Origin: Tardiphaga robiniae
GTDB taxonomy: Bacteria > Pseudomonadota > Alphaproteobacteria > Rhizobiales > Xanthobacteraceae
Direction: 5' to 3'
Length of the DNA: 64,000 bases
Assembly (NCBI RefSeq): GCF_001618955.1
Contig: NZ_LVYV01000001.1
Location: 751,501-815,500 of the forward strand
Below, in pieces: positions 1-64,000 of the stretch. How positions within the stretch are numbered: position 1 is the stretch's first letter; each line of letters starts with the position of its first letter. The notes under the pieces are model-generated. The model was not told the origin of the DNA. It did not search any database and worked only from the letters and a program-made list of their open reading frames with translations. Both the position numbers and the translations under genes were made by a program.

Positions 1-37
1 ACCCAGCAGCGGCACAGGCCTACGTCGGGGCTTCGTC

Positions 38-1750
38 GTGTGGGGAGAGAAAGTTACGTGGACGGATGCGAAGGGACGTGAGCGACATTGGAGATCGTCA
101 TCGGATCACGTTGGTGGTGAAGCGGAGCATGCCGCCAGAAAGTTCATCGCGAACGGCAAACAAGGAACAGTAAACAATCTGTACTTTTCGATGCAGTCGT
201 TCCGTCGACCGAATAGCCGAAGGGTCAAGAATCTCTCGGCGCTCGGCTGTGCCTTCGTTGACGTCGACTACAAGCAGGTAGAACGCTGGAAGGGAATGGA
301 CCCTTGCATCGTGATGAGTGCGATCCTTCCTGCTCTCGACGACGCGAAGATTCCGCCGCCATCGTTTGTGATGGACTCAGGAAACGGTCTTCACGCCGTC
401 TGGCTTCACGGCCTGTTGCCAAAGGCCGCGGAAAAGCGGTGGAATCTTGTACAAGAACGCCTTCTCGATGCCTTGAAGCCATTCGGTGCGGACCCGAACG
501 CGAAGGATGCAGCGCGAGTGCTGCGTCTTTCCGGAAGTTGGAATCCGGCTGCGCGAGGCATTGGCCGCGGACATGTTCATCTTGTCTGGATTCAAGGCAG
601 CGAAATCGCCAAGCCATTTCGATACGACTTCGACGCACTTGCCGATGAGGTCCTGCCGCTGACAAGAGCCGAAATCGTGGTGCTTCGCGCCGAGCGCGCG
701 AAACGCCGGGCCCAAACCACGCCCGGCTTCCGGAAGGGCCAAAAGCCCGTCGCACGAAGAGACTCGGCGAGTTACGCGGAAACGGTCCTCGAAGATCTGC
801 ATAGGCTCCGGAGTTATCGTTTTCCATCGGGAGCCCTGCCCGCTGGTCAACGGGATGCCTGGTTGTTCGTGGCCTCAATGGCCTTGTCGTGGATCACTCC
901 AGCACCTGCACTTGAGGGCCAAATCCTTGCATTGGCTTGCAAGGTCTCTGGTTGGCGGGAGCGAGAGGCACGCTCAAGGATGGGATCAATCATCCGTCGC
1001 GCCAAGGATGCTGCAGCCGGCAAGAAGATCGAGTACGACCGAAAAGAAGTCGACCCTCGCTATCGGATGAAAGCCGAAACGATCATCAAGTGGCTGAATG
1101 TCACTGAGGATGAAATGGGCAATGCAAAGCTGCGTGTGCTCCTCAACCCCGACGCTCGCCGTGAACGGAAGGCACAGGATGCGCGCGATCGCCGCAAGAG
1201 CAGGGGCGCGACGGGGCACGGCGAGAATCGCGTCTCCCGGATCGAGATCGGGCAGCGTGCCATGTGGATGCATGTGCGCGATGGCATGACGTATGCGGAG
1301 ATCGCCGCTGAACTCAAAATCTCGAAAGCGACTGTTGGGAAGGCAATCGCCGAAGTCCGTGATGCATTGTCGTCAACGAGACAAAACACCGAGAAAACAA
1401 GGGAGGCCGCGTTTCGTGCTGTATATGGTGGTATCCACCCCCTGAAAGGGGGTGGTACCCATGCATCGGGGTCTGGGGTGCTTGCACCCCGCACGACCAC
1501 ACCCAAAAAATCATCTTCCTTCTGTCCTTCGCCTCCCACTCAGGAAGCCGCTGCCTCAGGCAGCGGAACAGTCGCGATAGCGACTAGGGCAGCACAACGG
1601 GCGCAGAAGGCGGAGAGGACGGTGAAACTAAAGCAGATGGCATCAACACCCACCCAAGCCGATAGAACGGACAATAGGCACGCTTCCAAAGGTTCTTCGG
1701 ACATCTCTGACTTCCGCCGTCCGGCCTTTCTATCTCGGAAGGCTGGCTGA
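38..1750 (+). CDS. AEP (archaeo-eukaryotic) primase-like replication protein
   Basis: This is a primase/polymerase-like protein, probably priming replication of the mobile element. The N-terminal part carries the hallmarks of the fold: FVDVDY at about residues 73-78 (paired metal-binding aspartates), SGNGLHAVW at 114-122 (histidine motif) and ARVLRLSGSWN at 159-169 (conserved arginines). A helix-turn-helix (YAEIAAELKISKATV, about 417 onward) follows, then a disordered, low-complexity tail. The GTG at 38 is the first start seen, but the frame is open to the left edge, so the true start may lie outside the window. The tail contains four DNA hairpins and its last 39 codons are duplicated downstream. 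The catalytic family is seen; the role in the element is inferred. Confidence 0.7.
   Translation: MWGEKVTWTDAKGRERHWRSSSDHVGGEAEHAARKFIANGKQGTVNNLYFSMQSFRRPNSRRVKNLSALGCAFVDVDYKQVERWKGMDPCIVMSAILPALDDAKIPPPSFVMDSGNGLHAVWLHGLLPKAAEKRWNLVQERLLDALKPFGADPNAKDAARVLRLSGSWNPAARGIGRGHVHLVWIQGSEIAKPFRYDFDALADEVLPLTRAEIVVLRAERAKRRAQTTPGFRKGQKPVARRDSASYAETVLEDLHRLRSYRFPSGALPAGQRDAWLFVASMALSWITPAPALEGQILALACKVSGWREREARSRMGSIIRRAKDAAAGKKIEYDRKEVDPRYRMKAETIIKWLNVTEDEMGNAKLRVLLNPDARRERKAQDARDRRKSRGATGHGENRVSRIEIGQRAMWMHVRDGMTYAEIAAELKISKATVGKAIAEVRDALSSTRQNTEKTREAAFRAVYGGIHPLKGGGTHASGSGVLAPRTTTPKKSSSFCPSPPTQEAAASGSGTVAIATRAAQRAQKAERTVKLKQMASTPTQADRTDNRHASKGSSDISDFRRPAFLSRKAG
1430..1585. repeat. Cluster of four perfect hairpins inside the primase gene
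   Basis: Four short inverted repeats follow each other within 156 bases: CCACCCCC/GGGGGTGG (1435-1442/1448-1455, loop 5), GGGGTGC/GCACCCC (1475-1481/1484-1490, loop 2), CCGCTGCC/GGCAGCGG (1548-1555/1559-1566, loop 3) and AGTCGC/GCGACT (1570-1575/1580-1585, loop 4). They lie in the part of the gene encoding the disordered tail, where protein constraint is weak. Single-strand initiation hairpins recognised by a primase (as with ssiA/ssiB of RSF1010) are one possible role; this is inference. Confidence 0.6.
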
Positions 1751-1832
1751 TCATCGTGACGACGTGGTCACCCAATGCTCCGTAGCAGAAAGGGAAAGCT
1801 CATGATCCCGCACAACGGACGCACGCGGGGCA

Positions 1833-2279
1833 ATGGACGGCAGGAACGCCCAGTTGGCTCCAACACCCATCCAAGTAAATCGAAGCGACGAAAGGCACGC
1901 TCTAGACGGTTCTATGGCCATCACCGCCTTCCGCCGCCCAGCTACTTTGATACGGAAGGTCGGCCGATGGCCACGACTTCGTACTCGTTCGCCGCAGGAA
2001 GGCCCATCGAAACACCGTGCGACAACACACCGCACCGCCGCCGAATGCTTGGCGCGTGAAAAACTTCAGAGGGACGAATCCTTGCGCTCGAAAAACGAAT
2101 CCTTGCGGCCAAGGATTGAGTCCTTACGACGCGCAAAGCGCCCCTTCCATTCGCAACTACGCGAATCCTTAGACCTCTATTTTCATCGCGTTTCCGCTAT
2201 TTCGTGGCGGCTTGTGCCAGCGCGAAAGACATGCAATCAGGTCGCCCCCTCGCAACTAACAAAAGGTGTTGAGCGATGA
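1833..2279 (+). CDS. Unknown protein with ESLR heptad repeats
   Basis: I do not recognise this family. The first 45 residues or so repeat the tail of the upstream primase-like protein. Around residues 82-105 the heptad-spaced peptide ESLRxxx occurs three times, with a fourth ESL further on. The underlying codons differ mainly at third positions (gaa/gag, ttg/tta, cgc/cgg/cga), which suggests selection on the protein rather than on DNA. The stop overlaps the ATG of the next gene (ATGA at 2276-2279), an operon-like junction. There is no strong ribosome binding site and composition is arginine-rich, so a non-coding region remains possible. Confidence 0.4.
   Translation: MDGRNAQLAPTPIQVNRSDERHALDGSMAITAFRRPATLIRKVGRWPRLRTRSPQEGPSKHRATTHRTAAECLAREKLQRDESLRSKNESLRPRIESLRRAKRPFHSQLRESLDLYFHRVSAISWRLVPARKTCNQVAPSQLTKGVER
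1851..1967 (+). repeat. Degenerate duplication of the primase gene 3' end
   Basis: This stretch aligns without gaps, at roughly 70 % identity by eye, with 1633-1750, the last 39 codons of the primase-like gene. Both copies read in frame to similar peptides (QMASTPTQADRTDNRHA... against QLAPTPIQVNRSDERHA..., both reaching FRRPA and a final K-G). About 100 bases of unrelated sequence separate them. The duplicated piece forms the N-terminal part of the next open frame. Confidence 0.7.
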
Positions 2280-2545
2280 CTGTAGTAAATTTTCCCGGTT
2301 CAAACTGGCGTAAGTCGACTTCGAAAATTGCGGCTACCGGCCGCACGATAGTGTCGTGGGAGACAGTTAACGCCGGACGGCGCGCCTGCATCTTTGATGA
2401 CGATGGCTATTGGTGGCGAGCATATCGCCCGATCTTGCATCGCAAGCCGACGTCGCGGCAGCGGTACCGCCCGCTGACCGATTGGATGCAGGCGGAATCG
2501 ATTTCCGCCGCGATGGCATCGGCAGAATCTCACATCGCGGTGTGA
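2276..2545 (+). CDS. Small hypothetical protein (89 aa)
   Basis: Unrecognised family. It is rich in basic and aromatic residues (for example DDDGYWWRAYRPILHRKP at about 41-58). The start overlaps the preceding stop by four bases, and an AAAGGTG sequence lies about ten bases upstream. It is followed 21 bases later by another small gene in the same direction, so the three small frames probably form one transcript downstream of the primase gene. No membrane segment or signal peptide is seen. Function unknown. Confidence 0.5.
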   Translation: MTVVNFPGSNWRKSTSKIAATGRTIVSWETVNAGRRACIFDDDGYWWRAYRPILHRKPTSRQRYRPLTDWMQAESISAAMASAESHIAV

Positions 2546-2566
2546 AAATCCAACTGAGAAGAAGCG

Positions 2567-2821
2567 ATGAATTTAGAGATGAAAGCAAAGATTGAGCAGG
2601 ATGGCGCCGCCGTCGTGTTGACGTTTGACAACGGATATCTCGTTACCCGTAGGTTCATCGTCGGCAAAGGTGGGGCCGTCTTGGAAGATCAAGGCAGCGA
2701 CGGATGGCAGCATGTCTGCCAAGGCCTCCATCGCTTGGGGAATACACTCACCTGTTCTGGAGAAGATTTGATCGACGTTATCCGTCGTGAGTTTCACGAC
2801 TCGCCTTACGGCGCCGCATGA
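2567..2821 (+). CDS. Small hypothetical protein (84 aa)
   Basis: Unrecognised soluble protein with balanced composition and a likely beta-rich middle (VVLTFDNGYLVTRRF). The ATG at 2567 is preceded by GAGAAGAAG at a suitable distance. It ends just before a strong hairpin at 2885-2911, consistent with being the last gene of the short operon that starts near 1833. Coding is supported by codon use resembling the neighbours and by the start signal. No function can be assigned. Confidence 0.55.
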   Translation: MNLEMKAKIEQDGAAVVLTFDNGYLVTRRFIVGKGGAVLEDQGSDGWQHVCQGLHRLGNTLTCSGEDLIDVIRREFHDSPYGAA

Positions 2822-2884
2822 GCGACAGGGGATTGAACATGCGGCGGTTGAGTGAGAGCATGCCAGCAGCTTAGGTGCAGCATG

Positions 2885-2911
2885 TAGCGGCGACTCTTGC
2901 AGTCGCCGCTA
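2885..2911 (+). terminator. Hairpin after the small-gene operon
   Basis: Perfect 11-base arms TAGCGGCGACT and AGTCGCCGCTA enclose a CTTGC loop. A run of seven T occurs about 25 bases further on, so this is a hairpin in terminator position but not a textbook intrinsic terminator. Confidence 0.5.
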
Positions 2912-3020
2912 GCCTATGTCTCGAGATTTTTTTATCGAGCGTTTTTCGAGGCAAGACCTGGCATTTTCGATTGTTACGCCCTTAGCGCTTGCGCTGGGGC
3001 ACTTGGCACGCTCGAAAGAT

Positions 3021-3067
3021 CGTTACAGCCTATGTGAGTGACCGCGCTAATGCGGTCATGAGTAACG
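3021..3067 (+). promoter_or_regulatory. Nested inverted repeats in the leader of the next gene
   Basis: Two nested inverted repeats lie just before the 3087 gene: an outer CGTTAC (3021-3026) / GTAACG (3062-3067) and an inner TGACCGC (3039-3045) / GCGGTCA (3052-3058) with a six-base loop. They end a few bases before the ribosome binding site. They could be an operator or a structured leader; nothing in the sequence decides which. Confidence 0.4.
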
Positions 3068-3086
3068 AGTTGGAAGGAGTTTTTAG

Positions 3087-3521
3087 ATGGCTAAACGTAC
3101 CGGCGGAATCGCGGTGACCGACACCGACGCATTGAATGAACACATCAGCGGCATTCGCGGGGCCGCGACTTCGTGGACTTACAGCGCAGCAGACGTGCAA
3201 CGCCTCGCCGTGGAGGCGGAGGCTCGCTTGTCGAAGCTTTTTCTCGCGCCGACACATCGCAGTGGCGCAGTTGCGACCGCCCGCTCAGCAGGGCCTTCCG
3301 CGGCAGCATATCGCTATTCGGTCAGCGGTGCCGATGTCACACTGCGCCGCGCGAAAGATGGATGGCGTCTCGTCGATTACCAGCGTTGCAATGTGTTCCC
3401 ACGCTCCGTCGAGAAGATCGACATTCACATCTCGCCAGATCAGGCGGAGAAATCCGTTGAAACGATGCGTCGGCAAATCCGTGTCACGGTATTTGCGCAG
3501 ACTGAAAAGGCGGCGGCATGA
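3087..3521 (+). CDS. Hypothetical protein (144 aa)
   Basis: Unrecognised soluble protein. A strong Shine-Dalgarno sequence (GGAAGGAG) about eight bases before the ATG fixes the start. The N-terminal half is alanine-rich and helical. The C-terminal half (YRYSVSGADVTLRRAKDGW onward) looks like beta strands, followed by an HISPDQAEKSVETMRRQI helix. It stands alone, between a structured leader and a convergent broken gene. Function unknown. Confidence 0.6.
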   Translation: MAKRTGGIAVTDTDALNEHISGIRGAATSWTYSAADVQRLAVEAEARLSKLFLAPTHRSGAVATARSAGPSAAAYRYSVSGADVTLRRAKDGWRLVDYQRCNVFPRSVEKIDIHISPDQAEKSVETMRRQIRVTVFAQTEKAAA

Positions 3522-3655
3522 CCGCGGTCTGCCGGAGGTATCTTCGGATGGAGCGAGGCGGCTTCGTCTCCCTCCCCCATTCGAGGTGGTGATCTATTTG
3601 TCGACCCCATGGTTCCACTTGTTGGCGATCAATTCCCGAACGGTTCGTGCTGCGG

Positions 3656-4126
3656 TCATCTTAGCTTCTTCGCCAGCCGTCTGGGATTCTTCAATGCATA
3701 CTTGTAATCCAATCGAGAAATGAACGGCCACGCATTGAAGTCACCAGATGCCAGAAACTCGGTGGCACGTTCATAGGAGATCGCGTTAGGTCCGTTCAGC
3801 CACCTCATCACAATTGGTCGAGCACGGCGCAAGGGTGAGAGGCCAGGAAGAGACATCCTTGGCCAGCGATACTCCAAATCACTGTCCAAAAATAGTATCC
3901 AGCGCAGCACTTCTCGGCGCTCGCTGGGCTGGATGCTGTGACGTCCGATCAACCGATGCTCTCTCATGTCGCTATAGAGCAATCAGGCCATATCGGTGAA
4001 CGCCTTGATTGCGGCGTCGTCATTCGTCTGCGAGAGACTTTCCTCAAATTGGTCGTTGCTGATCATTCCAGAAATCAAGCGCCTGAGGTTTCTGGAAAGT
4101 TGATCGCGTGATGCCCGGTCGATCAT
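3656..4126 (-). pseudogene. Small gene interrupted by an in-frame TGA
   Basis: Reading from an ATG at 4126 (GGGAGTAG ribosome site just upstream) gives 47 residues, MIDRASRDQLSRNL... to ...AFTDMA, then TGA at 3985-3983. The same frame continues for about 108 codons (LLYSDMREHRLIGRH...). The two halves look like one protein of about 156 residues in which a codon, plausibly TGG for tryptophan, has become TGA. Family unknown. The downstream half alone would need a TTG start. A sequencing error or stop read-through cannot be excluded. Confidence 0.6.
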
Positions 4127-4160
4127 CTTGCTACTCCCAGCGGAATTTCAACAAGCCAGA

Positions 4161-4691
4161 CTATAACAACGGCGACGGACCAACATCTAACTTCAAAATT
4201 CCTTGCTTAACGCTCAAGGTCCTCAGGGCGCTGTCCCGTCGGTCAAACACTGCCCATTGAGGATCGCCTTCGGCTGTCATGAATGACGACACGTAGAGAC
4301 CCTCTGTTAGAGCTATAACGATTTCGGGCAGCCTGCCTACCACAGATAAATCAACGACCACCTTGTTGCGGAGCAGATCGAACGCCGGTGCCCACAAGTG
4401 CTCTTCGCTCCAGCTTCCGCACAAGATGGACGCGGTGTTTTCAATGCGCCAACTCCACTGGATCATCAGTCCAAGTTCGCCTGTCGGGTTACCGGCTTCT
4501 CCGGAATGACGTGTCCTAGGTGTGAGACGCCCAAATTGAAGAAAAATGGCTGAGCCGCCTCCTCGCCAGACGTGGGACAAAGGCAGGCCTATCATCGCAT
4601 CGCGAAATGTCTGTAAGACAGTAACGCCTTCATTACTCAAGCGCGGCTCTCCCGATTTTCGTTCCGCTGTCTTTAACGGTACACCGTGCAC
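4161..4691 (-). CDS. Hypothetical protein (176 aa)
   Basis: I do not recognise this family. The protein looks globular, with beta-rich stretches and several tryptophans (MIQWSWRIE, LCGSWSEEHLWAPAFDLL, DPQWAVFDRRD), and no membrane segment. It lies 35 bases upstream of the broken gene at 3656-4126 on the same strand, so the two may have been co-transcribed. The start is uncertain: the ATG at 4691 is the longest option, and a shorter start at the MIGLPLSHVW methionine is possible. The pair looks like unrelated cargo within the element. Confidence 0.5.
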   Translation of the reverse strand: MHGVPLKTAERKSGEPRLSNEGVTVLQTFRDAMIGLPLSHVWRGGGSAIFLQFGRLTPRTRHSGEAGNPTGELGLMIQWSWRIENTASILCGSWSEEHLWAPAFDLLRNKVVVDLSVVGRLPEIVIALTEGLYVSSFMTAEGDPQWAVFDRRDSALRTLSVKQGILKLDVGPSPLL

Positions 4692-4952
4692 GGCGAGCCG
4701 TGAAAAGGCCCGCGCGTGGTTGCATAAGCTAAGTATCGCTACTTTCTACGCCACCAAATGCTAAACTTTGAATGAAACGGCACGACGTCCGATTCGAGTC
4801 ATTCGCTCCTCCATTGCATCGTGGACGGCCGACGGCGGCGCGGTGACGAAAGTTCGGCTGGGCTGAGAACCCATAAACAGGGATGGCGGCCAGGCGTGCT
4901 GGTCGGCGCCGTTATCGTACCATTGGCGATGGGCCTAGGATAGATAGGTGCC

Positions 4953-5210
4953 ATGACGGTCGTTTATGATCTTTGGTTCGAGCGCGAGTATCCGGATCGT
5001 GAGGATACAGAACTGCACATTGGCATCTACCCGACCAATGCCGATGCGGCGGAAGCAATAGCTCGTTTGCGCGATCAACCGGGATTTCGAGACTTTCCCG
5101 ACGGGTTCAATATCTATCCTGTCACACTCGGAGTGACCGGGTGGCAGGGAGGATTTGTAACCGAGTTTGTTCCGGCAAAAAAGCTCGATGCGACCGATCG
5201 TCCAGCATAA
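4953..5210 (+). CDS. Small conserved-looking hypothetical protein (85 aa)
   Basis: A small protein opening with YDLWFEREYPDREDTELHIG and continuing through an ADAAEAIARLRDQPGFRDFP segment. From memory, the pattern (YxLW, LHIGIY, AIxRLxxxPGFxxxPxGF) matches a small domain family of unknown function seen in many proteobacteria (DUF7336-like); this was not searched. The ATG at 4953 follows an ATAGGT sequence. It is soluble and acidic to neutral. It ends shortly before a decayed insertion sequence. Confidence 0.6.
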   Translation: MTVVYDLWFEREYPDREDTELHIGIYPTNADAAEAIARLRDQPGFRDFPDGFNIYPVTLGVTGWQGGFVTEFVPAKKLDATDRPA

Positions 5211-5268
5211 TCGCCCATCTGACGACTGGTGGCTTTCATATCGCGACGGGGTCTGATTCAGCATCGGC

Positions 5269-5723
5269 ATGAGCCGATATGATCTGACCGACTTCGAGTG
5301 GCGCGCTTCCGGAAGCCGCCCCAACAAGCCCCGAGGCGTACCGCGCGTCGATGATCGCCGCGTGCTAAAATGGCATCTTCTGGGTGCTGCGGTCAGGTGC
5401 GCCTTGCCGTGACCTGCCCGATCGCTATGGCCCGCGCACCAACTGCTACAACCGCTTCAATCGATGGCGGCAGGCAGGCGTGTGGGATCGGCTGATGGAT
5501 GCCATCAGCGCCGCGCATGACGGGCAAATCCAGATGATCGACTGAGTTTCGTCCGAGCGCACCAGCAGGCTGCGACTGCAAAAAAGGGGGTCCAGATCAT
5601 TGTCTCGGTCGCTCCCGAGGCGGGCTCACGACCAAGATCCACGTCGTCGTCGACGCGCAAGGGCTCCCGATCCGGCTCGGCCTCACCGCAGGCAGACGCA
5701 CGACGGGCAGTTTGGACGCAAGC
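5269..5723 (+). pseudogene. Remnant of an IS5-family transposase
   Basis: The frame begins MSRYDLTDFEWR, the usual opening of IS5-family (IS427-like) transposases. Later frames give recognisable pieces: NKPRGVPRVDDRRVL, RYGPRTNCYNRFNRWRQAG, VWDRLMDAISAAHDGQ, RAHQQAATAKKG and TTKIHVVVDAQGLPIRLGLT. These are joined by several frameshifts, and the part carrying the rest of the DDE active site is missing, so the enzyme is dead. GGGTCTGATTCAGCATCGGC just before the ATG may be the left terminal repeat. A 24-base stretch at 5296-5319 differs from the usual family sequence and nearly matches repeat R1. Confidence 0.75.
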
Positions 5724-5959
5724 AATCTGAGAGAGCGAGAAATCTGAGAGAGCCAGCCATCGTATTTAATGCTGCGCATTAATCCGAACTGGTGAGGTGG
5801 GAGGCAAAGCCTCCCCCTCAACCCCCACCAAGCGATTTCACGCTGCCGTTCCGCCTCCGCGTTTAATCGCATGGCTTGTCGATCACATCGCGCCATTTCA
5901 AAGCATGGCTTGTCGACTTGTTTCATTCGCGCCGGCGATCACATCATTGCGGAGTCCCT
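5724..5959 (+). other. Candidate origin of transfer (oriT)
   Basis: This gene-free stretch directly precedes the mobilization operon. It holds AATCTGAGAGAGC twice (5724-5736, 5741-5753), an inverted repeat GGGAGGC-AAA-GCCTCCC (5799-5815) that extends outward as GGTGAGG/CCTCAACC, GCATGGCTTGTCGA twice (5869-5882, 5903-5916), and CGATCACATC twice (5880-5889, 5937-5946). Direct repeats plus a hairpin upstream of relaxase genes is how oriT regions usually look. No nic site was identified. Confidence 0.45.
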
Positions 5960-5979
5960 CAGATTAGGAGGTCTCCGCA

Positions 5980-6297
5980 ATGAACCTGAAACAGAGTCGC
6001 CGGGCCGACCCGGATATCCATTATCAACTGCCAGTCTCCGCTCATTACCGCGGCGAAAACCTTCCGGCCACGCTCATCGTTAAGCGGCGCGCGGATGGAA
6101 ATTTTTGGGAGGGACGACTTTTCGTCAACCCGGCCTTGCACATGACCGTGAATCAGACTGCGTCGCCTATTAATGGCGGGTTTAGTCACCTCTCCGATGA
6201 AGATTTCTTGGATCGGGTTCGCCTCGTTTTTGATTTTTGCGGCGGAGCGGAATTCGACTTCGTCTCCGACGATTATCGCCCGAGGAACCTGCAGTGA
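5980..6297 (+). CDS. First gene of the mobilization operon, unknown (105 aa)
   Basis: A small soluble protein of unrecognised family with a beta-rich centre (LPATLIVKRRADGNFWEGRL). A near-perfect Shine-Dalgarno sequence (TTAGGAGGT) lies eight bases upstream of the ATG. Its TGA overlaps the GTG of the MobC-like gene (GTGA at 6294-6297), so the two are translationally coupled. Placed directly after the candidate oriT, it may be a relaxosome accessory protein or an operon regulator; this is inferred from position only. Confidence 0.6.
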   Translation: MNLKQSRRADPDIHYQLPVSAHYRGENLPATLIVKRRADGNFWEGRLFVNPALHMTVNQTASPINGGFSHLSDEDFLDRVRLVFDFCGGAEFDFVSDDYRPRNLQ

Positions 6298-6692
6298 AGG
6301 GCTTTCGCTTCTTCGCATTCCGAGCCGACCCGGCGACCGGCACAGCGATCGAGGCCGCCGCAGCCGCAGCGAAAACCTCGTTGTCGAGCTGGATTCGTAA
6401 TGCGATTCGCGCCGCCCTTCCGGAAGGCGCATCCCTTCCGGCCTTGCCCCCATCTCCGCTCCGCCGCCGTGCGGCCGTCCCGGAAGCCGATGTCGCCGCC
6501 CTCGCCCGCTTGATGGCTGCCGTCAATCGGCTCAACGGCGCGATGATCCAGCTTTCGAAAGGACTTCGTGAAGCCGGACATGTTCCGGAACATCAGTCGA
6601 TGGAATCCGCGATCAGAGATGTCCGCGACATCAAAGCCGAGGGCGTCCGCCTTTTCAAATGTCTGCAAGCGCCGGAGGTTAGTCGTGGCTGA
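6294..6692 (+). CDS. MobC-like relaxosome accessory protein
   Basis: Begins VKGFRFFAFRADPATGTAIE, followed by an alanine-rich helix and SLSSWIRNAIRAAL, which fits a ribbon-helix-helix DNA-binding domain. The second half (AALARLMAAVNRLNGAMIQLSKGLRE) resembles the conserved helix of MobC-type proteins, which help the relaxase open oriT. The GTG at 6294 is chosen because it overlaps the preceding stop and starts the recognisable domain; longer frames upstream overlap the first gene. Its end overlaps the next gene's start by eight bases. Confidence 0.5.
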   Translation: MKGFRFFAFRADPATGTAIEAAAAAAKTSLSSWIRNAIRAALPEGASLPALPPSPLRRRAAVPEADVAALARLMAAVNRLNGAMIQLSKGLREAGHVPEHQSMESAIRDVRDIKAEGVRLFKCLQAPEVSRG

Positions 6693-7140
6693 TTTCGATG
6701 CCGAGCGACACGACCGAGCGCGCGTCGCCTGCCTTTTCTTAGGCGAGCCTGAACCTCCGACTCCGGTGAACGACGGTGCATATCTCGCGCCGTTCATCGC
6801 TTTCGCAGCCGTGAACACCTGGATTCATTGCGGCCGCCCTGGATCGCGTGAATTGCCGCGCGATCTGGCCGACGAATTCTGCGTTTATGCTGATCTGGCT
6901 GGCTGGCAAAACGAGCCGTACCTTGCCGGACTGCTTAGTGGTCTTGAGCATCCGGGATGGCACCCGAAGTCTGCCACCTTCAAAATCGACGCGAATCCGT
7001 ATCGCATCGAGGTGAATCGAAATTCTTTCGACAACGGTCGCATTTTCGCGAAGACCGACGCAGGGCAGCGTTACCGCGCATACGTTGCCGATTGCCGTAA
7101 AGATGCGGCGGCGTTTTCGTCGCACCTGAGGATTCCGTGA
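6685..7140 (+). CDS. Mobilization operon gene, unknown (151 aa)
   Basis: Start taken as the GTG at 6685, seven bases after a GGAGGT ribosome site; this gives VADFDAERHDRARVACLFLG. The protein is globular, with tryptophans and aromatic clusters (FIAFAAVNTWIHCGR, GLEHPGWHPKSATFKI) and no membrane segment. The stop overlaps the relaxase start. Stop/start overlaps on both sides show it belongs to the mob operon and is probably needed for DNA processing or transfer, but I do not recognise the family. Confidence 0.6.
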   Translation: MADFDAERHDRARVACLFLGEPEPPTPVNDGAYLAPFIAFAAVNTWIHCGRPGSRELPRDLADEFCVYADLAGWQNEPYLAGLLSGLEHPGWHPKSATFKIDANPYRIEVNRNSFDNGRIFAKTDAGQRYRAYVADCRKDAAAFSSHLRIP

Positions 7141-9269
7141 TGATCGCCGGCGCCACACGCGGAGCCGGCGGCCCCTCTCTTGCTCGACATCTCATGTCGC
7201 GCAAAGGCGGCCAGAACGTTGAGGTTATGCCCGCGCGACACTTGATGGGCGAAACGCTGCGGGAGCAGCTCGACGATCTCGTAATGACGTCAGCACACGG
7301 CCGGACGTCGCGTCCCGTCCATCACGTTCATATCGATCCGCCGCCTGACTGCGCTGATCCAGAAGCGGCCATTGAGACTTTCCTTAAGCACTACGAAGCC
7401 GAATTCGGCTTCGAAAATTCGCAACGTTGCGGCGTCTATCACACCAAGCACGGTCGTCGGCACGCACACGTCGTCTGGTCTCTTGTACGCGACGACGGCT
7501 CCGTTGTGTCACTTGCTCACGATCACGCGCGGCGGGAGAAAGTGTCGAGGATCGTTGAGTTCGAGCATGGCTTGCCGTTTACGAAGGGCAGGCACAACCG
7601 GAGCGCGGCGGCTGCGCTGCGCAAGGAAGGCCGCGCCGACGTCGCCACCGCTATGGAAGCCGCCGGACTCCTCGATGGGCGCCCCGGCATAGCGCATTCG
7701 ACGCCTCGTCAGCGGGCTCAGGCCGAACGCACGACGGTGCCGATTGATGAAATCAGATCGGATGCTTTGGCGGCGTGGAAAGCCTCTGACGACGCGAAGA
7801 GTTTCGCGATCGCGCTCCACGCTTTCGGCTCGATCGTTGCCACCGGTAACAAGGGCTTCGTGTTGGTCGATCGTTCCGGATCGACGCATTCTTTGAATCG
7901 CGTTCTCGCCGCTGCCGGCCGGCAGGCCGGCGAAGACCGCATCACAGCAGCCGCCGTCCGGAAGCGTCTCGCAGGAATCAATTTTCCAACCGTGGAGGAA
8001 GCCAAAAATGCCCGATCAAAGCGACGAAATTCTGAGCGAAGCGAAAGGCGCGCACCAGACGGCGCAGGAGCTTCTTCCCCTCCTGGATCTGTTGAACGAT
8101 CCGGAAGGCGTGAGCCCGCTCGACGAAATCAAGCATCTCTTGCAAGCGATTCTGGAGATCCTCGGTCATCACCAGACAGCACTTCAGCGCATCGAAAGTT
8201 CGTTCGCGAGCGTGCCGCCGCCATCGCACTGAGCACCATCGATCTACAAGCAATAAATACAACGCGGAGGGACGTCATGAAGTCTATCAAAGCCCAAGAC
8301 TACAAAGCGAAAATCCTCGCCGAGATCGCGCCGAAGGGATTCAACTCTCATGCTTTTGCGCTTGATTTGCGCATGATCAAGCAGCCTTCGCCAGGCAACT
8401 CGACGTCACGCATCATGACGACCGACGGTGGCTGGATCGAATACGATTCAGTCAGAAAATCTGTCCGCACGTGGGGGCCAGCCGGCCGCGCCCAAGTCCT
8501 TGCCGCCGCCCTCGCCCACGCCGTCGGCGTCGAGGTCGAACACCTGGCGAAAACGGCATCTGTCGGCGCCGACGCCGCCGCTCTCAAAGTCACCAAAGTC
8601 TCAGAAGATGCCGTGAAATCACTAGTCATTTGGTGGTCGATGCGGGGTTACTCCGCGACCGGCGGCCCGGACGGCTGTTGGATCACCGCGGGACACTCCC
8701 GGATTCGCGATACCGGCGACCTTCTCGAAATCCACGGCGGCCTGACGGACGAAGCCATCGCCGCAACGCTTGTGAAGGCTCGCGACGCATGGGGCGGCGG
8801 CGTGTACCTCTATGGACATTGGACCGAAGCGGAGCAGGATCGCATGTGGATCGCCGCGATGCGCGCAGGAATCGAAATTCAAAACTGCAATCCGTCTGAG
8901 TCAATTCAGAAAGCATGGCAGCGCGAACAGGAAGCTACCGCGAAGACGGCGAAAACGATTTCTGCCGTCCGAACAGAGGTCATCGAAGCTCAACGGCTAC
9001 TTGAGGCGGCAAAGGGCGATGTCGAATCCGCAAAAAAACTGCCGGGCAATTTACAAGCTTTTGTCGCCGTTTTTCTCGATGACGACCAGAGGCGCGAACT
9101 CGCTGCGCAACCAATTGCGGAGATCGTTCCTCAGCTTGAGCGCTTCCGGAAGCTCGGCACCACCGAACTCCAATCTTACGAAGCGCCTGCTGGTCAGAAA
9201 GTGGCTTTTGCCGAGCGCGAGAAAGACAAGCCGAGCGTCGGCCCGAGCGGCGCACATGCTCCCCAATGA
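7137..9269 (+). CDS. Relaxase (mobilization nuclease) with LPD7-like C-terminus
   Basis: This protein would nick the transferred strand at oriT and pilot it into the recipient. Two histidine clusters typical of HUH relaxases are present: HHVHIDPP at about residue 60 and HTKHGRRHAHVVW at about 101-113. The latter gives the metal-binding HxH. The C-terminal third (DEAIAATLVKARDAWGGGV, then WTEAEQDRMWIAAMRAGIEI) looks like the LPD7 domain found in many large relaxases. Between them lies a Ser/Arg/Pro-rich linker that overlaps a nested gene (8008-8232). Start is GTG 7137 or ATG 7140. An internal in-frame ATG at 8277 with its own ribosome site could yield a separate 330-residue C-terminal protein. 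Confidence 0.8.
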   Translation: MMIAGATRGAGGPSLARHLMSRKGGQNVEVMPARHLMGETLREQLDDLVMTSAHGRTSRPVHHVHIDPPPDCADPEAAIETFLKHYEAEFGFENSQRCGVYHTKHGRRHAHVVWSLVRDDGSVVSLAHDHARREKVSRIVEFEHGLPFTKGRHNRSAAAALRKEGRADVATAMEAAGLLDGRPGIAHSTPRQRAQAERTTVPIDEIRSDALAAWKASDDAKSFAIALHAFGSIVATGNKGFVLVDRSGSTHSLNRVLAAAGRQAGEDRITAAAVRKRLAGINFPTVEEAKNARSKRRNSERSERRAPDGAGASSPPGSVERSGRREPARRNQASLASDSGDPRSSPDSTSAHRKFVRERAAAIALSTIDLQAINTTRRDVMKSIKAQDYKAKILAEIAPKGFNSHAFALDLRMIKQPSPGNSTSRIMTTDGGWIEYDSVRKSVRTWGPAGRAQVLAAALAHAVGVEVEHLAKTASVGADAAALKVTKVSEDAVKSLVIWWSMRGYSATGGPDGCWITAGHSRIRDTGDLLEIHGGLTDEAIAATLVKARDAWGGGVYLYGHWTEAEQDRMWIAAMRAGIEIQNCNPSESIQKAWQREQEATAKTAKTISAVRTEVIEAQRLLEAAKGDVESAKKLPGNLQAFVAVFLDDDQRRELAAQPIAEIVPQLERFRKLGTTELQSYEAPAGQKVAFAEREKDKPSVGPSGAHAPQ
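8008..8232 (+). CDS. Small gene nested out of frame inside the relaxase gene (74 aa)
   Basis: A 74-residue acidic, helix-forming protein (MPDQSDEILSEAKGAHQTAQ...) lies in the +1 frame within the relaxase gene. A strong ribosome site (GGAGGAAG) is about seven bases upstream of its ATG. Across exactly this stretch the relaxase frame is low-complexity linker (RSKRRNSERSERRAPDGAG), as if that frame were free to drift while the nested one is conserved. Overlapping accessory genes inside a relaxase gene are known in RSF1010 (mobB within mobA). Family not recognised; a role in mobilization is inferred. Confidence 0.55.
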   Translation: MPDQSDEILSEAKGAHQTAQELLPLLDLLNDPEGVSPLDEIKHLLQAILEILGHHQTALQRIESSFASVPPPSH

Positions 9270-9712
9270 CAGTCGCCCCTCACGTCCTCCGGCGCTACAT
9301 CATCGGCAGCGCGGCCGGTCGATCACCGCATCTGGAATGGTCCTTCCTTTCGCAGGATATCGGCGCTTGGATTCTCGCCGATGAAGCCACGGCGCGGCGG
9401 CACGAGCACCATCGCCGCATCCGGATGGATGGGCGGCCATGGTGCCACGTGCTCGGTCATCGAACCGACGTCGCCGACGACGAGGCCTTGCAGGTTTATT
9501 TCCTGACGATCGCATCGGACGAATGGCCACGCCTCGCGATCGCCGTGATGCGCGCGCCGACGCGATGCTTGCGAGACTGGCGCGCTTCCGGAAGCCGCAT
9601 CATCGCCGCCGTTGACGCGACCGCAGCGCCTTCCGGAACGACATCATCGGGACCATTATCTGACTGGCCGAAATCACGCGGCACAGGACCAAGGTCAATG
9701 CTGCCGCAATGA
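9266..9712 (+). CDS. Last gene of the mobilization operon, unknown (148 aa)
   Basis: The ATG overlaps the relaxase stop (ATGA at 9266-9269). The protein starts MTVAPHVLRRYIIGSAAGRS, has an HEHHRRIRMDGRPWCHVLGH segment and ends GPLSDWPKSRGTGPRSMLPQ. Family not recognised. Its 3' third (from about 9522, IAVMRAPTRCL...) is the sequence that recurs three more times downstream as repeats R2-R4, each copy followed or preceded by cargo genes. This is the only full-length copy. Confidence 0.6.
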   Translation: MTVAPHVLRRYIIGSAAGRSPHLEWSFLSQDIGAWILADEATARRHEHHRRIRMDGRPWCHVLGHRTDVADDEALQVYFLTIASDEWPRLAIAVMRAPTRCLRDWRASGSRIIAAVDATAAPSGTTSSGPLSDWPKSRGTGPRSMLPQ

Positions 9713-9773
9713 AGGGGGTCATTTTCCGTAGGCAATCACCCCAGCCACATCGACGACCGCTCTAAAACCATGG
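9522..9773 (+). repeat. Dispersed repeat R1 (original 3' end of the mob operon)
   Basis: R1 covers the last 64 codons of the 9266-9712 gene plus about 60 bases beyond. It contains the conserved centre GCTGCCGC-ATGAAGGGGG (about 9700-9718) and the tail TTTTCCGTAGGCAATCACCC. The tail is about 90 % identical to that of R3. The left half is more distant from R2 and R3 (roughly 70 %). The amidohydrolase gene ends 12 bases after R1. Confidence 0.8.
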
Positions 9774-9784
9774 CTATCGCGATA

Positions 9785-10555
9785 TCAAGCGAGTTCCTTC
9801 ACATAACAGGGATAGCTTTTCTGCTTCTCTTTGACCAAGGCAATATCGAGCTCGACCACCGCGAGCGGTTTTTCCGGAGAGGTCATGTCGATTAAGTCTC
9901 CATTAGGACCGCACGCAAAACCTTTGCCTCCAAACGTCGGCCCATTTGATCCTGATCCCACGCGGTTGGAACTTACGACATAACAGCCTGAAACAATCGA
10001 GGCCATCTCGCCTGCAGTTTGAAAAACCTTCACGGCTCTTCCCGTGGCTCTCGGGACAACGATCAACTCCGCGCCTTGTTTACGATAATGGCGAGCATGT
10101 TCATTGAACATCACTTCCGTGCAGAGAAGTACCCCTACGGATACACCGCAAATTACGACCGGTTCGAATTCGTGCGACAGTGTCGCGTACCAATTCGTCT
10201 CATACCAGCCAAACTCTGCAGGAAAATATTGCTTTGTATGGAGGTGTTTTATTAGTCCCCCTTCAAGGCAGAAGGCTTCATTAGCAAGCCGCTTCCCTTC
10301 CCACACTGGCCGAGAAGAAATGATCGCCGGGATATTTAGCCTTTCGAGTGCCGCCGCGCCGGCGCGATGACACTGAATACTGTGTTCAGCCATTCGAGGA
10401 TCGAAATCCGGAGTTGATGCAATCCAGGGGCCGAAAGGCAATTCATTCGTTACCAATATATCGACATTGGCCTTGGAGAGATTCTCCGCCAAACTAAGCC
10501 ATTGGTCGCTGTCGGCAATCAAGTTTTCGGGCCACTCAACAAATCCTACGCGCAT
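9785..10555 (-). CDS. Nitrilase-superfamily carbon-nitrogen hydrolase
   Basis: A 256-residue amidohydrolase with the Glu-Lys-Cys triad of the nitrilase superfamily: E38 (in TNELPFGPW), K108 (in HLHTKQYFP) and C145 (in GVLLCTEVMFNEHARHY). Members cleave amide or nitrile bonds; the C-terminal strands (GKGFACGPNGDLID) fit the aliphatic-amidase / N-carbamoylase / omega-amidase type. The substrate cannot be told. GGGGAGGAC upstream of the ATG is a good ribosome site. It is cytoplasmic, with no signal peptide. It is the sole gene between repeats R1 and R2 and points against the mob operon, which marks it as inserted cargo. Confidence 0.85.
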   Translation of the reverse strand: MRVGFVEWPENLIADSDQWLSLAENLSKANVDILVTNELPFGPWIASTPDFDPRMAEHSIQCHRAGAAALERLNIPAIISSRPVWEGKRLANEAFCLEGGLIKHLHTKQYFPAEFGWYETNWYATLSHEFEPVVICGVSVGVLLCTEVMFNEHARHYRKQGAELIVVPRATGRAVKVFQTAGEMASIVSGCYVVSSNRVGSGSNGPTFGGKGFACGPNGDLIDMTSPEKPLAVVELDIALVKEKQKSYPCYVKELA

Positions 10556-11210
10556 CGCCTGTCCTCCCCATGTCGTGCGTCGGTGTTATATGAGGATGTA
10601 TGTCGTTTGCCAGTAAGAACGTCGCACCCTTTCTCTATATGGCCCCGTTTAGATATGAAGCCAAAGCGACACTGTGGTCGCACCTCTCGATCGCCGTCAT
10701 GCGCCGCCCTTCCCGATGCCTCCTTGAGTGGCGCGCGGCCGGCGCGCGCATCATCGCAACCGTTTCCGGGACGACGCCCGCTTCCGGAACGGGACCGCTC
10801 TCCGACTGGCCCAAAGCACGCGGCACCGGCCCCCGCTCATTGCTGCCGCGTTAATTGAAGGGGCGTTTTCTTTCCCGGCAGGCAAACACCCGTGCCCCCC
10901 CTCGCCGAGGCCATAAAACCCACATGCAAACGCGTCGGATTTTGGCAGCCCCCTGCCCTAATTTCAAAATTCCGTGCTATGCGGGCTTAGGGCTGAGTTT
11001 GCGCGCGCCTCTGGATTGGGAGAGTTACGAGGCAGCCAGTCGGCCGAGACTGGCGATTGTTGCACCACCGGTCGAGCATGGTTATTGTCGCTTGTCTGCG
11101 TGACTGGCGAGAACAGGATGGGGCACCATCATGGAGCGCAGACACATTCTGGCCGTTCGCCTGGGCCGCCGATGTAATCGGCACATCCGTAAGTTCGGAG
11201 CCCATAGGTC
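10556..11210. other. Intergenic stretch holding R2 and a long leader
   Basis: This 655-base stretch has no convincing gene. Bases 10556-10672 separate the amidohydrolase start from R2, and 10925-11210 lead into the AICAR-transformylase-like gene. A short frame at 11131 overlaps that gene out of phase and is not supported. I looked for a riboswitch in the 286-base leader and recognised none. Confidence 0.5.
10673..10924 (+). repeat. Dispersed repeat R2
   Basis: Partial copy of the R1 sequence, reading in frame as LSIAVMRRPSRCLLEWRAAG to GPLSDWPKARGTGPRSLLPR. The centre is GCTGCCGCGTTAATTGAAGGGG (10842 onward). The left half is about 94 % identical to R3 over some 80 bases. The right half (TTTCCCGGCAGGCAAACA) is closest to R4. 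About 290 bases of gene-free leader follow before the next cargo gene. Confidence 0.8.
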
Positions 11211-12398
11211 ATGGTCAAATCTAATTTCGATTCAATCCAACTCCGCTACGGTCTCAACCCAAATCAGGCGTTCGCTGAAATACGGGTCGAGCAACCGTCC
11301 CCGCTTGCTGTTCTCTCAGGATCACCGAGTTACATAAATTTCTTGGACGCTTTACGAGGCTGGAGACTGGTAAAGGAGTTGCGGGACCGATTTGGATTGC
11401 CTGCAGCGGCTTCCTACAAGCACGTCAATCCGGCAGGGGTTGGACTAGGAGACGGAAGCCTTGATGAAACATATAGGCAAGCTCATTTTCTCCCTGACTG
11501 GAATCTTTCGCCACTGGCCATCGCATACATCAGGGCGCGCCAAGCCGACCGCATCTCGTCGTATGGCGACTTCATTTCCCTGAGTGATCCCGTTGATGTC
11601 GCAACTGCTCTTGTCATAAAGGACGTGGCATCGGATGGCGTGATTGCGCCAGCTTATGACCCTGAAGCTCTGCGAATTCTACGTGGAAAACGTTCGGGTC
11701 GGTTTCTCGTACTGAGCATTGATCCAAGCTACGAGCCCGTCGGTGTTGAGGCTAAAGACGAGTTCGGTGTCACTCTTCTTCAGGATTACGACGCTTCCAA
11801 CATTCCGGAAATCTCCGCGGCTCGGATCGTGACTGCAAGATCTTTCACGAGCGCTAAGGCAAGCCGTGGGCTTACATTGGCAATGATCGTGGCGAAACAT
11901 ACCCAATCCAACGCGATCTGTGTTGCCTTTGGCGATCACACCCTCGGAATTGGGGCGGGTCAGCAGTCTCGTATCGCCGCGACGAGGCTCGCCTGCGATA
12001 AGGCAGAGATTTATCTGTTGTACGACCATCCAAAAGTTCGGGATCTGCACTTTCAGCAAAACCTTAGCCGAATGGAGAAGATGAACATCGTTGATCTGTT
12101 TTTGCGTTTCGATTCGCTTTCGGACGAGGAGCGCGCTGCGGTGCAGGAAAGGCTACGATCTGCGCCTTCGCCGATCGGCCCCGAGGAGAAGGCGACTTGG
12201 ATCAAACAGAAAGGTCCAGTTGTTCTTGCGTCTGACGCCGCGATTCCCTTTCGCGATAATTTGGATCGCGCGGCAAGAACCTCGATTACTCATATCGTAC
12301 AGAGCGGCGGCTCGAAGCGCGATCCGGAGGTCACGATCGCCGCCGATCAATACGGCATGGTGATGTTTCATACTGGCGTGAGGCACTTCCTACATTAG
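11211..12398 (+). CDS. Stand-alone AICAR transformylase-like protein (PurH C-terminal domain)
   Basis: Resembles the formyltransferase half of PurH, which turns AICAR into FAICAR with 10-formyl-tetrahydrofolate. Seen: LRYGLNPNQAFAEI near the start, YKHVNPAGVGLG, SLSDPVDVATA, SDGVIAPAYDPEAL, KHTQSNAICVAFGDHTLGIG, GAGQQSRIAATRLACDKAE, SDAAIPFRDNLDRAA and YGMVMFHTGVRHFLH at the end. The KH and PFRDN-type motifs match catalytic regions of the family. The IMP cyclohydrolase (MGS-like) domain is absent. At 395 residues it equals known single-domain versions. The gene sits alone between R2 and R3, away from other purine genes. It may back up purH or act on a related imidazole substrate. Confidence 0.85.
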   Translation: MVKSNFDSIQLRYGLNPNQAFAEIRVEQPSPLAVLSGSPSYINFLDALRGWRLVKELRDRFGLPAAASYKHVNPAGVGLGDGSLDETYRQAHFLPDWNLSPLAIAYIRARQADRISSYGDFISLSDPVDVATALVIKDVASDGVIAPAYDPEALRILRGKRSGRFLVLSIDPSYEPVGVEAKDEFGVTLLQDYDASNIPEISAARIVTARSFTSAKASRGLTLAMIVAKHTQSNAICVAFGDHTLGIGAGQQSRIAATRLACDKAEIYLLYDHPKVRDLHFQQNLSRMEKMNIVDLFLRFDSLSDEERAAVQERLRSAPSPIGPEEKATWIKQKGPVVLASDAAIPFRDNLDRAARTSITHIVQSGGSKRDPEVTIAADQYGMVMFHTGVRHFLH

Positions 12399-12418
12399 AC
12401 GCTGACAAGCCCGAGCGG

Positions 12419-12631
12419 GTTCCCGATGCCACCTTGAGTGGCGCGCGGCCAGCACGCGCATCATCGCAAGCGTTTCCGGAACGACGCCCGCTTCCGGAAC
12501 GTCGGGACCGCTCTTAGACCGAAGGCGCGCGGCACGGGACCACGCTCTATGCTGCCGCGTTGAATGAAGGGGGGCATTTTCCGTAGGCAATCACCCCAGT
12601 TACATCGACGATCGCTCCAAACCACCGCGTG
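12419..12631 (+). repeat. Dispersed repeat R3 (mosaic)
   Basis: The left half (from TTCCCGATGCC) is nearly identical to R2, and the right half (ATGAAGGGGGGCATTTTCCG onward) to R1, with the switch in or near GCTGCCGCGTTGAATGAAGG at 12551. The frame is disrupted by TAG (in CTCTTAGACC), so it no longer encodes the mob protein tail. The AICAR-transformylase-like gene ends about 20 bases before it, and fabA ends 9 bases after it. Confidence 0.8.
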
Positions 12632-12639
12632 TTTATATC

Positions 12640-13170
12640 TCAGATCGCGGACGTTATCAGGCCTACCCTCATGCCTTCGGCAATGTAGACGCATCTGTCA
12701 TCAGCAAGAACGCGGCCGTCCGCGATGCCTAGAACCAGTTTGCCCCGCCTAACCTGGCGCATATCAATCTCATAGCGAACGCATTTAGTATCTGGCGTGA
12801 TATGCCCTTTGAACTTCACCTCACCGACGCCAAGAGCGCGGCCTTTCCCCGGCGAGCCCGACCAGCCGAGCCAAAAGCCGATGATCTGCCACATGGCGTC
12901 CACCCCCAGACACCCCGGCATCACTGGGTCGCCAGAAAAGTGGCAGTTAAAAAACCAGAGGCTCGGCTCAATATCCAACTCACCGGTGACATGGCCCTTT
13001 CCGAATTCGCCGCCGTCCACGCTGATCTTGGTGATGCGGTCCATCATCAGCATAGGCGGTGCTGGCAGCTGCGCATTGCCTGGGCCAAAATAGCCGCCTC
13101 TGCTTGATTTGAGCAGGTCCTCCTTTGTGTAAGACGATTGCGGAGCATGATAATCGTGAGGATTGGACAA
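12640..13170 (-). CDS. fabA: 3-hydroxydecanoyl-ACP dehydratase/isomerase FabA
   Basis: A hot-dog-fold dehydratase that makes trans-2 and cis-3-decenoyl-ACP, the branch point to unsaturated fatty acids. [20 protein letters not shown] carries the catalytic histidine (H77) and aspartate (D91). Length (176) and spacing match typical FabA. Translation appears to start at TTG 13170, giving [20 protein letters not shown], which matches FabA N-termini. No fabB partner is present, so this is probably a second, accessory copy. It forms a pair with the upstream tetR gene, 42 bases apart, which suggests regulation by that repressor. Confidence 0.9.
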
Positions 13171-13212
13171 GATAACATGACCTTTGATGATGTGCGGGGC
13201 TTTTACTGAACG

Positions 13213-13836
13213 TCAGGCGACCTTGTTGCGATTGCTTACTCTGGCGTTCGAGTTCCTGTTCAGGCGTAGTGCAGCAGCAATGAAGGCCCAGATGTCGCTC
13301 GTCAATTTCTCTGGATTGGGCCGCCTTTTGCGCATTAGGGCGCCGATCAGTGCTTGGCGAATTCCACCGATCATCAGTGCAATGGTGAGGTGAGGATCGA
13401 CGTCATCAGGAACGATGCCGTCACGCTGGGCATCCTGAAGCATGAGTGCACCCGCAGCGAGCTGTCGGTTGGTAAAGGCTATCTCGACATCCAATACTTC
13501 AGACGCGCGGCTCAATGCCCCGATCACAAGGGGAGCAAAGGGGTGGTCATAGTGAAACGCGACATATGCGGCTATCCGCGCTCTCTCTCTGTGCACCCAG
13601 CTTTCCGAGGACAGCTTCGCGCCACTGAAAGCTGCCTCATCAAGGCGCCTATAGAATTCCTCAACAACTGCGGCGATCAAACCGGCCTTCGATCCGAAGT
13701 GGTGATAGGCTAACCCAACTGAAACCCGTGCGCGCTTTGCGACGGCCTGCATCTCCAAGTGTCCTTGGCTTTGAACCAGTTCCTCTTGAGCCGCGCAGAT
13801 CAGTCTTTCTCGCGTCCCGACACCCTTAGCGGCCAT
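13213..13836 (-). CDS. TetR-family transcriptional regulator
   Basis: The N-terminal domain (TRERLICAAQEELVQSQGHLE, then VAKRARVSVGLAYHHFGSKAGLIAAVV) is a TetR helix-turn-helix. The C-terminal part is helical, as usual for ligand-binding domains. I choose ATG 13836, preceded by GAGGG, rather than an in-frame TTG at 13869, because the longer start would place a palindromic operator inside the coding region. The gene is directly upstream of fabA on the same strand. By analogy with other TetR-type lipid regulators it may sense acyl-CoA and control fabA; that link is inference. Confidence 0.85.
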   Translation of the reverse strand: MAAKGVGTRERLICAAQEELVQSQGHLEMQAVAKRARVSVGLAYHHFGSKAGLIAAVVEEFYRRLDEAAFSGAKLSSESWVHRERARIAAYVAFHYDHPFAPLVIGALSRASEVLDVEIAFTNRQLAAGALMLQDAQRDGIVPDDVDPHLTIALMIGGIRQALIGALMRKRRPNPEKLTSDIWAFIAAALRLNRNSNARVSNRNKVA

Positions 13837-13854
13837 CTTGCCCTCGATCTTTAA

Positions 13855-13874
13855 TTGAACTGAATTCAATTCAA
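13855..13874. promoter_or_regulatory. Probable TetR operator palindrome
   Basis: TTGAACTGAATTCAATTCAA is a 20-base palindrome with a single mismatched pair, 19 bases upstream of the chosen tetR start. Its position fits autorepression of the tetR-fabA pair. Confidence 0.55.
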
Positions 13875-13924
13875 GATCGAAGGCATGTCAAGTCCACGGT
13901 GAGATCAGCGAGTGAACCGAACAA

Positions 13925-14082
13925 TGTTTCCGATCGCGGCAGGCACCCGGATCGCCCGGTCCGCTGTCTAGATGACCCACAGCACGCGGTGAGCGATGCT
14001 GCCGCGTTAAATGGATGGGGGTCTTTTCCCGGCAGGCAAACATCCACGCCATCTCGACGAAGGCCAAAAAACCACCGCTTGA
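13925..14082 (+). repeat. Dispersed repeat R4
   Basis: The most degraded left half of the set, recognisable from TTTCCGATCGCGG through CACAGCACGCGGTGAGC to the centre GCTGCCGCGTTAAATGGATG (13998 onward). The right half (TTTTCCCGGCAGGCAAACA) is close to R2. Here the right half runs on into a longer open frame, suggesting this is the original sequence that followed the mob operon before cargo entered. Confidence 0.7.
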
Positions 14083-14353
14083 GGCCTTCGAATTGTGGCA
14101 GACCGTTGCCAGAGCTATTGAAATCGATGCTTTTGGCGCTTTCCTTCGCATCGCTCGCCCCTTTCCCTCGAACTGGCACACCGACGTGCCGGGCGGCCTT
14201 GCGGGCCTCGCAAAGGGGGCCGTGGCTCAGTCGCTCCGCTCCCTGCGCCCGCACCGAGTCCCCCTTGCGCCGCCGCACCGGCGCGGCAGCCCGGTCTTAG
14301 GGCGAGCGACGCGAAGGGAAAGAGATCACCGTTCGGGCGGAGTCCGCTGCTGA
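14015..14353 (+). CDS. Hypothetical frame starting inside R4 (112 aa)
   Basis: Begins MGVFSRQANIHAISTKAKKP and continues PLEAFELWQTVARAIEIDAF. The opening peptide (KG.F.SRQAN) also occurs after the centre of R2 and, altered, after R1 and R3, so this may be the start of the ancestral gene downstream of the mob operon. The second half becomes arginine- and proline-rich, which suggests decay or a frameshift. A real gene of unknown function or a remnant; coding status uncertain. Confidence 0.35.
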   Translation: MGVFSRQANIHAISTKAKKPPLEAFELWQTVARAIEIDAFGAFLRIARPFPSNWHTDVPGGLAGLAKGAVAQSLRSLRPHRVPLAPPHRRGSPVLGRATRRERDHRSGGVRC

Positions 14354-14445
14354 CGCAGCGAGCCTTCCGGAAGGAAGAAGGGGCTCGCTCCGCTCAAGGA
14401 AAGGCGGTCCAATCAAATCCACCGAGGCTAACGATACTTGCTACC

Positions 14446-15453
14446 TCACTTTGCCAACACAGTGCCGCTGGCGAGGTGATGTCTAAAAAACCTTACCACG
14501 TCGACGTTGAACTGCCTGTGGAACGCTTCCCGGTCGAATCCCGATGGATCGGAGCAAAAAAGTGGCTTGCTTGCTGCAAACTCTGGCGAGCACGGCGGCA
14601 GAAAGGCAAAGTGACCGGCCGATACAACGTGAGCTTCAGGGTTTCCAGGAACGTCATTCAGCACTCGCGAGACGCCACTTGGATCAACACCTCGTTCCTT
14701 TGCACCGAGTTCGGAGCGCCAAGTCTGAATCGGGATCGAGATCGCCGCAAGGGTATCCTTTGTGAACGCGACGGTAGGCGCAGGATCGACCAACACAGCG
14801 GCCTTGATCCGATGATCCTGCGGTAGATTGCGAGGGACGTCACCACTATTGACCTGCTCGCAGAACCGACTCTTGTTGTTACAATTGGAGGCGCCCCTCT
14901 GGAAGTCGAGGGTTGCACCGACAAGAACCAATCCCGTATAGCCGCCTTTCGAAAAGCCGAAGAAGCCAATTTTCTCAGGATCGATCGCGGTATGATCCTT
15001 CCAATCGTTCAACATGAAGTCGAACGCGCGGACGACGTCCTGCGGGCGTGACACCCAATTCGATAGACCCTCACTTGGTGAAGAATCGTAACCGCTATCG
15101 CCGGGATGATTGATGGCTACGACGATAAACCCAGCATCAGCCAACGTCTCAGCTGTATCGTGATGTCCGGCAAACCATCCACCGGTGCCATGAGAGATAA
15201 GGACCAGCGGATGTTTCCTTTTTGACACCGGGCAATCTCGGACGCCTCGGAGTTGATCAGCGGCCGGCAGCGCCAGTTTGCCCAATTCGACAGGCGCAGG
15301 GGTGCCGTCGCACGGATACCAAATGCCTCCCGAAATCTGTGGACCGCGGTCCAGGAGCTGGATCCCAGCAGCCTGGCCCGAAATTGTCGAAAGGCAGAAT
15401 AGAACTAGGCACGTGGCAACTTGGGATAACCGCAACACAACCTCCCCAAACAA
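14446..15453 (-). CDS. Secreted alpha/beta hydrolase (dienelactone-hydrolase / PAF-acetylhydrolase type)
   Basis: An N-terminal signal peptide (hydrophobic VATCLVLFCLSTIS, cleavage near GQAAG) precedes an alpha/beta hydrolase. LISHGTGGWFAGH is the oxyanion-hole strand, GFFGFSKGG the nucleophile elbow with the catalytic serine, DPAPT a candidate acid region and SAGHFAF the catalytic histidine. Such periplasmic enzymes cleave esters; the substrate is unknown. Paired cysteines suggest disulfides, fitting export. It lies after R4 on the minus strand and could be the last cargo gene, although no further repeat copy was found on its other side (15454-15698). Confidence 0.8.
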   Translation of the reverse strand: MFGEVVLRLSQVATCLVLFCLSTISGQAAGIQLLDRGPQISGGIWYPCDGTPAPVELGKLALPAADQLRGVRDCPVSKRKHPLVLISHGTGGWFAGHHDTAETLADAGFIVVAINHPGDSGYDSSPSEGLSNWVSRPQDVVRAFDFMLNDWKDHTAIDPEKIGFFGFSKGGYTGLVLVGATLDFQRGASNCNNKSRFCEQVNSGDVPRNLPQDHRIKAAVLVDPAPTVAFTKDTLAAISIPIQTWRSELGAKERGVDPSGVSRVLNDVPGNPEAHVVSAGHFAFLPPCSPEFAASKPLFCSDPSGFDREAFHRQFNVDVVRFFRHHLASGTVLAK

Positions 15454-15698
15454 CTTCGGGCCATTCAGCTAGTCGCTGCTGAACGAAGTCAACGGCCAAA
15501 TAGCATGCCGACGATCGTGATTGCTGTCACATATTATCCTGAGATCACAAGCTCAGACCCCAGGGCTTCCCATACCGGATGGCGACCACCGTCTTCGCGG
15601 CCGGCATCAATCCCGACTGGCTTTAGGAAAGTGTGTCCGTTCGCAACGACCCTCTAACGCGGGAATCCCTCATCCCGACACTGTACGGGCTCTTGTCG

Positions 15699-16438
15699 TC
15701 AGTATTCCCAGACCACTTCAGTCGCCAAGAAATTGTAAAGTACGGTGCGCACCGTCATCAGTCCGACTTGGACTGTGAGGTAGCGATAGACGTTTTCCTG
15801 AACGATCACCCATCCATTCTGGTTCAAATCCGAACCAGTCGCTAGGCGATTCATCATTCGGCATCCGACCTCCGGCCAAATTCCGGTCGAGTCCCATCCA
15901 CTTTCGAACCGGTCGCGTTCGTCACCCTTTAGGTGTTCAAGCGCACCCACCCAGACCGACGCAGGGTCATTCATCATTGGCTCGCCCATTTCATAGAATG
16001 CGTGGCCGCGAGCGTTCTTCACGACCACCCGTTGAATTCGCTCTATGTCTGGCTTCCAGACGAGACGGCTCTCCCCCGCTATCGTCGTGTAACTGCTTGA
16101 ACGTTGAATGAGAGCCTGCAAATGCTCGCTCTTCGCGAGGATGCGCCGTGCGCTGGGAATGATTTGCTTTTCCGGTGCAGTCGTCCCGCTGATCGCGGAG
16201 CTTAGGGATGCGACCATATAGGCCTCACTTTCGAAAACCCGTTGTTGCATTCGATGCAGGCGGGAATCATTGGCAGATTTTCGGGGCGAGGTTCCTGCAG
16301 GAAGCTCTGTGATGGCGCATGATCACGGTTAGTCGTTAGATCGACGAGCAGGCCTCGGCAATAAAGGCACCAACTTTTGTGACGTTTGTCGGCGAAGTCT
16401 TCGATCTTCTCCATAGCCACTCCGACAACGCGACTCAT
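15699..16438 (-). pseudogene. HNH-endonuclease-like gene with a frameshift
   Basis: The first frame (from 16438) has CLYCRG, NRDHAPSQSF and LPMIPACIECNNGFS: two CxxC pairs plus DHxPS, as in HNH/recombination-endonuclease-type zinc domains. After NNGFS it shifts and stops. The next frame carries on with ESEAYMVASLSSAISG..., the usual continuation (CNNGxSxxEAY) and about 170 further residues. Adding one base within TTTTCGAAAG (near 16218) joins the two into one protein of about 245 residues. This could be a real inactivating deletion or a sequencing error. Such proteins are common in defence or mobile DNA; the role here is unknown. Confidence 0.7.
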
Positions 16439-16631
16439 TTGTCTATCTTAGGCATTGCGCCTCGATCCGTCCTACCAGTGGCCTGCGCAGGCCCCTCAGG
16501 CGAGGCATCCAGCGGTCCAGGCTCGTCGGCATGAGAAATCTATCGGTCGGACAAACGCGGGCCTTTCTGTTCGCGAGAACGTAGAGACAATTGCACTGAC
16601 GGCTATCCTAACATGCCGAGTTTGTCGTTCT

Positions 16632-16826
16632 TCACAGGCTTTCCTCCATCCACATGCCCGACAAACGGACGACGGCGGTGGCGTACGCGTCTGACATGCC
16701 GTAGCGCTGGGTCAATCGGCGGACTGCAAGCGGCACAGCGTTCAGCACGGGTGCGGGGCCACGGTCGAAGTGCGGCTGTCCAGAGATCGGATGACAGATG
16801 CGGGGGTGGGTAGTAGATTTGTTCAC
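16632..16826 (-). CDS. Small hypothetical protein near the integrase (64 aa)
   Basis: Start taken as GTG 16826 with AGGAG eight bases upstream, giving VNKSTTHPRICHPISGQPHF and ending in an amphipathic helix (LAVRRLTQRYGMSDAYATAV). An in-frame start at 16904 would add 26 residues that look like leader translation. Family not recognised. It is transcribed in the same direction as the AlpA-like gene 75 bases upstream and may share its promoter. Confidence 0.5.
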   Translation of the reverse strand: MNKSTTHPRICHPISGQPHFDRGPAPVLNAVPLAVRRLTQRYGMSDAYATAVVRLSGMWMEESL

Positions 16827-16900
16827 GTTAAAGACTCCTGAGAGCCCGGCCGCTTTCCTGCCACGGAAAACCAGCGCGCCGGGTTTTCTATTGGGGGAAA

Positions 16901-17161
16901 TCAAGCGACCCGACGCGTGTGCTCAGAGGTCGAGCGAACAAGCGGCCCGATCTTGCTGCGAGCCCATGCGTCGAGGCCGTTCTGCGGGTAAAGGGGAATG
17001 CGGCCCGCAATCCGGAAGGGAGGGCCGTTCGAACTGACGCAGGCAAGCTTTGCGAGCGTGTTCGGCGAGCACGGGAAACCGTAGGTATCCGTGACGTATT
17101 TCGCGGCTTCTTTGCGCCGCATCAGCCGGGCGGCACCGCCGCTATCTTGATCAATGGCCAT
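16901..17161 (-). CDS. AlpA/Xis-like helix-turn-helix protein
   Basis: An 86-residue protein with RLMRRKEAAKYVTDTYGFPC followed by SPNTLAKLACVSSNGPPFRI and a short wing (GRIPLYPQNGLDAWARSKIG). This is the layout of the MerR-like winged helix used by AlpA and recombination directionality factors. Close to a tyrosine integrase, its likely role is to bend att DNA for excision or to regulate the integrase. A 13-base-pair inverted repeat lies just upstream of its start. Assignment is from fold and position. Confidence 0.65.
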   Translation of the reverse strand: MAIDQDSGGAARLMRRKEAAKYVTDTYGFPCSPNTLAKLACVSSNGPPFRIAGRIPLYPQNGLDAWARSKIGPLVRSTSEHTRRVA

Positions 17162-17166
17162 CTAGT

Positions 17167-17199
17167 CCTCGCAATTTGGGGCAATTCCCAAATGCGAGG
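17167..17199. promoter_or_regulatory. Inverted repeat upstream of the Xis-like gene
   Basis: Arms CCTCGCAATTTGGG (17167-17180) and CCCAAATGCGAGG (17187-17199) pair over 13 bases with one bulged A, separated by GCAATT. It sits six bases before the AlpA/Xis-like start codon, a good place for an operator or a recombination-protein site. Confidence 0.5.
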
Positions 17200-17263
17200 A
17201 AGCCAGATCACGGCCGGATCTGTCCGCCGATAACGTGGATAAACTGATGAGAACCGGTTTCCA

Positions 17264-18223
17264 TCAGTTTTCAGCAAACTCCTTCAGCCATTTCGTGGAT
17301 CGACCACGAACAGTAGAGTCTTCGGGGTGCTGATCAAATCGCCGGGCAAACTCCACTTTGATGGCCTCGGCGAATTGCGATTTGCTCGGAAAGTAAGTAT
17401 TACCTTTCCCAGGAAGCCCTTTCAATCGCACCATCTCGCGTGCGACCTCCTTCATCTCATCCCATTTGAATTCCTGCGGACGGCCGCCCCTATCTGGCTC
17501 TACCGTGACCGTCGCCGGACGGCTATTTGCTGGCCAGAGCTTCATCAGGTCAGCCCGCATGAACCTCACCTCATTGTAAGCGAACTGCCCCGCAGTCTTG
17601 CGATAGTAGAGCTCCCCTTTTTCGTTCACCTCGATATGCGTCCACTTGAACGCTTCGATCTCGACCGGACACCCTAAACCGCTCTCTGCTCCGATGGCTG
17701 TTAACCGACCTTCGACAAGTGCATTTTTGAGAAGCGCGTCTGCTGACTTAACCGTTACAACCAATCGTGCAGCGGTGGCGGTCTCCATCACGGTCAATAT
17801 TCGACCGTTCATTGGCGCATCAGCCTGGAAGACGTGTCTATCAACTTGCCCTGACGGCGGAAATCTTCGCCTGAGAGGCGAAGTTGTATCATTGCGTGGA
17901 ACAAAGCTCGCTTTTATCGAGTAGCGCCAGCAGTTTGCTCGATATTCGTCGCAGCACTTCCGAACGTCGCTCGGGTTTCGCCAAGCAATCCACGCGAGCA
18001 CCATGAACCACGACCATGCTGGCATCGCCATCGGGTCAAATTCATCGGCGCTCGGCTCTTTGTCATAAGCGAGATAATGGTCGAGCAATTCTTGCTCTGC
18101 GTTTGGATCTGAATGATCAGGTTCATAATCCGGTTGAGCGCCCTCGTCCTCCGGCGCCGGCCAGGTGTAGGGCTCGCCGTCCGGCTCATGACCCTCGTAA
18201 TCTGTCGGTGGTGTCTTGCCCAT
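17264..18223 (-). CDS. Hypothetical protein adjoining the integrase (319 aa)
   Basis: Start taken as ATG 18223 (MGKTPPTDYEGHEPDGEPYT) rather than 18322, because the longer frame runs back over the integrase end with arginine-rich sequence. The N-terminal 70 residues are acidic and disordered. AMPAWSWFMVLAWIAWRNPS is hydrophobic but tryptophan-rich, and the rest is globular (EVRFMRADLMKLWP, then a C-terminal basic helix region). Proteins of this layout are, from memory, frequent beside integrases in bradyrhizobial islands. Function unknown. Confidence 0.65.
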   Translation of the reverse strand: MGKTPPTDYEGHEPDGEPYTWPAPEDEGAQPDYEPDHSDPNAEQELLDHYLAYDKEPSADEFDPMAMPAWSWFMVLAWIAWRNPSDVRKCCDEYRANCWRYSIKASFVPRNDTTSPLRRRFPPSGQVDRHVFQADAPMNGRILTVMETATAARLVVTVKSADALLKNALVEGRLTAIGAESGLGCPVEIEAFKWTHIEVNEKGELYYRKTAGQFAYNEVRFMRADLMKLWPANSRPATVTVEPDRGGRPQEFKWDEMKEVAREMVRLKGLPGKGNTYFPSKSQFAEAIKVEFARRFDQHPEDSTVRGRSTKWLKEFAEN

Positions 18224-18318
18224 AATTGCCCTGCCGCATGGAGCATCCGCAGAGTGACGACGCGGCAGGCTGGTGCGGACCAGCTTTTTGGGAACTACCC
18301 TAGCCGCGCCGAACTTGA

Positions 18319-19587
18319 TCAAGCCGTCCGGAGTTGGATCACTTCGCTGTCCTTCCGACCGGTCATTGAATTGTCGATGTGCCGCGCGATTCGATCGGCT
18401 GCGGCGACGAGCGCCGAGTCGATCTTATGGATGTATCCTTCTGTCACACTTGATCGAGCGTGGCCCACCAGCGCTTTGATTGTTGGTAAAGAGAATCCAA
18501 GGTCTTCGGCAGTTGAGCTGAAGGAATGACGGAGGCCATGGCAGGTGATGCCTGGCACATCCTTGGCTGACACCTTTTGAAGCCACCGCGTGAGGCCGGT
18601 GTGGTGCTTGCTTTCCGAAGTTATCGCCGGGAAGACAAACTTCGATTTGGATTTGACCGAAGCGGCCTTGAGCAGGGCGATGACAGCGGAGCCTACCGGC
18701 CGAATGCTCTTGCCGGTCTTTGTGTCGCCGAGGCGAAGCGCCATGCCGACCGCATCTACTTGGGTTTTGAGCAGCCCCTCAATCTCATCCAAGCGGCATC
18801 CGGTCAGGGCCGCAGCCTTGCTAGCCATGATCGGCTGCCAATGCTCGCCGTTTGCCTCAGCTATCGCAAGACAGTTGCCCAGCCGCCGATAGCCGTCGTC
18901 GTCAAGCCGCCACTCGCGGGTGCTGTCTTTCGGCCTGACGATGCCGTGAATCGGATTGTCCGGCCGGTATCCCTCGCCGACCGCATAGCTGAAGATGCCG
19001 CCCAATAGGCCCATGGTCCGAGACGCCGTGCCTTTGCCGCCGGTGACGATGGCCCGGCCGCGCAGCTTGGTCTTTACGTCAGCGGCCGACTTCCCGGCAA
19101 TCACATCACGCTGGAAGCGTCCCGCGTCAGATGTGGTGAAATCTTTGACGGTGCGCTTGCCAATCAGAGGGACAATGTGACGGGCAACACGCCCCTTGTC
19201 CGTGTAGATCGTGGACTCGCTTTTGGCCTTGCCCGTCCGCGTGAGGATCAAGCCCTTCTCAGCCTCGTCCATGTATTCGGCGGCCAGCTCTTCGATCGTC
19301 ATGGCGCCGCGGGCCAGTTTCCGGCTCTCGGCAGGATCTGAGCCCTTCACGACCTCAGCCAGCGCCAGCTTTGCCGCCTTCCGTGCCTCTTCCACCGTTA
19401 GGACGCCATAGCGCCCGACGGTGAGCCGCCGGCTCCGGCCATTGGCATTGCGATACTGGACGATGAAGGATTTAGCGCCGCTGGATTTTGCCCGGAGACC
19501 GAAGCCTGGCAGTTCGTCATCCCACAGAACCAACTCGCCCTCGGTAGGCTTGATCGCGTCCACGGTCCGCTTCGTCAACTTGGTCAT
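18319..19587 (-). CDS. int: Tyrosine recombinase (integrase) of the element
   Basis: Catalyses integration and excision at the tRNA-Arg site. The N-terminal arm-binding domain (LTKRTVDAIKPTEGELVLWD, then LPGFGLRAKSSGAKSFIVQY) is of the P4/DUF4102 type. The catalytic set is complete: R265 in TGCRLDEIEGL, H350 and R353 in CHGLRHSFSS, H376 in LVGHARSSV and Y385 in TEGYIH. At 422 residues it matches the family. ATG 19587 is preferred over the adjacent TTG. Two GGGTAAGCA arm-like sites lie just upstream, so the integrase may repress its own promoter. Confidence 0.93.
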   Translation of the reverse strand: MTKLTKRTVDAIKPTEGELVLWDDELPGFGLRAKSSGAKSFIVQYRNANGRSRRLTVGRYGVLTVEEARKAAKLALAEVVKGSDPAESRKLARGAMTIEELAAEYMDEAEKGLILTRTGKAKSESTIYTDKGRVARHIVPLIGKRTVKDFTTSDAGRFQRDVIAGKSAADVKTKLRGRAIVTGGKGTASRTMGLLGGIFSYAVGEGYRPDNPIHGIVRPKDSTREWRLDDDGYRRLGNCLAIAEANGEHWQPIMASKAAALTGCRLDEIEGLLKTQVDAVGMALRLGDTKTGKSIRPVGSAVIALLKAASVKSKSKFVFPAITSESKHHTGLTRWLQKVSAKDVPGITCHGLRHSFSSTAEDLGFSLPTIKALVGHARSSVTEGYIHKIDSALVAAADRIARHIDNSMTGRKDSEVIQLRTA

Positions 19588-19596
19588 CAAATCCTC

Positions 19597-19723
19597 GGGT
19601 AAGCACTGGGTAAGCAGAGCCTGGTAAACCGAGGAAATGGCGGGAAAGACCGCTGCCCTCTAAATCAGGCGTGAATCAGCCTAGATTGTGCATTCGGTAA
19701 TTCCAAGCAATTTCGGGTAAGCA
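19597..19723 (+). repeat. Three direct repeats, probable integrase arm sites
   Basis: GGGTAAGCA occurs at 19597-19605, 19608-19616 and 19715-19723. The first and third extend to the 11-base CGGGTAAGCAC. They lie between the integrase start and the tRNA-derived core, as arm-type binding sites of tyrosine integrases usually do. Confidence 0.55.
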
Positions 19724-19739
19724 CGGGAAAACACGACAC

Positions 19740-19791
19740 CTTTGCCCTCCGAAGGCAAAGGTCACACGTTCGAATCGTGTCGGGTGCGCCA
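19740..19791 (+). other. attR: Attachment site: 3' part of a tRNA-Arg(CCG) gene
   Basis: The anticodon arm TTGCC-CTCCGAA-GGCAA (anticodon CCG at 19749-19751), variable loop AGGTC, T arm ACACG-TTCGAAT-CGTGT, 3' acceptor strand CGGGTGC, discriminator G and CCA are all present. The matching GCACCCG acceptor strand and D arm are missing upstream. Only the 3' portion is therefore here, the usual duplicated core left by a tRNA-targeting integrase. The complete tRNA is expected at the other end of the element, left of the window. Confidence 0.75.
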
Positions 19792-19877
19792 TATCTTGCC
19801 GCGCCGCGCTAGACGGCATGGCGGCATGTGCGGCGGGGTCAAGCCCAACGGGATTGCGCCTCAGAGCTTTGCTTCCG

Positions 19878-20969
19878 TTAAGCCGTTCGACCATCAGCAC
19901 GCAGCGTCTCGCCGATGACATAATCGACCATCGCGTCCTGCAAATGATATTTGCGAACATGCTCGCGCAGATCCAATGCCATCTGGCGCAGACGCGGCTT
20001 GTCGCTCAGTCCGCGCTCGATCGCGGACGACAGACTGCCCGGGGTTACATCGTACAACAGGACATGCTCGTGTTCTCGAACGGGCGCGTGACGCTCGACC
20101 GTCGGATAGTTGAGAACCGGCACGGTCAGGCATTGCGCTGCCTCTGCGGTTCGATAGCACTCCCAGCTATAGCCCGACGGTGACCATGCCAGCCATGCGC
20201 TCGAAAGCCGCCGCAGGAATTCGTCATGCGGTAGCCTCTCATGCGGAATATCGATCTTGAGGCCCTTGCTTCTCAACGCCTCGAGTTCTGAAAGACCGAC
20301 ACGGCGCACCCACGAATTTTCCGCGACTTCGCCAACGAAAAACACGTCAGATATCTTTTCCGGATGTTCGCCAGCGGTATCGATCCTTGCTGCAGGAAGC
20401 GAAATGGGGCGTATCTTCGCCAGACGTTCGTTCCAGCGCCGATTGCGCCGTATGCGTCGCGTCGGAAGTGCCGGATGGGCCGAGTGGCAGAGAATGTGCC
20501 ACCGATCGACGGGGAGCTCGCGCTTGAAAGCCGCGGCAGCCTTGTCGAGCAGAAAGAAATTATGCGAGCCGACGACGAAGGCATCGTTCATATCCAGAAC
20601 GGCGATCGGCACGGGAAGCTTCACGAATCTTAACCAGGAAACGCCGAACACTCTTGTCATCGCGGAGAGCGGGCGAAGCGGTTGCCGGAAGAAAGCGCGT
20701 AGCCAGTAGCGCGGATGCCACGCCGGGCGTAGTGGCATATAGACGATGATCAGGTCGTATTTCCCGCGTCGCGCCTCACGCATTGCCTTGATGAATCGCC
20801 AGGGCGTGCAGTCGGCGAAGCCTTTAGCCGCTCGCCCGCGAGGGATCGGACGTTCCCCCGTCCAAAGCACATCCGTCTCTTCGGGATAGACGTCCTTGCA
20901 GTAGTGCCAGGAGCCCAATTCGAGGATTTTCGGTCTCGTCATATTTGGGCTTTCAGCCGTCGCACTCAC
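19878..20969 (-). CDS. Glycosyltransferase-like protein (GT1/GT4 C-terminal domain)
   Basis: A 363-residue cytosolic protein. The C-terminal part (SSAWLAWSPSGYSWECYRTA, then EAAQCLTVPVLNYPTVERH) has the layout of the nucleotide-sugar-binding half of GT-B glycosyltransferases, with the glutamate before the acceptor-proximal helix. The N-terminal half lacks a signal peptide. The sugar and acceptor are unknown. It is the first gene outside the integrated element and faces the attachment site. Confidence 0.65.
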   Translation of the reverse strand: MSATAESPNMTRPKILELGSWHYCKDVYPEETDVLWTGERPIPRGRAAKGFADCTPWRFIKAMREARRGKYDLIIVYMPLRPAWHPRYWLRAFFRQPLRPLSAMTRVFGVSWLRFVKLPVPIAVLDMNDAFVVGSHNFFLLDKAAAAFKRELPVDRWHILCHSAHPALPTRRIRRNRRWNERLAKIRPISLPAARIDTAGEHPEKISDVFFVGEVAENSWVRRVGLSELEALRSKGLKIDIPHERLPHDEFLRRLSSAWLAWSPSGYSWECYRTAEAAQCLTVPVLNYPTVERHAPVREHEHVLLYDVTPGSLSSAIERGLSDKPRLRQMALDLREHVRKYHLQDAMVDYVIGETLRADGRTA

Positions 20970-21728
20970 CGATGGGATTCCTTAACAGACGAGGCCAGCT
21001 CACAGGAGTTGCAATAGAACGGTAATCACCATCACGGATTGATGCGCGACACGGCATGAATGCAACAAAAAAACGCGTCTGACGAGGGCGAAGAAGGCTG
21101 CAATATGCCCAGCTCGCAAGCGCTTTTGGCGAGCTGACCTCAAGGCGCCTTTTGGCCTCTCCCAGAGCTACCTGCGATCGGACACCGGTTGTCCGCTTGC
21201 TGCACCGGCTGCAGTTTCTACAACACTCGGCGGGGACCGCTGCTCAACCTGTTGAAGATCGCCGGGCATTCCCATTTTCACTTTCCGCGCCCGGCGACCG
21301 TTGACGCTGCAGGATCAGTCGATGAACGACCCGCGCGCCACCATCCATATTCCATGTCGTCAACTGGGCGCACCACGCGCTATAGCCACATCCTCTACAG
21401 GACATGATGAAGCATGACATCCTGAGCGCGCGGCGGACTGGATCCATACCTGGTTGGTCATGAAACTGATCACATATCAGGATGGACAAGGCCGAGCGTC
21501 GGCACGTCAGGTGACCGTCCGAACGGTCGGAGCTGAAGGACCGGCGCCGCACAAGATAATCAACGTCGAGCGAACGCCAAAGGCAGAGCCCATGCCGCAA
21601 TCCAATGCGGCGGGAGCACCATGCCGGTCCTCTTTCAACTCGATCCACTTCAACGACATTCGTGGCAGAACGCCGTCAACGAGACGCGTCATTTTGAATG
21701 GATCTAATTGATAATCCGCAACGACGCG
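20970..21728. other. Gene-poor stretch
   Basis: No convincing coding frame on either strand; the frames present are short, arginine-rich and lack start signals. A hairpin CAGCTCGC (21110-21117) / GCGAGCTG (21129-21136) with an 11-base loop is the only structure noted. No transposase or RNA gene was recognised. Confidence 0.4.
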
Positions 21729-22082
21729 TCAGTCGCCACTGCCTTGTGGCTCGGGCGGCTCCTCATCAGGCGCATCAACGAGCGCCTTCTCCCGGGCAAG
21801 ACCCCGCTCTTCCTGCACCCTGATATTATGCATCAAGGCTGTCAGGCGACGGCCAGTGATGGGCTGACCATCCCCCTGGGTAACGCCCTGCGCAGCAAGG
21901 CCCGCAGCAATTTCGGTCCACGTTGCGCCGTCTTCACGGTGCATCCGCTCCAGTTCCCGAAGGTTCTTTCGAATAATTTCAGTCGCGCCTGACTTGATCT
22001 TGCCGATCGGCGAATCCTGCCGTTCGGCTTTCAACAATTTCACGTAATCGCGAAGGCTTTTGAGATCGATATCCATGGCCAC
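21729..22082 (-). CDS. Hypothetical helical protein (117 aa)
   Basis: A charged helical protein: DLKSLRDYVKLLKAERQDSP, then EIIRKNLRELERMHREDGATW and a possible helix-turn-helix (WTEIAAGLAAQGVTQGDGQP...TGRRLTALM). An acidic proline-rich tail follows. It starts at GTG 22082 or ATG 22076, with no clear ribosome site for either. It could be a small DNA-binding protein; family not recognised. It stands alone between two gene-poor stretches. Confidence 0.55.
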   Translation of the reverse strand: MAMDIDLKSLRDYVKLLKAERQDSPIGKIKSGATEIIRKNLRELERMHREDGATWTEIAAGLAAQGVTQGDGQPITGRRLTALMHNIRVQEERGLAREKALVDAPDEEPPEPQGSGD

Positions 22083-22608
22083 GGCAATAGTGTCGGTTTC
22101 TTAAAACGCCACTTCATCAACCGATGAATAGCCCCTACCGATCTATTATCAAGACTTCCGGCATTTAACTCAATGCGCAGTTTACTGATTCGATCTCACA
22201 GACTTTCGCGTGAGGCGGCCCGGCTCATCTATATTTGATGAATCAATTTCAATATTGTTTGGCTCTTCTTTGATTTGATTGCGTCGCATTTCATCAAGGA
22301 TGCATGCGCTACGTGTCACGCTTTCAATCAAACGGCCGCCACGCGACGACGAGAAGCTCATCGGCCAGCAGTTTGTGACCACACGACTACCACACAAATA
22401 ACTACACGATGGCTTTGCGCTCTTGTGCACTGCGTGTCAGTCCGCACGGCATCACTCGGTAGTATGATCATTGATCAGAAAATCCGCATCGGTCTGCGAT
22501 GTGCAGCCACCTTCAGTTGATCATTTGCTCAGACACGCACCACGACGGCTTCGCGCAAGCTTCGCTTGTTACGCCGCTTTCACGATCTGATTGCCACTAC
22601 AGACAGTC
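22083..22608. other. AT-richer stretch without a recognised gene
   Basis: No supported coding frame. The base composition is visibly more AT-rich than the flanks around 22130-22300. It probably contains promoters for the divergent genes on either side, but none could be defined from sequence alone. Confidence 0.35.
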
Positions 22609-23493
22609 ATGACCAATGCAAAGATCAGCATGACGATGTCCAAGATAACGTCGAATTCACGGTCAAGCGCTGTGGAAAACGGCAGCCTGTTTCGTGAGCA
22701 ATCACCGAATTCACACTCCACGCCAAAACCTCATATCGCTGCTGCCGCCGCGATCGACGAGCTTCTCGCCAACGAAGCGCGGGCAAATATGCAACGCGCT
22801 CGCGCTTCCACCCTCGAAGAGCCGATCAAGGCAAAGGTGCGCTTCACTGTGCCGCCGGCCCGTATTGTCGCAAGACCGTTACAATCGCCGGCATGGAAAG
22901 CTCCCTTCTTCTCCCTGGCGATGGTGGTCGGCCTGTCAACGCTCGTTTCCGCTGGCGCAATTGCCTATCTGTTCCTGCGGCCGATGACATCTTCAGCCGT
23001 ATCTGATGCGGATCTTCGCAGCCTTCGCGATTCCGTCGCGCAGTTACGACGGCAAGTTGCGGAGATGACTGGCGACGTGGCTAGCAGTCGCGCTGCCGTT
23101 GAAGCTGCCCGTACACAGGCCGCCGAACAGGCAAGCCGCGCACAAGATCGCGCCGACCGCGAACAAACGGCTCTGGCTGCGAAATTTGCACGCATTGCTG
23201 ACGAGAAATCGCAACTGGTTCAGGCCGCGGCAACACTGGCGAACGCTCCCGATATCACCGGGACAGTGCAGCCTCAGGCGCAACGGCCAGCAACTACGTC
23301 TCGCGACGTTATTCCCGGCTGGCACGTGCGCCGCGCCTATGATGGCATCGCGGTGCTTGAGGGGAAGACCGGTGTGATTGAGGTCGTGCCGGGGCAGGAT
23401 GTCCCCGCTCTCGGGCGAATCCAGGAAATCAAGAACGAAAACAACCGCTGGCAGGTTCTGACCAGCAGAGGCGTCATCCTTTCAGGTCGCTGA
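22609..23493 (+). CDS. Single-pass membrane protein with periplasmic coiled coil
   Basis: Residues 1-100 are a polar cytoplasmic part. FFSLAMVVGLSTLVSAGAIA begins a single membrane helix, followed by a long alanine/glutamine-rich coiled coil (DLRSLRDSVAQLRRQVAEM, then EAARTQAAEQASRAQDRADR). A small folded C-terminal domain follows (GWHVRRAYDGIAVLEGKTGV ... RIQEIKNENNRWQVLTSRG). The start is ATG 22609. I recognise the layout from bradyrhizobial hypothetical proteins but know no function. The C-terminal part resembles a small beta-barrel that might bind a partner in the periplasm. Confidence 0.65.
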   Translation: MTNAKISMTMSKITSNSRSSAVENGSLFREQSPNSHSTPKPHIAAAAAIDELLANEARANMQRARASTLEEPIKAKVRFTVPPARIVARPLQSPAWKAPFFSLAMVVGLSTLVSAGAIAYLFLRPMTSSAVSDADLRSLRDSVAQLRRQVAEMTGDVASSRAAVEAARTQAAEQASRAQDRADREQTALAAKFARIADEKSQLVQAAATLANAPDITGTVQPQAQRPATTSRDVIPGWHVRRAYDGIAVLEGKTGVIEVVPGQDVPALGRIQEIKNENNRWQVLTSRGVILSGR

Positions 23494-24392
23494 ATCGATG
23501 CCTCGATCTGACTGATTGATACTAACGGCCACGCACAGGCAGGATGCTCGTGACACGCTGGATGACTACCAAGGACGACGCCGACAAGAACGGCAGCTTC
23601 GGATTCGCATCGAGCGATCCGAGTGTCCTATATGGCACGCTCTTGAGAGTGGATATCAGTATTGGCCGATGCCGGCTGATATCGGGCCCACGCAATCGCA
23701 TGTTGCTGCCTCGCGCATGACGAACAGACTCTCGCTCCACATGTCCGCGCACGATAATCGATGCGTTTTTCCGTGTGGTACTCCACTGGTTCAAACCAAT
23801 GAAGTCGCGACTGCATCTGTGATGGCACGCTGTGAGATAGTTCGATGCAAAACAGATCCGACAAAATCGTCGCCCTTCATGAATTATCCACTTGTTAGTT
23901 TGCTTCAACTGCATGGTTTGCAAGCACGACTCTTTGCAAATTTGTGCACCTCGACTAATTGATGATGCGGTATCATTTTGATGATCAGTATGCCGATTCG
24001 CGTGTGTGACAACTCGGGCAAGTCCAGCCGATCAAGCGCCAGATATCGACGATACGGCACGCGATCGGCCACTTCCCCCGTTTTGACATTAGCGCTGGTT
24101 CGGTTCTGCCACCGACCGTGCACGACCATGAGATGTCATGTCGTGTTCACATAGCGAGAGGGAGCTCTCTGAAACTACGGATGAATGCAAGCCGGAGAAC
24201 GTGAGCTGACCGCATCACAGCATTGGGTATCCCGTAAAAAGCGACCGGCCTCCCATTGCAAGTCAGCGAATCGCTCAAAGGCTCATCCATCCGCTCAAGT
24301 AACTGTTGTGTTGCGTCTTCAAGACAAAAATGGGGCGAGTGCGCCTAATTCGACCCCATAACGATATCAAGGCGAACACGCAGGGGATTAAA
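23494..24392. other. Gene-poor stretch before the flagellar cluster
   Basis: About 900 bases with no supported gene; frames on both strands are short and have atypical composition. The last 250 bases should hold the ftcR promoter, but no consensus promoter could be assigned. This and the preceding stretches set the flagellar cluster apart from the integrated element. Confidence 0.4.
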
Positions 24393-25106
24393 ATGTTTGT
24401 TGTAATCGATGACCGAGAGGGCGTCACACAAGGCTATGCGGCCGGGTTTGATCGCGAAGGGGTTGTATCGATTGGCTTCACGTCTACAGACTTTCGCGAT
24501 TGGCTGGAATGTGCCGTTGGTAATGATTTAACTGTCATTCGGGCCTTTCTGCTGGGCGATTGTCCGGATCGGACGAGCATCCCATCCAGTATCCGCAACA
24601 GGTCACGGGCGCCGATCATTGCGCTCAACAGCCTAAAGCACCTCAAGCAGACCATTGAGTTGTTCGAAGCTGGCGTCGATGACGTGGTTCACGCGCCGGT
24701 CCACGTCCGCGAGATCATGGCACGAACGGCAGTTATTCGCCGCCGTACCATCGATCAGCATGAACCGGCACAAACGAGCGTGATTCGTGTCTTTCTCGAT
24801 GGCCGCGACCCGGAGGTCGCCGGTCGCACTTTGATTCTGCCACGACGCGAACTACGCATTCTCGAACACCTGGTCGGGCATCAGGGCAAATGGCTGACGA
24901 AGACCCAGCTCTTCAACGCCATCTACGGTCTTTTCGATGCCAGCTTCGATGAGAATGTGATCGAAAGCCATGTGAGCAAGCTGCGCAAGAAGCTACGCGA
25001 TCATCTCGGCTTCGACCCGATCGAATCGAAGCGTTATATGGGTTACCGACTGGACGATCTGAAGTCTCGTCCCACTAACGAAGCGCCTGTTTCAAAGGCG
25101 AACTAA
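24393..25106 (+). CDS. ftcR: Flagellar transcriptional regulator FtcR
   Basis: A two-domain response regulator of about 237 residues. The N-terminal receiver-like part begins MFVVIDDREGVTQGYAAGFD. The C-terminal winged helix of the OmpR/PhoB type runs through LPRRELRILEHLVGHQGKWL, then NVIESHVSKLRKKLRDHLGF and ESKRYMGYRL. Match in length, sequence and place (beside the flagellar operons) to FtcR/Rem of Brucella and Sinorhizobium, the master activator of flagellar genes. ATG 24393 is preceded by CAGGGGA; an in-frame start at 24306 is less likely. It is transcribed opposite to the large operon. Confidence 0.85.
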   Translation: MFVVIDDREGVTQGYAAGFDREGVVSIGFTSTDFRDWLECAVGNDLTVIRAFLLGDCPDRTSIPSSIRNRSRAPIIALNSLKHLKQTIELFEAGVDDVVHAPVHVREIMARTAVIRRRTIDQHEPAQTSVIRVFLDGRDPEVAGRTLILPRRELRILEHLVGHQGKWLTKTQLFNAIYGLFDASFDENVIESHVSKLRKKLRDHLGFDPIESKRYMGYRLDDLKSRPTNEAPVSKAN

Positions 25107-25128
25107 GGCTCACGCCTTACGCGCAAGA

Positions 25129-25154
25129 GGACGCCGACTACGGCGTTGGCGTCC
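25129..25154. terminator. Hairpin between convergent genes
   Basis: GGACGCC (25129-25135) pairs with GGCGTCC (25148-25154); an alternative inner pairing ACGCCG/CGGCGT exists. It lies between the ends of ftcR and the opposing flagellar operon, where a two-way terminator would be expected. No T-run. Confidence 0.35.
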
Positions 25155-25275
25155 ACCGCCTCCTCGAACTGCTGTGCAAGGCACAGAGATTCTCGCGTAA
25201 CACGAAGTACCACACATCCACCACGCTAGATCATCGAGTATCACCGTACCACAGCGATGACCACTCACTGTAGCC

Positions 25276-25728
25276 TCAGCGGCGAATCTGATCCTTCGAC
25301 ACATAATTGAAATCCTGCACCAGGACTTCCTGCAGCGCCTCCGTCTGCAGACGCTTGTTGACCTGCGCGCGCACGGCCTGTGCGAATTGTGTGAGGTCGT
25401 AACGACCGAGATTCTTGAAATCGAGCTTCTGGTCGCCATAGATCATACGGAACGCTTCATCGACGACGAACGGCTCCGGCGGCACCGGAAGCTGACGTAA
25501 GACTTTGGCGTTAGCAGTGAAGACGAGCTGGGTGATGATATAACCCTGAACGCTGCCGTCGGCGATCATCGGCACATTGATCACCTTGACCTTTTCATAA
25601 ACCAGACCTTCAGGTTGGTCCTGCTTCGCGGGCAATGCGGCCGCAGTCTCCTTCCAGTAGGAGATCCCGAAACTGGTACCCACAGTGACGAGGCAGGCCC
25701 AAATGCCTGTGATCAGCAGCCTCATCAT
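25276..25728 (-). CDS. Flagellar-cluster hypothetical protein (150 aa)
   Basis: An N-terminal hydrophobic helix (LLITGIWACLVTVGTSFGIS) suggests a membrane anchor or uncleaved signal. The rest is predicted periplasmic and resembles FliL-like small proteins in size and layout (VINVPMIADGSVQGYIITQL, then AFRMIYGD and QAVRAQVNKRLQTEALQEVL). The start overlaps the previous gene's stop (ATGA). It is the last gene of the large minus-strand flagellar operon and is found in the same place in rhizobial clusters. Exact role unknown. Confidence 0.6.
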   Translation of the reverse strand: MMRLLITGIWACLVTVGTSFGISYWKETAAALPAKQDQPEGLVYEKVKVINVPMIADGSVQGYIITQLVFTANAKVLRQLPVPPEPFVVDEAFRMIYGDQKLDFKNLGRYDLTQFAQAVRAQVNKRLQTEALQEVLVQDFNYVSKDQIRR

Positions 25729-26234
25729 TTGCGCTTGCCTGCGATCGCCAGTGAATAGGTGCCATCCGATTCAACCTCCTGGATCGAACGCGCGATGATC
25801 GCCGAGACCTCACGCACCGCATCGAGATGGATCTGTAACGCCGCTTGATTGCGGATCAGGCTGGCGCGCAACAGTGTGAGTTGCGGCGCGACGCGCGGAT
25901 CGCTCTTGATGTCCTGAGTCAGCCGCATTGCCCGAGTCAGTTCGAGCAGGCCACGGTTCTTGCGCTGGCTGAAGCCGTCGAAATCCACTACGGCGCGAAC
26001 CTCAAGCTTCTCCGTCTCCTCGTCGATGGTCGCCTTCAACCGATCGATCGCGGTCAACGCACTGCTTTGGGTGCCGAGCCATTGGCCAGGCGTATCGCCC
26101 GCCTCGCCAAAAACCGGGGCTTCCTGCGCAGCCGATTCAGGAAGGTCGGTCCCAGGCAAGGCCAGAGCCTGCGCCTCGACGAGGATGACTGAGGTCTGCT
26201 GTTCGATCTGTTCCATGTCGATCTCTACTGTCAT
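25725..26234 (-). CDS. FlgN-like flagellar protein (putative hook-protein chaperone)
   Basis: A helical cytoplasmic protein whose centre (RKNRGLLELTRAMRLTQDIK) carries an arginine-asparagine motif of the type seen in FlgN, the export chaperone of the hook-junction proteins FlgK and FlgL. Length 169 fits. It is followed with overlap by the membrane protein at 25276 and preceded by the FlgJ-like gene. The assignment rests on the helix pattern and the cluster context, not on strong sequence identity. Confidence 0.5.
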   Translation of the reverse strand: MTVEIDMEQIEQQTSVILVEAQALALPGTDLPESAAQEAPVFGEAGDTPGQWLGTQSSALTAIDRLKATIDEETEKLEVRAVVDFDGFSQRKNRGLLELTRAMRLTQDIKSDPRVAPQLTLLRASLIRNQAALQIHLDAVREVSAIIARSIQEVESDGTYSLAIAGKRK

Positions 26235-26249
26235 GGCCGGAATCGGCCG

Positions 26250-26714
26250 TTAGCCTTCGGAAGTTGGAGCCGATGTCGGGCGCGATTTGGCCAGTTGCTT
26301 GGCGATGCCGACGCCATTGCCCTTGGCCATTTCATTGCCGATCTGCTCGGCGAGCATCGAACGCCAGATATTGCCGGCGGTACCCTTGCCGAACACGTCC
26401 TCGGCGTCCTTCGGCAGCATCGTTTCCACGAACATCTGCAGCACAAAGGCTTCGAATTTGCGGTAGACCGGATTGCTTCCCTCAGCCTTCCGGATGATCG
26501 GCGTTGACGCTATCTCTCCGCCGCTGACGGGGGCAGACTTCGCGCTCTGGGCCGTCTGACCCGCGGCGAATTCGTCCGCGATCGCGGATGCGAAATTCGC
26601 CTCGCCTGCCGGCGCCATACGCTCGAGCCTGGTTGCCGCCACGCGCTGGGCAGCCGGATCGGCCGCTTTCATGACATCCGCAATTAGATCGTTCGATACC
26701 GGGGCGACTGTCAT
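26250..26714 (-). CDS. Rod-binding protein (FlgJ N-terminal domain type)
   Basis: KFEAFVLQMFVETMLPKDAE and IWRSMLAEQIGNEMAKGNGV form the rod-binding domain of FlgJ. The muramidase domain of enterobacterial FlgJ is absent, as usual in alphaproteobacteria, where a separate transglycosylase (here at 35433) opens the wall. The first 75 residues are disordered. The protein is exported with the rod and helps rod assembly in the periplasm. In some rhizobia the homologue is annotated as chemotaxis protein CheL. Confidence 0.75.
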   Translation of the reverse strand: MTVAPVSNDLIADVMKAADPAAQRVAATRLERMAPAGEANFASAIADEFAAGQTAQSAKSAPVSGGEIASTPIIRKAEGSNPVYRKFEAFVLQMFVETMLPKDAEDVFGKGTAGNIWRSMLAEQIGNEMAKGNGVGIAKQLAKSRPTSAPTSEG

Positions 26715-26750
26715 GTCACGCCCTGCGTAGTTGTGAGAGCTTTCATCGGC

Positions 26751-27146
26751 CTATCCTCCCTCGATCGAGCGCCGCACGGCCTTGTCGACTTCATCTTCCA
26801 GAACCCGCTTTTCATCAGCCCGAACCGTGCGCCCGACCGCCGACTTCACCATCTTGAGCGCATGTTTCAGCTTGCGGCCTTCATCGCGTGCATGCGCCGC
26901 CAGTCTTTCCCTGGTCTTGGCCACGACGCCTTGCTCGATGCTGGCGGCGCGCAAACTCTGGCTCGCCGTCTGCACGGCGAGGTCCGGAAGCTTGCTCTCA
27001 TCATTGAACCCTTCAAGAATGAGGCGCTGCTTCTCCTCAAGCTGGTTTTCCCGTGCCTGGCATTCCATCAGCTGCCACTCGGCAATCCGGTGCAGCCTGG
27101 CCTGCACGGCGGCGATACGGCGGATTTTGCGGTCGCGCTTCTGCAT
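26751..27146 (-). CDS. FliJ-like coiled-coil protein
   Basis: A 131-residue, almost wholly helical, charged protein (LHRIAEWQLMECQARENQLE, then KTRERLAAHARDEGRKLKHA) of the size and pattern of FliJ. FliJ is the stalk of the flagellar export ATPase that links FliI to FlhA. It lies seven bases downstream of fliR, in the export-gate part of the operon. Coiled coils of this kind diverge quickly, so the assignment is by length, helix pattern and position. Confidence 0.6.
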   Translation of the reverse strand: MQKRDRKIRRIAAVQARLHRIAEWQLMECQARENQLEEKQRLILEGFNDESKLPDLAVQTASQSLRAASIEQGVVAKTRERLAAHARDEGRKLKHALKMVKSAVGRTVRADEKRVLEDEVDKAVRRSIEGG

Positions 27147-27152
27147 GGCTCG

Positions 27153-27899
27153 TCACCCGGACAGCCAGGACGCGAAGGCGATGCTGAATTGCAGCACCAT
27201 TTCGCGGCCCGTGAGATAGAGCAGCAACAGACCGCCAGTGAGTACAAAGGGAATCGAGATAAAGTAGACGGGAATGCTTGGCGTCAGTTTATTGGCGAGA
27301 CCGACCGCGAAATTGACGATGACAGCATAGATAACGAAAGGACTGGCGACCCGGAGCGCCAGCGTAAAGGCCATGGAGAGATGATCTACGAGTTGCGTTA
27401 ACCCGCCCTCGGCACTGATTCCGGTCGCCGGCAGCCAGATCTGATAGGACCCGACCAGGCCGCGCAACAATTCCCAATGCTGGTCGGTTACAAAGAAGAC
27501 CACCGTCGCAGTCAGCGTGATCAGCGGCACCAGCGCCGGCACATGCTCGCCATCGTCGGCGACACCGGGGAGGGTCAGCCCGATCCCCGACGCGACGAAT
27601 GTGGCCATCGTTTCCAGCGCAGCGAAGAACATGCGTGCAGTGAGTCCAATGACCAGGCCCACCATCAGCTCGGACATGATCAGGCGGAGGAGATCCGGCG
27701 CCGTCGCCGCTTCTACAGCCGGGCGGACCGTGGACTCCAGCAGGGGGGTGAGCATCAAGGTGACGCTGATAGCGAGGAACAACCGGATCTGCGTCGGGAT
27801 ATTGACGCGGGAATAGCCCGGCGCCACCATCATGCAAGTCCCGATGCGGCAAAAGATCAGGAACGTAGCCAGGATGGAGACGGAGCTGCTTGCGATCAA
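27153..27899 (-). CDS. fliR: Flagellar export gate protein FliR
   Basis: A 248-residue inner-membrane protein with six or so hydrophobic segments (for example [40 protein letters not shown]). FliR forms the core of the flagellar type III export gate with FliP and FliQ. Typical length and the A-PGYS motif after the first segment ([15 protein letters not shown]) support the call. The start overlaps the flhA stop by four bases. Confidence 0.93.
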
Positions 27900-29983
27900 G
27901 ACACAGCTCCGAGCGACATTACCTCGGCTCCACGTGCGATCTCGACATGCGACAGCACCGGCAGCGTGGGGAACATGCGCTCGGTGATCATGCGAACATA
28001 AGGACGGACGTCAGGCGGCGCGACCAGCACCGCAGTGTCGCCATTGGCAGCCGCCTTGCGGACCGCAACCGACACGTCATCCGCAAATTGTTCGACCAAC
28101 CGGGGATCGGCGTCGAATTCCACGATCTCACCCTTGCCGTCGCGCTTGATGCTCTGATGGAAGGCGAGGTCCCAGCGATTACCGAGGCGGAGCACCTTGA
28201 GCACGCCGTTGTCGGCGAAATCGCCGCAGATCTGCTGCGCAATGCGCATCCGCACATGCTCGGCCACATGCTCGGAACGACGCACATGCGGCGCGATCTC
28301 AGCGATGGCTTCCAGAATGAGATGCAGATTGCGGATCGAGATACGCTCGGCGAGCAGTAGCTTGAACACCGCCTGCAGCCCGGAATAGGAAATCTGCGAT
28401 GGCACCATATCCTCGATCAGCCGCTTGTATTCGGGATCGAGCCGATCGATCAGTGCGCGGGTGTCCTTATAGGTAAGGAGCTGGGCCAGATTGTTGCGGA
28501 CGACCTCGCTGAGATGTGTGAGCAGCACCGAGATATTGTCAGCAATCTTGAAGCCATCCTGTTTAACTTCGTCGATGAAAGTCTCCGGAACCCACATCGC
28601 CTTCATGCCGAAAGCGGGTTCGATTGTCTCGTCGCCCGGCACATCCGGCTTCCGGTCACCATCAAACAGCACCAGGGCTTCCCCGATGCGCAATTCGTGA
28701 TGGGCCACAACCGTGCCGTAAATCTTGATGCGATATGATTTCGGGCCGATCGACAGATCGTCGGTCAGCTTGATCTCAGGAATGACGAAGCCGTATTGGG
28801 CGGCAAAACGCCGTCGAACCTTGGCAACACGATGCGCCAGTTCGCCATGGGCATTGAGCATCTGGATCGCAAGCTGACTGCCGACGCAGAGCTCGACATC
28901 GGAGGTCTTGAGCAATTCCTTGACGGAATCCCTGTTCTCGATCTGCGCCTTTTCCTGAACCTGCGCGATACGTGCCTGTTCCAGCTTGGCGCGGGCCGCC
29001 TGCTGACGTGGCAGCGAGAAGCTCATAAAGGTCATCGCGCTACCCAGCAGCGCGAATGGCAGGAACGGCAGGCCGGGGAGCAAGCCAAGCGCGAACATCA
29101 TCATTGCAGCGACCGACTGGGCACGCGGATATTTTCCGAGCTGCTTCAGCACCATCTGCTCGGCAGAGCCGCGGGTACCGCCCTTGGAGACGAGCAGGCC
29201 AGCCGAGAGCGACACGATCAGCGCCGGGATCTGCGACACCAGACCGTCACCGACCGAGAGCTTGGTGAAGACGTCAGCGGCGCGTGACAGCTCCATACCA
29301 TGATGGGTAACGCCGATGATGATGCCGCCAAAGATGTTGATGGCGGTGATAATCAGGCCGGCAATGGCGTCGCCGCGCACGAATTTCGAGGCGCCGTCCA
29401 TGGCACCGAAGAACGAACTCTCCTCCTCCAGCTCGTGGCGCCGACGCTGCGCTTCCTTGTCATCGATCAGACCAGCTGACAGGTCGGCGTCGATCGCCAT
29501 CTGCTTGCCCGGAATGGCGTCAAGCGAAAAACGAGCGCCAACTTCGGCGATACGCGTCGCACCCTTGGTGATCACCACGAAATTCACGGTAACGAGAATT
29601 GCAAAGATGATCAGGCCGATGACGAAATCACCGCCCATCACGAATTTGGCGAAGCCGGCGACGACATAGCCGGCGGCGTGTTCTCCCTCACCGCCATGCG
29701 ACAGGATCACGCGTGTGGTCGCCACGTTGAGCGCCAAACGCAGGATGGTGGCGATCAGCAGCACGGTGGGAAATGCCGAGAAATCCAGCGGCCGCTGAAT
29801 CCACAGCGACACCATCAGGATCAGCGCGGACAACGCGATCGAGAAGGCCAGGCCGAGGTCGATGAGGATCGTCGGAACCGGCAGCACCAGCATCACCAGA
29901 ATGGTGACGATGCCGAATGCAAAGGCGACGTCCGTGCCGGCCCGCCGCTCGGCCGGCAGGGCTGAAATCATTACGTCGGCCAT
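27896..29983 (-). CDS. flhA: Flagellar export apparatus protein FlhA
   Basis: A 695-residue protein with about eight N-terminal membrane helices and a large cytoplasmic domain. Signatures: [20 protein letters not shown] early on, the FHIPEP-type cytoplasmic loop ([20 protein letters not shown] and [20 protein letters not shown]), and the C-terminal docking platform ([20 protein letters not shown]). FlhA forms the nonameric ring that receives substrate-chaperone complexes. It is the largest gene of the operon and precedes fliR. Confidence 0.97.
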
Positions 29984-30058
29984 GGCAATTCTCGCACGAA
30001 TATCATGGCCGCACTGTGCAGCGCCGACCTTGCGTGAAGATGGTGGAGACGACGGCGG

Positions 30059-30325
30059 CTAGAAGCCGCGTTCAATCCGGCCGTAGAGCACTTCGGTGAA
30101 GGCAAAGATGTGGGCTCCCATGAAGGAGCCGGTGACGGCGACCACTATCAACATCACCACGATCTTGGGGATGAAGGTCAACGTCATTTCCTGCACCTGG
30201 GTCAGCGCTTGCAGGAGGGCAATGACAATGCCCACGAACATCGCGGCGCCGACCGCCGGGCCGGCGGCAACGATGATGGTCCAGATCGCCTGCTGGGCGA
30301 TATCAAGGGCGTCGCGCTCGTTCAT
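30059..30325 (-). CDS. fliQ: Flagellar export gate protein FliQ
   Basis: An 88-residue protein with two membrane helices (AIWTIIVAAGPAVGAAMFVG and KIVVMLIVVAVTGSFMGAHI) and the ALTQVQEMTLTFIPKI loop characteristic of FliQ. It is part of the FliPQR export channel in the inner membrane. It follows flgD by three bases, and a 75-base gap separates it from flhA. Confidence 0.95.
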   Translation of the reverse strand: MNERDALDIAQQAIWTIIVAAGPAVGAAMFVGIVIALLQALTQVQEMTLTFIPKIVVMLIVVAVTGSFMGAHIFAFTEVLYGRIERGF

Positions 30326-30328
30326 GGT

Positions 30329-30736
30329 TCAGCTGATCGTGATGCCAGGTCCAAGGGAAACCTTAACCCCGCTCTCGAGCGTCGCGACCGCGCCGCCCTG
30401 GATGATATAGACTTCCTTGATCTTGCCGGTCGTGCTCGTGCCGGATTCGTCCGTGAAAGACGCAGTGCGGCCGATCAGCCCTTCAGCCTGAGACATCGCG
30501 CTGGTCGACAGCAGCGTATCGAGCTTTGCATTGGTCTGAACCGCCTGCTCGACGGACGACAACTGTGCAAGCTGGCTCATATATTCGGTTGAATCGGTCG
30601 GATTGGTGGGATCCTGGTTGCGCATCTGTGCGATCAGAAGCTGCAGGAAGCCGTTGTAGTCGATCATGTTGGTCGACGATGTCGTCGACGTCGTGTTGGT
30701 CGCGGATTTCGCGGCATCTACGCCATTGACGATCAT
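30329..30736 (-). CDS. flgD: Hook-capping scaffold protein FlgD
   Basis: A short (135 aa) FlgD with the conserved N-terminal domain YNGFLQLLIAQMRNQDPTNP and MSQLAQLSSVEQAVQTNAKL, and a brief C-terminal region. It caps the growing hook and directs FlgE polymerization outside the cell. Enterobacterial FlgD is about 100 residues longer; rhizobial versions are commonly this short. It lies between flbT and fliQ. Confidence 0.93.
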   Translation of the reverse strand: MIVNGVDAAKSATNTTSTTSSTNMIDYNGFLQLLIAQMRNQDPTNPTDSTEYMSQLAQLSSVEQAVQTNAKLDTLLSTSAMSQAEGLIGRTASFTDESGTSTTGKIKEVYIIQGGAVATLESGVKVSLGPGITIS

Positions 30737-30752
30737 CTTGCTCTCCTTGGGT

Positions 30753-31172
30753 TCAGGCCACGACCGGAAGCAGCATGTCGGCGCTGCTCAGAATCGCCTG
30801 CTCGATCTCAAACAGGCCACGGATTTTCCGTAGCGCCTCGTAATAGCGTTTCGCTTCGACAAGCTCCTCAATCGCATCGAGGCCTTGCAGCAGCTCCTTA
30901 TTGTCGGCTGCAGCGTAGATCGCACAGCGCTGATGCCCGAAGACCGCACGCGCCTGTTCGATATCGCCCGGACTCATCAACATCAGCTGCACGACGAAAT
31001 AGAGCTGCCGGAGCGGCGTTGTCGCGTCGGCGACCTGCATAACCTGACTTTCCAGCATGAAAGTCACGTCATTGATCAGTTCCAGCGTCACCTTGCGGTC
31101 GACCCGCAAAACTGCGCCGTTAATGTAGATTTTCTCGCCCGATCGCAGCGATATGCACATTGGCTTCTTCAT
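30753..31172 (-). CDS. flbT: Flagellin translation regulator FlbT
   Basis: FlbT is an alphaproteobacterial protein that binds flagellin mRNA and adjusts its translation. Seen: ISLRSGEKIYINGAVLRVDR near the start, then LYFVVQLMLMSPGDIEQARA and YEALRKIRGLFEIEQAILSS. Length 139 is typical. Its ATG overlaps the flaF stop (31169-31172), the usual flaF-flbT arrangement. Confidence 0.93.
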   Translation of the reverse strand: MKKPMCISLRSGEKIYINGAVLRVDRKVTLELINDVTFMLESQVMQVADATTPLRQLYFVVQLMLMSPGDIEQARAVFGHQRCAIYAAADNKELLQGLDAIEELVEAKRYYEALRKIRGLFEIEQAILSSADMLLPVVA

Positions 31173-31516
31173 GCCAGCGAATCCCGGATGACGATATTGA
31201 TCGCAACGAGATCGCTCACGTCCGACAACTGCCCTTCCCGGAGGCGCTCGGCTTCCTTGATGACCCAGAGACCAATCGAAATCAGCTGCGCTCGCAACTG
31301 CTCCGGCAGACCGTTTCGTGGATTCGACAGATCTTGTATGAAGAAGGTCCAGAGATTACGAATATAGAGTAAGGCATCTGTTTCTTCGGATGAAGCAAGC
31401 GCTCCGCTCTGGATTTTCTGAAGTAGTTTAATTCCGTGATTGAGCGCTTGTTGTTCCCTGGATCGCGCCTCGCGGCCGCTATCCTCGATTTCCGCGTCGT
31501 AACCTGCCAGTGTCAT
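31169..31516 (-). CDS. flaF: Flagellin regulator FlaF
   Basis: A 115-residue helical protein (REARSREQQALNHGIKLLQK, then LLYIRNLWTFFIQDLSNPRN and LISIGLWVIKEAERLREGQL) matching FlaF. FlaF is needed for flagellin secretion or stability in alphaproteobacteria and works opposite to FlbT. It is coupled to flbT by overlapping stop and start codons and lies 40 bases after flgL. Confidence 0.93.
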   Translation of the reverse strand: MTLAGYDAEIEDSGREARSREQQALNHGIKLLQKIQSGALASSEETDALLYIRNLWTFFIQDLSNPRNGLPEQLRAQLISIGLWVIKEAERLREGQLSDVSDLVAINIVIRDSLA

Positions 31517-31556
31517 TTCAATCGATAACCTGTTGCTTCATAGATCAGCCCACCTA

Positions 31557-32600
31557 TCAGAGATAATTGAGGATGCTGAGGTTCTGAATTTGCGCGGTCA
31601 GCGCATGCGACATCTCCAACTGATTTTTCAGAGAGTTGACCCGGACGGATGCCTCTTCCGGATCGACCACTTCCATCGCGTTGATCTGCCTGTTGACGAT
31701 GTCGGTCTGCACCTTGAGACGACTGGTAGCATTTGTTGTCTGTTCTTGCGCGGTTCCGAGGCGTGCACCGACACTCGCAAGGTCGGACACCGAACCGCCG
31801 ACCAGCAGCAGCGCCTTGTCCGTAACGGCCTGGAACGCGCTCTGATTCAGAGCTTCCAGACCAAGCCCGCTGAGCATCGTGTAGGCCATCGCCAGATTGC
31901 GGAATGCCTTATCATTGGCGCTGGCGGAGGAATCGACGGTTTGTGTCGTAGAGATGCGACTGCGCATGACCTGATCGGATGCCGAAGACCAGTTCGTTCC
32001 CCAAGCCGGATCGTCGAATTCGGTCGCAAACGCATTGTCGAGGAAGTTATTCATGGCGGCGGGGGTTATATTTACGGCAGCCACGTCACCGGGCGGAAAG
32101 CCAAAAGCGGCATTAAAAGCCGCATCGATCGCCGTCTTGCTGGCCGAACCGGTCTGATAAGGCGTCATCGGCTGTTGCGCCGTGTTGATGCCGGCGAACA
32201 GATACTGTCCGTCCATCGAAACATTGAGCGTCGTGAGAAGCGACTGGAGGTTCGACGCTGCCGGCTGGGCGATGATGACGCCGCCATTTGCCGAATTGCG
32301 TGCCGCCAGCAGATCCTTCTGGAAGGACTGTGCCGTCTCGATCAATTGCGAAACACGCTCCTGCGTGACGTCCAGGCGGGCACTCACGAGTGCATTGGTA
32401 TCGACGATTTTCTCCATATCGAGAAGCTCCGCACGCAGGGTCACGTCGCGACCTGTGAGTGCACCAAGACTCCCCCCGACGTCAGCGAGCCTTCCTGTCG
32501 TCGCCTCCTTGGTGGCCTTTGAGATCGCCACCTGGCTTTTCGACGCGGAGATGCGCAGGGTGGTCGAGATCGAGTTCGATGAAATGAAATTTGTAGCCAT
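31557..32600 (-). CDS. flgL: Hook-filament junction protein FlgL
   Basis: A 347-residue flagellin-like protein. The N-terminal helices (STTLRISASKSQVAISKATK) and C-terminal helix (RVNSLKNQLEMSHALTAQIQ, ending LSILNYL) are those of FlgL (HAP3), with a variable middle. It is exported and sits between FlgK and the filament. It lies six bases after flgK. Confidence 0.93.
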   Translation of the reverse strand: MATNFISSNSISTTLRISASKSQVAISKATKEATTGRLADVGGSLGALTGRDVTLRAELLDMEKIVDTNALVSARLDVTQERVSQLIETAQSFQKDLLAARNSANGGVIIAQPAASNLQSLLTTLNVSMDGQYLFAGINTAQQPMTPYQTGSASKTAIDAAFNAAFGFPPGDVAAVNITPAAMNNFLDNAFATEFDDPAWGTNWSSASDQVMRSRISTTQTVDSSASANDKAFRNLAMAYTMLSGLGLEALNQSAFQAVTDKALLLVGGSVSDLASVGARLGTAQEQTTNATSRLKVQTDIVNRQINAMEVVDPEEASVRVNSLKNQLEMSHALTAQIQNLSILNYL

Positions 32601-32605
32601 ATCGA

Positions 32606-34075
32606 TTATCCCACCGCCATCAGAAGTTCTTTCAGCATGTCGTCAATCGTTGAGATCAGCTTCGACGATGCCGAGAAAGTGCGTTCGACCTGCAACATGA
32701 AGGTCATCTCATCATCCATGTTGACGCCATTGACGTTCGACAACGCATCGGCGCTGCGCTCCAGGAGCGTCTGGCTATAGGTGGCGTCGTCGCCGACGCT
32801 CTTGCGTTGCGATTCCAGCCAGCTCACCGAGGAGCCGGCAAAATCGACGAGGCTGCCGCTAGGCTTGCCGAGCGCGGCCGGATCATAGGTTCGGGATGCC
32901 GCCATGCCATCGACTAAGCCTTGAATGCGGGCGAAGAAACCCGCCTCACCGCCGGCATTGTAGACGTAATTAACGCCATTGATCCCACCATCGCGGATCA
33001 GGCTCGGATTGCCGCCAAGGGCCTGATCGACCAGGGCCGTCACCTTGATCGTGCCGGCGAGTCCGGTATTGATCACGCCCGTGGCCGGCATTCCGGGTCC
33101 ACCGGCATAGGTGAAGAGGCCGGCTTGGTCTGGTCCAGCGGCAGCACTCTGATCCTTCTCGGCAAAAATCTCGATCACGGCGCGCGCAACTTCGTCGAGC
33201 TGATTCTGATAGGTCACCATCTTGTCGTCGCGAAGCGTCGCCAGGCCAGCGAGCTTGCCGGAGCCGATCGGCATGATCGCATTAGCGCCGGTAACGGGAA
33301 CGCCATCGATGACCACAGCGTTACCCGTTGTGGCGGCCGTGTAGGAATTTGTCGGAGCGAAGGTTACGGAGCGAGCGGTACGCTCGAACAACGTGACCCC
33401 GGAATCCGTATAGACAACCATGTCATTGTTCGCGCGGGTGGCAAACGTGATTCCAACCTCTTGGGACAGCTTCGACAGGATACTGTCGCGCGTATCAAGG
33501 TAGTCGGTGACGTCGGAGCCGGAGATCGTTCCCTTGATGATCGCCGTATTGACCGTCTCGAATTGCGCCAGAAGCTGATTGATATTCCCGACCGACGTCG
33601 CCATTTCGGCGTCGGCATCCGCGCGAACAGTCTGCACGGTGTTGGTCGAATCGTTCAGCGATGCGGCAACATTTTTGGCCGCCGTGACGGCGGAATTCGC
33701 GAACGTTACGTTATCCGGCGCCGATGCATATTGCTGCAGGGCGCTTTTCAGCTTGGCCAGTTGCGCCGCGGCAGACTGATCGAGCTCGGGGTCGTCGATG
33801 GTGACAGCCGCAACCTTCTGCAGACCGTTATAAAGGGCATCCTGCTGTGCGGTGTTCGATACCGCCTTGACGACATTGTTGAACAAGCCGGCGCTGGCGG
33901 CCCGCTGAATACCACTGACATAGACACCGCTGCCCGGCTGGGAAACGATCAGAGCATTCTTGCGGGAGTAGCCGTCCTGATGCAGGCCGGCGACGTTGCG
34001 CGAGATGACGGAAGACTGGACACCCGACGCCATAAGCGACGAGCGGGCCGAATTGAGTGCGACCGTAAGTGACAT
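32606..34075 (-). CDS. flgK: Hook-associated protein FlgK
   Basis: A 489-residue FlgK (HAP1). The N-terminus (MSLTVALNSARSSLMASGVQ, then SRNVAGLHQDGYSRKNALIV) and C-terminus (SNVNGVNMDDEMTFMLQVER, then SSKLISTIDDMLKELLMAVG) carry the paired helices that polymerize at the hook tip. Exported by the flagellar type III path. The operon continues into flgL. Confidence 0.95.
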   Translation of the reverse strand: MSLTVALNSARSSLMASGVQSSVISRNVAGLHQDGYSRKNALIVSQPGSGVYVSGIQRAASAGLFNNVVKAVSNTAQQDALYNGLQKVAAVTIDDPELDQSAAAQLAKLKSALQQYASAPDNVTFANSAVTAAKNVAASLNDSTNTVQTVRADADAEMATSVGNINQLLAQFETVNTAIIKGTISGSDVTDYLDTRDSILSKLSQEVGITFATRANNDMVVYTDSGVTLFERTARSVTFAPTNSYTAATTGNAVVIDGVPVTGANAIMPIGSGKLAGLATLRDDKMVTYQNQLDEVARAVIEIFAEKDQSAAAGPDQAGLFTYAGGPGMPATGVINTGLAGTIKVTALVDQALGGNPSLIRDGGINGVNYVYNAGGEAGFFARIQGLVDGMAASRTYDPAALGKPSGSLVDFAGSSVSWLESQRKSVGDDATYSQTLLERSADALSNVNGVNMDDEMTFMLQVERTFSASSKLISTIDDMLKELLMAVG

Positions 34076-34107
34076 TAGAGACTCCCGTCAGTGATCCGCG
34101 CTGTGCG

Positions 34108-35358
34108 CTAGCGCTTCAGGTTGACGAGTACGTCGAGCAAGTCCGCACCGGTCTGAAACACCTTGGAATTCGCGGTGTAGCCACGCTGCGACTCGATCAT
34201 CGCTGTGAGCTCGTTGGCCAGATCGACGTTAGATGCTTCGAGCGCTTCCGGCTTGATGGTACCGAGACCGCTATTGCCCGCGAAATCGACCTGGATGTTG
34301 CCGGAGTTGGTGCTGATCGAATAGACATTCCCGACTTCGGGCGAGAGATTGTCGGGACTCGGTACCGTCGCCAGCGGGATCTTGTAGCTCGCGATTCGCG
34401 TGCCGTCGTCGAAGATCGAATACATGGTGCCGTCTGAGCTCACCTCCACACGGTCGAGCGCGCTCGGCGCGTTGCCGTTGGTCGTGGCCTTGAACTGGAA
34501 CTCGTCCGCGACCTGCGTCATACTCGACATATCGAAAGTGACGGGCGAGCCGCCCGGGATTGTGAAGGCCATCGAGGTCGGGCTCGCGGCAGCGAGGCGG
34601 CCCTTGCCGGTGGCGCTGACGTCGAAGGTAAATGTCTGGGTGGTGCCCAGCTGCGACCCGGCCGCATAGGGGAAGCCGCCGCCTGCTGCCGCGCCTGCGC
34701 TGTTGTAGATCTGCACATCCCATGTATTGGCGGCTGTCTTGAACATGTACATGTCAAGTTTCACCGCATTTCCAATATTATCGTAGGTGATGACCGACGT
34801 TTTCGACGTAAAATTCGGCGGTCCGGCGCTGATCGCAGCATTGGAATCCAGGTTGGCGCTACTGATGCCTGCCTGGGTCGTCGGATTTCCCAACAAGGAC
34901 TGCTGCGCGATGTTTACGACCTCGAGATTGCCGAGGCCGTTGGCAACGACGTTCGGCTGGGCGCCATTCTTGATGTTGTAGCCCATCAGATAGTAGCCAC
35001 CGGTATTGTAGAGATTCCCCTGGCCATCCGGAACGAAAGAGCCAGCGCGCGTCAGGTAAGGCGTGCCTCCTGCGTCGCTGACAACGAAGAATCCGTTGCC
35101 CTGGATCGCCAAATCGGTCGCGGACGTCGTATAATTCATCGTACCGGGATCAGAGATCGCGTAACGAACCTGCGTCTCGACACTACCGGAATTGTAGTTT
35201 CCGGTTCCGCTGCGAAGGATAAGGGAGGAGAATTCCGTCGAGGCGCGCTTGTAGCCCGTGGTATTCACGTTCGCGATATTGTCAGCGACCGTCGCCAGTT
35301 TGTTCGACTGCGCGTTCATGCCGGAGCCGCCTGTGCGCATCACCCCATACAGACTCAT
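34108..35358 (-). CDS. flgE: Flagellar hook protein FlgE
   Basis: A 416-residue hook subunit. The start MSLYGVMRTGGSGMNAQSNK and ADNIANVNTTGYKR are the rod/hook signature. The C-terminus (EASNVDLANELTAMIESQRG, then YTANSKVFQTGADLLDVLVN) is the matching D0 helix. Glycine/serine/alanine-rich middle domains form the hook surface. ATTATCCTCC lies just upstream on the plus strand, so the minus strand reads GGAGGATAAT before the ATG, a strong ribosome site. Confidence 0.96.
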   Translation of the reverse strand: MSLYGVMRTGGSGMNAQSNKLATVADNIANVNTTGYKRASTEFSSLILRSGTGNYNSGSVETQVRYAISDPGTMNYTTSATDLAIQGNGFFVVSDAGGTPYLTRAGSFVPDGQGNLYNTGGYYLMGYNIKNGAQPNVVANGLGNLEVVNIAQQSLLGNPTTQAGISSANLDSNAAISAGPPNFTSKTSVITYDNIGNAVKLDMYMFKTAANTWDVQIYNSAGAAAGGGFPYAAGSQLGTTQTFTFDVSATGKGRLAAASPTSMAFTIPGGSPVTFDMSSMTQVADEFQFKATTNGNAPSALDRVEVSSDGTMYSIFDDGTRIASYKIPLATVPSPDNLSPEVGNVYSISTNSGNIQVDFAGNSGLGTIKPEALEASNVDLANELTAMIESQRGYTANSKVFQTGADLLDVLVNLKR

Positions 35359-35432
35359 CGATTATCCTCCGTTTCACGTGTGAAGTATTAGAATTGAAGT
35401 TGCTTGTGCGAGGCTGGTGGTTATCCACAGGG

Positions 35433-36041
35433 TCATCGTGACGCAGTGCGTTCCGCGCAGAAGTCGCGCGCCTTGCTCGTCCATGACCCGAATCCGCTCG
35501 CGACAAGACTGCCGATAACACTGCAGATGTAGCGTTTTTGGCCGACGATATTGGTCGGCCCGGCATTGTAGCGCGCGACAGCCATCGTCCAGTTTCCCTC
35601 GCGCTCACGCAGATCTTTCAGAAATCGCGCGGCATAATCGACATTGCGCGCGGGATCGAACATCGCTTCCACGCTGGGAAACTTCTCGCCGTGATAGCGA
35701 TGATTGATCTGCATGCAGCCGAGATCGACCAGCTTGGCGCCCTTGTTTTTTTCTTCTGCGAAGCGCGTAACGGCATTGCGCAGATCGGTGGCCAGCACCG
35801 TCTTGCCGTCGACGTTGAGCGCATAGGGATTCAGCACACCCTTGCGCCCGGTCTCGCTGAGACCGACCGCAAAGAGAACGCCGAGTGGCACATTGTGGCG
35901 GCGTGCCGCGCGCGCCATCTCCCGTTCGCACGGCCCCTCGGCTCGAGCGTCCGTTACAGCGCTAGATATAAACAGTGCTGCTGCGAACCCGACTGCTATT
36001 CTGATCCTGCTGCCGTTCTGACGGCCTTGGCGATTGCTCAT
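35433..36041 (-). CDS. Secreted lytic transglycosylase (SLT domain) of the flagellar cluster
   Basis: Start taken as ATG 36041 (MSNRQGRQNGSRIRIAVGFA), which gives a signal peptide ending near DARAEG. The domain contains VLFAVGLSETGRKG with the catalytic glutamate, GCMQINHRYHG and VARYNAG, the three motifs of SLT-type lytic transglycosylases. It probably cuts peptidoglycan to let the rod through, standing in for the muramidase domain missing from the FlgJ-like protein at 26250. It overlaps the 3' end of the motD-like gene by 80 bases. Confidence 0.85.
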   Translation of the reverse strand: MSNRQGRQNGSRIRIAVGFAAALFISSAVTDARAEGPCEREMARAARRHNVPLGVLFAVGLSETGRKGVLNPYALNVDGKTVLATDLRNAVTRFAEEKNKGAKLVDLGCMQINHRYHGEKFPSVEAMFDPARNVDYAARFLKDLREREGNWTMAVARYNAGPTNIVGQKRYICSVIGSLVASGFGSWTSKARDFCAERTASR

Positions 36042-37191
36042 GATCCTGCCTGTTATGCCGTGCGCCGCTCTGTGCATCGCCGGACGACCGGCCCGAAGAA
36101 CCACCGTCCGCCTGCGATCCGCCTGACGAGGGCAGCGAAGAACGTTGGTCCGACGGGGCTTGTTGTTGCTGTTGCTGCTGACCGTTGTTCAGATTTGCGT
36201 CAGGGGTGCGGGTATGATCGATCGCCGCGATATCGAAGGTATAGCCAGCCGACTGCATGGCGTCGGTAAGCGCACCGCGCTCCTGCCGCAGCATCTGCGT
36301 GGTTTCGTAGCGATCCGCAGTGAGATGAATCTCCACGGAATCGCCGGCAAGCCGCATCTTCACCGTGACAGAGCCGAGATTGGGCGGATCGAGTTCGAGC
36401 GTCATCATGCGCACCGGCCGGCTATCCGCAGCTTTGTTCGTTTCGAGCCCCGGCGCGTCAGCCGCGCGAGCCCCTTCAGGTGATGCGACGGTCACCAGAT
36501 CAGTAGCCATCCGATCGACGATCTTCTGCAGCGTCGTCACCTGTTGCACGGGTTCGAAATGCGTCTCTTGCTCACGGACGACCGCCTTCGCAACCGGAAG
36601 CGGCTTGGTATCCGTCGTCTCGACCGCCAACGTAAATCGTTGCGTGGCAGCCGCATCGGCGTCAGGCACGTCGGCTGTTGCGGCTTGAATGAGCTTGGCG
36701 GGATCGCGCGGAGCATCATCTGTCTTCACGTCCGGTACCGAGATGCGAGCCACCGCCTTGTCATCGCTTGGCAAAGGTGAGTGTGCGTGATCGAGTTTGG
36801 CCATTACCGCGCTGAGCGCGGGATCCGGTCCGCGCCAGGGTGCAGATTTTGTCGCGCTCTCGTCGCCCTTCGTGGCCTTTGAATCGTCATCATCGGCTTG
36901 ATCGTCGCTGACGTTTGGCTTTTGCGCGACTTCACCCGTCAATTCCGCAAGAACGGATGCCGCGTCGAGCATCGGCTTTGCGTCGACGATTTTCGCGTCA
37001 TCGACTGTCTTGGCAACATGCGGCGTGACTGTTTTGGTCTCCTTTGAGACCAGGCGGAGCTGCTCGCGAAAATGATCGGCCTTCTCCTTGCCGTCCTTGG
37101 CATGGGCACCGCCGTTCAATCCGCCTTTCGTCCCAGTCTTTCCGGCCGCTGTCTGGCGAAGCGCTGCCATCAGGAGATCGGCATTGTTCAT
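35962..37191 (-). CDS. motD: Hook-length control protein (MotD / FliK type)
   Basis: A 409-residue protein with a long disordered N-terminal ruler region. The C-terminal FliK-type domain is RMMTLELDPPNLGSVTVKMR with LAGDSVEIHLTADRYETTQM. It then has a glutamine run (nine Q with one A, near 36155-36180) and a Ser/Gly/Arg-rich tail. It measures the hook and switches export specificity. In rhizobia it was named MotD. The ATG overlaps the motC stop by four bases. Confidence 0.85.
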   Translation of the reverse strand: MNNADLLMAALRQTAAGKTGTKGGLNGGAHAKDGKEKADHFREQLRLVSKETKTVTPHVAKTVDDAKIVDAKPMLDAASVLAELTGEVAQKPNVSDDQADDDDSKATKGDESATKSAPWRGPDPALSAVMAKLDHAHSPLPSDDKAVARISVPDVKTDDAPRDPAKLIQAATADVPDADAAATQRFTLAVETTDTKPLPVAKAVVREQETHFEPVQQVTTLQKIVDRMATDLVTVASPEGARAADAPGLETNKAADSRPVRMMTLELDPPNLGSVTVKMRLAGDSVEIHLTADRYETTQMLRQERGALTDAMQSAGYTFDIAAIDHTRTPDANLNNGQQQQQQQAPSDQRSSLPSSGGSQADGGSSGRSSGDAQSGARHNRQDHEQSPRPSERQQDQNSSRVRSSTVYI

Positions 37192-38375
37192 CGGGTTTTC
37201 TCCTTTAATTGCTCCTGCGACGCATCGAGCAGCTTTTGCGCGCGGTCGACGGCGGCGAGAGAGCGGCTGAAATCAATGCGCGGCCGCATGGCCGTCTTCG
37301 CTTCGCTGCTTCCGTCGCTCTTGGCTTTTGCCTCCGGCAGCGCCTTTCGAACATTCAGTCCAATGGCAAGCGCCGCGGTTTGCAGTTCGACATCACGTTC
37401 GGACAGTTTTGCCTTGTCGATCTGCTCAAGCTCGGCGATTGCCGTACTGTGTGCAGATGTGGCAACGCGTGCCGCGGCACGATACAGGCGCGCGCGTACA
37501 CGCTCGGCGCTGTCGTCATCGGACAATGCAAATACACGGTCGGCGGCTAGCACCGTCATTTCAGTCTTGCCGCGAACCAATGCCGTTCTTGCAATCAGAA
37601 GATAGAGTGCCCGCTGGCTTGCCCGATCGAGATGATCGAGCACGGCGACAAGACGCGGGAAACGATCGGGGCGTTGAACGAAGCTGAAGCGTGCAACAGA
37701 GAGCGCAAAGCGCTGACGGAAATTGCCCGCATAGATAGAATGCCGATATCGGCGAAAGTAACGCACCGCGAGGGCTTCGAATTTGTCGAAGTCGTCGTCC
37801 TGTCCAACGATGAAAATCTCCCGACGCAGTGCCGCTTCCTCGACCAGCGTGCCCGGCATCATCAACCGCACCTCGTCGAGCAATGCGATCGCCACCTTCA
37901 GGTCGTCCTGCGCAACCAGTGCCGATTGCACCAGCGCAATCTCCGCACCGAGTGCTGCAGGTAGACTACGTGGCTTGATATTGGCGAGCTTCGATTTCGC
38001 TTCGTCCGTGCGCCCTTCGACATAGGCGATGGCGCCATCGACAATGGCCTCGTCAATGTTCAGCACGTTGCGGGAGCGCAGGCTCGCGACCACTTGCGGA
38101 GACCCGCCACTCAAGAGGAAGGTGACAGCTGCGCGCGAATTGCGCGGCTCCTTCCAGACGGCGGCATCGGCCTTCAGGAAGCTCTCACCCAGGCGCTTCA
38201 GCAGGGCAGGTTGGGAATTGTGAGCGTCGAGATCGCCGCGCGCAATCTGATCTTGCAACATCTGCAATGAACGAACCATCTGATACGGCTCGCGCATCTG
38301 GTCATCGGCCGGTTGCGCATGTGCGCTGCCAAGACAGGCTAGAAGCGTTGCTGCAATGATCCTGGCGCTGGTCAT
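37188..38375 (-). CDS. motC: Periplasmic motility protein MotC
   Basis: Start taken as ATG 38375 (MTSARIIAATLLACLGSAHA), which overlaps the motB stop and supplies a signal peptide; upstream frame sequence is arginine-rich. The mature part is helical, with tetratricopeptide-like stretches (AALRREIFIVGQDDDFDKFE, then RYFRRYRHSIYAGNFRQRFA). This fits rhizobial MotC, a periplasmic protein that stabilizes MotB and needs the chaperone MotE, also encoded here. Coupled to motB and motD by stop/start overlaps. Confidence 0.88.
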   Translation of the reverse strand: MTSARIIAATLLACLGSAHAQPADDQMREPYQMVRSLQMLQDQIARGDLDAHNSQPALLKRLGESFLKADAAVWKEPRNSRAAVTFLLSGGSPQVVASLRSRNVLNIDEAIVDGAIAYVEGRTDEAKSKLANIKPRSLPAALGAEIALVQSALVAQDDLKVAIALLDEVRLMMPGTLVEEAALRREIFIVGQDDDFDKFEALAVRYFRRYRHSIYAGNFRQRFALSVARFSFVQRPDRFPRLVAVLDHLDRASQRALYLLIARTALVRGKTEMTVLAADRVFALSDDDSAERVRARLYRAAARVATSAHSTAIAELEQIDKAKLSERDVELQTAALAIGLNVRKALPEAKAKSDGSSEAKTAMRPRIDFSRSLAAVDRAQKLLDASQEQLKEKTR

Positions 38376-39709
38376 AGCACGGGAGCACGGATCAGAAGCT
38401 CGATCCGTCGGTTCTGCGCGGCAAGCGGGTCGTTCTGAATTTTCGGCCGGCGGTCCGCATAGCCCTCGATGCGCTCGACCCGCCCGGCGTCGAGGCCGCC
38501 GCGCACCAGCATGTGATACGCCATATGCGCACGTGCGGTCGAAAGCCGCCAATTGTCGTATTCCGATGTGCGATAGACGCGGCTATCGGTGTGACCACGC
38601 ACGATGACCTGGCCGCGGTTCTGCGCGATCATCGGCGTGATCTTATCGAGCGCACGGACGAGACCGGGCGTGGGCTCGGCGGAGCCGTTGGCAAACATTC
38701 CGTAATTCACGTCATCCGTCAGATTGATCAGGAGGCCTTCGGGGGTTTCCCTCACTTCGGCCACCGGACGCGCCGGCCCAATGGCGGCCAGCGCCGCCGA
38801 GATTGCGGCCTGGAGTTTGGCGGCATCCATCGGTTGGGCTTTTTCTGCCTGGGCGGGCGCCTTGTCAGGCTGCGTTTGGGATTTGTCAGCCGGCGCCGTT
38901 GCCTTGTCTGCCTGCGCCGGTTGCGGACGACCCGCTGCCGGATTGGACTTGTCGCCATCGTCAGCAAACAACCCGGCGGGCTTCGGTGCCTCCTGCTTGT
39001 CGGATTTCGCGGGAGTTGAATTCGATCCGGACATTTCCTGCCCCGGGGTGCCGGTGGCGTCAGGCTTGGCATCGAGCGGGCGCGGCTCCTGGCCCTCACT
39101 AGCTGCAGCAGCAATATCCTCGCCGAACGGAAGGCTGCCCGCGTCCTTGCGTCCCGACAGCTTCTTCTCGAGCGACGAGATCGACGCCATCGGCCAGTTG
39201 ATCGGATCGAAGGGGTCTCGATAGGCCTCTCCGCCTTTCAGCCCTTCTTTGCGATTTGGATCGAGCGCCGCGCTGGTCTGCCCCGGACGCGGTGGACCGC
39301 CGGCAATCTCCGACAGCACCGCATAAGGATCGCGAAACAACGTCGCCTCGCCATAGCGTGGCTGCGGAGGCTGCGGACGCGCGAGCGAATCCGTCGGCTG
39401 ACCTGGCTCCGGATGCGGCCACTTGCTCTCGCCTTCCACGGCCTTTCCGGGGTCCACCCGTCGGGCATCGTTGATGCCTTTCCGATCCGGCGTCGAGTCC
39501 GTCAGCTTGATCGGATTGAAATAGGTGGCAACGCTCTCACGCGTTTCCTGATTGGTGGCATTGATCAGCCACATCACCAGGAAGAATGCCATCATCGCCG
39601 TCATGAAGTCGGCGTAAGCGATTTTCCAGACACTGTTCTTCGTCTCGCCGCTCTCAAGCGAACTGCGGCGGCGGATGATCACTATTTCTGGCGGAAGCGG
39701 ATCGGCCAT
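38372..39709 (-). CDS. motB: Flagellar motor stator protein MotB
   Basis: A 445-residue stator subunit. WKIAYADFMTAMMAFFLVMW is the single membrane helix with the proton-binding aspartate (D34). A long Pro/Ala/Gln/Lys linker (about residues 80-300) is followed by an OmpA-type peptidoglycan-binding domain (about 320-440; GQVIVRGHTDSRVYRTSEYD, LSTARAHMAYHMLVRGGL). The linker is longer than in enteric MotB, as in other rhizobia, where MotC binds. It partners MotA, encoded at 53687. Confidence 0.95.
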   Translation of the reverse strand: MADPLPPEIVIIRRRSSLESGETKNSVWKIAYADFMTAMMAFFLVMWLINATNQETRESVATYFNPIKLTDSTPDRKGINDARRVDPGKAVEGESKWPHPEPGQPTDSLARPQPPQPRYGEATLFRDPYAVLSEIAGGPPRPGQTSAALDPNRKEGLKGGEAYRDPFDPINWPMASISSLEKKLSGRKDAGSLPFGEDIAAAASEGQEPRPLDAKPDATGTPGQEMSGSNSTPAKSDKQEAPKPAGLFADDGDKSNPAAGRPQPAQADKATAPADKSQTQPDKAPAQAEKAQPMDAAKLQAAISAALAAIGPARPVAEVRETPEGLLINLTDDVNYGMFANGSAEPTPGLVRALDKITPMIAQNRGQVIVRGHTDSRVYRTSEYDNWRLSTARAHMAYHMLVRGGLDAGRVERIEGYADRRPKIQNDPLAAQNRRIELLIRAPVL

Positions 39710-39710
39710 C

Positions 39711-40406
39711 TCAGCTTTGGACCGCCATTTTCAAGCGCTCGGTCCATATCTTGAGCTGGGTCTCAAGCACGATCTGGTCGACGACAATCGACGCTTCTGT
39801 TTCGGGGCCGGCACGCAACTCCGATGCAATGGCGCGGACGCCGAGCTTGCTGCGGATCAATTCGAGCAAGTCCGATGGACCGGTGATGCGCAGGACCGGA
39901 CGGCGGCTATCGGTTGTGATTGACGACAAATGCTCGATGAACGCAGTGACGGCCTGCTTCTGTACGGCGTTACTGATGAGCGGCTCGAGAAGTCGAGCGG
40001 CTACGCCAGCGATTCTTCCCTGCAACTGGTCGCCCATTTCGGCGATATCGCCGGCGAGCTTGGCCGCCGTCTCGTTGAGCAATTGCTGCCGTTCTTCGGC
40101 GACCTGCACCGCAAGTGCCTGCTTCTCCTGCTCCAGGCGCTGTTCGAACTCGGCGAGTGCACTCGCATAGCCTTCGGCGCGACCGCGCTCATAGCCATCA
40201 TCCTCCTGCACGAGAGGCGGCTTTGGCTGCATCTGCGGCTGCGGTTGAAACGACGGTTGCTGCTTTGCCTTTTGCAGAAGCGGCTGATGTTGCGGCTGCA
40301 CGCTGGAGTGATGCAGATGGTCGAACGGAACGACGCGGCTGCGTGTTTTTGGCGGCTCCGGTCGATCGAAATCGGCGATCAGACGTGCGACTTGCTCTGC
40401 GCTCAT
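39711..40406 (-). CDS. FliH-like export ATPase regulator
   Basis: Start taken as ATG 40406 (MSAEQVARLIADFDRPEPPK), which overlaps the fliF stop by four bases. A Gln/Pro-rich N-terminal part is followed by a long coiled coil (RGRAEGYASALAEFEQRLEQ, then EERQQLLNETAAKLAGDIAE) and a small C-terminal domain (GPETEASIVVDQIVLETQLK). The layout is that of FliH, which holds the ATPase FliI at the C-ring. Annotated as a hypothetical protein in some rhizobia. Confidence 0.7.
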   Translation of the reverse strand: MSAEQVARLIADFDRPEPPKTRSRVVPFDHLHHSSVQPQHQPLLQKAKQQPSFQPQPQMQPKPPLVQEDDGYERGRAEGYASALAEFEQRLEQEKQALAVQVAEERQQLLNETAAKLAGDIAEMGDQLQGRIAGVAARLLEPLISNAVQKQAVTAFIEHLSSITTDSRRPVLRITGPSDLLELIRSKLGVRAIASELRAGPETEASIVVDQIVLETQLKIWTERLKMAVQS

Positions 40407-42046
40407 ACCGCTTCCTCTTGTCTGATCCATTGTTTCAGAATCGCTGCCGCCTGCTTCTCATCAAGCTGGATGATCTGTTCCAGCCGCTTCTGTGGCGTAT
40501 TCTGCATACTGCTCGAGACATCCTGGATAAGATTGGGCGGAGCCTCGCCTCCTGACAGAGCCGCGGCCGCCATCGTGCTGCCGCCACTGAGCAGCGCATT
40601 CGTCTCCGCTTGGAACTGCGTTGTCTCGTCCGTCTTCGCGCTGGCCAGGATCGTATTGATCGCGGGGCGCAGACCGAACCAGATCAGCATGCCGGCCACG
40701 GCTAGAATGGTGATGGCACTCACGAGACTGCCCGCTTGGCGCATCATCACCTCTGTGAAGGTGATCGACGGCACCGGCGCGAGATCGCGCGCACCTTCCA
40801 TGAATTCGACCGCCGAAACCTGAATCTGGTCGCCGCGGGGGCGATCGATGCCAGCTGCGGTCGCAGCAATCTGCGAGATCTCCGCGACCTTGGCTTCGAT
40901 CGCAGCATCGCTCACCTTGTCGCCAAGGCTCGCAATGAGACGCGGCCGATTGACCAGAACGGCAAGGAACATCTTGTTCACCACGAAACCATCGCTCGTG
41001 GTCGTCACCGTCTTCGACGACACTTCGTAGTTGGTGATGTCTTCACGGCGCTGCTTCTCATCATTCTGATTCTTGGCACCGGTCGCATTGACCTGCTGAT
41101 CTGGCAGGTTCTGCTGAACGGTTGTCGGCTGTTGTCGATCGAGGCTCTGCGACGTTTCCTTCTCTCGAACGGCGCGCACTGAGCGCTGCACCCGCGAATC
41201 CGGATCGTAGACCGTCTCGTTGGTCTGTTTCTTGTCGGTCGACAGTTGGGTCGCAACGCTGACCTCGAAGTTATCGAGCCCCAGATAGGGTGTCAGTGCC
41301 CGGCTCACATTCTCCTGGATCGAGCGGCTGACGACCTTCTGCAAATTAGCCATCGTGGTCGGCGTTGCCCCGACGCTGCCGCTGCCATCATCATCCGAAA
41401 GCAGCGAACCGTCACTATCGAGCACGGTGACCTTGTCCGCGGTCATTCCCGGCACGGCCGCAGCTACGAGATGGCGCACAGAACGTGCCGTGCGTGCATC
41501 CGCCAGACCATCCGTTCGCAATACGACCGAAGCCGACGGCGGCGACTGCTCACGCCGGAACGAGCCACGCGCAGGCATCACGATATGGACGCGCGCCGCC
41601 TTGACCCCTTTGAGAACCTGGATCGTCCGCGCAATCTCGCCCTCCAGCGCACGCACGCGCGTGATTTCCTGCATGAATGACGTCAGGCCGAGCGAGCCAA
41701 TCTTGTCGAACAGCTCGTAGCCGCCACCGGTGGTGCTGGGCAGGCCCTTGTCGGCCAGCAGCGTACGCGCCTGCGCCGTCTGGCCGGGACGGACATAGAC
41801 CGTATCGCCTGCCGTATTCAGATCGAAAGCGATATTCGCGTCGCGCAGCACCGAGCTGACACGCGTCACGTCCTCGCGACTGAGCCCCGAATAGAGAACA
41901 TTGTATTCCGGCCGGCTTATGTAGTATGCGCCGCCGCCAACGCCGCCGAACACAGCGAGGCCAACCACCGCGAGCAGAATGAGACGCTTCGTACCCAGCT
42001 CAAGCAGATTGTTCCAGAGCTTCTGCGCGTGCTCGCGATTGACCAT
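40403..42046 (-). CDS. fliF: Flagellar MS-ring protein FliF
   Basis: A 547-residue protein with membrane helices near both ends (LILLAVVGLAVFGGVGGGAY and SLVSAITILAVAGMLIWFGL). Between them are the ring-building domains (RPEYNVLYSGLSREDVTRVS, DNFEVSVATQLSTDKKQTNE). The acidic C-terminus (ARLIQ-like LEQIIQLDEKQAAAILKQWI) binds FliG. FliF is the platform on which rotor and export gate assemble. It is first in a run fliF-fliH-motB-motC-motD. Confidence 0.96.
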   Translation of the reverse strand: MVNREHAQKLWNNLLELGTKRLILLAVVGLAVFGGVGGGAYYISRPEYNVLYSGLSREDVTRVSSVLRDANIAFDLNTAGDTVYVRPGQTAQARTLLADKGLPSTTGGGYELFDKIGSLGLTSFMQEITRVRALEGEIARTIQVLKGVKAARVHIVMPARGSFRREQSPPSASVVLRTDGLADARTARSVRHLVAAAVPGMTADKVTVLDSDGSLLSDDDGSGSVGATPTTMANLQKVVSRSIQENVSRALTPYLGLDNFEVSVATQLSTDKKQTNETVYDPDSRVQRSVRAVREKETSQSLDRQQPTTVQQNLPDQQVNATGAKNQNDEKQRREDITNYEVSSKTVTTTSDGFVVNKMFLAVLVNRPRLIASLGDKVSDAAIEAKVAEISQIAATAAGIDRPRGDQIQVSAVEFMEGARDLAPVPSITFTEVMMRQAGSLVSAITILAVAGMLIWFGLRPAINTILASAKTDETTQFQAETNALLSGGSTMAAAALSGGEAPPNLIQDVSSSMQNTPQKRLEQIIQLDEKQAAAILKQWIRQEEAV

Positions 42047-42121
42047 AAATACCCCTGCCCACTTCCGAATCGATCATCGATTGTGAAGCTTGTCCGAGGG
42101 TTACGGAGAGCTGGAAAGCGA

Positions 42122-42153
42122 AATGGCCGCGACCTTGATGGGTCGCGGCCATT
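42122..42153. terminator. Terminator hairpin after flagellin
   Basis: AATGGCCGCGACC (42122-42134) and GGTCGCGGCCATT (42141-42153) form 13 perfect pairs around a six-base loop, 22 bases beyond the flagellin stop. No long T-run follows. It separates the strongly expressed flagellin gene from fliF. Confidence 0.75.
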
Positions 42154-42175
42154 CCTGTTCACGATGTGAGAGCGA

Positions 42176-43429
42176 TTAGCCGCGGAACAGCGACAGGATG
42201 CTCTGGCTGCCGGCGTTGGCGATCGACAGCGCCTGGATGCCCAGCTGCTGCTGCGTCTGCAAGGCCTGGAGGCGGGTCGATTCGGCGTTCATGTCTGCGT
42301 CGACGAGCTGGCCGATACCGCGATCGAGCGAGTCAGTCAGGGTCTTGACGAAGTTCTGCTGCAGGCCAATGCGGTTCTTGATGGCGCCGAGGTTGGTAGC
42401 GGAGTCAGTGATCTTGGCCAGTGCCTTGTCGGTACCCGAGATGTAGGTCTCGAGCTTGGCGAGGTCCGCCGCGTTGTCGGTGAGCTTCGAGATGTCCATC
42501 GACGAAACACTGAAGGTTTCCCAGGCAGTGCCGGTATAGGCGTCCATGGTGCCGTCGAGAACGCCCTTCTTGGAGTCGAGGGGCGCGGCAAGCGCGGTCA
42601 GTGTGACAGCGGGGCCGAAGCCGGCAACGCTGGCATCGACCGCAACGTTGGCGTCGTTGCGGCTCTTGAATGCGAGCTGCGTGCCATTGCCCGCGATACC
42701 AACCGTCAGACCTTCGATGCCGAGCGAGTTGATCGCCGCGGCAACGTCATTGATCGACGAACCCTTGGCGATCGAGACGTTGATCGCCGCAGCGGCACCG
42801 ACGGTCACCGTGATGTTGCCGCCGACGTCGGTGGCAGCAGCATAGGCCGTGCTGGTACCCGTCGGGAACGTCTGGGCAATATAGGCCGTGTCAACATTCG
42901 CGTCGTAGAGCTTGATCGCATTGAGGTCGACCGAGAGCGTGTCAATCTGGACGGCGCCGCCGGCGCGGGAGAACGACGACACGACGCTCTTGGTCGCGTT
43001 GTAGCTGGCGCTGCTCGAATCACCCGAGATCCAGTTCTCACCGTTGAAAACCGCGCTGTCGGCGGTGTTCTTCAGCTGCTTCTGCAGTTCGGTGATTTCG
43101 CTCTGGATCTTCGCGCGGTCAACGCCCGGCGTACGGGCAGCAACCAGCTTGGCCTTGATCGACGACACGACGTCAACCGTGGCGCTCAGGCCGGTATACA
43201 TCGTGTCGATGGTCGCAGCGCCGAGACCGAGAGCGTCCTGCACGGCGCCCAGAGCCTGAACGTCCGAACGCATCGTGGTGGCGATCGACCAGTAAGCGGC
43301 ATTGTCCGAAGCGGTCGACACGCGATAGCCGGTCGAGATACGGTTCATCGTGGTGGAGAGGTTGGCATCGACCGAGCGCAGGGTCTGCAGCGCGGTCATG
43401 GCCTGGGAGTTGGTCATCAAGCTAGACAT
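42176..43429 (-). CDS. Flagellin
   Basis: A 417-residue filament subunit with the conserved N-terminal (MSSLMTNSQAMTALQTLRSV, RISTGYRVSTASDNAAYWSI) and C-terminal helices (QQNFVKTLTDSLDRGIGQLV, QQQLGIQALSIANAGSQSIL) and a variable Ala/Thr-rich centre. ATG 43429 follows AAAGGGA; the longer frame upstream is not needed. It is monocistronic, with its own leader and a strong hairpin after the stop. FlaF and FlbT from the same cluster are expected to control it post-transcriptionally. Only one flagellin gene is in the window. Confidence 0.96.
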   Translation of the reverse strand: MSSLMTNSQAMTALQTLRSVDANLSTTMNRISTGYRVSTASDNAAYWSIATTMRSDVQALGAVQDALGLGAATIDTMYTGLSATVDVVSSIKAKLVAARTPGVDRAKIQSEITELQKQLKNTADSAVFNGENWISGDSSSASYNATKSVVSSFSRAGGAVQIDTLSVDLNAIKLYDANVDTAYIAQTFPTGTSTAYAAATDVGGNITVTVGAAAAINVSIAKGSSINDVAAAINSLGIEGLTVGIAGNGTQLAFKSRNDANVAVDASVAGFGPAVTLTALAAPLDSKKGVLDGTMDAYTGTAWETFSVSSMDISKLTDNAADLAKLETYISGTDKALAKITDSATNLGAIKNRIGLQQNFVKTLTDSLDRGIGQLVDADMNAESTRLQALQTQQQLGIQALSIANAGSQSILSLFRG

Positions 43430-43609
43430 CGTATGTCCCTTTAATTTGATTGATTTGCTGGGGACATACCGGACTTTCACCGGTACGAGAGGGCGGCATC
43501 ATGCCTTTGGAATGTCGATATCTGATCGACCCAACCTGTCGTGAATTGCAAGCTATCCGCCAAACCTTACCCAAAGCTGAAGGGAGCGGCGGCTCGTATA
43601 GTTAACAGC

Positions 43610-43652
43610 GATCATTTGATTCGTCACTTACCTTGTGATGAATCAAATGATC
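43610..43652 (-). terminator. Long inverted repeat after fliP / ahead of flagellin
   Basis: GATCATTTGATTC (43610-43622) and GAATCAAATGATC (43640-43652) are perfect 13-base arms, extending inward to TCAC/GTGA with one mismatch. The right arm touches the fliP stop codon. It may end the fliP operon or, being at the start of the 220-base flagellin upstream region, bind a regulator. Confidence 0.55.
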
Positions 43653-44386
43653 TAGAGAAATGACTTCACAAGACCAACTGCGAGCAAATTCCAGCCGTCG
43701 ATCAGTACGAAGAATAGTACCTTGAACGGTAGCGCGAATACCGTGGGCGGCATCATCATCATGCCCATCGACATCGTTAGCGTTGCAACGATCATGTCGA
43801 TCACCAAGAACGGCATGACGACAAGAAAGCCGATTTCGAATGCGCGGCGAAGTTCCGACACCATGAAAGCCGGAATGATGATTCGCAGGTCGATCCGCTG
43901 ACCTTCGAGTTTGATCTTCATGCTCTCGGCAGCGAGGTTCTCGAAGGTCTGCAGATCCTTTTCACGTACGTGCTGCAACATGAAATCCCGGAATGGGTCT
44001 GTGACCCGCGAATAGGCTTCCTGCTCGGTGATCTCATTCTTCATCAGGGGCTGAAGGCCATTCTGCCACGCGCGATCGAAAGTCGGCGCCATCACATAGA
44101 ATGTGAGGAACAGCGCAAGGCTGATCATCACGATGTTCGCCGGCGTAGTCTGCAGGCCGAGCCCCGTGCGCAGGAATGAGAGCGCAACGACAAACCGCGT
44201 GAAGCTCGTCACCATGATGAGCAAGCCTGGCGCCAATGAGAGCACCGTCAGCAGCGCGACCATCTGGATGATTCGTCCGCTGGCGCTGCCTTCGCCCTGC
44301 GGAAGCAGGGTCGACAGATCCGGAACCTGCGCCACTGCAGCCGTCGGCAGAAGCACCAGGAGCAGGATCGGAATGATACGCTTCAT
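43652..44386 (-). CDS. fliP: Flagellar export gate protein FliP
   Basis: A 244-residue protein with a signal peptide (ILLLVLLPTAAVAQV) and four membrane helices. LLIMVTSFTRFVVALSFLRT and the C-terminal FLVVMPFLVIDMIVATLTMS are the FliP signatures. Five copies form the export channel core. The start overlaps the fliL stop. Confidence 0.96.
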   Translation of the reverse strand: MKRIIPILLLVLLPTAAVAQVPDLSTLLPQGEGSASGRIIQMVALLTVLSLAPGLLIMVTSFTRFVVALSFLRTGLGLQTTPANIVMISLALFLTFYVMAPTFDRAWQNGLQPLMKNEITEQEAYSRVTDPFRDFMLQHVREKDLQTFENLAAESMKIKLEGQRIDLRIIIPAFMVSELRRAFEIGFLVVMPFLVIDMIVATLTMSMGMMMMPPTVFALPFKVLFFVLIDGWNLLAVGLVKSFL

Positions 44387-44868
44387 TGCACCACCAGCGT
44401 CTCGATAATCAGCTCACGAACCTTGCCGCTCGAGCGCGTAAGCGCGCGCTCATTCAGGTCTTCCCGCAGATATTGCAGGCCGCGGGCGCCCTCGATCTGG
44501 GCCGGTGTGAGCGTGCGCAGATAGGCCGCAACATCCTCGCCGATGCGGGCGACCACGATACTCGCCTCCTCCTCGGTCAATTTATCGGTCACGATCGATG
44601 CCTCCATGCGAATCCAGGCATTTGGCGGCGCCGCCAGATTGGTCACGACCGGTGTGATCTTGCGCAGACGATCATTGGCATTGAAGGCCGACGAGATCGG
44701 CTTTTCTGGGACTTCCTTCTGGCTTTCACTGATGCGCTGGAACGTCGACATCAAATGCAGGCTTGCCAGCGCTCCAGCCCCGACCGAGAGCGCGGTGACG
44801 AGCAGCAGGGCGCCAAACCACTGCATGAAGCCAGGACGCTGACCTTCATTCGCGGTGTCATCGGCCAT
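44383..44868 (-). CDS. fliL: Flagellar basal-body protein FliL
   Basis: A 161-residue protein with one N-terminal membrane helix (WFGALLLVTALSVGAGALAS) and a periplasmic domain ending in TRSSGKVRELIIETLVVQ, the FliL pattern. FliL surrounds the stator and supports torque under load. It sits between flgH and fliP, as in other rhizobia. Confidence 0.88.
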   Translation of the reverse strand: MADDTANEGQRPGFMQWFGALLLVTALSVGAGALASLHLMSTFQRISESQKEVPEKPISSAFNANDRLRKITPVVTNLAAPPNAWIRMEASIVTDKLTEEEASIVVARIGEDVAAYLRTLTPAQIEGARGLQYLREDLNERALTRSSGKVRELIIETLVVQ

Positions 44869-44880
44869 AAGCGATCCTCA

Positions 44881-45585
44881 TCAGAACGGCGCGACCTGGT
44901 CGTAGACCTGTTGACCCCAGTTCGGCTGCTGCACTTCCATCGACCGGCCGCGCCCGCCATACGAAATGCGGGCTTCGGCGATCTTCTCGTAGGCGATGGT
45001 GTTGTTGCGGCTGATATCGATCGGGCGCACGATACCGCCGACATTGACGATGCGCATTTCGTAATTGACGCGCATCTCCTGCGAACCGCTGACCAGGAGA
45101 TTGCCGTTCGGGAGTACGTCGACAACGACGGCAGCCACCGAGAAACGCACTTCTTCATTGCGGTCGATCTTACCAGCGCCCTTGTTCGATGATTGGGATT
45201 TGACGTTGGTGTCGAAGTTTCCGGCAGAAAGCCATTTGGCGATATTGGCCGAGTAATCGGACTCAACCTTGATCTGCGAGTCGCGCGACCGATCCGTCTT
45301 GTTGTCGAGGATCGCCTTATCGTTCATCAGGATGTTCACGGTCAGAATATCTCCGACCCGCGTCGCCCGCGAATCGCGATAGAGATCCTTACGGTCATTC
45401 CAGATCGAGTGAGGGCCTGCGCTGCGATAGGCGCGTCTCTCGATCGGAATTGCGCGCGCATCAACCTGCATACCGTTGCCGATCGGCGACATGTAGGGCG
45501 CCTGACCAACCTCGGCGAGATTGCTGGCGCAACCCGTCAGGCACGACAGTGCGACCGGAATCAGAGTCACTCTCAACCACATCAT
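44881..45585 (-). CDS. flgH: Flagellar L-ring lipoprotein FlgH
   Basis: A 234-residue lipoprotein with lipobox LTGC (lipidated C19). Conserved stretches include DILTVNILMNDKAILDNKTD, VDVLPNGNLLVSGSQEMRVN and GGIVRPIDISRNNTIAYEKI. It builds the outer-membrane ring around the rod together with FlgI. It overlaps the motE stop by four bases. Confidence 0.96.
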   Translation of the reverse strand: MMWLRVTLIPVALSCLTGCASNLAEVGQAPYMSPIGNGMQVDARAIPIERRAYRSAGPHSIWNDRKDLYRDSRATRVGDILTVNILMNDKAILDNKTDRSRDSQIKVESDYSANIAKWLSAGNFDTNVKSQSSNKGAGKIDRNEEVRFSVAAVVVDVLPNGNLLVSGSQEMRVNYEMRIVNVGGIVRPIDISRNNTIAYEKIAEARISYGGRGRSMEVQQPNWGQQVYDQVAPF

Positions 45586-46238
45586 TTCTTGGCTTTCCCG
45601 TCGTCTGTGCGACGCATCCCGGCAAGCGTGTCGGCGAGGTGTGCGCCACGTGCCGGTTCCATTTCATTGAGAATCGCGCTGGCGACGCGAACGCGCAGCT
45701 TGGCGAGAACAGCAGCTGCCGTGTCATCAGCCATGCTGGCAATCTGCTGCGCCGCAGCTTCGGGGTTCATGCGCGAATAGATTTCAACGACGCTGTCTTC
45801 CGCCTTTTTGAGAAATTCTTCGCGCAGCTTCAGCCATTCCTCATATTCGGCTCGCTTGGCCTCAAGTTCGGCAATGCGTAGCTTCAGCTTGGATTCTGTC
45901 GCTTCGAGCTCTTTCTGCTGCCACGCCACACGGGCATCGAGCGCCTGGTCTGCGATGTTGCTGCAAAAGCGCGCGACGTCGGATTCCTGGGAGTTCGCGG
46001 CTGCGCTATCCTTTTTGTCGATTGCGCCCGTGATCAGCGCCGAATCGGTGGACGGACGCACCACCGGGTCCTGCTTGTTTGCAGCCGGGCGGGGGCGCGC
46101 GACTTGCGGCGTCTTTGCAAATTCGCCGAGGTTCAACGGTTTTGAGAGCTTCTGCTCGGGTTCGGCCAATGCCTGTGTGGACAGCACCATACCGACCAAC
46201 ATGAGGAACTTGATCGATCGATTTGCGACGCGCGCCAT
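45582..46238 (-). CDS. motE: MotC chaperone MotE
   Basis: A signal peptide (FLMLVGMVLSTQALA) is followed by a disordered part, a coiled coil (WQQKELEATESKLKLRIAEL, EYEEWLKLREEFLKKAEDSV) and a MgtE-N-like domain (RMNPEAAAQQIASMADDTAA). This matches MotE of Sinorhizobium, a periplasmic chaperone for MotC folding. Length 218. It lies between flgI and flgH in the ring part of the operon. Confidence 0.85.
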   Translation of the reverse strand: MARVANRSIKFLMLVGMVLSTQALAEPEQKLSKPLNLGEFAKTPQVARPRPAANKQDPVVRPSTDSALITGAIDKKDSAAANSQESDVARFCSNIADQALDARVAWQQKELEATESKLKLRIAELEAKRAEYEEWLKLREEFLKKAEDSVVEIYSRMNPEAAAQQIASMADDTAAAVLAKLRVRVASAILNEMEPARGAHLADTLAGMRRTDDGKAKK

Positions 46239-46303
46239 TCGTGTTCTCGTGGTTCAGCTGAGCGAGCGTTGCACGCTTTGGCTTGCGTGACGCTGACCCG
46301 GGC

Positions 46304-47404
46304 TTACTGGATGACGAGTTCCGCTTGCAGCGCGCCGGCCGCCTTGATCGCCTGCAAGATAGCGATGATTCCCTGCGGCTTCAGGCCGATCTGATTGAGA
46401 CCACGCACCAGGCGCTGTAAGTCCGCACCACGCAGAATTGCGATCTTGGCGCCTGGCTCATTCGCTTCGATGAAGGTTTGCGGCACCACCTTCGTCTCGC
46501 CGCGCGCGAATGGGTTCGGTTGCGACACGATCGGCGCTTCGGTGATTCGCACCGACAGATTTCCATGGGTGACCGCTACCGTCGAAATCTGTACGTTACG
46601 ACCGATGACCACCGTTCCAGTACGCTCGTCGACGACGACCCGTGCCGGTGTATCCGGCTCGACCAGCAATTCCTCGATCTCGGCGATGAACCGCACCGGC
46701 GACGTGCCGCGCGGGCGCGACAGCACGATGGTACGATAATCGCGCTCGAAGGCCACGACCTTCTGATAGCGGCCATTTCCGTGCGCGTTGATCGCATCCA
46801 TAATCCGCGTCGCGGTGACGAAATCCGGATTTTTCAATTCGAGAATGAGCGATTCCATCTCGCTGAACCGCCCCTTCACTTCACGCTCGATCAGCGCGCC
46901 GTTGGGAATTCGGCCAGCGGTGGCCACGCCCTGACTCAGTGTTTGTGCAGCGCCTTCAACGTTGTAGCCGCCCACGGCGATCGCACCTTGCGCGACGGCG
47001 TAGGTTTCACCATCGGCGCCGCGCAATTGCGTCATCACCAGCGTTCCGCCAAGCAGGGATGACGCGTCGCCCAGCGACGAAATCGCGACGTCGATTCGCG
47101 AACCACCCGCGACAAACGGCGGCAGATCGGCCGTCACAACGACGGCGGCAACGTTACGCGTGCGCAACGAGGTGCCACGGATATTGATGCCCATATTGTC
47201 GAGCATCGATTGCAACGATTGTTCGGTGAACGGCGCGTTGCGCAACGTGTCACCGGTGCCCTTGAGGCCGATCACAAGGCCATAGCCGAGGATTTGGTTC
47301 TCCCGCACGCCCTTGAGGTTGGCGATGTCCTTCACACGCACAGCGGCATCTGCCGCCGAGATCGAAAGCGAAAGCAGGAGACCGCAAAGGAGACGCAGCA
47401 TCAT
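46304..47404 (-). CDS. flgI: Flagellar P-ring protein FlgI
   Basis: A 366-residue periplasmic protein with a signal peptide (LLCGLLLSLSISAADA). VRVKDIANLKGVRENQILGY and GLVIGLKGTGDTLRNAPFTE are the conserved N-terminus of FlgI. It forms the peptidoglycan-layer ring. The start overlaps the flgA stop; flgA is its assembly chaperone. Confidence 0.97.
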   Translation of the reverse strand: MMLRLLCGLLLSLSISAADAAVRVKDIANLKGVRENQILGYGLVIGLKGTGDTLRNAPFTEQSLQSMLDNMGINIRGTSLRTRNVAAVVVTADLPPFVAGGSRIDVAISSLGDASSLLGGTLVMTQLRGADGETYAVAQGAIAVGGYNVEGAAQTLSQGVATAGRIPNGALIEREVKGRFSEMESLILELKNPDFVTATRIMDAINAHGNGRYQKVVAFERDYRTIVLSRPRGTSPVRFIAEIEELLVEPDTPARVVVDERTGTVVIGRNVQISTVAVTHGNLSVRITEAPIVSQPNPFARGETKVVPQTFIEANEPGAKIAILRGADLQRLVRGLNQIGLKPQGIIAILQAIKAAGALQAELVIQ

Positions 47405-47877
47405 CCGTTCTGAATCCGTACTGATCCGTCCTGCTGGACGATGCCCCGGATCGTGACGCCGGTATCGAGGTTGCGAAGCTGCACCATCATGCCGGCACTG
47501 CCCGACTGCAGGGATGTTGCATAGGTGACGATAATGAGCCCATCATCCTCGACGAGCACCTTCACCACAGCGCCGCGGGTGACGGCCTTCAGATCTTCGA
47601 GACCGTTAATCGGAATCAGGTGTCCCGCCAACAGAGTACGGCGCGCAATGCGGCCAACGAGGGACGCACGGTCGTTGATGAACGCACTTGCGCCCTGAAT
47701 ATTGGGCGCAAAATTGCGATCCATGATCATCTCATCCCTGATGACGTCACCGGGATAGATGGCTGTAGCCGGCACCGGATAGCGGACAGACTCGTCAGCG
47801 GCCTGAGCGACGCTTGAAATGCCGGTCGCGAGCACAACGCTCGCGAGCCAGCGGGTGACGATAGTGACTGCGCGCAT
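47401..47877 (-). CDS. flgA: P-ring assembly chaperone FlgA
   Basis: A 158-residue secreted protein with a signal peptide (WLASVVLATGISSVAQA) and an SAF domain (YPVPATAIYPGDVIRDEMIM, ASLVGRIARRTLLAGHLIPI). It helps FlgI form the P ring. Between flgG and flgI, with a four-base overlap to flgI. Confidence 0.93.
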   Translation of the reverse strand: MRAVTIVTRWLASVVLATGISSVAQAADESVRYPVPATAIYPGDVIRDEMIMDRNFAPNIQGASAFINDRASLVGRIARRTLLAGHLIPINGLEDLKAVTRGAVVKVLVEDDGLIIVTYATSLQSGSAGMMVQLRNLDTGVTIRGIVQQDGSVRIQNG

Positions 47878-47902
47878 CAGGCCGAGATCCCGTTCTGTGG
47901 AT

Positions 47903-48691
47903 TTACCGCATGCCCTTCGAGATGGTCGATGCCATCTCGTCAGCCGCCTGGATGACTTTGGAGTTCATCTCATAGGATCGCTGCGCCGATATCAGCTCGG
48001 TAATCTCCTTCACCGGATCAACGTTCGAGCTCTCGAGATAGTTTTGATGTAGCTTACCGTAGCCAATATCGCCCGCGAAACCGACAACCGGCACGCCGGA
48101 TGACACCGTCTCGCGATAGAGATTTCCGCCCAGTGGATCCAGACCGGCTTCATTGGAGAAGTTCGCGAGCGAGAGCTGGCCCAACTGAACGGGTGCAACG
48201 TTGCCGTCGACCTTGGCAAAGACCTGGCCGGACTCGTTGACAATCACGTCGACGGCGTTCTGCGGGACGATGATCGCCGGTGTTACCAGATAGCCGTCCG
48301 CCGTCACGAGCTGACGGTTTTCATTCAGGTTGAACGCACCGGCGCGCGTGTAGAGCGTCTCGCCGTTGGGACCCGCGATCTGGAACCAGCCACGGCCATT
48401 GATCGCGAGATCATAGGTGTTGCCGGTCTGCGCCATTGCTCCCTGCAAATGCAGTTTGCGCACGGCAGCCGAACGCACACCGAGACCGAGCTTCGCACCT
48501 TCGGGCACCGCGCCCTCACCGCTTCGATTGGGCACGCCCTGTGCGCGGTCGATCTGATAGAATAGATCGGTGAATTCCGCGCGGGAGCGCTTGTATGAGG
48601 TCGTATTGATATTCGCGATATTATTCGCGATCACTTCGACATTAAGCTGCTGCGCGCCCATACCGGTGGCAGCAATGGCCAGAGCTCTCAT
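47903..48691 (-). CDS. flgG: Distal rod protein FlgG
   Basis: A 262-residue rod protein. [20 protein letters not shown] and [20 protein letters not shown] are the N-terminal signature; [20 protein letters not shown] is the C-terminal one. It forms the distal rod that passes through the P and L rings. It is nine bases downstream of fliE. Confidence 0.96.
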
Positions 48692-48700
48692 GATTAAACC

Positions 48701-49021
48701 TCAAATCGCCATTCGGCTGACTTCTTGATACGCCTGAACGACCTTGTCGCGGACGGCGACAGCCATCTGCAATGACCGTTCGGCAGACATGACCGCTTCG
48801 ACCACCTTCTGTGCCGAGAGCTTACCGTGGATGGACTGGATTGACGCGGCTTCGCCGGCCTTGATCGAACCGATGGCATCGGCTGCGACCTGTTCGAGGA
48901 CGTTGTTGAAACCGACGGTGGCCGCGCCGGGCTGCACTGCGGGTGTCGCGGAATTGATGACTTCGCTGGTTTTGGCGAGCTCGCCAGCACTGCTGATGAC
49001 TGAGGATACCGCTTCAAGCAT
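48701..49021 (-). CDS. fliE: MS-ring/rod junction protein FliE
   Basis: A 106-residue helical protein ending KVVEAVMSAERSLQMAVAVR and DKVVQAYQEVSRMAI, the FliE signature. It joins the MS ring to the rod and is an early export substrate. It follows flgC by two bases. Confidence 0.95.
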   Translation of the reverse strand: MLEAVSSVISSAGELAKTSEVINSATPAVQPGAATVGFNNVLEQVAADAIGSIKAGEAASIQSIHGKLSAQKVVEAVMSAERSLQMAVAVRDKVVQAYQEVSRMAI

Positions 49022-49023
49022 AA

Positions 49024-49446
49024 TTAGCTCCTCAAGAGATCGATGGTCATCGACACCATGGATCTCACCTGTTTGATGACCTGTAGGTTGGCCTCGAAGG
49101 ACCGGTTGGTTTCCCGCATGTCGCCCATTTCGATCAATGAGTTCACATTGGGCAGCTTTACGTAGCCCGTCGGATCGGCGGCCGGATGGCCTGGCTCATA
49201 ATCCACGCGGAACGGCGCCTGATCGGTTCCGATATCCTTGACCTTGACCATGCGCACGCCGGCTGCACGGTCCATCTCCGCGGTGAAGGTCGTCGTCTTG
49301 CGACGATAGGGGTCGGAGCCGGGCGTACGTCCGGTCGAATTGGCATTGGCAAGGTTCTCCGACACGACACGCAGGCGAGTCGACTGCGCCTCGAGGCCGG
49401 AACTTGCGATCTGAACAGATGCCTGCAACGGATCAATCATCGTCAT
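49024..49446 (-). CDS. flgC: Proximal rod protein FlgC
   Basis: A 140-residue rod protein: [20 protein letters not shown] with ANANSTG at the N-terminus, and [20 protein letters not shown] at the C-terminus. It polymerizes with FlgB and FlgF in the proximal rod. It follows flgB by five bases. Confidence 0.96.
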
Positions 49447-49451
49447 TCCCC

Positions 49452-49829
49452 TCAGGTCTTCATGCTTGTCATGAACATGCGATGGAACGATTTGACGATC
49501 GCCGTATTCAGTGAATAGTCGCGATTGATATCGCCGGCCTTCAGCATTTCCTGCTCGAGGCTGACAGAGTTGCCGGAATGCACGGTTTCCCAGCTCTTCT
49601 CCTTGCGCATGCCCTGGGCCTCAACTGAAGAACCGGTCGTGATGTGCGCTGGTGACGTCACGGTCACAGGCACGACCTTCGATTCGAGAATCTTGTTGAA
49701 CGGCTCGATGTCCTGCGCGCGATAGCCCGGCGTGTTCGCATTGGCGACATTCGCCGAGATTGCGGACTGCCGCAGCGACAGCCATCGCTCATGCGATGAG
49801 GCGACGTCGAAAAGATAGACGGGTCCCAC
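49452..49829 (-). CDS. flgB: Proximal rod protein FlgB
   Basis: A 125-residue rod protein: [20 protein letters not shown] with AQDIEPF near the start, and a C-terminal helix [20 protein letters not shown]. First of the rod run flgB-flgC-fliE-flgG-flgA-flgI-motE-flgH-fliL-fliP; a gap of 92 bases to flhB suggests a promoter here. Confidence 0.94.
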
Positions 49830-49921
49830 TTATCCCCCAAGATCCATGATTCCTTCATCATGGTTTACGAGTGGAAACTTGTCCGAGGCTGGAGGTGCGC
49901 ATCACGCCATGCGTAGCGCAC

Positions 49922-50998
49922 TTATACATTCGTCTTCTGCTTGCGCGAATGCAGGAAGTAGATGATTTCCGCGACGGGACGGAAGAACTCCGCTGGAATC
50001 ATTTTATCAATATAGGCAACGTCGTACATCGAGCGCGCCAGCATCTTGTCTTCCACGACGGGCACGCCGTTCTTCTCGGCGATTTCCCTTATTTTCAGCG
50101 CAATGAGATCCTGGCCCTTCGCAAGCACCGTCGGTGCAGCGTCTTCGCCCTGCTTGTACTTCAGCGCAATCGCGTAATGCGTCGGATTCGCGATAACCAG
50201 TGTAGCGCGGGGCACGGCCGCCAGCATCGACTTGCGAGCCCGGTCGCGCGCCAGCGAACGCAGCCGCGATTTGACGATCGGATCGCCTTCGGCCTGCTTG
50301 AATTCATCCTTGATCTCCTGCTTCGTCATGCGCAGTTCACGGCGCCAATGGAAGCGTGCCCAGACGAGATCGAGCGATACCAGGACAATGGTCGCAATGC
50401 TGATGGCGGAGACAAGTCGCATTGCCGTAGTCAGCACCAATTCCGGGACAGCCGCCGGATCGCTAAACAATGCATTCACGGCCACGGCCTCCTCAGCCCG
50501 CAGGACGATCATCACGACCAGACTGATAGCGACAAACTTGAAGACCGACTTTCCGAATTCCACACGTCCCTGCGCACCGAAGATTCTGCCCCAGCCTTTC
50601 GCTATTGAGATGCGCGAGGCTTCCGGCTGGATGCGATCAAACACAATTCGCGGCGCGTTCTGCAGGAAAGATGATGCCAGCCCGGCCAGCATCAGGACGA
50701 TAACAATCGGAATAACCAGTCCCGCCGCACTCATACCGACCGCGGTGAGCAACTCAATAGCATCCGTTCCATTGCGGATGCGGATACCCGACGGATCGTC
50801 GATCAATCGGGTTAAAGTGAATGTCAACTTTCTGACGTTGTCGGTGGTCAGAAAGCTTTGAATAATCAATAGCGCGAGCATAGAGGCGAAGATCGGCGCT
50901 TCGCGCGAGACCGGGATCTGCCCCTTCTCGACGGAATCACGAACCTTCTTCTCTGTCGCCTCTTCGGTTTTACTGTCCTTATCGGGTTCGTCAGACAC
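49922..50998 (-). CDS. flhB: Flagellar export switch protein FlhB
   Basis: A 358-residue protein with four membrane helices and a cytoplasmic tail. The autocleavage site NPTH is present in VIANPTHYAIALKY. It switches export from hook to filament proteins in response to the hook-length protein (here the MotD-like one). The N-terminus (KTEEATEKKVRDSVEKGQIP) is typical. It follows fliG by 12 bases. Confidence 0.97.
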   Translation of the reverse strand: MSDEPDKDSKTEEATEKKVRDSVEKGQIPVSREAPIFASMLALLIIQSFLTTDNVRKLTFTLTRLIDDPSGIRIRNGTDAIELLTAVGMSAAGLVIPIVIVLMLAGLASSFLQNAPRIVFDRIQPEASRISIAKGWGRIFGAQGRVEFGKSVFKFVAISLVVMIVLRAEEAVAVNALFSDPAAVPELVLTTAMRLVSAISIATIVLVSLDLVWARFHWRRELRMTKQEIKDEFKQAEGDPIVKSRLRSLARDRARKSMLAAVPRATLVIANPTHYAIALKYKQGEDAAPTVLAKGQDLIALKIREIAEKNGVPVVEDKMLARSMYDVAYIDKMIPAEFFRPVAEIIYFLHSRKQKTNV

Positions 50999-51010
50999 AA
51001 TGCTCTATCT

Positions 51011-52048
51011 TCAGGTGAATACCGGCTGATCTTCTTGATCGGGATTGAGTTCGATTTCGCCGCGTCCGGCCATATCGAGCGCGAGGTCGGTAATGGCGCG
51101 CCGCGCATCCAGGATCTCGCGCTGATTCGCGGGGATACCGTTTGCCAGCTCGTGATCCACCAGACGACGGGTGCGCGAGGCGAGCGACGACAGAATGAGC
51201 TCGCGGAATGTCGTATCCGATCCCTTGAGCGCCATCACCACACGGTCTGTTGGGACCTGATCGAAGATCAGCATACGCGCCTTGGCCGTGAGGTTGACGA
51301 TATCGTCGAAGGTAAACAGCATGCCCTTCAGAATCTCGGCCGACTTCGGCCGCGATTCGGTGAGGTTCTTCAGCGATTCCTCCATCTGCGTCCGCTCCAT
51401 CTTGTTGATAATGTCAGCCATGCGCGGATAGGTGTCGGACGCCAGGTTGCGGGCGAAGTTGATCATGAAGTCTTCATGCATCGTCTTTTCGATAATGCTC
51501 ATGGCATCCTCAACAACAGGTTTGAGGCTGAGCATGCGCCGCATCAGGTCGTGACGGATATCCGGCGGCAGATGGCTCATCACGCGGGCAGCACAAGCCG
51601 GTTTCACGCGTGAGAGGATCAACGCCGCCGTTTGCGGGTGCTCCTTGAGAAGATAGTTGGCGAGCAGGCTTTCGGACACGAGTGAGATGCGTTCCCACAC
51701 CGACTTCGTCTTGTTGCCCAAAACTTCGGAGATAATGTCGGTAATCTGTTCCGGCGGCAGCACGCCGTTCAGCAGCTTCTCCAGCTCACCGACGGTGCCG
51801 AAGATATTCGGACCTTCCGAGAAATTCTGCGCGAATTCCTCGATGATCGCCTCGAGCTCAGGCCCCGAGATGGGCTTGAGCTCGGCCGCCGCGCGCGTGA
51901 CCAGTTTGATCTCTTCGGGATCGAACTCCCGAAGCAGGCCGCCTGAGAGCTCACGCCCCATGGCCAGCAGAAGAGCTGCCGCTTTCTCGGTGCCACCCAG
52001 CGGTTTGATGCTGGTGCCGGCGCGCTTAGCAGGTGCATTGAATGCCAT
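51011..52048 (-). CDS. fliG: Rotor switch protein FliG
   Basis: A 345-residue C-ring protein. KEHPQTAALILSRVKPACAA is the EHPQ motif that contacts FliM. MLFTFDDIVNL and DRVVMALKGSD lie in the C-terminal torque domain, with the charged helix that meets MotA (LILSSLASRTRRLVDHELAN). The N-terminal part binds FliF. Length is typical. It lies 12 bases after fliN. Confidence 0.97.
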   Translation of the reverse strand: MAFNAPAKRAGTSIKPLGGTEKAAALLLAMGRELSGGLLREFDPEEIKLVTRAAAELKPISGPELEAIIEEFAQNFSEGPNIFGTVGELEKLLNGVLPPEQITDIISEVLGNKTKSVWERISLVSESLLANYLLKEHPQTAALILSRVKPACAARVMSHLPPDIRHDLMRRMLSLKPVVEDAMSIIEKTMHEDFMINFARNLASDTYPRMADIINKMERTQMEESLKNLTESRPKSAEILKGMLFTFDDIVNLTAKARMLIFDQVPTDRVVMALKGSDTTFRELILSSLASRTRRLVDHELANGIPANQREILDARRAITDLALDMAGRGEIELNPDQEDQPVFT

Positions 52049-52060
52049 GGGAAAATCTCT

Positions 52061-52453
52061 TTAAGCGTCCGGATCCCCGGCCGCTCCTCCGACGATTTCC
52101 GTCAGCGATACACCGAAACGCGAATTTTCATCTTCCACGACGACGACCGCACCGCGCGCGACGATGCGTCCGTTGACGACGACCTCGACAGGCTCACCCA
52201 CGCGGTGATCGAGCGGGATCACTGCGCCACGGCCGAGCTTCATGAGATCCGCGACCGGCATAGTCGCCGAGCCGAGCAGCACCTGCACAGTGACCGGGAT
52301 GCGCAGGATCGGCTCAAGATTGGTCAGCCGGCTGGTTTCCTCGGCAGCGCGAGCCGCGAGATCTGCCAGCTTGCCAAACGACGCGCCGTCAGCCTTGAGC
52401 GGATCGGTGGCGGGTGCTGCGCTTACTGGATCGATATCGTATGGTTGCTTCAT
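52061..52453 (-). CDS. fliN: Rotor switch protein FliN
   Basis: A 130-residue protein with a C-terminal SpoA domain (RIPVTVQVLLGSATMPVADL, then LDHRVGEPVEVVVNGRIVAR). It forms the lower C-ring with FliM and binds the export ATPase complex. In the operon motA-fliM-(52487)-fliN-fliG-flhB. Confidence 0.95.
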   Translation of the reverse strand: MKQPYDIDPVSAAPATDPLKADGASFGKLADLAARAAEETSRLTNLEPILRIPVTVQVLLGSATMPVADLMKLGRGAVIPLDHRVGEPVEVVVNGRIVARGAVVVVEDENSRFGVSLTEIVGGAAGDPDA

Positions 52454-52486
52454 ATCCCCTGCCTTCTTGAAAACTCAGATCTTGGC

Positions 52487-52771
52487 CTAAGCCGGATTTT
52501 GCGCCGCAGTACGAGTATCGATTTCCGCGATAGTCTTGCGCGCCTCGTCGATCTTGTCACCGAGCGTCTGGACCATCTGTCGGCCATCCGCGCTGAATTC
52601 GCGCACCATCAGCACCATGTCGTCCACCGTCTCATTGGTCTTGCCGACCACGGCGGTGAACTCGCCCTGATGCGCACGCAACTTGACGAGTTCACGATGC
52701 ATCTTGGTGACGCGGATGCTCGTGAAGAGCAGGGCAGCAAAAAGGATGATGTCAACGAGCGAGGATACCAT
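52487..52771 (-). CDS. Small membrane-anchored protein between fliM and fliN (94 aa)
   Basis: Start taken as ATG 52771, overlapping the fliM end by 20 bases and giving MVSSLVDIILFAALLFTSIR, a single membrane helix. A helical, charged part follows (LVKLRAHQGEFTAVVGKTNE, DKIDEARKTIAEIDTRTAAQ). Present at this position in other rhizobial flagellar clusters as a conserved protein of unknown function (DUF6468-like, from memory). Presumably acts at the motor. Confidence 0.65.
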   Translation of the reverse strand: MVSSLVDIILFAALLFTSIRVTKMHRELVKLRAHQGEFTAVVGKTNETVDDMVLMVREFSADGRQMVQTLGDKIDEARKTIAEIDTRTAAQNPA

Positions 52772-53687
52772 CGATAAATTCCCGTTTTTGGTCGGCCGAT
52801 TCCTTGACCTGCAGTGAATAGACGCCATTCATCTGGCCGAGCTGGCACCAGAACAGGCGTTGATCATTGCATTCAAGACGAACCATGGTGTCCGGTGTGG
52901 CGTTGAGCTTGAGCACCTGGCCGACGTGAAATTTCGCGACCTCGCCGAGAGTAAACTGTCGCTCTTCGAGAACCGCCTTCAGAACGACTTCGGTCCGCTT
53001 GATCTCGCTGTGCAACTGACGGCTCCAGTTCGGATCGGTGGATGCCGACTCGCCGGATACGATCTGCGACAGCGCCTGCCGGATCGGATTGAGCGCTGCG
53101 TGGGGAATGACGATAAACATCTCGCCGCCGCGATCGAGACCCTGCAACAGAATTTTGGCGCATACGGCCATATTGTTGAGGCGACCGATCGCAAGATAGT
53201 CCATGCGCGTCTCGACGCGCTCCAGGTTAAACGTCACGTCGGAAGCGCGATCGAATGACGCCTGCAATGCTTTGCCGAAGCGCTCGAACAGCGACTGCGC
53301 GACATGCAGCTCCACGTTCGAGAAGACACGCGGCATATCGAGCGGCGGCTCGGCGCCATCGGCGCCAAACAGGAGTTCGATCATCGTGTAGACGAAATCG
53401 CGATCGAAACCGATCAGGATGCGCGCATCCCATGCTTGCGCGTAAAAGACCGCGGCAATGGCTTCGCCCTCATAGCGATCCAGAATATCGGAGAGGCGAT
53501 CGCTGCCCACGCTGCTCAGCGAGAAATACGACTGCGAGGGCGACATGGATCGCAGGCTTTCGGCGCAAAGATTCGTCATCTGGTCGAAAATCACATGTAG
53601 CATCGGCATGCGTTCGACGGAAATTCCGGCAGCCCCTAAAAGTTGATCCGATCCTTGATCTACGCGGCCTGACTTCACTTCTGACAT
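52752..53687 (-). CDS. fliM: Rotor switch protein FliM
   Basis: A 311-residue C-ring protein. The middle domain includes YEGEAIAAVFYAQAWDARIL and YTMIELLFGADGAEPPLDMP. The C-terminal SpoA domain (RRTEVVLKAVLEERQFTLGE-like region) binds FliN. The start overlaps the motA stop. Rhizobial FliM proteins are of this diverged type. Confidence 0.9.
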   Translation of the reverse strand: MSEVKSGRVDQGSDQLLGAAGISVERMPMLHVIFDQMTNLCAESLRSMSPSQSYFSLSSVGSDRLSDILDRYEGEAIAAVFYAQAWDARILIGFDRDFVYTMIELLFGADGAEPPLDMPRVFSNVELHVAQSLFERFGKALQASFDRASDVTFNLERVETRMDYLAIGRLNNMAVCAKILLQGLDRGGEMFIVIPHAALNPIRQALSQIVSGESASTDPNWSRQLHSEIKRTEVVLKAVLEERQFTLGEVAKFHVGQVLKLNATPDTMVRLECNDQRLFWCQLGQMNGVYSLQVKESADQKREFIDGILAR

Positions 53688-54598
53688 CAGGCCCGTGCTC
53701 CCACTTTCGCCGAGGGTTCAGCAGGCGCTGCTTTTGCAGGCCCGCCGGAGATGGTTTCACTTTCGACAACATCGATCGACGGGCGTTCACCGGGGCCGAT
53801 CATCTTGCGGCCGTGTTCGATCGCGATCTGCGGCAGGGCCCCGTTCATGAAGGCCAGCAGTGACTGCTTGACGATCACATACATCCGCGCGCGCTGCTCG
53901 CGCACCAGCTTGATCTTGTGGGCCAACGGCGCGACGAGACCGTAGGACAAGAAGATGCCGGCGAAGGTGCCGACCAGAGCCGCGCCGATGAAGCCGCCGA
54001 GCAATTTCGGGGATTGGTCGAGAGCGCCCATCGCCTTGATGACGCCGAGCACCGCGGCGACGATACCGAGCGCCGGCAGGCCTTCGGCGACCATCATCAA
54101 CGAGCCATATGGCTTCATCTTGCTGCGAATGATGGTTTCGATTTCCTCGTCCATCAGCGCTTCGATCTCATGCGGCCGCGCGCTGCCCATGATGATCAAA
54201 CGAAAGTAATCGCAGATGAAGTGCAGAAGAGGCTCGTTGGCGAGCACGGTCGGGAAGGCAGTGAAGATTTCAGATGACGTCGGGTCATCGATATGAGCTT
54301 CCACCTCGTTGCGGCCCTTGTTTCGTACCTCGCGCATCAGCGAATGCAGAAGCCCGAGCAGATCAAGGTAGTGACGCTCCTTTGGCACCGCGACAGTCAA
54401 TGCCTGCACGGTGGCGCGACCGGTGTCGACCACGGTCTTCCAGGGATTCGCGATGACATAGGTGCCCAGCGACATCCCCATGATGATGACGAACTCCCAG
54501 GGCTGCCAAATCACGCTGAGATGCCCGCCCATCGCGGTGAAGCCGCCGATCAGACTGGCGAGTGTGATGATGACACCAAAGAGAATGCTCAAGCGCAC
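53687..54598 (-). CDS. motA: Flagellar motor stator protein MotA
   Basis: Start taken as GTG 54598 (VRLSILFGVIITLASLIGGF), which gives the usual first membrane helix; longer frames add an arginine-rich leader. Four membrane helices are seen, with GLPALGIVAAVLGVIKAMGA and LGGFIGAALVGTFAGIFLSY as the last two. RNKGRNEVEAHIDDP lies in the cytoplasmic loop with charges that face FliG. It forms the proton channel with MotB. First gene of the motA-flhB operon. Confidence 0.95.
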   Translation of the reverse strand: MRLSILFGVIITLASLIGGFTAMGGHLSVIWQPWEFVIIMGMSLGTYVIANPWKTVVDTGRATVQALTVAVPKERHYLDLLGLLHSLMREVRNKGRNEVEAHIDDPTSSEIFTAFPTVLANEPLLHFICDYFRLIIMGSARPHEIEALMDEEIETIIRSKMKPYGSLMMVAEGLPALGIVAAVLGVIKAMGALDQSPKLLGGFIGAALVGTFAGIFLSYGLVAPLAHKIKLVREQRARMYVIVKQSLLAFMNGALPQIAIEHGRKMIGPGERPSIDVVESETISGGPAKAAPAEPSAKVGARA

Positions 54599-54746
54599 CG
54601 CTCCAAATTGAGGATACGATTCACTTAGGCAACGATGCTTGCACGAGGCTGACATCGACCTGCGGCGGCCAGCCCCGCGCAAGCTTGTGCGGGGAGGTTG
54701 AGGCCAGTCTCGCCGCATGCGCCCGCAGACTGGGAACCCACTGCCG
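54599..54746. promoter_or_regulatory. Divergent promoter region with a palindrome
   Basis: This 148-base space between motA and the DUF1217 gene must hold promoters in both directions. At 54673-54694 a 22-base palindrome has arms CCCCGC and GCGGGG around CAAGCTTG, with one mismatched pair. It is a candidate binding site for a flagellar regulator such as FtcR, or a hairpin. Confidence 0.5.
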
Positions 54747-55529
54747 ATGGTCTCGACAATCGCAAGCTACCAGTTGATCTCCAAGAATATCGTCAAATCG
54801 CTGCAACAGACGATGGAGAAGCCGGACGTGTCAAAGGACACGGAGTACTACCTGTCGCACATTCGCGATGTGAAGACGATCGACGAGTTCATCGGCGACT
54901 ATCGGCTGTTCAGCTATGCCATGAAGGCCTATGGGCTGAGCGACATGACCTATGCCAAGGCCTTCATGCGCAAGGTTCTAACGGAAGGCGTTGCCAGCTC
55001 GACCACGTTCGCCAACAAGCTTTCCGACGCCCGCTACCGCGAATTCGCCACCGCATTCGACTTTGCCAAGCTGGGCGACCAGGCGACGAGCGCGGCCGCC
55101 GCGCAGGTCGGCACCGTCGAGAAATATGTTCGACAGCAGCTTGAGGAAGACGCCGGATCGCAGAATGAAGGCGTTCGTCTGGCACTCTACTTCGAGCGCA
55201 AGGCGCCCAAGATCACCAGCATCTATCAGATTCTCGCTGATCCGGCGTTGATCAAGGTCGCCCAGATCGCGCTTGGCATCTCATCGATGACCTCGATGGC
55301 GGATGTCGACAAACAGGCAAATATGCTCGGCGCGAAAATCGACATCGCGGATTTCCAGACCCCCGAAAAGCTGCAGACGTTCCTGCAGCGCTTTTCGGTG
55401 ATGTGGGAGATGGAAAACGGAACGTCCGCCGCCCAATCGGCTTCAAGCACCCTCATCACGCAGCCGCTCGAAATGGGCCTCAGCACGGATGTGCTGACCA
55501 CCCTGCAGAACCTGAAAATCGGACGATAA
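54747..55529 (+). CDS. Flagellar-cluster DUF1217 protein
   Basis: Start taken as ATG 54747 (MVSTIASYQLISKNIVKSLQ). The rest matches the DUF1217 family: YLSHIRDVKTIDEFIGDYRL, YAMKAYGLSDMTYAKAFMRK, YFERKAPKITSIYQILADPA. Such proteins lie next to flgF and fliI in rhizobia and are probably exported by, or associated with, the flagellar apparatus; their role is not established. Transcribed divergently from motA and followed by flgF after one base. Confidence 0.85.
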   Translation: MVSTIASYQLISKNIVKSLQQTMEKPDVSKDTEYYLSHIRDVKTIDEFIGDYRLFSYAMKAYGLSDMTYAKAFMRKVLTEGVASSTTFANKLSDARYREFATAFDFAKLGDQATSAAAAQVGTVEKYVRQQLEEDAGSQNEGVRLALYFERKAPKITSIYQILADPALIKVAQIALGISSMTSMADVDKQANMLGAKIDIADFQTPEKLQTFLQRFSVMWEMENGTSAAQSASSTLITQPLEMGLSTDVLTTLQNLKIGR

Positions 55530-55530
55530 A

Positions 55531-56301
55531 ATGCAATCAGCCCTCTATGTCAGCCTCTCGGCCCAGGTCTCGCTCGAAAAGCGGCTCGAAACCATCGCGA
55601 ACAACATGGCCAATATGAAAACGGCTGCGTTTCGTGCCGACGCCGTGAAATTCGAGACTGCGATGTCGCGGGCAGCAACACAGGCGGTCGCCTTCTCCTC
55701 CCCCGGCGAGAATTTCATCTCGCGCAAGGAAGGCGCTATCACCCAGACCGGCAATACCCTGGACGTGGCGGTCACCGGGAATAGCATGGCTGCCTATCCC
55801 GGCGGCCCCGATCCCGGCAACACGACGTGGATGGCGTTTGCCGGCCCGAACGGCCCTGTCTATACGCGCGACGGCCGCATGCAGATCGACATCAACGGGC
55901 AGCTTCAAACACTTACCGGCTATCCAATCCTCGATTCAGGCGGCACGCCGATCATCGTCGATCCAGATGCCGGCCCACTGACGATCGTGCGCGATGGCAC
56001 CATTTCGCAGGGCCGCATCCAGGTCGGTCAGCTCGGCCTGTTCGATATCGCACCGGACGCAAAGCTGGAACGATTCGGAACGTCGGGCGTGATTCCCAGC
56101 AAGCCGGCGACCACCGCGCTCGATTTCGTCACGGTCGGCTTTCAGCAGGGCTATGTGGAAGGATCGAATGTCGATCCCTTGACTGAACTCACGCAGATGA
56201 TGACCGCCCAACGCACCTTTCAGAGTGTCAGCTCGTTGATCGACAATTCGGAAAGCACCATGCAGGGCGCCATTCGCACCTTAGGCGATCCAAAGGCTTG
56301 A
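55531..56301 (+). CDS. flgF: Proximal rod protein FlgF
   Basis: A 256-residue rod protein with SLEKRLETIANNMANMKTAA at the N-terminus and GSNVDPLTELTQMMTAQRTF at the C-terminus, the FlgF/FlgG family ends; TRDGRMQIDINGQLQTLTGY is also typical. FlgF connects proximal and distal rod. It is co-transcribed with the DUF1217 gene and fliI. Confidence 0.93.
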   Translation: MQSALYVSLSAQVSLEKRLETIANNMANMKTAAFRADAVKFETAMSRAATQAVAFSSPGENFISRKEGAITQTGNTLDVAVTGNSMAAYPGGPDPGNTTWMAFAGPNGPVYTRDGRMQIDINGQLQTLTGYPILDSGGTPIIVDPDAGPLTIVRDGTISQGRIQVGQLGLFDIAPDAKLERFGTSGVIPSKPATTALDFVTVGFQQGYVEGSNVDPLTELTQMMTAQRTFQSVSSLIDNSESTMQGAIRTLGDPKA

Positions 56302-56329
56302 TGCCTGACATGATCGGCGGGAGAGCTTG

Positions 56330-57661
56330 ATGAACGCGCTTGAGAAACTCGAATCGACCATCGCAACCCTGCGCCGGGACGTACCCACGGTTCGTGTCGG
56401 CGGCATGGTGTCCGAGGTGACGCCGACGCATTTTCGCGTCTCCGGCCTGTCGCGCTATGTCAGGCTCGGTGAATTGATCGGACTGGAAATCGACAAGCGG
56501 GTTCATCTCGGTGAGGTCGTGCGGATCGATAATGACGGCGTAACGGCCAAACCATTCGATTCCCACTTTGCTGCCGGCCTCGGCGTTCCCGCTTTCCGAA
56601 TGCCTCCCAAGACGCTGTCTCCACATCCGGCCTGGAAAGGTCGCGTCATCAATGCGCTTGGTGAGCCACTGGATGGCGCCGGCGACATGCCCGTCGGCGA
56701 GCGCGAGATGCAAACGGATGCCAATCCCCCGCCAGCGATGACCCGCTCGCGCGTGAGCAAGCCGCTCCGCACCGGCGTCCGCGTCGTGGATCTCTTCACA
56801 CCGCTTTGCATCGGCCAACGCATCGGCATTTTCGCCGGTTCCGGCGTCGGCAAGACTACGCTTCTCTCGATGCTCGCGCGCAGCTCCGGCTTCGACACCG
56901 TCGTCACTGCACTTGTCGGCGAGCGTGGACGAGAAGTACGTGAATTTCTCGAAGAATCGCTGGTCCATCACAAGACCCGCGCGATCACGGTCGTCTCGAC
57001 GAGCGACGAAAGCCCGATGATGCGTCGACTGGCGCCGAAGACGGCGATGACCATCGCCGAATATTTCCGCGATCGCGGCGAATCGGTGCTGTTGATCGTC
57101 GATTCGGTAACGCGCTTCGCCCACGCATCCCGTGAAGTCGCGCTCGCTACTGGCGAGCCGGCGATCGCACGCGGCTATGCGCCGAGTGTCTTCAGCGAAC
57201 TTCCGCGACTGCTGGAGCGTTCAGGACCGGGCCTCGAAGGCCAGGGCTCCATTACCGGCGTCTTTGCCGTTCTCGTAGACGGCGACGATCACAACGAGCC
57301 CGTGGCGGATACGGTGCGTGGTACACTGGACGGGCACATCATGCTCGACCGCGACGTCGCCGATCAGGGCCGCTATCCGGCCGTCAATGTGCTGTCATCG
57401 GTGTCGCGCCTCGGCCAGCATGTGTGGTCGCCGGAAGAAGCCAATCTGGTGCGCAAGCTGCGCGCCATGATCGCCCGCTTTGAGGACACCCGCGACCTTC
57501 GCCTGATGGGTGGCTATCAGCCCGGCCGCGACAGTGAACTCGATCAGGCCGTCCAGCTCGTGCCCAAAATCTACGATGTACTGCAACAGCACCCGACCGA
57601 CCCGTCCTGCGCCGAGCCATTCCAGGAATTGCTGAGCGTGATCAAGACCGCAATTGGCTAA
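56330..57661 (+). CDS. fliI: Flagellum-specific export ATPase FliI
   Basis: A 443-residue ATPase related to F1-beta. The Walker A loop is AGSGVGKTT (about 169-177), followed by ALVGERGREVREFLEE and the Walker B strand SVLLIVDSVTRFAHASREVA. It powers unfolding and export of flagellar subunits with the FliH-like and FliJ-like proteins encoded on the other strand. ATG 56330 is preceded by GGGAGAG; a TTG lies immediately before it. Confidence 0.96.
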   Translation: MNALEKLESTIATLRRDVPTVRVGGMVSEVTPTHFRVSGLSRYVRLGELIGLEIDKRVHLGEVVRIDNDGVTAKPFDSHFAAGLGVPAFRMPPKTLSPHPAWKGRVINALGEPLDGAGDMPVGEREMQTDANPPPAMTRSRVSKPLRTGVRVVDLFTPLCIGQRIGIFAGSGVGKTTLLSMLARSSGFDTVVTALVGERGREVREFLEESLVHHKTRAITVVSTSDESPMMRRLAPKTAMTIAEYFRDRGESVLLIVDSVTRFAHASREVALATGEPAIARGYAPSVFSELPRLLERSGPGLEGQGSITGVFAVLVDGDDHNEPVADTVRGTLDGHIMLDRDVADQGRYPAVNVLSSVSRLGQHVWSPEEANLVRKLRAMIARFEDTRDLRLMGGYQPGRDSELDQAVQLVPKIYDVLQQHPTDPSCAEPFQELLSVIKTAIG

Positions 57662-57676
57662 CTGCTCTCTCGCGCT

Positions 57677-59203
57677 TTAAACACCCGGGATAGTGTCGAG
57701 ATTCGCTGCCGCGACGATCGCGCCGGATCGCACGAGGCGAAGCGATTTCTGAATGTCGTCGTGAAAATATCGATCCTCGTCGAGATGGGCGACGTCTGCC
57801 CGGATACGTGCGCGAACGCTTTCCAGACGATCGCTGGACTTGAGCGGCGCATGGAAATCACAGCCTTGCGCGCCCGCCAGCAGCTCGATGGCAATGACGG
57901 CCATTGCATTCTCGATCATCGGCAGCAGCCGGCGCGCCGCATGGGCAGCCATCGAGACATGATCTTCCTGATTGGCCGATGTCGGAATCGAATCGACGCT
58001 GGCCGGATAAGCCCGCTGCTTGTTCTCAGATACCAGCGCCGCGGCCGTCACTTGCGCGATCATGAAGCCGGAATTAAGCCCCGGCTTCGGTGTCAGGAAC
58101 GCGGGCACACCGGATAGCACCGGATCCACCAGCATGGCGATCCGGCGCTCAGAGATCGATCCAATCTCACAGATCGCAAGCGCCATCATATCCGCCGCAA
58201 AGGCAACCGGCGCCGCATGAAAATTGCCACCGGAGATCGCAATATCGTCGTCGGCAAAGACCAGAGGGTTGTCGGAGACGCCATTCGCTTCAGTGAGAAG
58301 CGTGGTGGCCACCTGTCGCAAAACGTCCAGCGCGGCGCCCATCACCTGCGGCTGACAGCGGAGGCAATAAGGATCCTGAACACGGACGTCGCCGGTGCGG
58401 TGCGACTCGCGAATCGCGCTGCCGGCGAGAAGTTCCTTCAATGCCTGGGCTGAAACGATCTGCCCTTCATGCTTGCGCAGTTGATGGATGCGTGGATCGA
58501 ACGGCGTATCCGAGCCACGCGCGGCGTCGGTGGACAAGGCACCACTGACGAGTGCGGTCTTGAACAGAATTTCAGCCTCGAACAATCCCGCAAGTGCATA
58601 GGCCGTCGAGAACTGCGTGCCATTCAGCAGCGCCAGTCCTTCCTTGGCCTGCAGCTCGATCGGCTGCAGACCCGCACTGGCGAGCGCCTCCGTCGCCGGC
58701 AATCGGCCGGACGTCGTCAGCGCCTCGCCGACGCCGATCATGACCGACGCCATATGCGCGAGCGGGGCCAGATCGCCCGAGGCACCGACTGATCCCTGCG
58801 CGGGCACGATGGGCGTGATGTCACGCGCAATCATGACGCTGAGCAACTGGACCGTCTCCATGCGGACGCCGGAGAAACCCTGCGCCAGGCTCGCAAGCTT
58901 GAGGCACATCATCAGCCGCACCACCGGCGCTGGCGCCGGGTCGCCGACGCCCACGCAATGTGACAGCACGATGTTTTTCTGGAGGGCCGTGATGCTTTCG
59001 GCTTCTATGCCGACATGAGCAAGCTTTCCGAAGCCTGTATTGATGCCATAGACGGGTTCGCCCTTGGCGACAATCCGGGCAACTGCCTCAACACTGGCAT
59101 TGATGCGTGGAGTACAGCTCTCATCGAGAACTGGTACTGCCCCCCGATAGATCGACCGCCAGTCTGCCAGCGTCACCGCACCCGGTGTGAACCGCATCGT
59201 CAT
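57677..59203 (-). CDS. hutH: Histidine ammonia-lyase HutH
   Basis: A 508-residue lyase that turns histidine into urocanate, the first step of histidine breakdown. The MIO-forming triad ASG is at 141-143 in [19 protein letters not shown]52 ([10 protein letters not shown]) is the catalytic tyrosine. SH at 81-82 is the residue pair typical of histidine (not tyrosine) lyases. Start ATG 59203. No other hut gene is adjacent, so it may be regulated alone; an ammonia-lyase with another amino acid substrate is less likely. Confidence 0.88.
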
Positions 59204-59281
59204 AAAAGTAACTCCAAGCCATCCCGTAGATGGCCCAAGGCAACACATTCAACGCTGCGCTTCAATGTTTGCGCGCCACAA

Positions 59282-59307
59282 AAAGGCCAGCCTTGCGGCT
59301 GGCCTTT
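59282..59307 (-). terminator. Intrinsic terminator
   Basis: AAAGGCCAGCC (59282-59292) pairs with GGCTGGCCTTT (59297-59307) around a four-base loop. On the minus strand the hairpin is followed by TTTTTGTGG, a classical rho-independent terminator for the 59365-59694 gene. Confidence 0.85.
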
Positions 59308-59364
59308 CAGCTGATCGACAGTCAGACCGTGGGCTGCGACGTGCGACGCAGCGTCACGTTTGCC

Positions 59365-59694
59365 TTATGGCTTCCAGCCGCCACCCGGTAGATTGCCGTG
59401 ATAGGGCGTGTTGCGGCAGTGTCCCCACGGACCGCGCCAATAACCGGGAGGGCAGCCGTTCCCCGTCACGGGAGCTTCCTGATAGTAGCCACCCGGGAGC
59501 GGGCCGTAATAAGGTGTATAGCGGCAGCCACCATAGGGACCGCGCCAGCCGCTCGGACCGCAGCCACCCGCAACCGGGATCACGTGCGCTTCGACAGCGA
59601 TGCTCTGGCCCATCATCGGCGCAGCACTTGCCTGCGTCGAGACGATGAACAGGGCGACGAGACATGCCGCCATCATGTGCAGAATTTTGGTCAT
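59365..59694 (-). CDS. Secreted Gly/Cys repeat protein (109 aa)
   Basis: Start taken as ATG 59694, with GAGG upstream, giving MTKILHMMAACLVALFIVST and cleavage near ASAAP. The mature part holds two imperfect 30-residue repeats: GCGPSGWRGPYGGCRYTPYY and GCPPGYWRGPWGHCRNTPYH, each followed by a GxLPGG. It resembles the GCG-type small secreted repeat proteins common in bradyrhizobia (from memory). Paired cysteines suggest disulfides in the periplasm or outside. Function unknown. Followed by an intrinsic terminator. Confidence 0.7.
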   Translation of the reverse strand: MTKILHMMAACLVALFIVSTQASAAPMMGQSIAVEAHVIPVAGGCGPSGWRGPYGGCRYTPYYGPLPGGYYQEAPVTGNGCPPGYWRGPWGHCRNTPYHGNLPGGGWKP

Positions 59695-60121
59695 TCTATT
59701 CCTCTCGATGAGTTGAAGATCACTCGGCCCCGACGAAAGCGTCTTCGCCTTGCCGCGCGATGCGCAACCCGAAGATGCATTGGTCTTCATTCTGCTTAGA
59801 GGCACCAGATACCGTTGGCAATTCCGTTCTATCAATGCACCGGCACAACCCGTTCGGTTAGTTATCCGCCCGTTAAGAACGGCGAACGGAGCTGCCGCGC
59901 GAAGTACTCCATCAGTGTAGTTCCCTTTAAACGAAGATGCAGCGACGTGTTGGAGCTATTCCAGAGACCGGAACCCTGCCTCTGATCGCGCGCTGCAATC
60001 GAAGTGCTGCGACACGAGCGACTCCAATTGCTGTAAGGCCTTTGCATGATAGCCGAGTTGCGTGGGGCTCGGTTCTCGCGCTACCACGGGCCGCCGCGCA
60101 ATCGCTTGATGAAAGACACCC
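59695..60121. other. Divergent intergenic stretch
   Basis: About 430 bases between two divergently transcribed genes. No supported coding frame, repeat or RNA gene was seen; promoters for both neighbours must lie here but could not be defined. Confidence 0.4.
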
Positions 60122-60802
60122 GTGCTACCCTGGAAACTGATCGATACGACCGAAGTACCCGGCGGCGGCGTGCCGCTGCGCCTGATGCAGCGCGGGCAAG
60201 AGTTCACCATCAAGCTCGGCCAGAACGAGTTGATGAGCAGCCGGCTGTTCGGCTCCGAGGAAGCGCTGGCGACACTCACCTGCTTTCGCCTCAAGGACAT
60301 GAAGGCGCCGCGGCTTTTGATCGGCGGCTATGGCATGGGCTTTACATTGCGCGCTGCGCTAAAGGTGCTCGGCCCGAAGGCGAAGATCACCGTGGTCGAA
60401 CTGGTGCCCGCGATCGTCGCCTGGGCGCGTGGCCCAATGGCCGAGCTGTCTGGCGACAGCCTGAGTGATGAGCGCGTGGAGATTGTCGAGGGCGATGTCG
60501 TTAAAGCCATCGCTGGTGCACGCGGCAAATATGATGCGATCCTGCTCGACGTCGATAACGGGCCCGAAGGCCTGACGCGAAAATCGAATGATGCGCTCTA
60601 TGACCTGAAAGGGTTGCGCGCGGCCCAGGCCGCGCTCAGTCCGGGCGGCGTGCTGGCCGTCTGGTCGTCATTTCCATATGACAAATTCACGGCACTCCTC
60701 GGCAAGGCAGGCTTCAACGCCGAGGAAATCAAGATCCGCGCCACCGGCACACGCGGTGGCGCCCGTCATGTCATCTGGCTGGCGACGAAGCCAAAAATAT
60801 AG
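60122..60802 (+). CDS. Spermidine-synthase-like methyltransferase-fold protein
   Basis: A 226-residue Rossmann-fold protein. PRLLIGGYGMGFTLRAALKV is the glycine-rich nucleotide/SAM loop, ITVVELVPAIVAWARGPMAE the acidic strand end and YDAILLDVDNGPEGLTRKSN the usual third motif of the spermidine synthase family. It is shorter than true SpeE and probably lacks aminopropyl transfer; a small-molecule methyltransferase is possible. It converges with the DUF3551-like gene, 24 bases away. Confidence 0.7.
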   Translation: MLPWKLIDTTEVPGGGVPLRLMQRGQEFTIKLGQNELMSSRLFGSEEALATLTCFRLKDMKAPRLLIGGYGMGFTLRAALKVLGPKAKITVVELVPAIVAWARGPMAELSGDSLSDERVEIVEGDVVKAIAGARGKYDAILLDVDNGPEGLTRKSNDALYDLKGLRAAQAALSPGGVLAVWSSFPYDKFTALLGKAGFNAEEIKIRATGTRGGARHVIWLATKPKI

Positions 60803-60826
60803 CTGTCGCCGCCGTGAAGATGGGTT

Positions 60827-61084
60827 TTAATAGGCAACCGAACGCCGACTGCGGCGCGGCTCGCCGTAAGGCTGCGGGCTGAACGCCAGCCGCGGATTGA
60901 CGATACAATCGACGCCGCGGCCGGATGCGGTCGCCTGGCACGCTTCGTAACTCGGATAGGAGCAATCGGTCCCGAAGGCCTGCGACTGGATACAATAGGG
61001 ATAGGTCGGGGCGGCAGCTGCAGGGCTGGAAGCCATGGCCGAAACGCCACCAACAGCCAACACGGCCAGCATCAGATTGCGCAT
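60827..61084 (-). CDS. Small secreted DUF3551-like protein (85 aa)
   Basis: Start taken as ATG 61084 (MRNLMLAVLAVGGVSAMASS), giving a signal peptide with cleavage after AAAA. The mature part, YPYCIQSQAFGTDCSYPSYE then CQATASGRGVDCIVNPRLAF, has the four-cysteine DUF3551 pattern found in many bradyrhizobial paralogues. The tail is arginine-rich. Role unknown. Confidence 0.75.
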   Translation of the reverse strand: MRNLMLAVLAVGGVSAMASSPAAAAPTYPYCIQSQAFGTDCSYPSYEACQATASGRGVDCIVNPRLAFSPQPYGEPRRSRRSVAY

Positions 61085-61242
61085 CACGTCTTCTCCTCCG
61101 CGGCAGCGGTCCTGTGACATCTCCAGAAAGCAACAGAGCCTGCGGATGAACGTTCCCGCAAGCTCCGATACATCCCGGTCTTGTGATTACGCGCTTACGC
61201 TGGCGTCATCACAAGGGTTAGACACCATAGTGCCGCATGGGT

Positions 61243-62232
61243 TCATTCGACCTTAAGGCCCGCGGCTTTGACCACTTTCTCCCACTTCTCGGTCTCCGCG
61301 ACGATCATCTTACCGAACGCTTCTGGCGGTCCGATCAGCGGTTCGCCGCCGAGATCGATCAGCTTGGCCTTGACGGCCGGATCCGCCAGCACCGCATTAA
61401 CGTCCGCGTTGAGCTTGGCGATAATCTCCGGCGGCGTCTTCTTCGGCGCACCCATGCCGAACAAAGCGCTGGCCTCATAACCCGGCACGGTTTCCGCGAC
61501 GGTCGGCACATCGGGTAACAGCGACGACTTGTCGGTGGTCGTCACCGCCAGCGCACGAAGGCTGCCCGAGCGGATATGCTGGATGATTGACGGCATGTTG
61601 TCGAAGATCACCTGGACCTGACCGCCGAGCATGTCGGTGATCGCTGGCGCAGCACCGCGATAGGGCACATGCTGCATCTTGGCGCCCGACAGCATCATGA
61701 ACATCTCACCGGATAGATGCACCGAGGTGCCGTTACCCGACGACGCCATGTTCACCTTGCCCGGATTGGCCTTCACATAGGCGATGAATTCCCCGACGGT
61801 CTTCGCCGTGATGTCCTTGTTGACGGTCATCACATTGGCGGTGCGATGGAAGGCGGCGACAGGCGCGATATCACGCACGAAATTGAAGCTCAGCTTCCCA
61901 TAGAGCGTCGCGTTGATGTAGTTCGCCGGATTGACCAGCAGGATGGTGTAGCCGTCGGGTTCTGCATTCACGACAGATTCGGTGCCGATATTGTTGCCGG
62001 CGCCCGGCTTGTTCTCGACGACGAATTGCTGACCGGTTCGCTCAGATAACTTCTGCCCGATCAGGCGGGCCAGAATATCGGTTGCACCACCAGCAGGATA
62101 GCCGACGACAAAGCGAACCGGCCGCGTCGGATAGTCCACGGCCAGCGCCGAGCTGACAGGAACGAGAGCGGTTGCAGCAAAAGCAGAAAAGCCAAGCGCA
62201 ATCAGACCGATCGCGGCACGACGTGACGTCAT
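61243..62232 (-). CDS. Bug/TctC-family periplasmic solute-binding protein
   Basis: A 329-residue binding protein with a signal peptide (AAIGLIALGFSAFAATALVP). YPTRPVRFVVGYPAGGATDI is the TctC/Bug N-terminus, FVVENKPGAGNNIGTESVVN and GTSVHLSGEMFMMLSGAKMQ are later signatures. Such proteins bind carboxylates (citrate, aromatic acids) for tripartite transporters; no TctA/TctB gene is nearby, so it is an orphan of the kind common in this group. Ligand unknown. Confidence 0.9.
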   Translation of the reverse strand: MTSRRAAIGLIALGFSAFAATALVPVSSALAVDYPTRPVRFVVGYPAGGATDILARLIGQKLSERTGQQFVVENKPGAGNNIGTESVVNAEPDGYTILLVNPANYINATLYGKLSFNFVRDIAPVAAFHRTANVMTVNKDITAKTVGEFIAYVKANPGKVNMASSGNGTSVHLSGEMFMMLSGAKMQHVPYRGAAPAITDMLGGQVQVIFDNMPSIIQHIRSGSLRALAVTTTDKSSLLPDVPTVAETVPGYEASALFGMGAPKKTPPEIIAKLNADVNAVLADPAVKAKLIDLGGEPLIGPPEAFGKMIVAETEKWEKVVKAAGLKVE

Positions 62233-62386
62233 ATTTTATTCCCTCCGGCTGCCGCAACTTTGCGCGCGGTCAGCGTGTGTTGAATTGACAACGGCCGTAT
62301 CTACCAAACAATTCAACTATCGACCAGTGCGACACTACTGCGGCACCAGCCCAAAGAAACGTCAAGGCAAAGCCAAGGACCATTTC

Positions 62387-62800
62387 ATGTCCCTCACCGT
62401 CACGGCCCTCGATCATCTCGTCCTCAACGTCGCTGACGTCCAGCGCTCAGCCACCTGGTATCAACGCGTCCTGGGCATGGAGGTGAAGGTGTTCGATCCC
62501 GGTCCGGGAAAGTTACCGCGCACATCGGTGAGTTTTGGCGTGCAAAAGATCAATCTGCGGCCGATCAGCGCCGATAAGGTCGAGTGGTTCACGGCGGATC
62601 ATGAGATGGTCGGCAGTGACGACCTCTGTTTTCTCACTGCCTCACCGCCCGACGCCGTAATCACGCATCTCGGTGCTTGCGGCGTTGCGATCGAGGAAGG
62701 CCCGGTGGCCAAACAGGGCGCGCGGGGCACCTTGCGCTCAGTCTATTGCCGGGATCCCGATGGCAGCCTGATTGAAATTTCGTCTTACGAAATAGGCTGA
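62387..62800 (+). CDS. Glyoxalase-fold (VOC) protein
   Basis: Start taken as ATG 62387 (MSLTVTALDHLVLNVADVQR), with AAGGA upstream. LDHLVLNV and YCRDPDGSLIEISSY are the two ends of a vicinal-oxygen-chelate domain, with a metal-binding histidine (H10) and the glutamate in LIEIS. Typical members are glyoxalase-like or ring-cleavage-like enzymes; substrate unknown. 137 residues, a single domain. Confidence 0.8.
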   Translation: MSLTVTALDHLVLNVADVQRSATWYQRVLGMEVKVFDPGPGKLPRTSVSFGVQKINLRPISADKVEWFTADHEMVGSDDLCFLTASPPDAVITHLGACGVAIEEGPVAKQGARGTLRSVYCRDPDGSLIEISSYEIG

Positions 62801-62810
62801 TCCTGCATGC

Positions 62811-62832
62811 CGGGGCGGTTTGCGCCGCCCCG
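62811..62832 (+). terminator. Hairpin after the VOC gene
   Basis: CGGGGCGG (62811-62818) and CCGCCCCG (62825-62832) pair around TTTGCG, 11 bases after the stop. There is no T-run, so it may need Rho or simply stabilise the message. Confidence 0.5.
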
Positions 62833-62923
62833 CCGCCGATGGCACAACATCTTCCGTAAAAACAAGAATAAGAAAGCCGCCCCCGCGTAAGCGGTCGCTC
62901 CGGTGGCTTTCGACGGAGGATGC

Positions 62924-64000
62924 ATGCCCTACCCCGCGACGAATCCCGCCATGATTCCCGGTTCGATCGGCCCGTTCGACGGCATGGACGTCCCGTGGCT
63001 GCTGCGCATGCACGCCGAGACGCGTCGCGATCACCCTTTCATCATCTGGTCGCCATTCGATGCGCCGGCGCGGCCATGGACCTATGGCGAGTTTCACGAG
63101 CGCGTCGGGGCACTTTCAGCAGGCCTCGCCAGGCGCGGCATCGTCCAGGGCGACTATGTGCTGATCCATCTCGACAATTGCGTCGAGATGCTGCTGGCTT
63201 GGTTCGCCTGCGCCGAGCTCGGCGCCATCGCAGTGACCACGAATACCCGCTCCTCAGCCGCCGAAATCGAGTATTTCGCCGATCATTGCGGCGCGGTCGC
63301 CGCTATCACGCAGCCATCCTATGCCGAACTCGTCGCCACCAATTGCCGCAAGCTGCGCTGGATCGCCGTGACCTCGCACAATGCTGGCGCGCTGGCCGAT
63401 GGTTACACGGTCGGCAAGGCCGAGCGTTTTGATGCGTTGTTCGCTGACAGCGCCGATCGTCCGCGCCGCCCGGTCGACCTGTGGGCGCATTGTAGCGTCC
63501 AATATACGTCAGGCACCACATCGCGGCCCAAAGCCGTGCTGTGGACCCACGCCAATGCGCTGTGGGGCGGCAAGGTGAACGCCGCGCATCAGGACCTACA
63601 TGCGTTTGATACGCATATGACTTATCTGCCGCTATTTCATACCAACGCGCTGGCCTATTCGATGCTGGCGACGTTGTGGGTCGGTGCCTCCCTAGTGCTT
63701 CAGCCGCGTTTTTCCGCGCGCCGGTTCTGGAACGTGGCGCTCGAACATCGCGCGACCTGGCTGTCGACGATCCCGTTCTGCATGAAGGCGCTGCTCGAAC
63801 ACGACGTACCGAAGCATCATTTCCGGCTGTGGGGTGCGTCGTTCTGCGATCCGCCGGCCTTTGCCAAATTCGGCGTCAAGATCATCGGCTGGTGGGGTAT
63901 GACCGAGACCATTACTCACGGCATCATCGGCGAGGTCGATCAGCCTAACACGCCGATGGCCATCGGCCGCGCAGCAACCGAATATGGCATCCGCGTCACC
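62924..64000 (+). CDS. AMP-dependent acyl-CoA synthetase/ligase (partial, runs off the right edge)
   Basis: The first 359 codons of an ANL-superfamily enzyme that activates a carboxylic acid as acyl-AMP and passes it to CoA. YTSGTTSRPKAVLWTHAN (about residues 193-210) is the phosphate-binding loop, and WWGMTETITHG (about 322) the A5 motif. ATG 62924 follows CGGAGGA. It is the same strand as the VOC gene, 123 bases downstream of it, with a hairpin between, so it is probably a separate transcript. The C-terminal lid domain with the catalytic lysine lies outside the window. Substrate unknown. Confidence 0.9.
   Translation, partial: MPYPATNPAMIPGSIGPFDGMDVPWLLRMHAETRRDHPFIIWSPFDAPARPWTYGEFHERVGALSAGLARRGIVQGDYVLIHLDNCVEMLLAWFACAELGAIAVTTNTRSSAAEIEYFADHCGAVAAITQPSYAELVATNCRKLRWIAVTSHNAGALADGYTVGKAERFDALFADSADRPRRPVDLWAHCSVQYTSGTTSRPKAVLWTHANALWGGKVNAAHQDLHAFDTHMTYLPLFHTNALAYSMLATLWVGASLVLQPRFSARRFWNVALEHRATWLSTIPFCMKALLEHDVPKHHFRLWGASFCDPPAFAKFGVKIIGWWGMTETITHGIIGEVDQPNTPMAIGRAATEYGIRVT

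Follow-up and report, generated by a model that had tools for sequence, protein, structure and literature searches.

Behind the mobilization (mob) operon of a mobile element, the window (the whole 64,000-nucleotide stretch of Tardiphaga robiniae DNA that was analysed) holds an array of genes separated by copies of the end of the last mob gene, p148. This array is probably a stack of mob-operon tails of several related integrative mobilizable elements (IMEs), built by sequential displacement. It seems to document a series of gene gains behind p148 rather than a new cassette machine.

The host element

Judged by its sequence features, the element that contains the array is an IME of about 25.6 kb with a tRNA-Arg as its target. 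It has an integrase, an att duplication (the 3' half of the tRNA-Arg is repeated 25.6 kb away) and, according to Pfam, a relaxase of its own. Inspection by eye recognised no T4SS genes among the ORFs listed for the first 24 kb of the window and for locus L106 (14100-20000).

Window -5890 to -5814: intact tRNA-Arg
5739-5914, no strand: block conserved upstream of mobC (66% to the relatives G121 and G044, E 4e-12)
7137-9269, plus strand: relaxase, MobA/VirD2-type, with an LPD7 domain near the C-terminus (PF03432 E 3.7e-12, PF18821 E 1e-6)
9266-9712, plus strand: intact p148, the gene that closes the mob operon and whose 3' part forms R1
18319-19590, minus strand: tyrosine integrase of the element (PF13356, PF00589)
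19739-19791, plus strand: attR, which repeats the 3' half of the tRNA-Arg (sequence match)

The 148-residue p148 product matches nothing in Pfam or NCBIfam, and the position of its gene behind the relaxase is kept among relatives. By its position, the block upstream of mobC is an oriT candidate; an opposite-strand ORF overlaps it. The oriT was not located, because a nic motif matches neither this block nor any copy of R.

Four copies of the p148 end

The preliminary description named four copies, R1-R4, of the 3' end of the last mob gene, and all four were confirmed.

9524-9775, plus strand: R1, comprising the 3' end of the intact p148 gene and about 60 nt behind it
10666-10988, plus strand: R2, p148 tail from residue ~86, open to the stop, continuing into native downstream sequence
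12420-12631, plus strand: R3, p148 tail that starts at residue ~96 and has a 4-nt gap
13926-14141, plus strand: R4, most degraded tail, running on into the native downstream block
14086-14406, no strand: conserved downstream block with inverted repeats (72-73% to G121 and G044, 66% to G618)

As a control, 130 overlapping 300-nt tiles from window positions 1-19800 were searched on the plus strand at E<=1e-4. All 27 direct non-self matches fell among R1-R4, with best tile E values of 1.7e-42 for R2/R3, 9.4e-32 for R1/R2, 4.9e-30 for R1/R3 and 2.1e-15 for R2/R4. The copies had been described as the gene's 3' end plus about 60 bases; they are present, but their lengths differ. On a 262-position profile the match spans 2-259 in R1, 9-259 in R2, 45-257 in R3 and 110-262 in R4, and the mutual match of R2 and R4 extends further right, to 10988 and 14141. 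R1 and R3 thus share a right end (profile 259 and 257), R2 and R4 continue rightward, and the left edges differ between copies (residues ~86, ~96 and later). Only at R1 is the gene intact; R2-R4 are 5'-truncated, diverged copies. Their decay increases downstream in the alignment: R2 is open up to its stop, the gap of R3 comprises four nucleotides, and R4 is without most of the coding part.

The downstream block has arms at 14140-14160 and 14300-14320 and a fold z of -1.77 (14100-14410). A 112-aa frame reported earlier (14015-14353) lies inside this conserved inverted-repeat block and may not be a gene. G196 contains a second copy of the block, which is ambiguous because G121 has an additional copy in inverted orientation.

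Cargo packages and their edges

9785-10555, minus strand: cargo 1, carbon-nitrogen hydrolase (CN_hydrolase, PF00795)
11090-11173, plus strand: ZMP/ZTP riboswitch, part of cargo 2 (RF01750, 66.3 bits against a gathering threshold of 39, E 1.5e-8)
11211-12398, plus strand: cargo 2, standalone AICAR transformylase (NF005492, 456 bits against a cut-off of 415)
12640-13170, minus strand: cargo 3a, fabA (TIGR01749, 266.6 bits against a cut-off of 238)
13213-13869, minus strand: cargo 3b, TetR-family regulator (PF00440)

Cargo 1, previously taken for an amidohydrolase, is a CN_hydrolase by PF00795. It matches G016 at 92% and a Rhizobium plasmid at 86.5%, and the captured segment comprises about 9762-10660; at the R1|CN joint the microhomology TAAAACCA is shared with the sequence of G016. 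The riboswitch that precedes the AICAR gene is an addition to the preliminary description, and the best literature matches for the ZTP riboswitch with purH held nothing relevant. At E<=1e-30 the AICAR transformylase occurs in 1 of 61 relatives, namely the own genome. The fabA-tetR pair is also present in genus g25 (12 spanning matches at 73-78%, five of them aligned).

As had been noted, cargo genes end close to a repeat edge: the CN stop at 9785 faces the R1 edge at ~9771-9775, the AICAR stop at 12398 the R3 start at ~12420, and the fabA stop at 12640 the R3 edge at ~12624-12631. It also holds that no transposase is recognised among the ORFs of the array and that terminal inverted repeats are not evident, so the cargo ends lack the marks of a transposon or translocatable unit.

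Origin of the tails

R1 and R2 differ by pS 0.46 and pN 0.21 (Fisher p 0.0014, 60 codons), and the corresponding pair of genome G618, from another family, by pS 0.52 and pN 0.23 (p 0.0014, 45 codons). Since pN is below pS in both pairs, as under purifying selection, these tails come from other functional mob operons. For the two pairs, the substitution pattern shows 5'-truncated tails of other, once functional p148 genes rather than local duplications. Copies from different donors, as expected from displacement, are thus seen in R1/R2 and in G618; R4 lies outside this test. The left parts of R2 and R3 (pS 0.04, pN 0.07) offer 26 codons, too few to prove lost constraint.

It is highly improbable that each insertion instead duplicated a few hundred bases of its target through a transposon or a repair event. 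One cargo is indeed bracketed by each R pair, and R2-left and R3-left are 93% alike. However, coding constraint marks the divergence of R1/R2 and of the G618 pair, R1-left is no closer to R2 than to G121 (69% each), and, as described above, no transposase ORF was recognised and terminal inverted repeats are not evident.

R3 is shown to be a recombinant: its left part is 93% like R2 and its right part 89% like R1. The identity of R2 and R3 is 91/100 over R2 10666-10804 and then 19/25, 21/25, 17/25, 10/25 and 9/22, a drop that would follow if a crossover inside R had left both copies with the left part of the recipient. In triplet shuffles, 4 of 13 tests reached the floor p of 5e-5, including R3 between R2 and R1; three were non-significant (p 0.058, 0.099 and 0.099).

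Proposed sequential displacement

We propose sequential displacement by homology-facilitated illegitimate recombination. Incoming IME DNA would consist of a mob-operon end and new cargo, with one arrival per cargo. Its left end would be joined by homologous recombination in the conserved mob operon and its right end by illegitimate joining inside the resident p148 tail. The newcomer would then complete p148, and the old tail and old cargo would be shifted downstream. The implied order of arrival is fabA-tetR, then riboswitch-AICAR transformylase, presumably with the crossover inside R, and then the CN-hydrolase. The expected arrangement of an intact upstream anchor and 5'-truncated older 3' ends is found in R1 versus R2-R4 and in G618; the leftmost copy is the intact one in both arrays.

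Some observations fit this mechanism less well. Parents of the CN|R2, AICAR|R3 and tetR|R4 joints, which would be the illegitimate ones, were not found. The microhomology sits at R1|CN, a joint that would be donor-made. The right parts of R1 and R3 are 89% alike and their left parts 62%; therefore, displacement needs a further exchange. Homology-facilitated illegitimate recombination is rare in conjugation, the available text of PMC3240628 giving 3e-10 per recipient for E. coli.

Empty loci, other cargo and a second array

The ancestral order had been proposed to be R1-left joined to R4-right, with single-copy elements in relatives as a check. Both G121 and G044 agree with this: p148 is followed directly by an R4-type tail and the block, in the empty order relaxase-p148-R-block. 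Cargo behind p148 varies among relatives (HsdR in G121, a PADLOC phospholipase effector in G044, a PDC-S06 protein in G073). Thus, the idea of a gene-collecting site stands insofar as this element family carries cargo there, but not as regards dedicated machinery.

Other cargo between copies, a further check, was found in G618, where an intact p148 is followed by the block, a 506-aa gene and a truncated second tail (E 1.9e-20 by DNA; E 3.6e-12 by protein, residues 105-151). G618 is an independent case of the same layout. When 16 p148 loci were compared with their own downstream DNA (less than 5 kb of it for L041 and L019), extra direct copies at E<1e-5 appeared only in the window and G618. L038 has one plus-strand copy, but it is weak (E 0.001), lies past the element's right end and was taken as chance; two minus-strand matches in L139 (E 2e-5 and 0.008) were taken as GC-rich noise. 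In G016 an IS701 transposase interrupts p148, and this insertion accounts for the break at residue 85; the p148 of the window has no such interruption.

Among 296 genomes of the family, 52 (including the own genome) had an R profile match at E<=0.01, mostly weak. After six further profile matches had been viewed, R as a mobile solo module was rejected. G004 shares the downstream gene of the G009 locus and was read as a decayed form of it; no gene of a p148 element lies close to the matches in G098, G150, G006, G185 and G169, which were read as chance. We have no explanation for the position of the G098 match (51.6 bits), 12 nt behind a tRNA-Met. Weak p148 matches in the family (G142, G070, G131, G065, G024) and the order (G603, G442, G586) were chance-like in alignment.

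Searches for related sequences gave one weak record in plasmids, none in 63 candidate stretches of viral contigs, and 0 of 36 and then 1 of 18 in genome contigs (Rhodopseudomonas pentothenatexigens). The family of G618 gave 1 of 18, G618 itself, and a class-level profile search 1 of 376, the own genome. Donor or intermediate arrays were absent from the genomes searched (one per species), which show only empty loci, decayed loci and the one independent array.

Lone tails in G013 and G002 were read as IME remnants. The former lies ~180 nt behind a tRNA-like 3' end recognised by reading (ARAGORN found no tRNA in L020), the latter 2.6 kb from a tRNA-Arg. This proximity to tRNA genes speaks for what we rank as the main rival, namely that related IMEs accreted side by side at the tRNA and that deletions then ran from behind the cargo into the next p148. 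Tandem accretion of IMEs, ICEs and CIMEs, and IME tandems with decay, are documented in the available text of PMC5704250; as here, the result is a composite island of several related elements in one target gene, and the origin of the tails from functional genes fits as well. Nevertheless, we regard this course as unlikely. Four deletions would be required (three here, one in G618), each beginning just behind a cargo and ending in the second half of p148, and the shared left and different right parts of R2 and R3 would by themselves stay unaccounted for. Moreover, accretion as described in that text joins elements at att sites, whereas the joints seen here fall within the last mob gene; between the cargoes no integrase ORF was recognised, and no tRNA-Arg end copy of at least 15 nt, and hence no internal att copy, was found.

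Comparison with integron cassettes

In integron cassette arrays there is one gene package per repeat, and the newest adjoins the anchor. The array described here shares this layout, and R might accordingly be a recombination site at which circles of cargo plus R insert, at the p148-linked copy, via a recombinase or relaxase. Growth at the first site and the chimeric R copies are consistent with such a system, which we nonetheless hold to be very improbable. The left edges are not fixed, R2 and R4 run on rightward, and the repeat is the end of a coding gene. The fold of R2 as single-stranded DNA does not surpass that of shuffled sequences (z +1.09), so an attC-like fold was not found. A dedicated recombinase does not adjoin the first site: the only one recognised is the element's own integrase, 8.6 kb away. 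Nor does the nic motif scan support R as an oriT.

Synonymous divergence of the tail is below that of the upstream part in two close pairs (G121/G044, 0.28 versus 0.49; G196/G036, 0.57 versus 0.76), in favour of a recombination site, but the direction is reversed in G073/G023 (0.74 versus 0.38) and the sum over all 55 pairs is equal (0.67 versus 0.69). An overlapping DNA constraint on the tail is therefore absent from the sum and mixed in single pairs. The stretch after the p148 stop, ending AAAACCACCGC, is conserved beyond the protein; R1 and R3 end there alike, although constant edges at a structured site are otherwise lacking, and the current readings leave this unexplained. A wider proposal, improbable in our view, is that the p148 tail and this stretch are used in trans by the elements' recombinases or relaxases, package by package and integron-like, in more than one Hyphomicrobiales family. 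The likeness to integron cassettes or translocatable units drawn in the preliminary description is thus not upheld, since the copies are truncated tails, their edges vary and a second recombinase was not seen.

Known displacement arrays and significance

For sequential displacement, the closest counterpart is the T6SS immunity-gene array of Vibrio cholerae, which arises in this manner according to the available text of PMC5361080. Shared features are a conserved upstream homologous anchor with a new module added behind it, a truncated old 3' end pushed back together with the old downstream gene, and donors from different lineages. In contrast to Vibrio, the anchor here is an IME mob operon, the retained genes are metabolic, and each cargo retains its preceding tail. 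The same text cites Rhs loci as strings of orphaned 3' regions; there, too, a constant 5' gene precedes displaced 3' parts, but Rhs tails are variable regions, whereas in the present array the tail is what stays constant and unrelated genes make up the cargo. By analogy, the model already published for Vibrio would explain the layout without dedicated machinery, here in the cargo bay of an IME. The best-matching titles and abstracts of the open-access literature describe no such arrays in IMEs.

Presumably, then, a mobilizable island can gain cargo although no transposon or integron is visible, the conserved end of its mob operon serving as the homologous anchor. The displaced tails would preserve a history from which the order of the gains, the donor lineages and one internal crossover can be read. 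If such arrays are common, cargo gains could be put in order by counting the displaced tails of mob genes in islands that have no other markers.

Tail copies within a probable integrative mobilizable element

The four copies R1–R4 of the 3′ tail of p148, the 148-aa last gene of the mob operon, lie inside an element of ~25.6 kb that runs from tRNA-Arg to a duplicate of the 3′ half of this tRNA gene. It carries a relaxase and, at its right end, a tyrosine integrase. Reading its ORF lists by eye turned up no T4SS gene, and on this basis it is called a probable integrative mobilizable element.

Features (window positions unless stated otherwise)
G000:C1:751501-815500: window
−5890 to −5814: tRNA-Arg
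9266–9712: p148, end of mob operon
9713–9775 and relatives: conserved post-stop stretch (alignments A8, A9)
14086–14406; L040 11410–11657; L038 2325–2575: inverted-repeat block behind p148
~19739–19791: copy of the tRNA-Arg 3′ half
Cargo between the R copies: carbon-nitrogen hydrolase; ZTP riboswitch and standalone AICAR transformylase; fabA and TetR regulator

The p148 protein had no Pfam or NCBIfam match, and a scan with a nic motif did not locate oriT. An int-alpA RNA (18246–18310, minus strand) adjoins the integrase gene. L106, which includes the left end of the element, holds a row of genes for a Vsr endonuclease, two cytosine methyltransferases, a HATPase protein and a Methyltransf_35 protein (14410–19600), likely a restriction or defence set.

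When the element was tiled in 130 overlapping 300-nt segments, all 27 direct non-self matches (E≤1e-4) fell among R1–R4, so that the repeats of the preliminary description are confirmed well above chance. R1 is the 3′ end of intact p148. R2 starts at residue ~86 and is open as far as the stop, R3 starts at residue ~96 and has a 4-nt gap, and R4 comprises only the end of p148, running on into the block found behind p148 in relatives.

The AICAR transformylase, which with the ZTP riboswitch immediately before it spans 11090–12398, was found in 1/61 relatives, the own genome; its best plasmid-borne relatives (37–48%) are mostly from Priestia and gut Firmicutes or Bacteroidetes. Relatives of the carbon-nitrogen hydrolase occur in genome G016 (92%) and on a Rhizobium plasmid (86.5%), and the profile found no p148 tail in the stretches around them. 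For fabA-tetR, relatives at 73–78% were found in genus g25.

p148 loci in relatives

At E≤0.001, and with the own genome counted, p148 matches were obtained in 5/18 genomes of the genus, 20/391 of the family (5 of them weak and probably chance) and 7/397 of the order (3 weak, probably chance). The empty arrangement predicted in the preliminary description was found in G121 and in G044 (same family as the window; order Hyphomicrobiales), where relaxase, p148, tail and block follow each other uninterrupted. Because the cargo behind p148 differs (HsdR in G121, a PADLOC phospholipase effector in G044, a PDC-S06 candidate defence protein in G073), this position is a cargo bay of the element family.

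A stretch of about 60–75 nt behind the stop codon of p148, with AAAACCACCGC as its end, is conserved between elements with proteins of only ~50% identity. The block is kept behind p148 in several elements, with a second copy in G196 and an inverted one near the left end of G121. Lone tails amid unrelated genes, close to a tRNA-like end or tRNA-Arg, were seen in G013 (L020 405–700) and G002 (L021 9903–10045), and are probably remnants of past elements. A tail-like match in G098 (L134 7569–7776, 51.6 bits) lies 12 nt past tRNA-Met, with no p148-element gene nearby.

A second array and the origin of the tails

Sixteen p148 loci, two of them with <5 kb downstream, were each compared with their own downstream DNA. 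Extra direct copies (E<1e-5) occurred in 2/16: three in the window and one in G618, a genome of another family. The order in G618 is intact p148, block, 506-aa gene, truncated tail (residues 105–151 by protein, E 3.6e-12), 332-aa gene and 5′-truncated yifB. Its relaxase has the Pfam nuclease domain MobA_MobL, unlike that of the window, and the LPD7 domain is common to both. The G618 array is an independent case. A 5′-truncated yifB follows the p148 operon in G618 (L139 13738–14691) and also in G196 (L040 11709–12623), so that these elements may insert into yifB as well as at tRNA-Ser and tRNA-Arg.

Divergence between R1 and R2 is 46% at synonymous and 21% at nonsynonymous sites (p 0.0014), and between intact p148 and tail of G618 it is 52% and 23% (p 0.0014). 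Judging from these substitutions, the members of both pairs diverged as working genes and so come from different elements that were combined later. The R2/R3 pair (4% synonymous, 7% nonsynonymous) split recently and is without sign of constraint, on a small count of 26 shared codons. Their identity is 91/100 over R2 10666–10804 and falls stepwise to 10/25 at 10888–10914. The left part of R3 resembles R2 (69/74) and its post-stop part R1 (51/57), while R1 and R2 share 69% and 60% in the same parts. The triplet value for R3 between R2 and R1 was reached by 0/20,000 shuffles; of 13 triplets in total, four were at this floor and three above p 0.05. R3 is thus a recombinant of R2-like left and R1-like right parts.

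Formation of the array

The preliminary description had likened the layout to integrons. A dedicated recombination site in the tail would fit the conserved post-stop stretch, at whose end R1 and R3 both break off, but it is improbable: the left edges of the copies differ, the R2 fold is no better than shuffles, and synonymous divergence of the tail equals the upstream value when summed over 55 pairs, single pairs going either way.

We favour sequential displacement, which PMC5361080 describes as a model for T6SS immunity arrays of Vibrio cholerae: an incoming fragment is anchored by homology in conserved sequence, its other end is joined illegitimately, and the old 3′ tail with the old downstream gene is shifted back. 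The authors of that paper point to an equal proposal for Rhs loci and a resemblance to integrons. Here, incoming DNA would anchor in the conserved sequence, its far end joining illegitimately (the proposed joint), and the old p148 tail and cargo would be displaced downstream. As predicted, in the window and G618 the intact copy is leftmost, 5′-truncated older copies lie downstream and donors are of different lineage; the window also has decay with distance and shared left with differing right parts, the latter expected if the crossover lies inside the tail. The right part common to R1 and R3 needs one more exchange. Tandem accretion of elements followed by deletion, as outlined in PMC5704250, is possible and accounts for most facts, but the R2/R3 pattern then needs extra steps.

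No intermediate arrays were seen in the genome set, which has one genome per species. For homology-facilitated illegitimate recombination in E. coli conjugation, PMC3240628 gives a measured 3e-10 per recipient; at this rate the events are infrequent, and either selection or time would be required. The array thus places a known way of array building in a setting that is new for it, and G618 adds a second, independent case.
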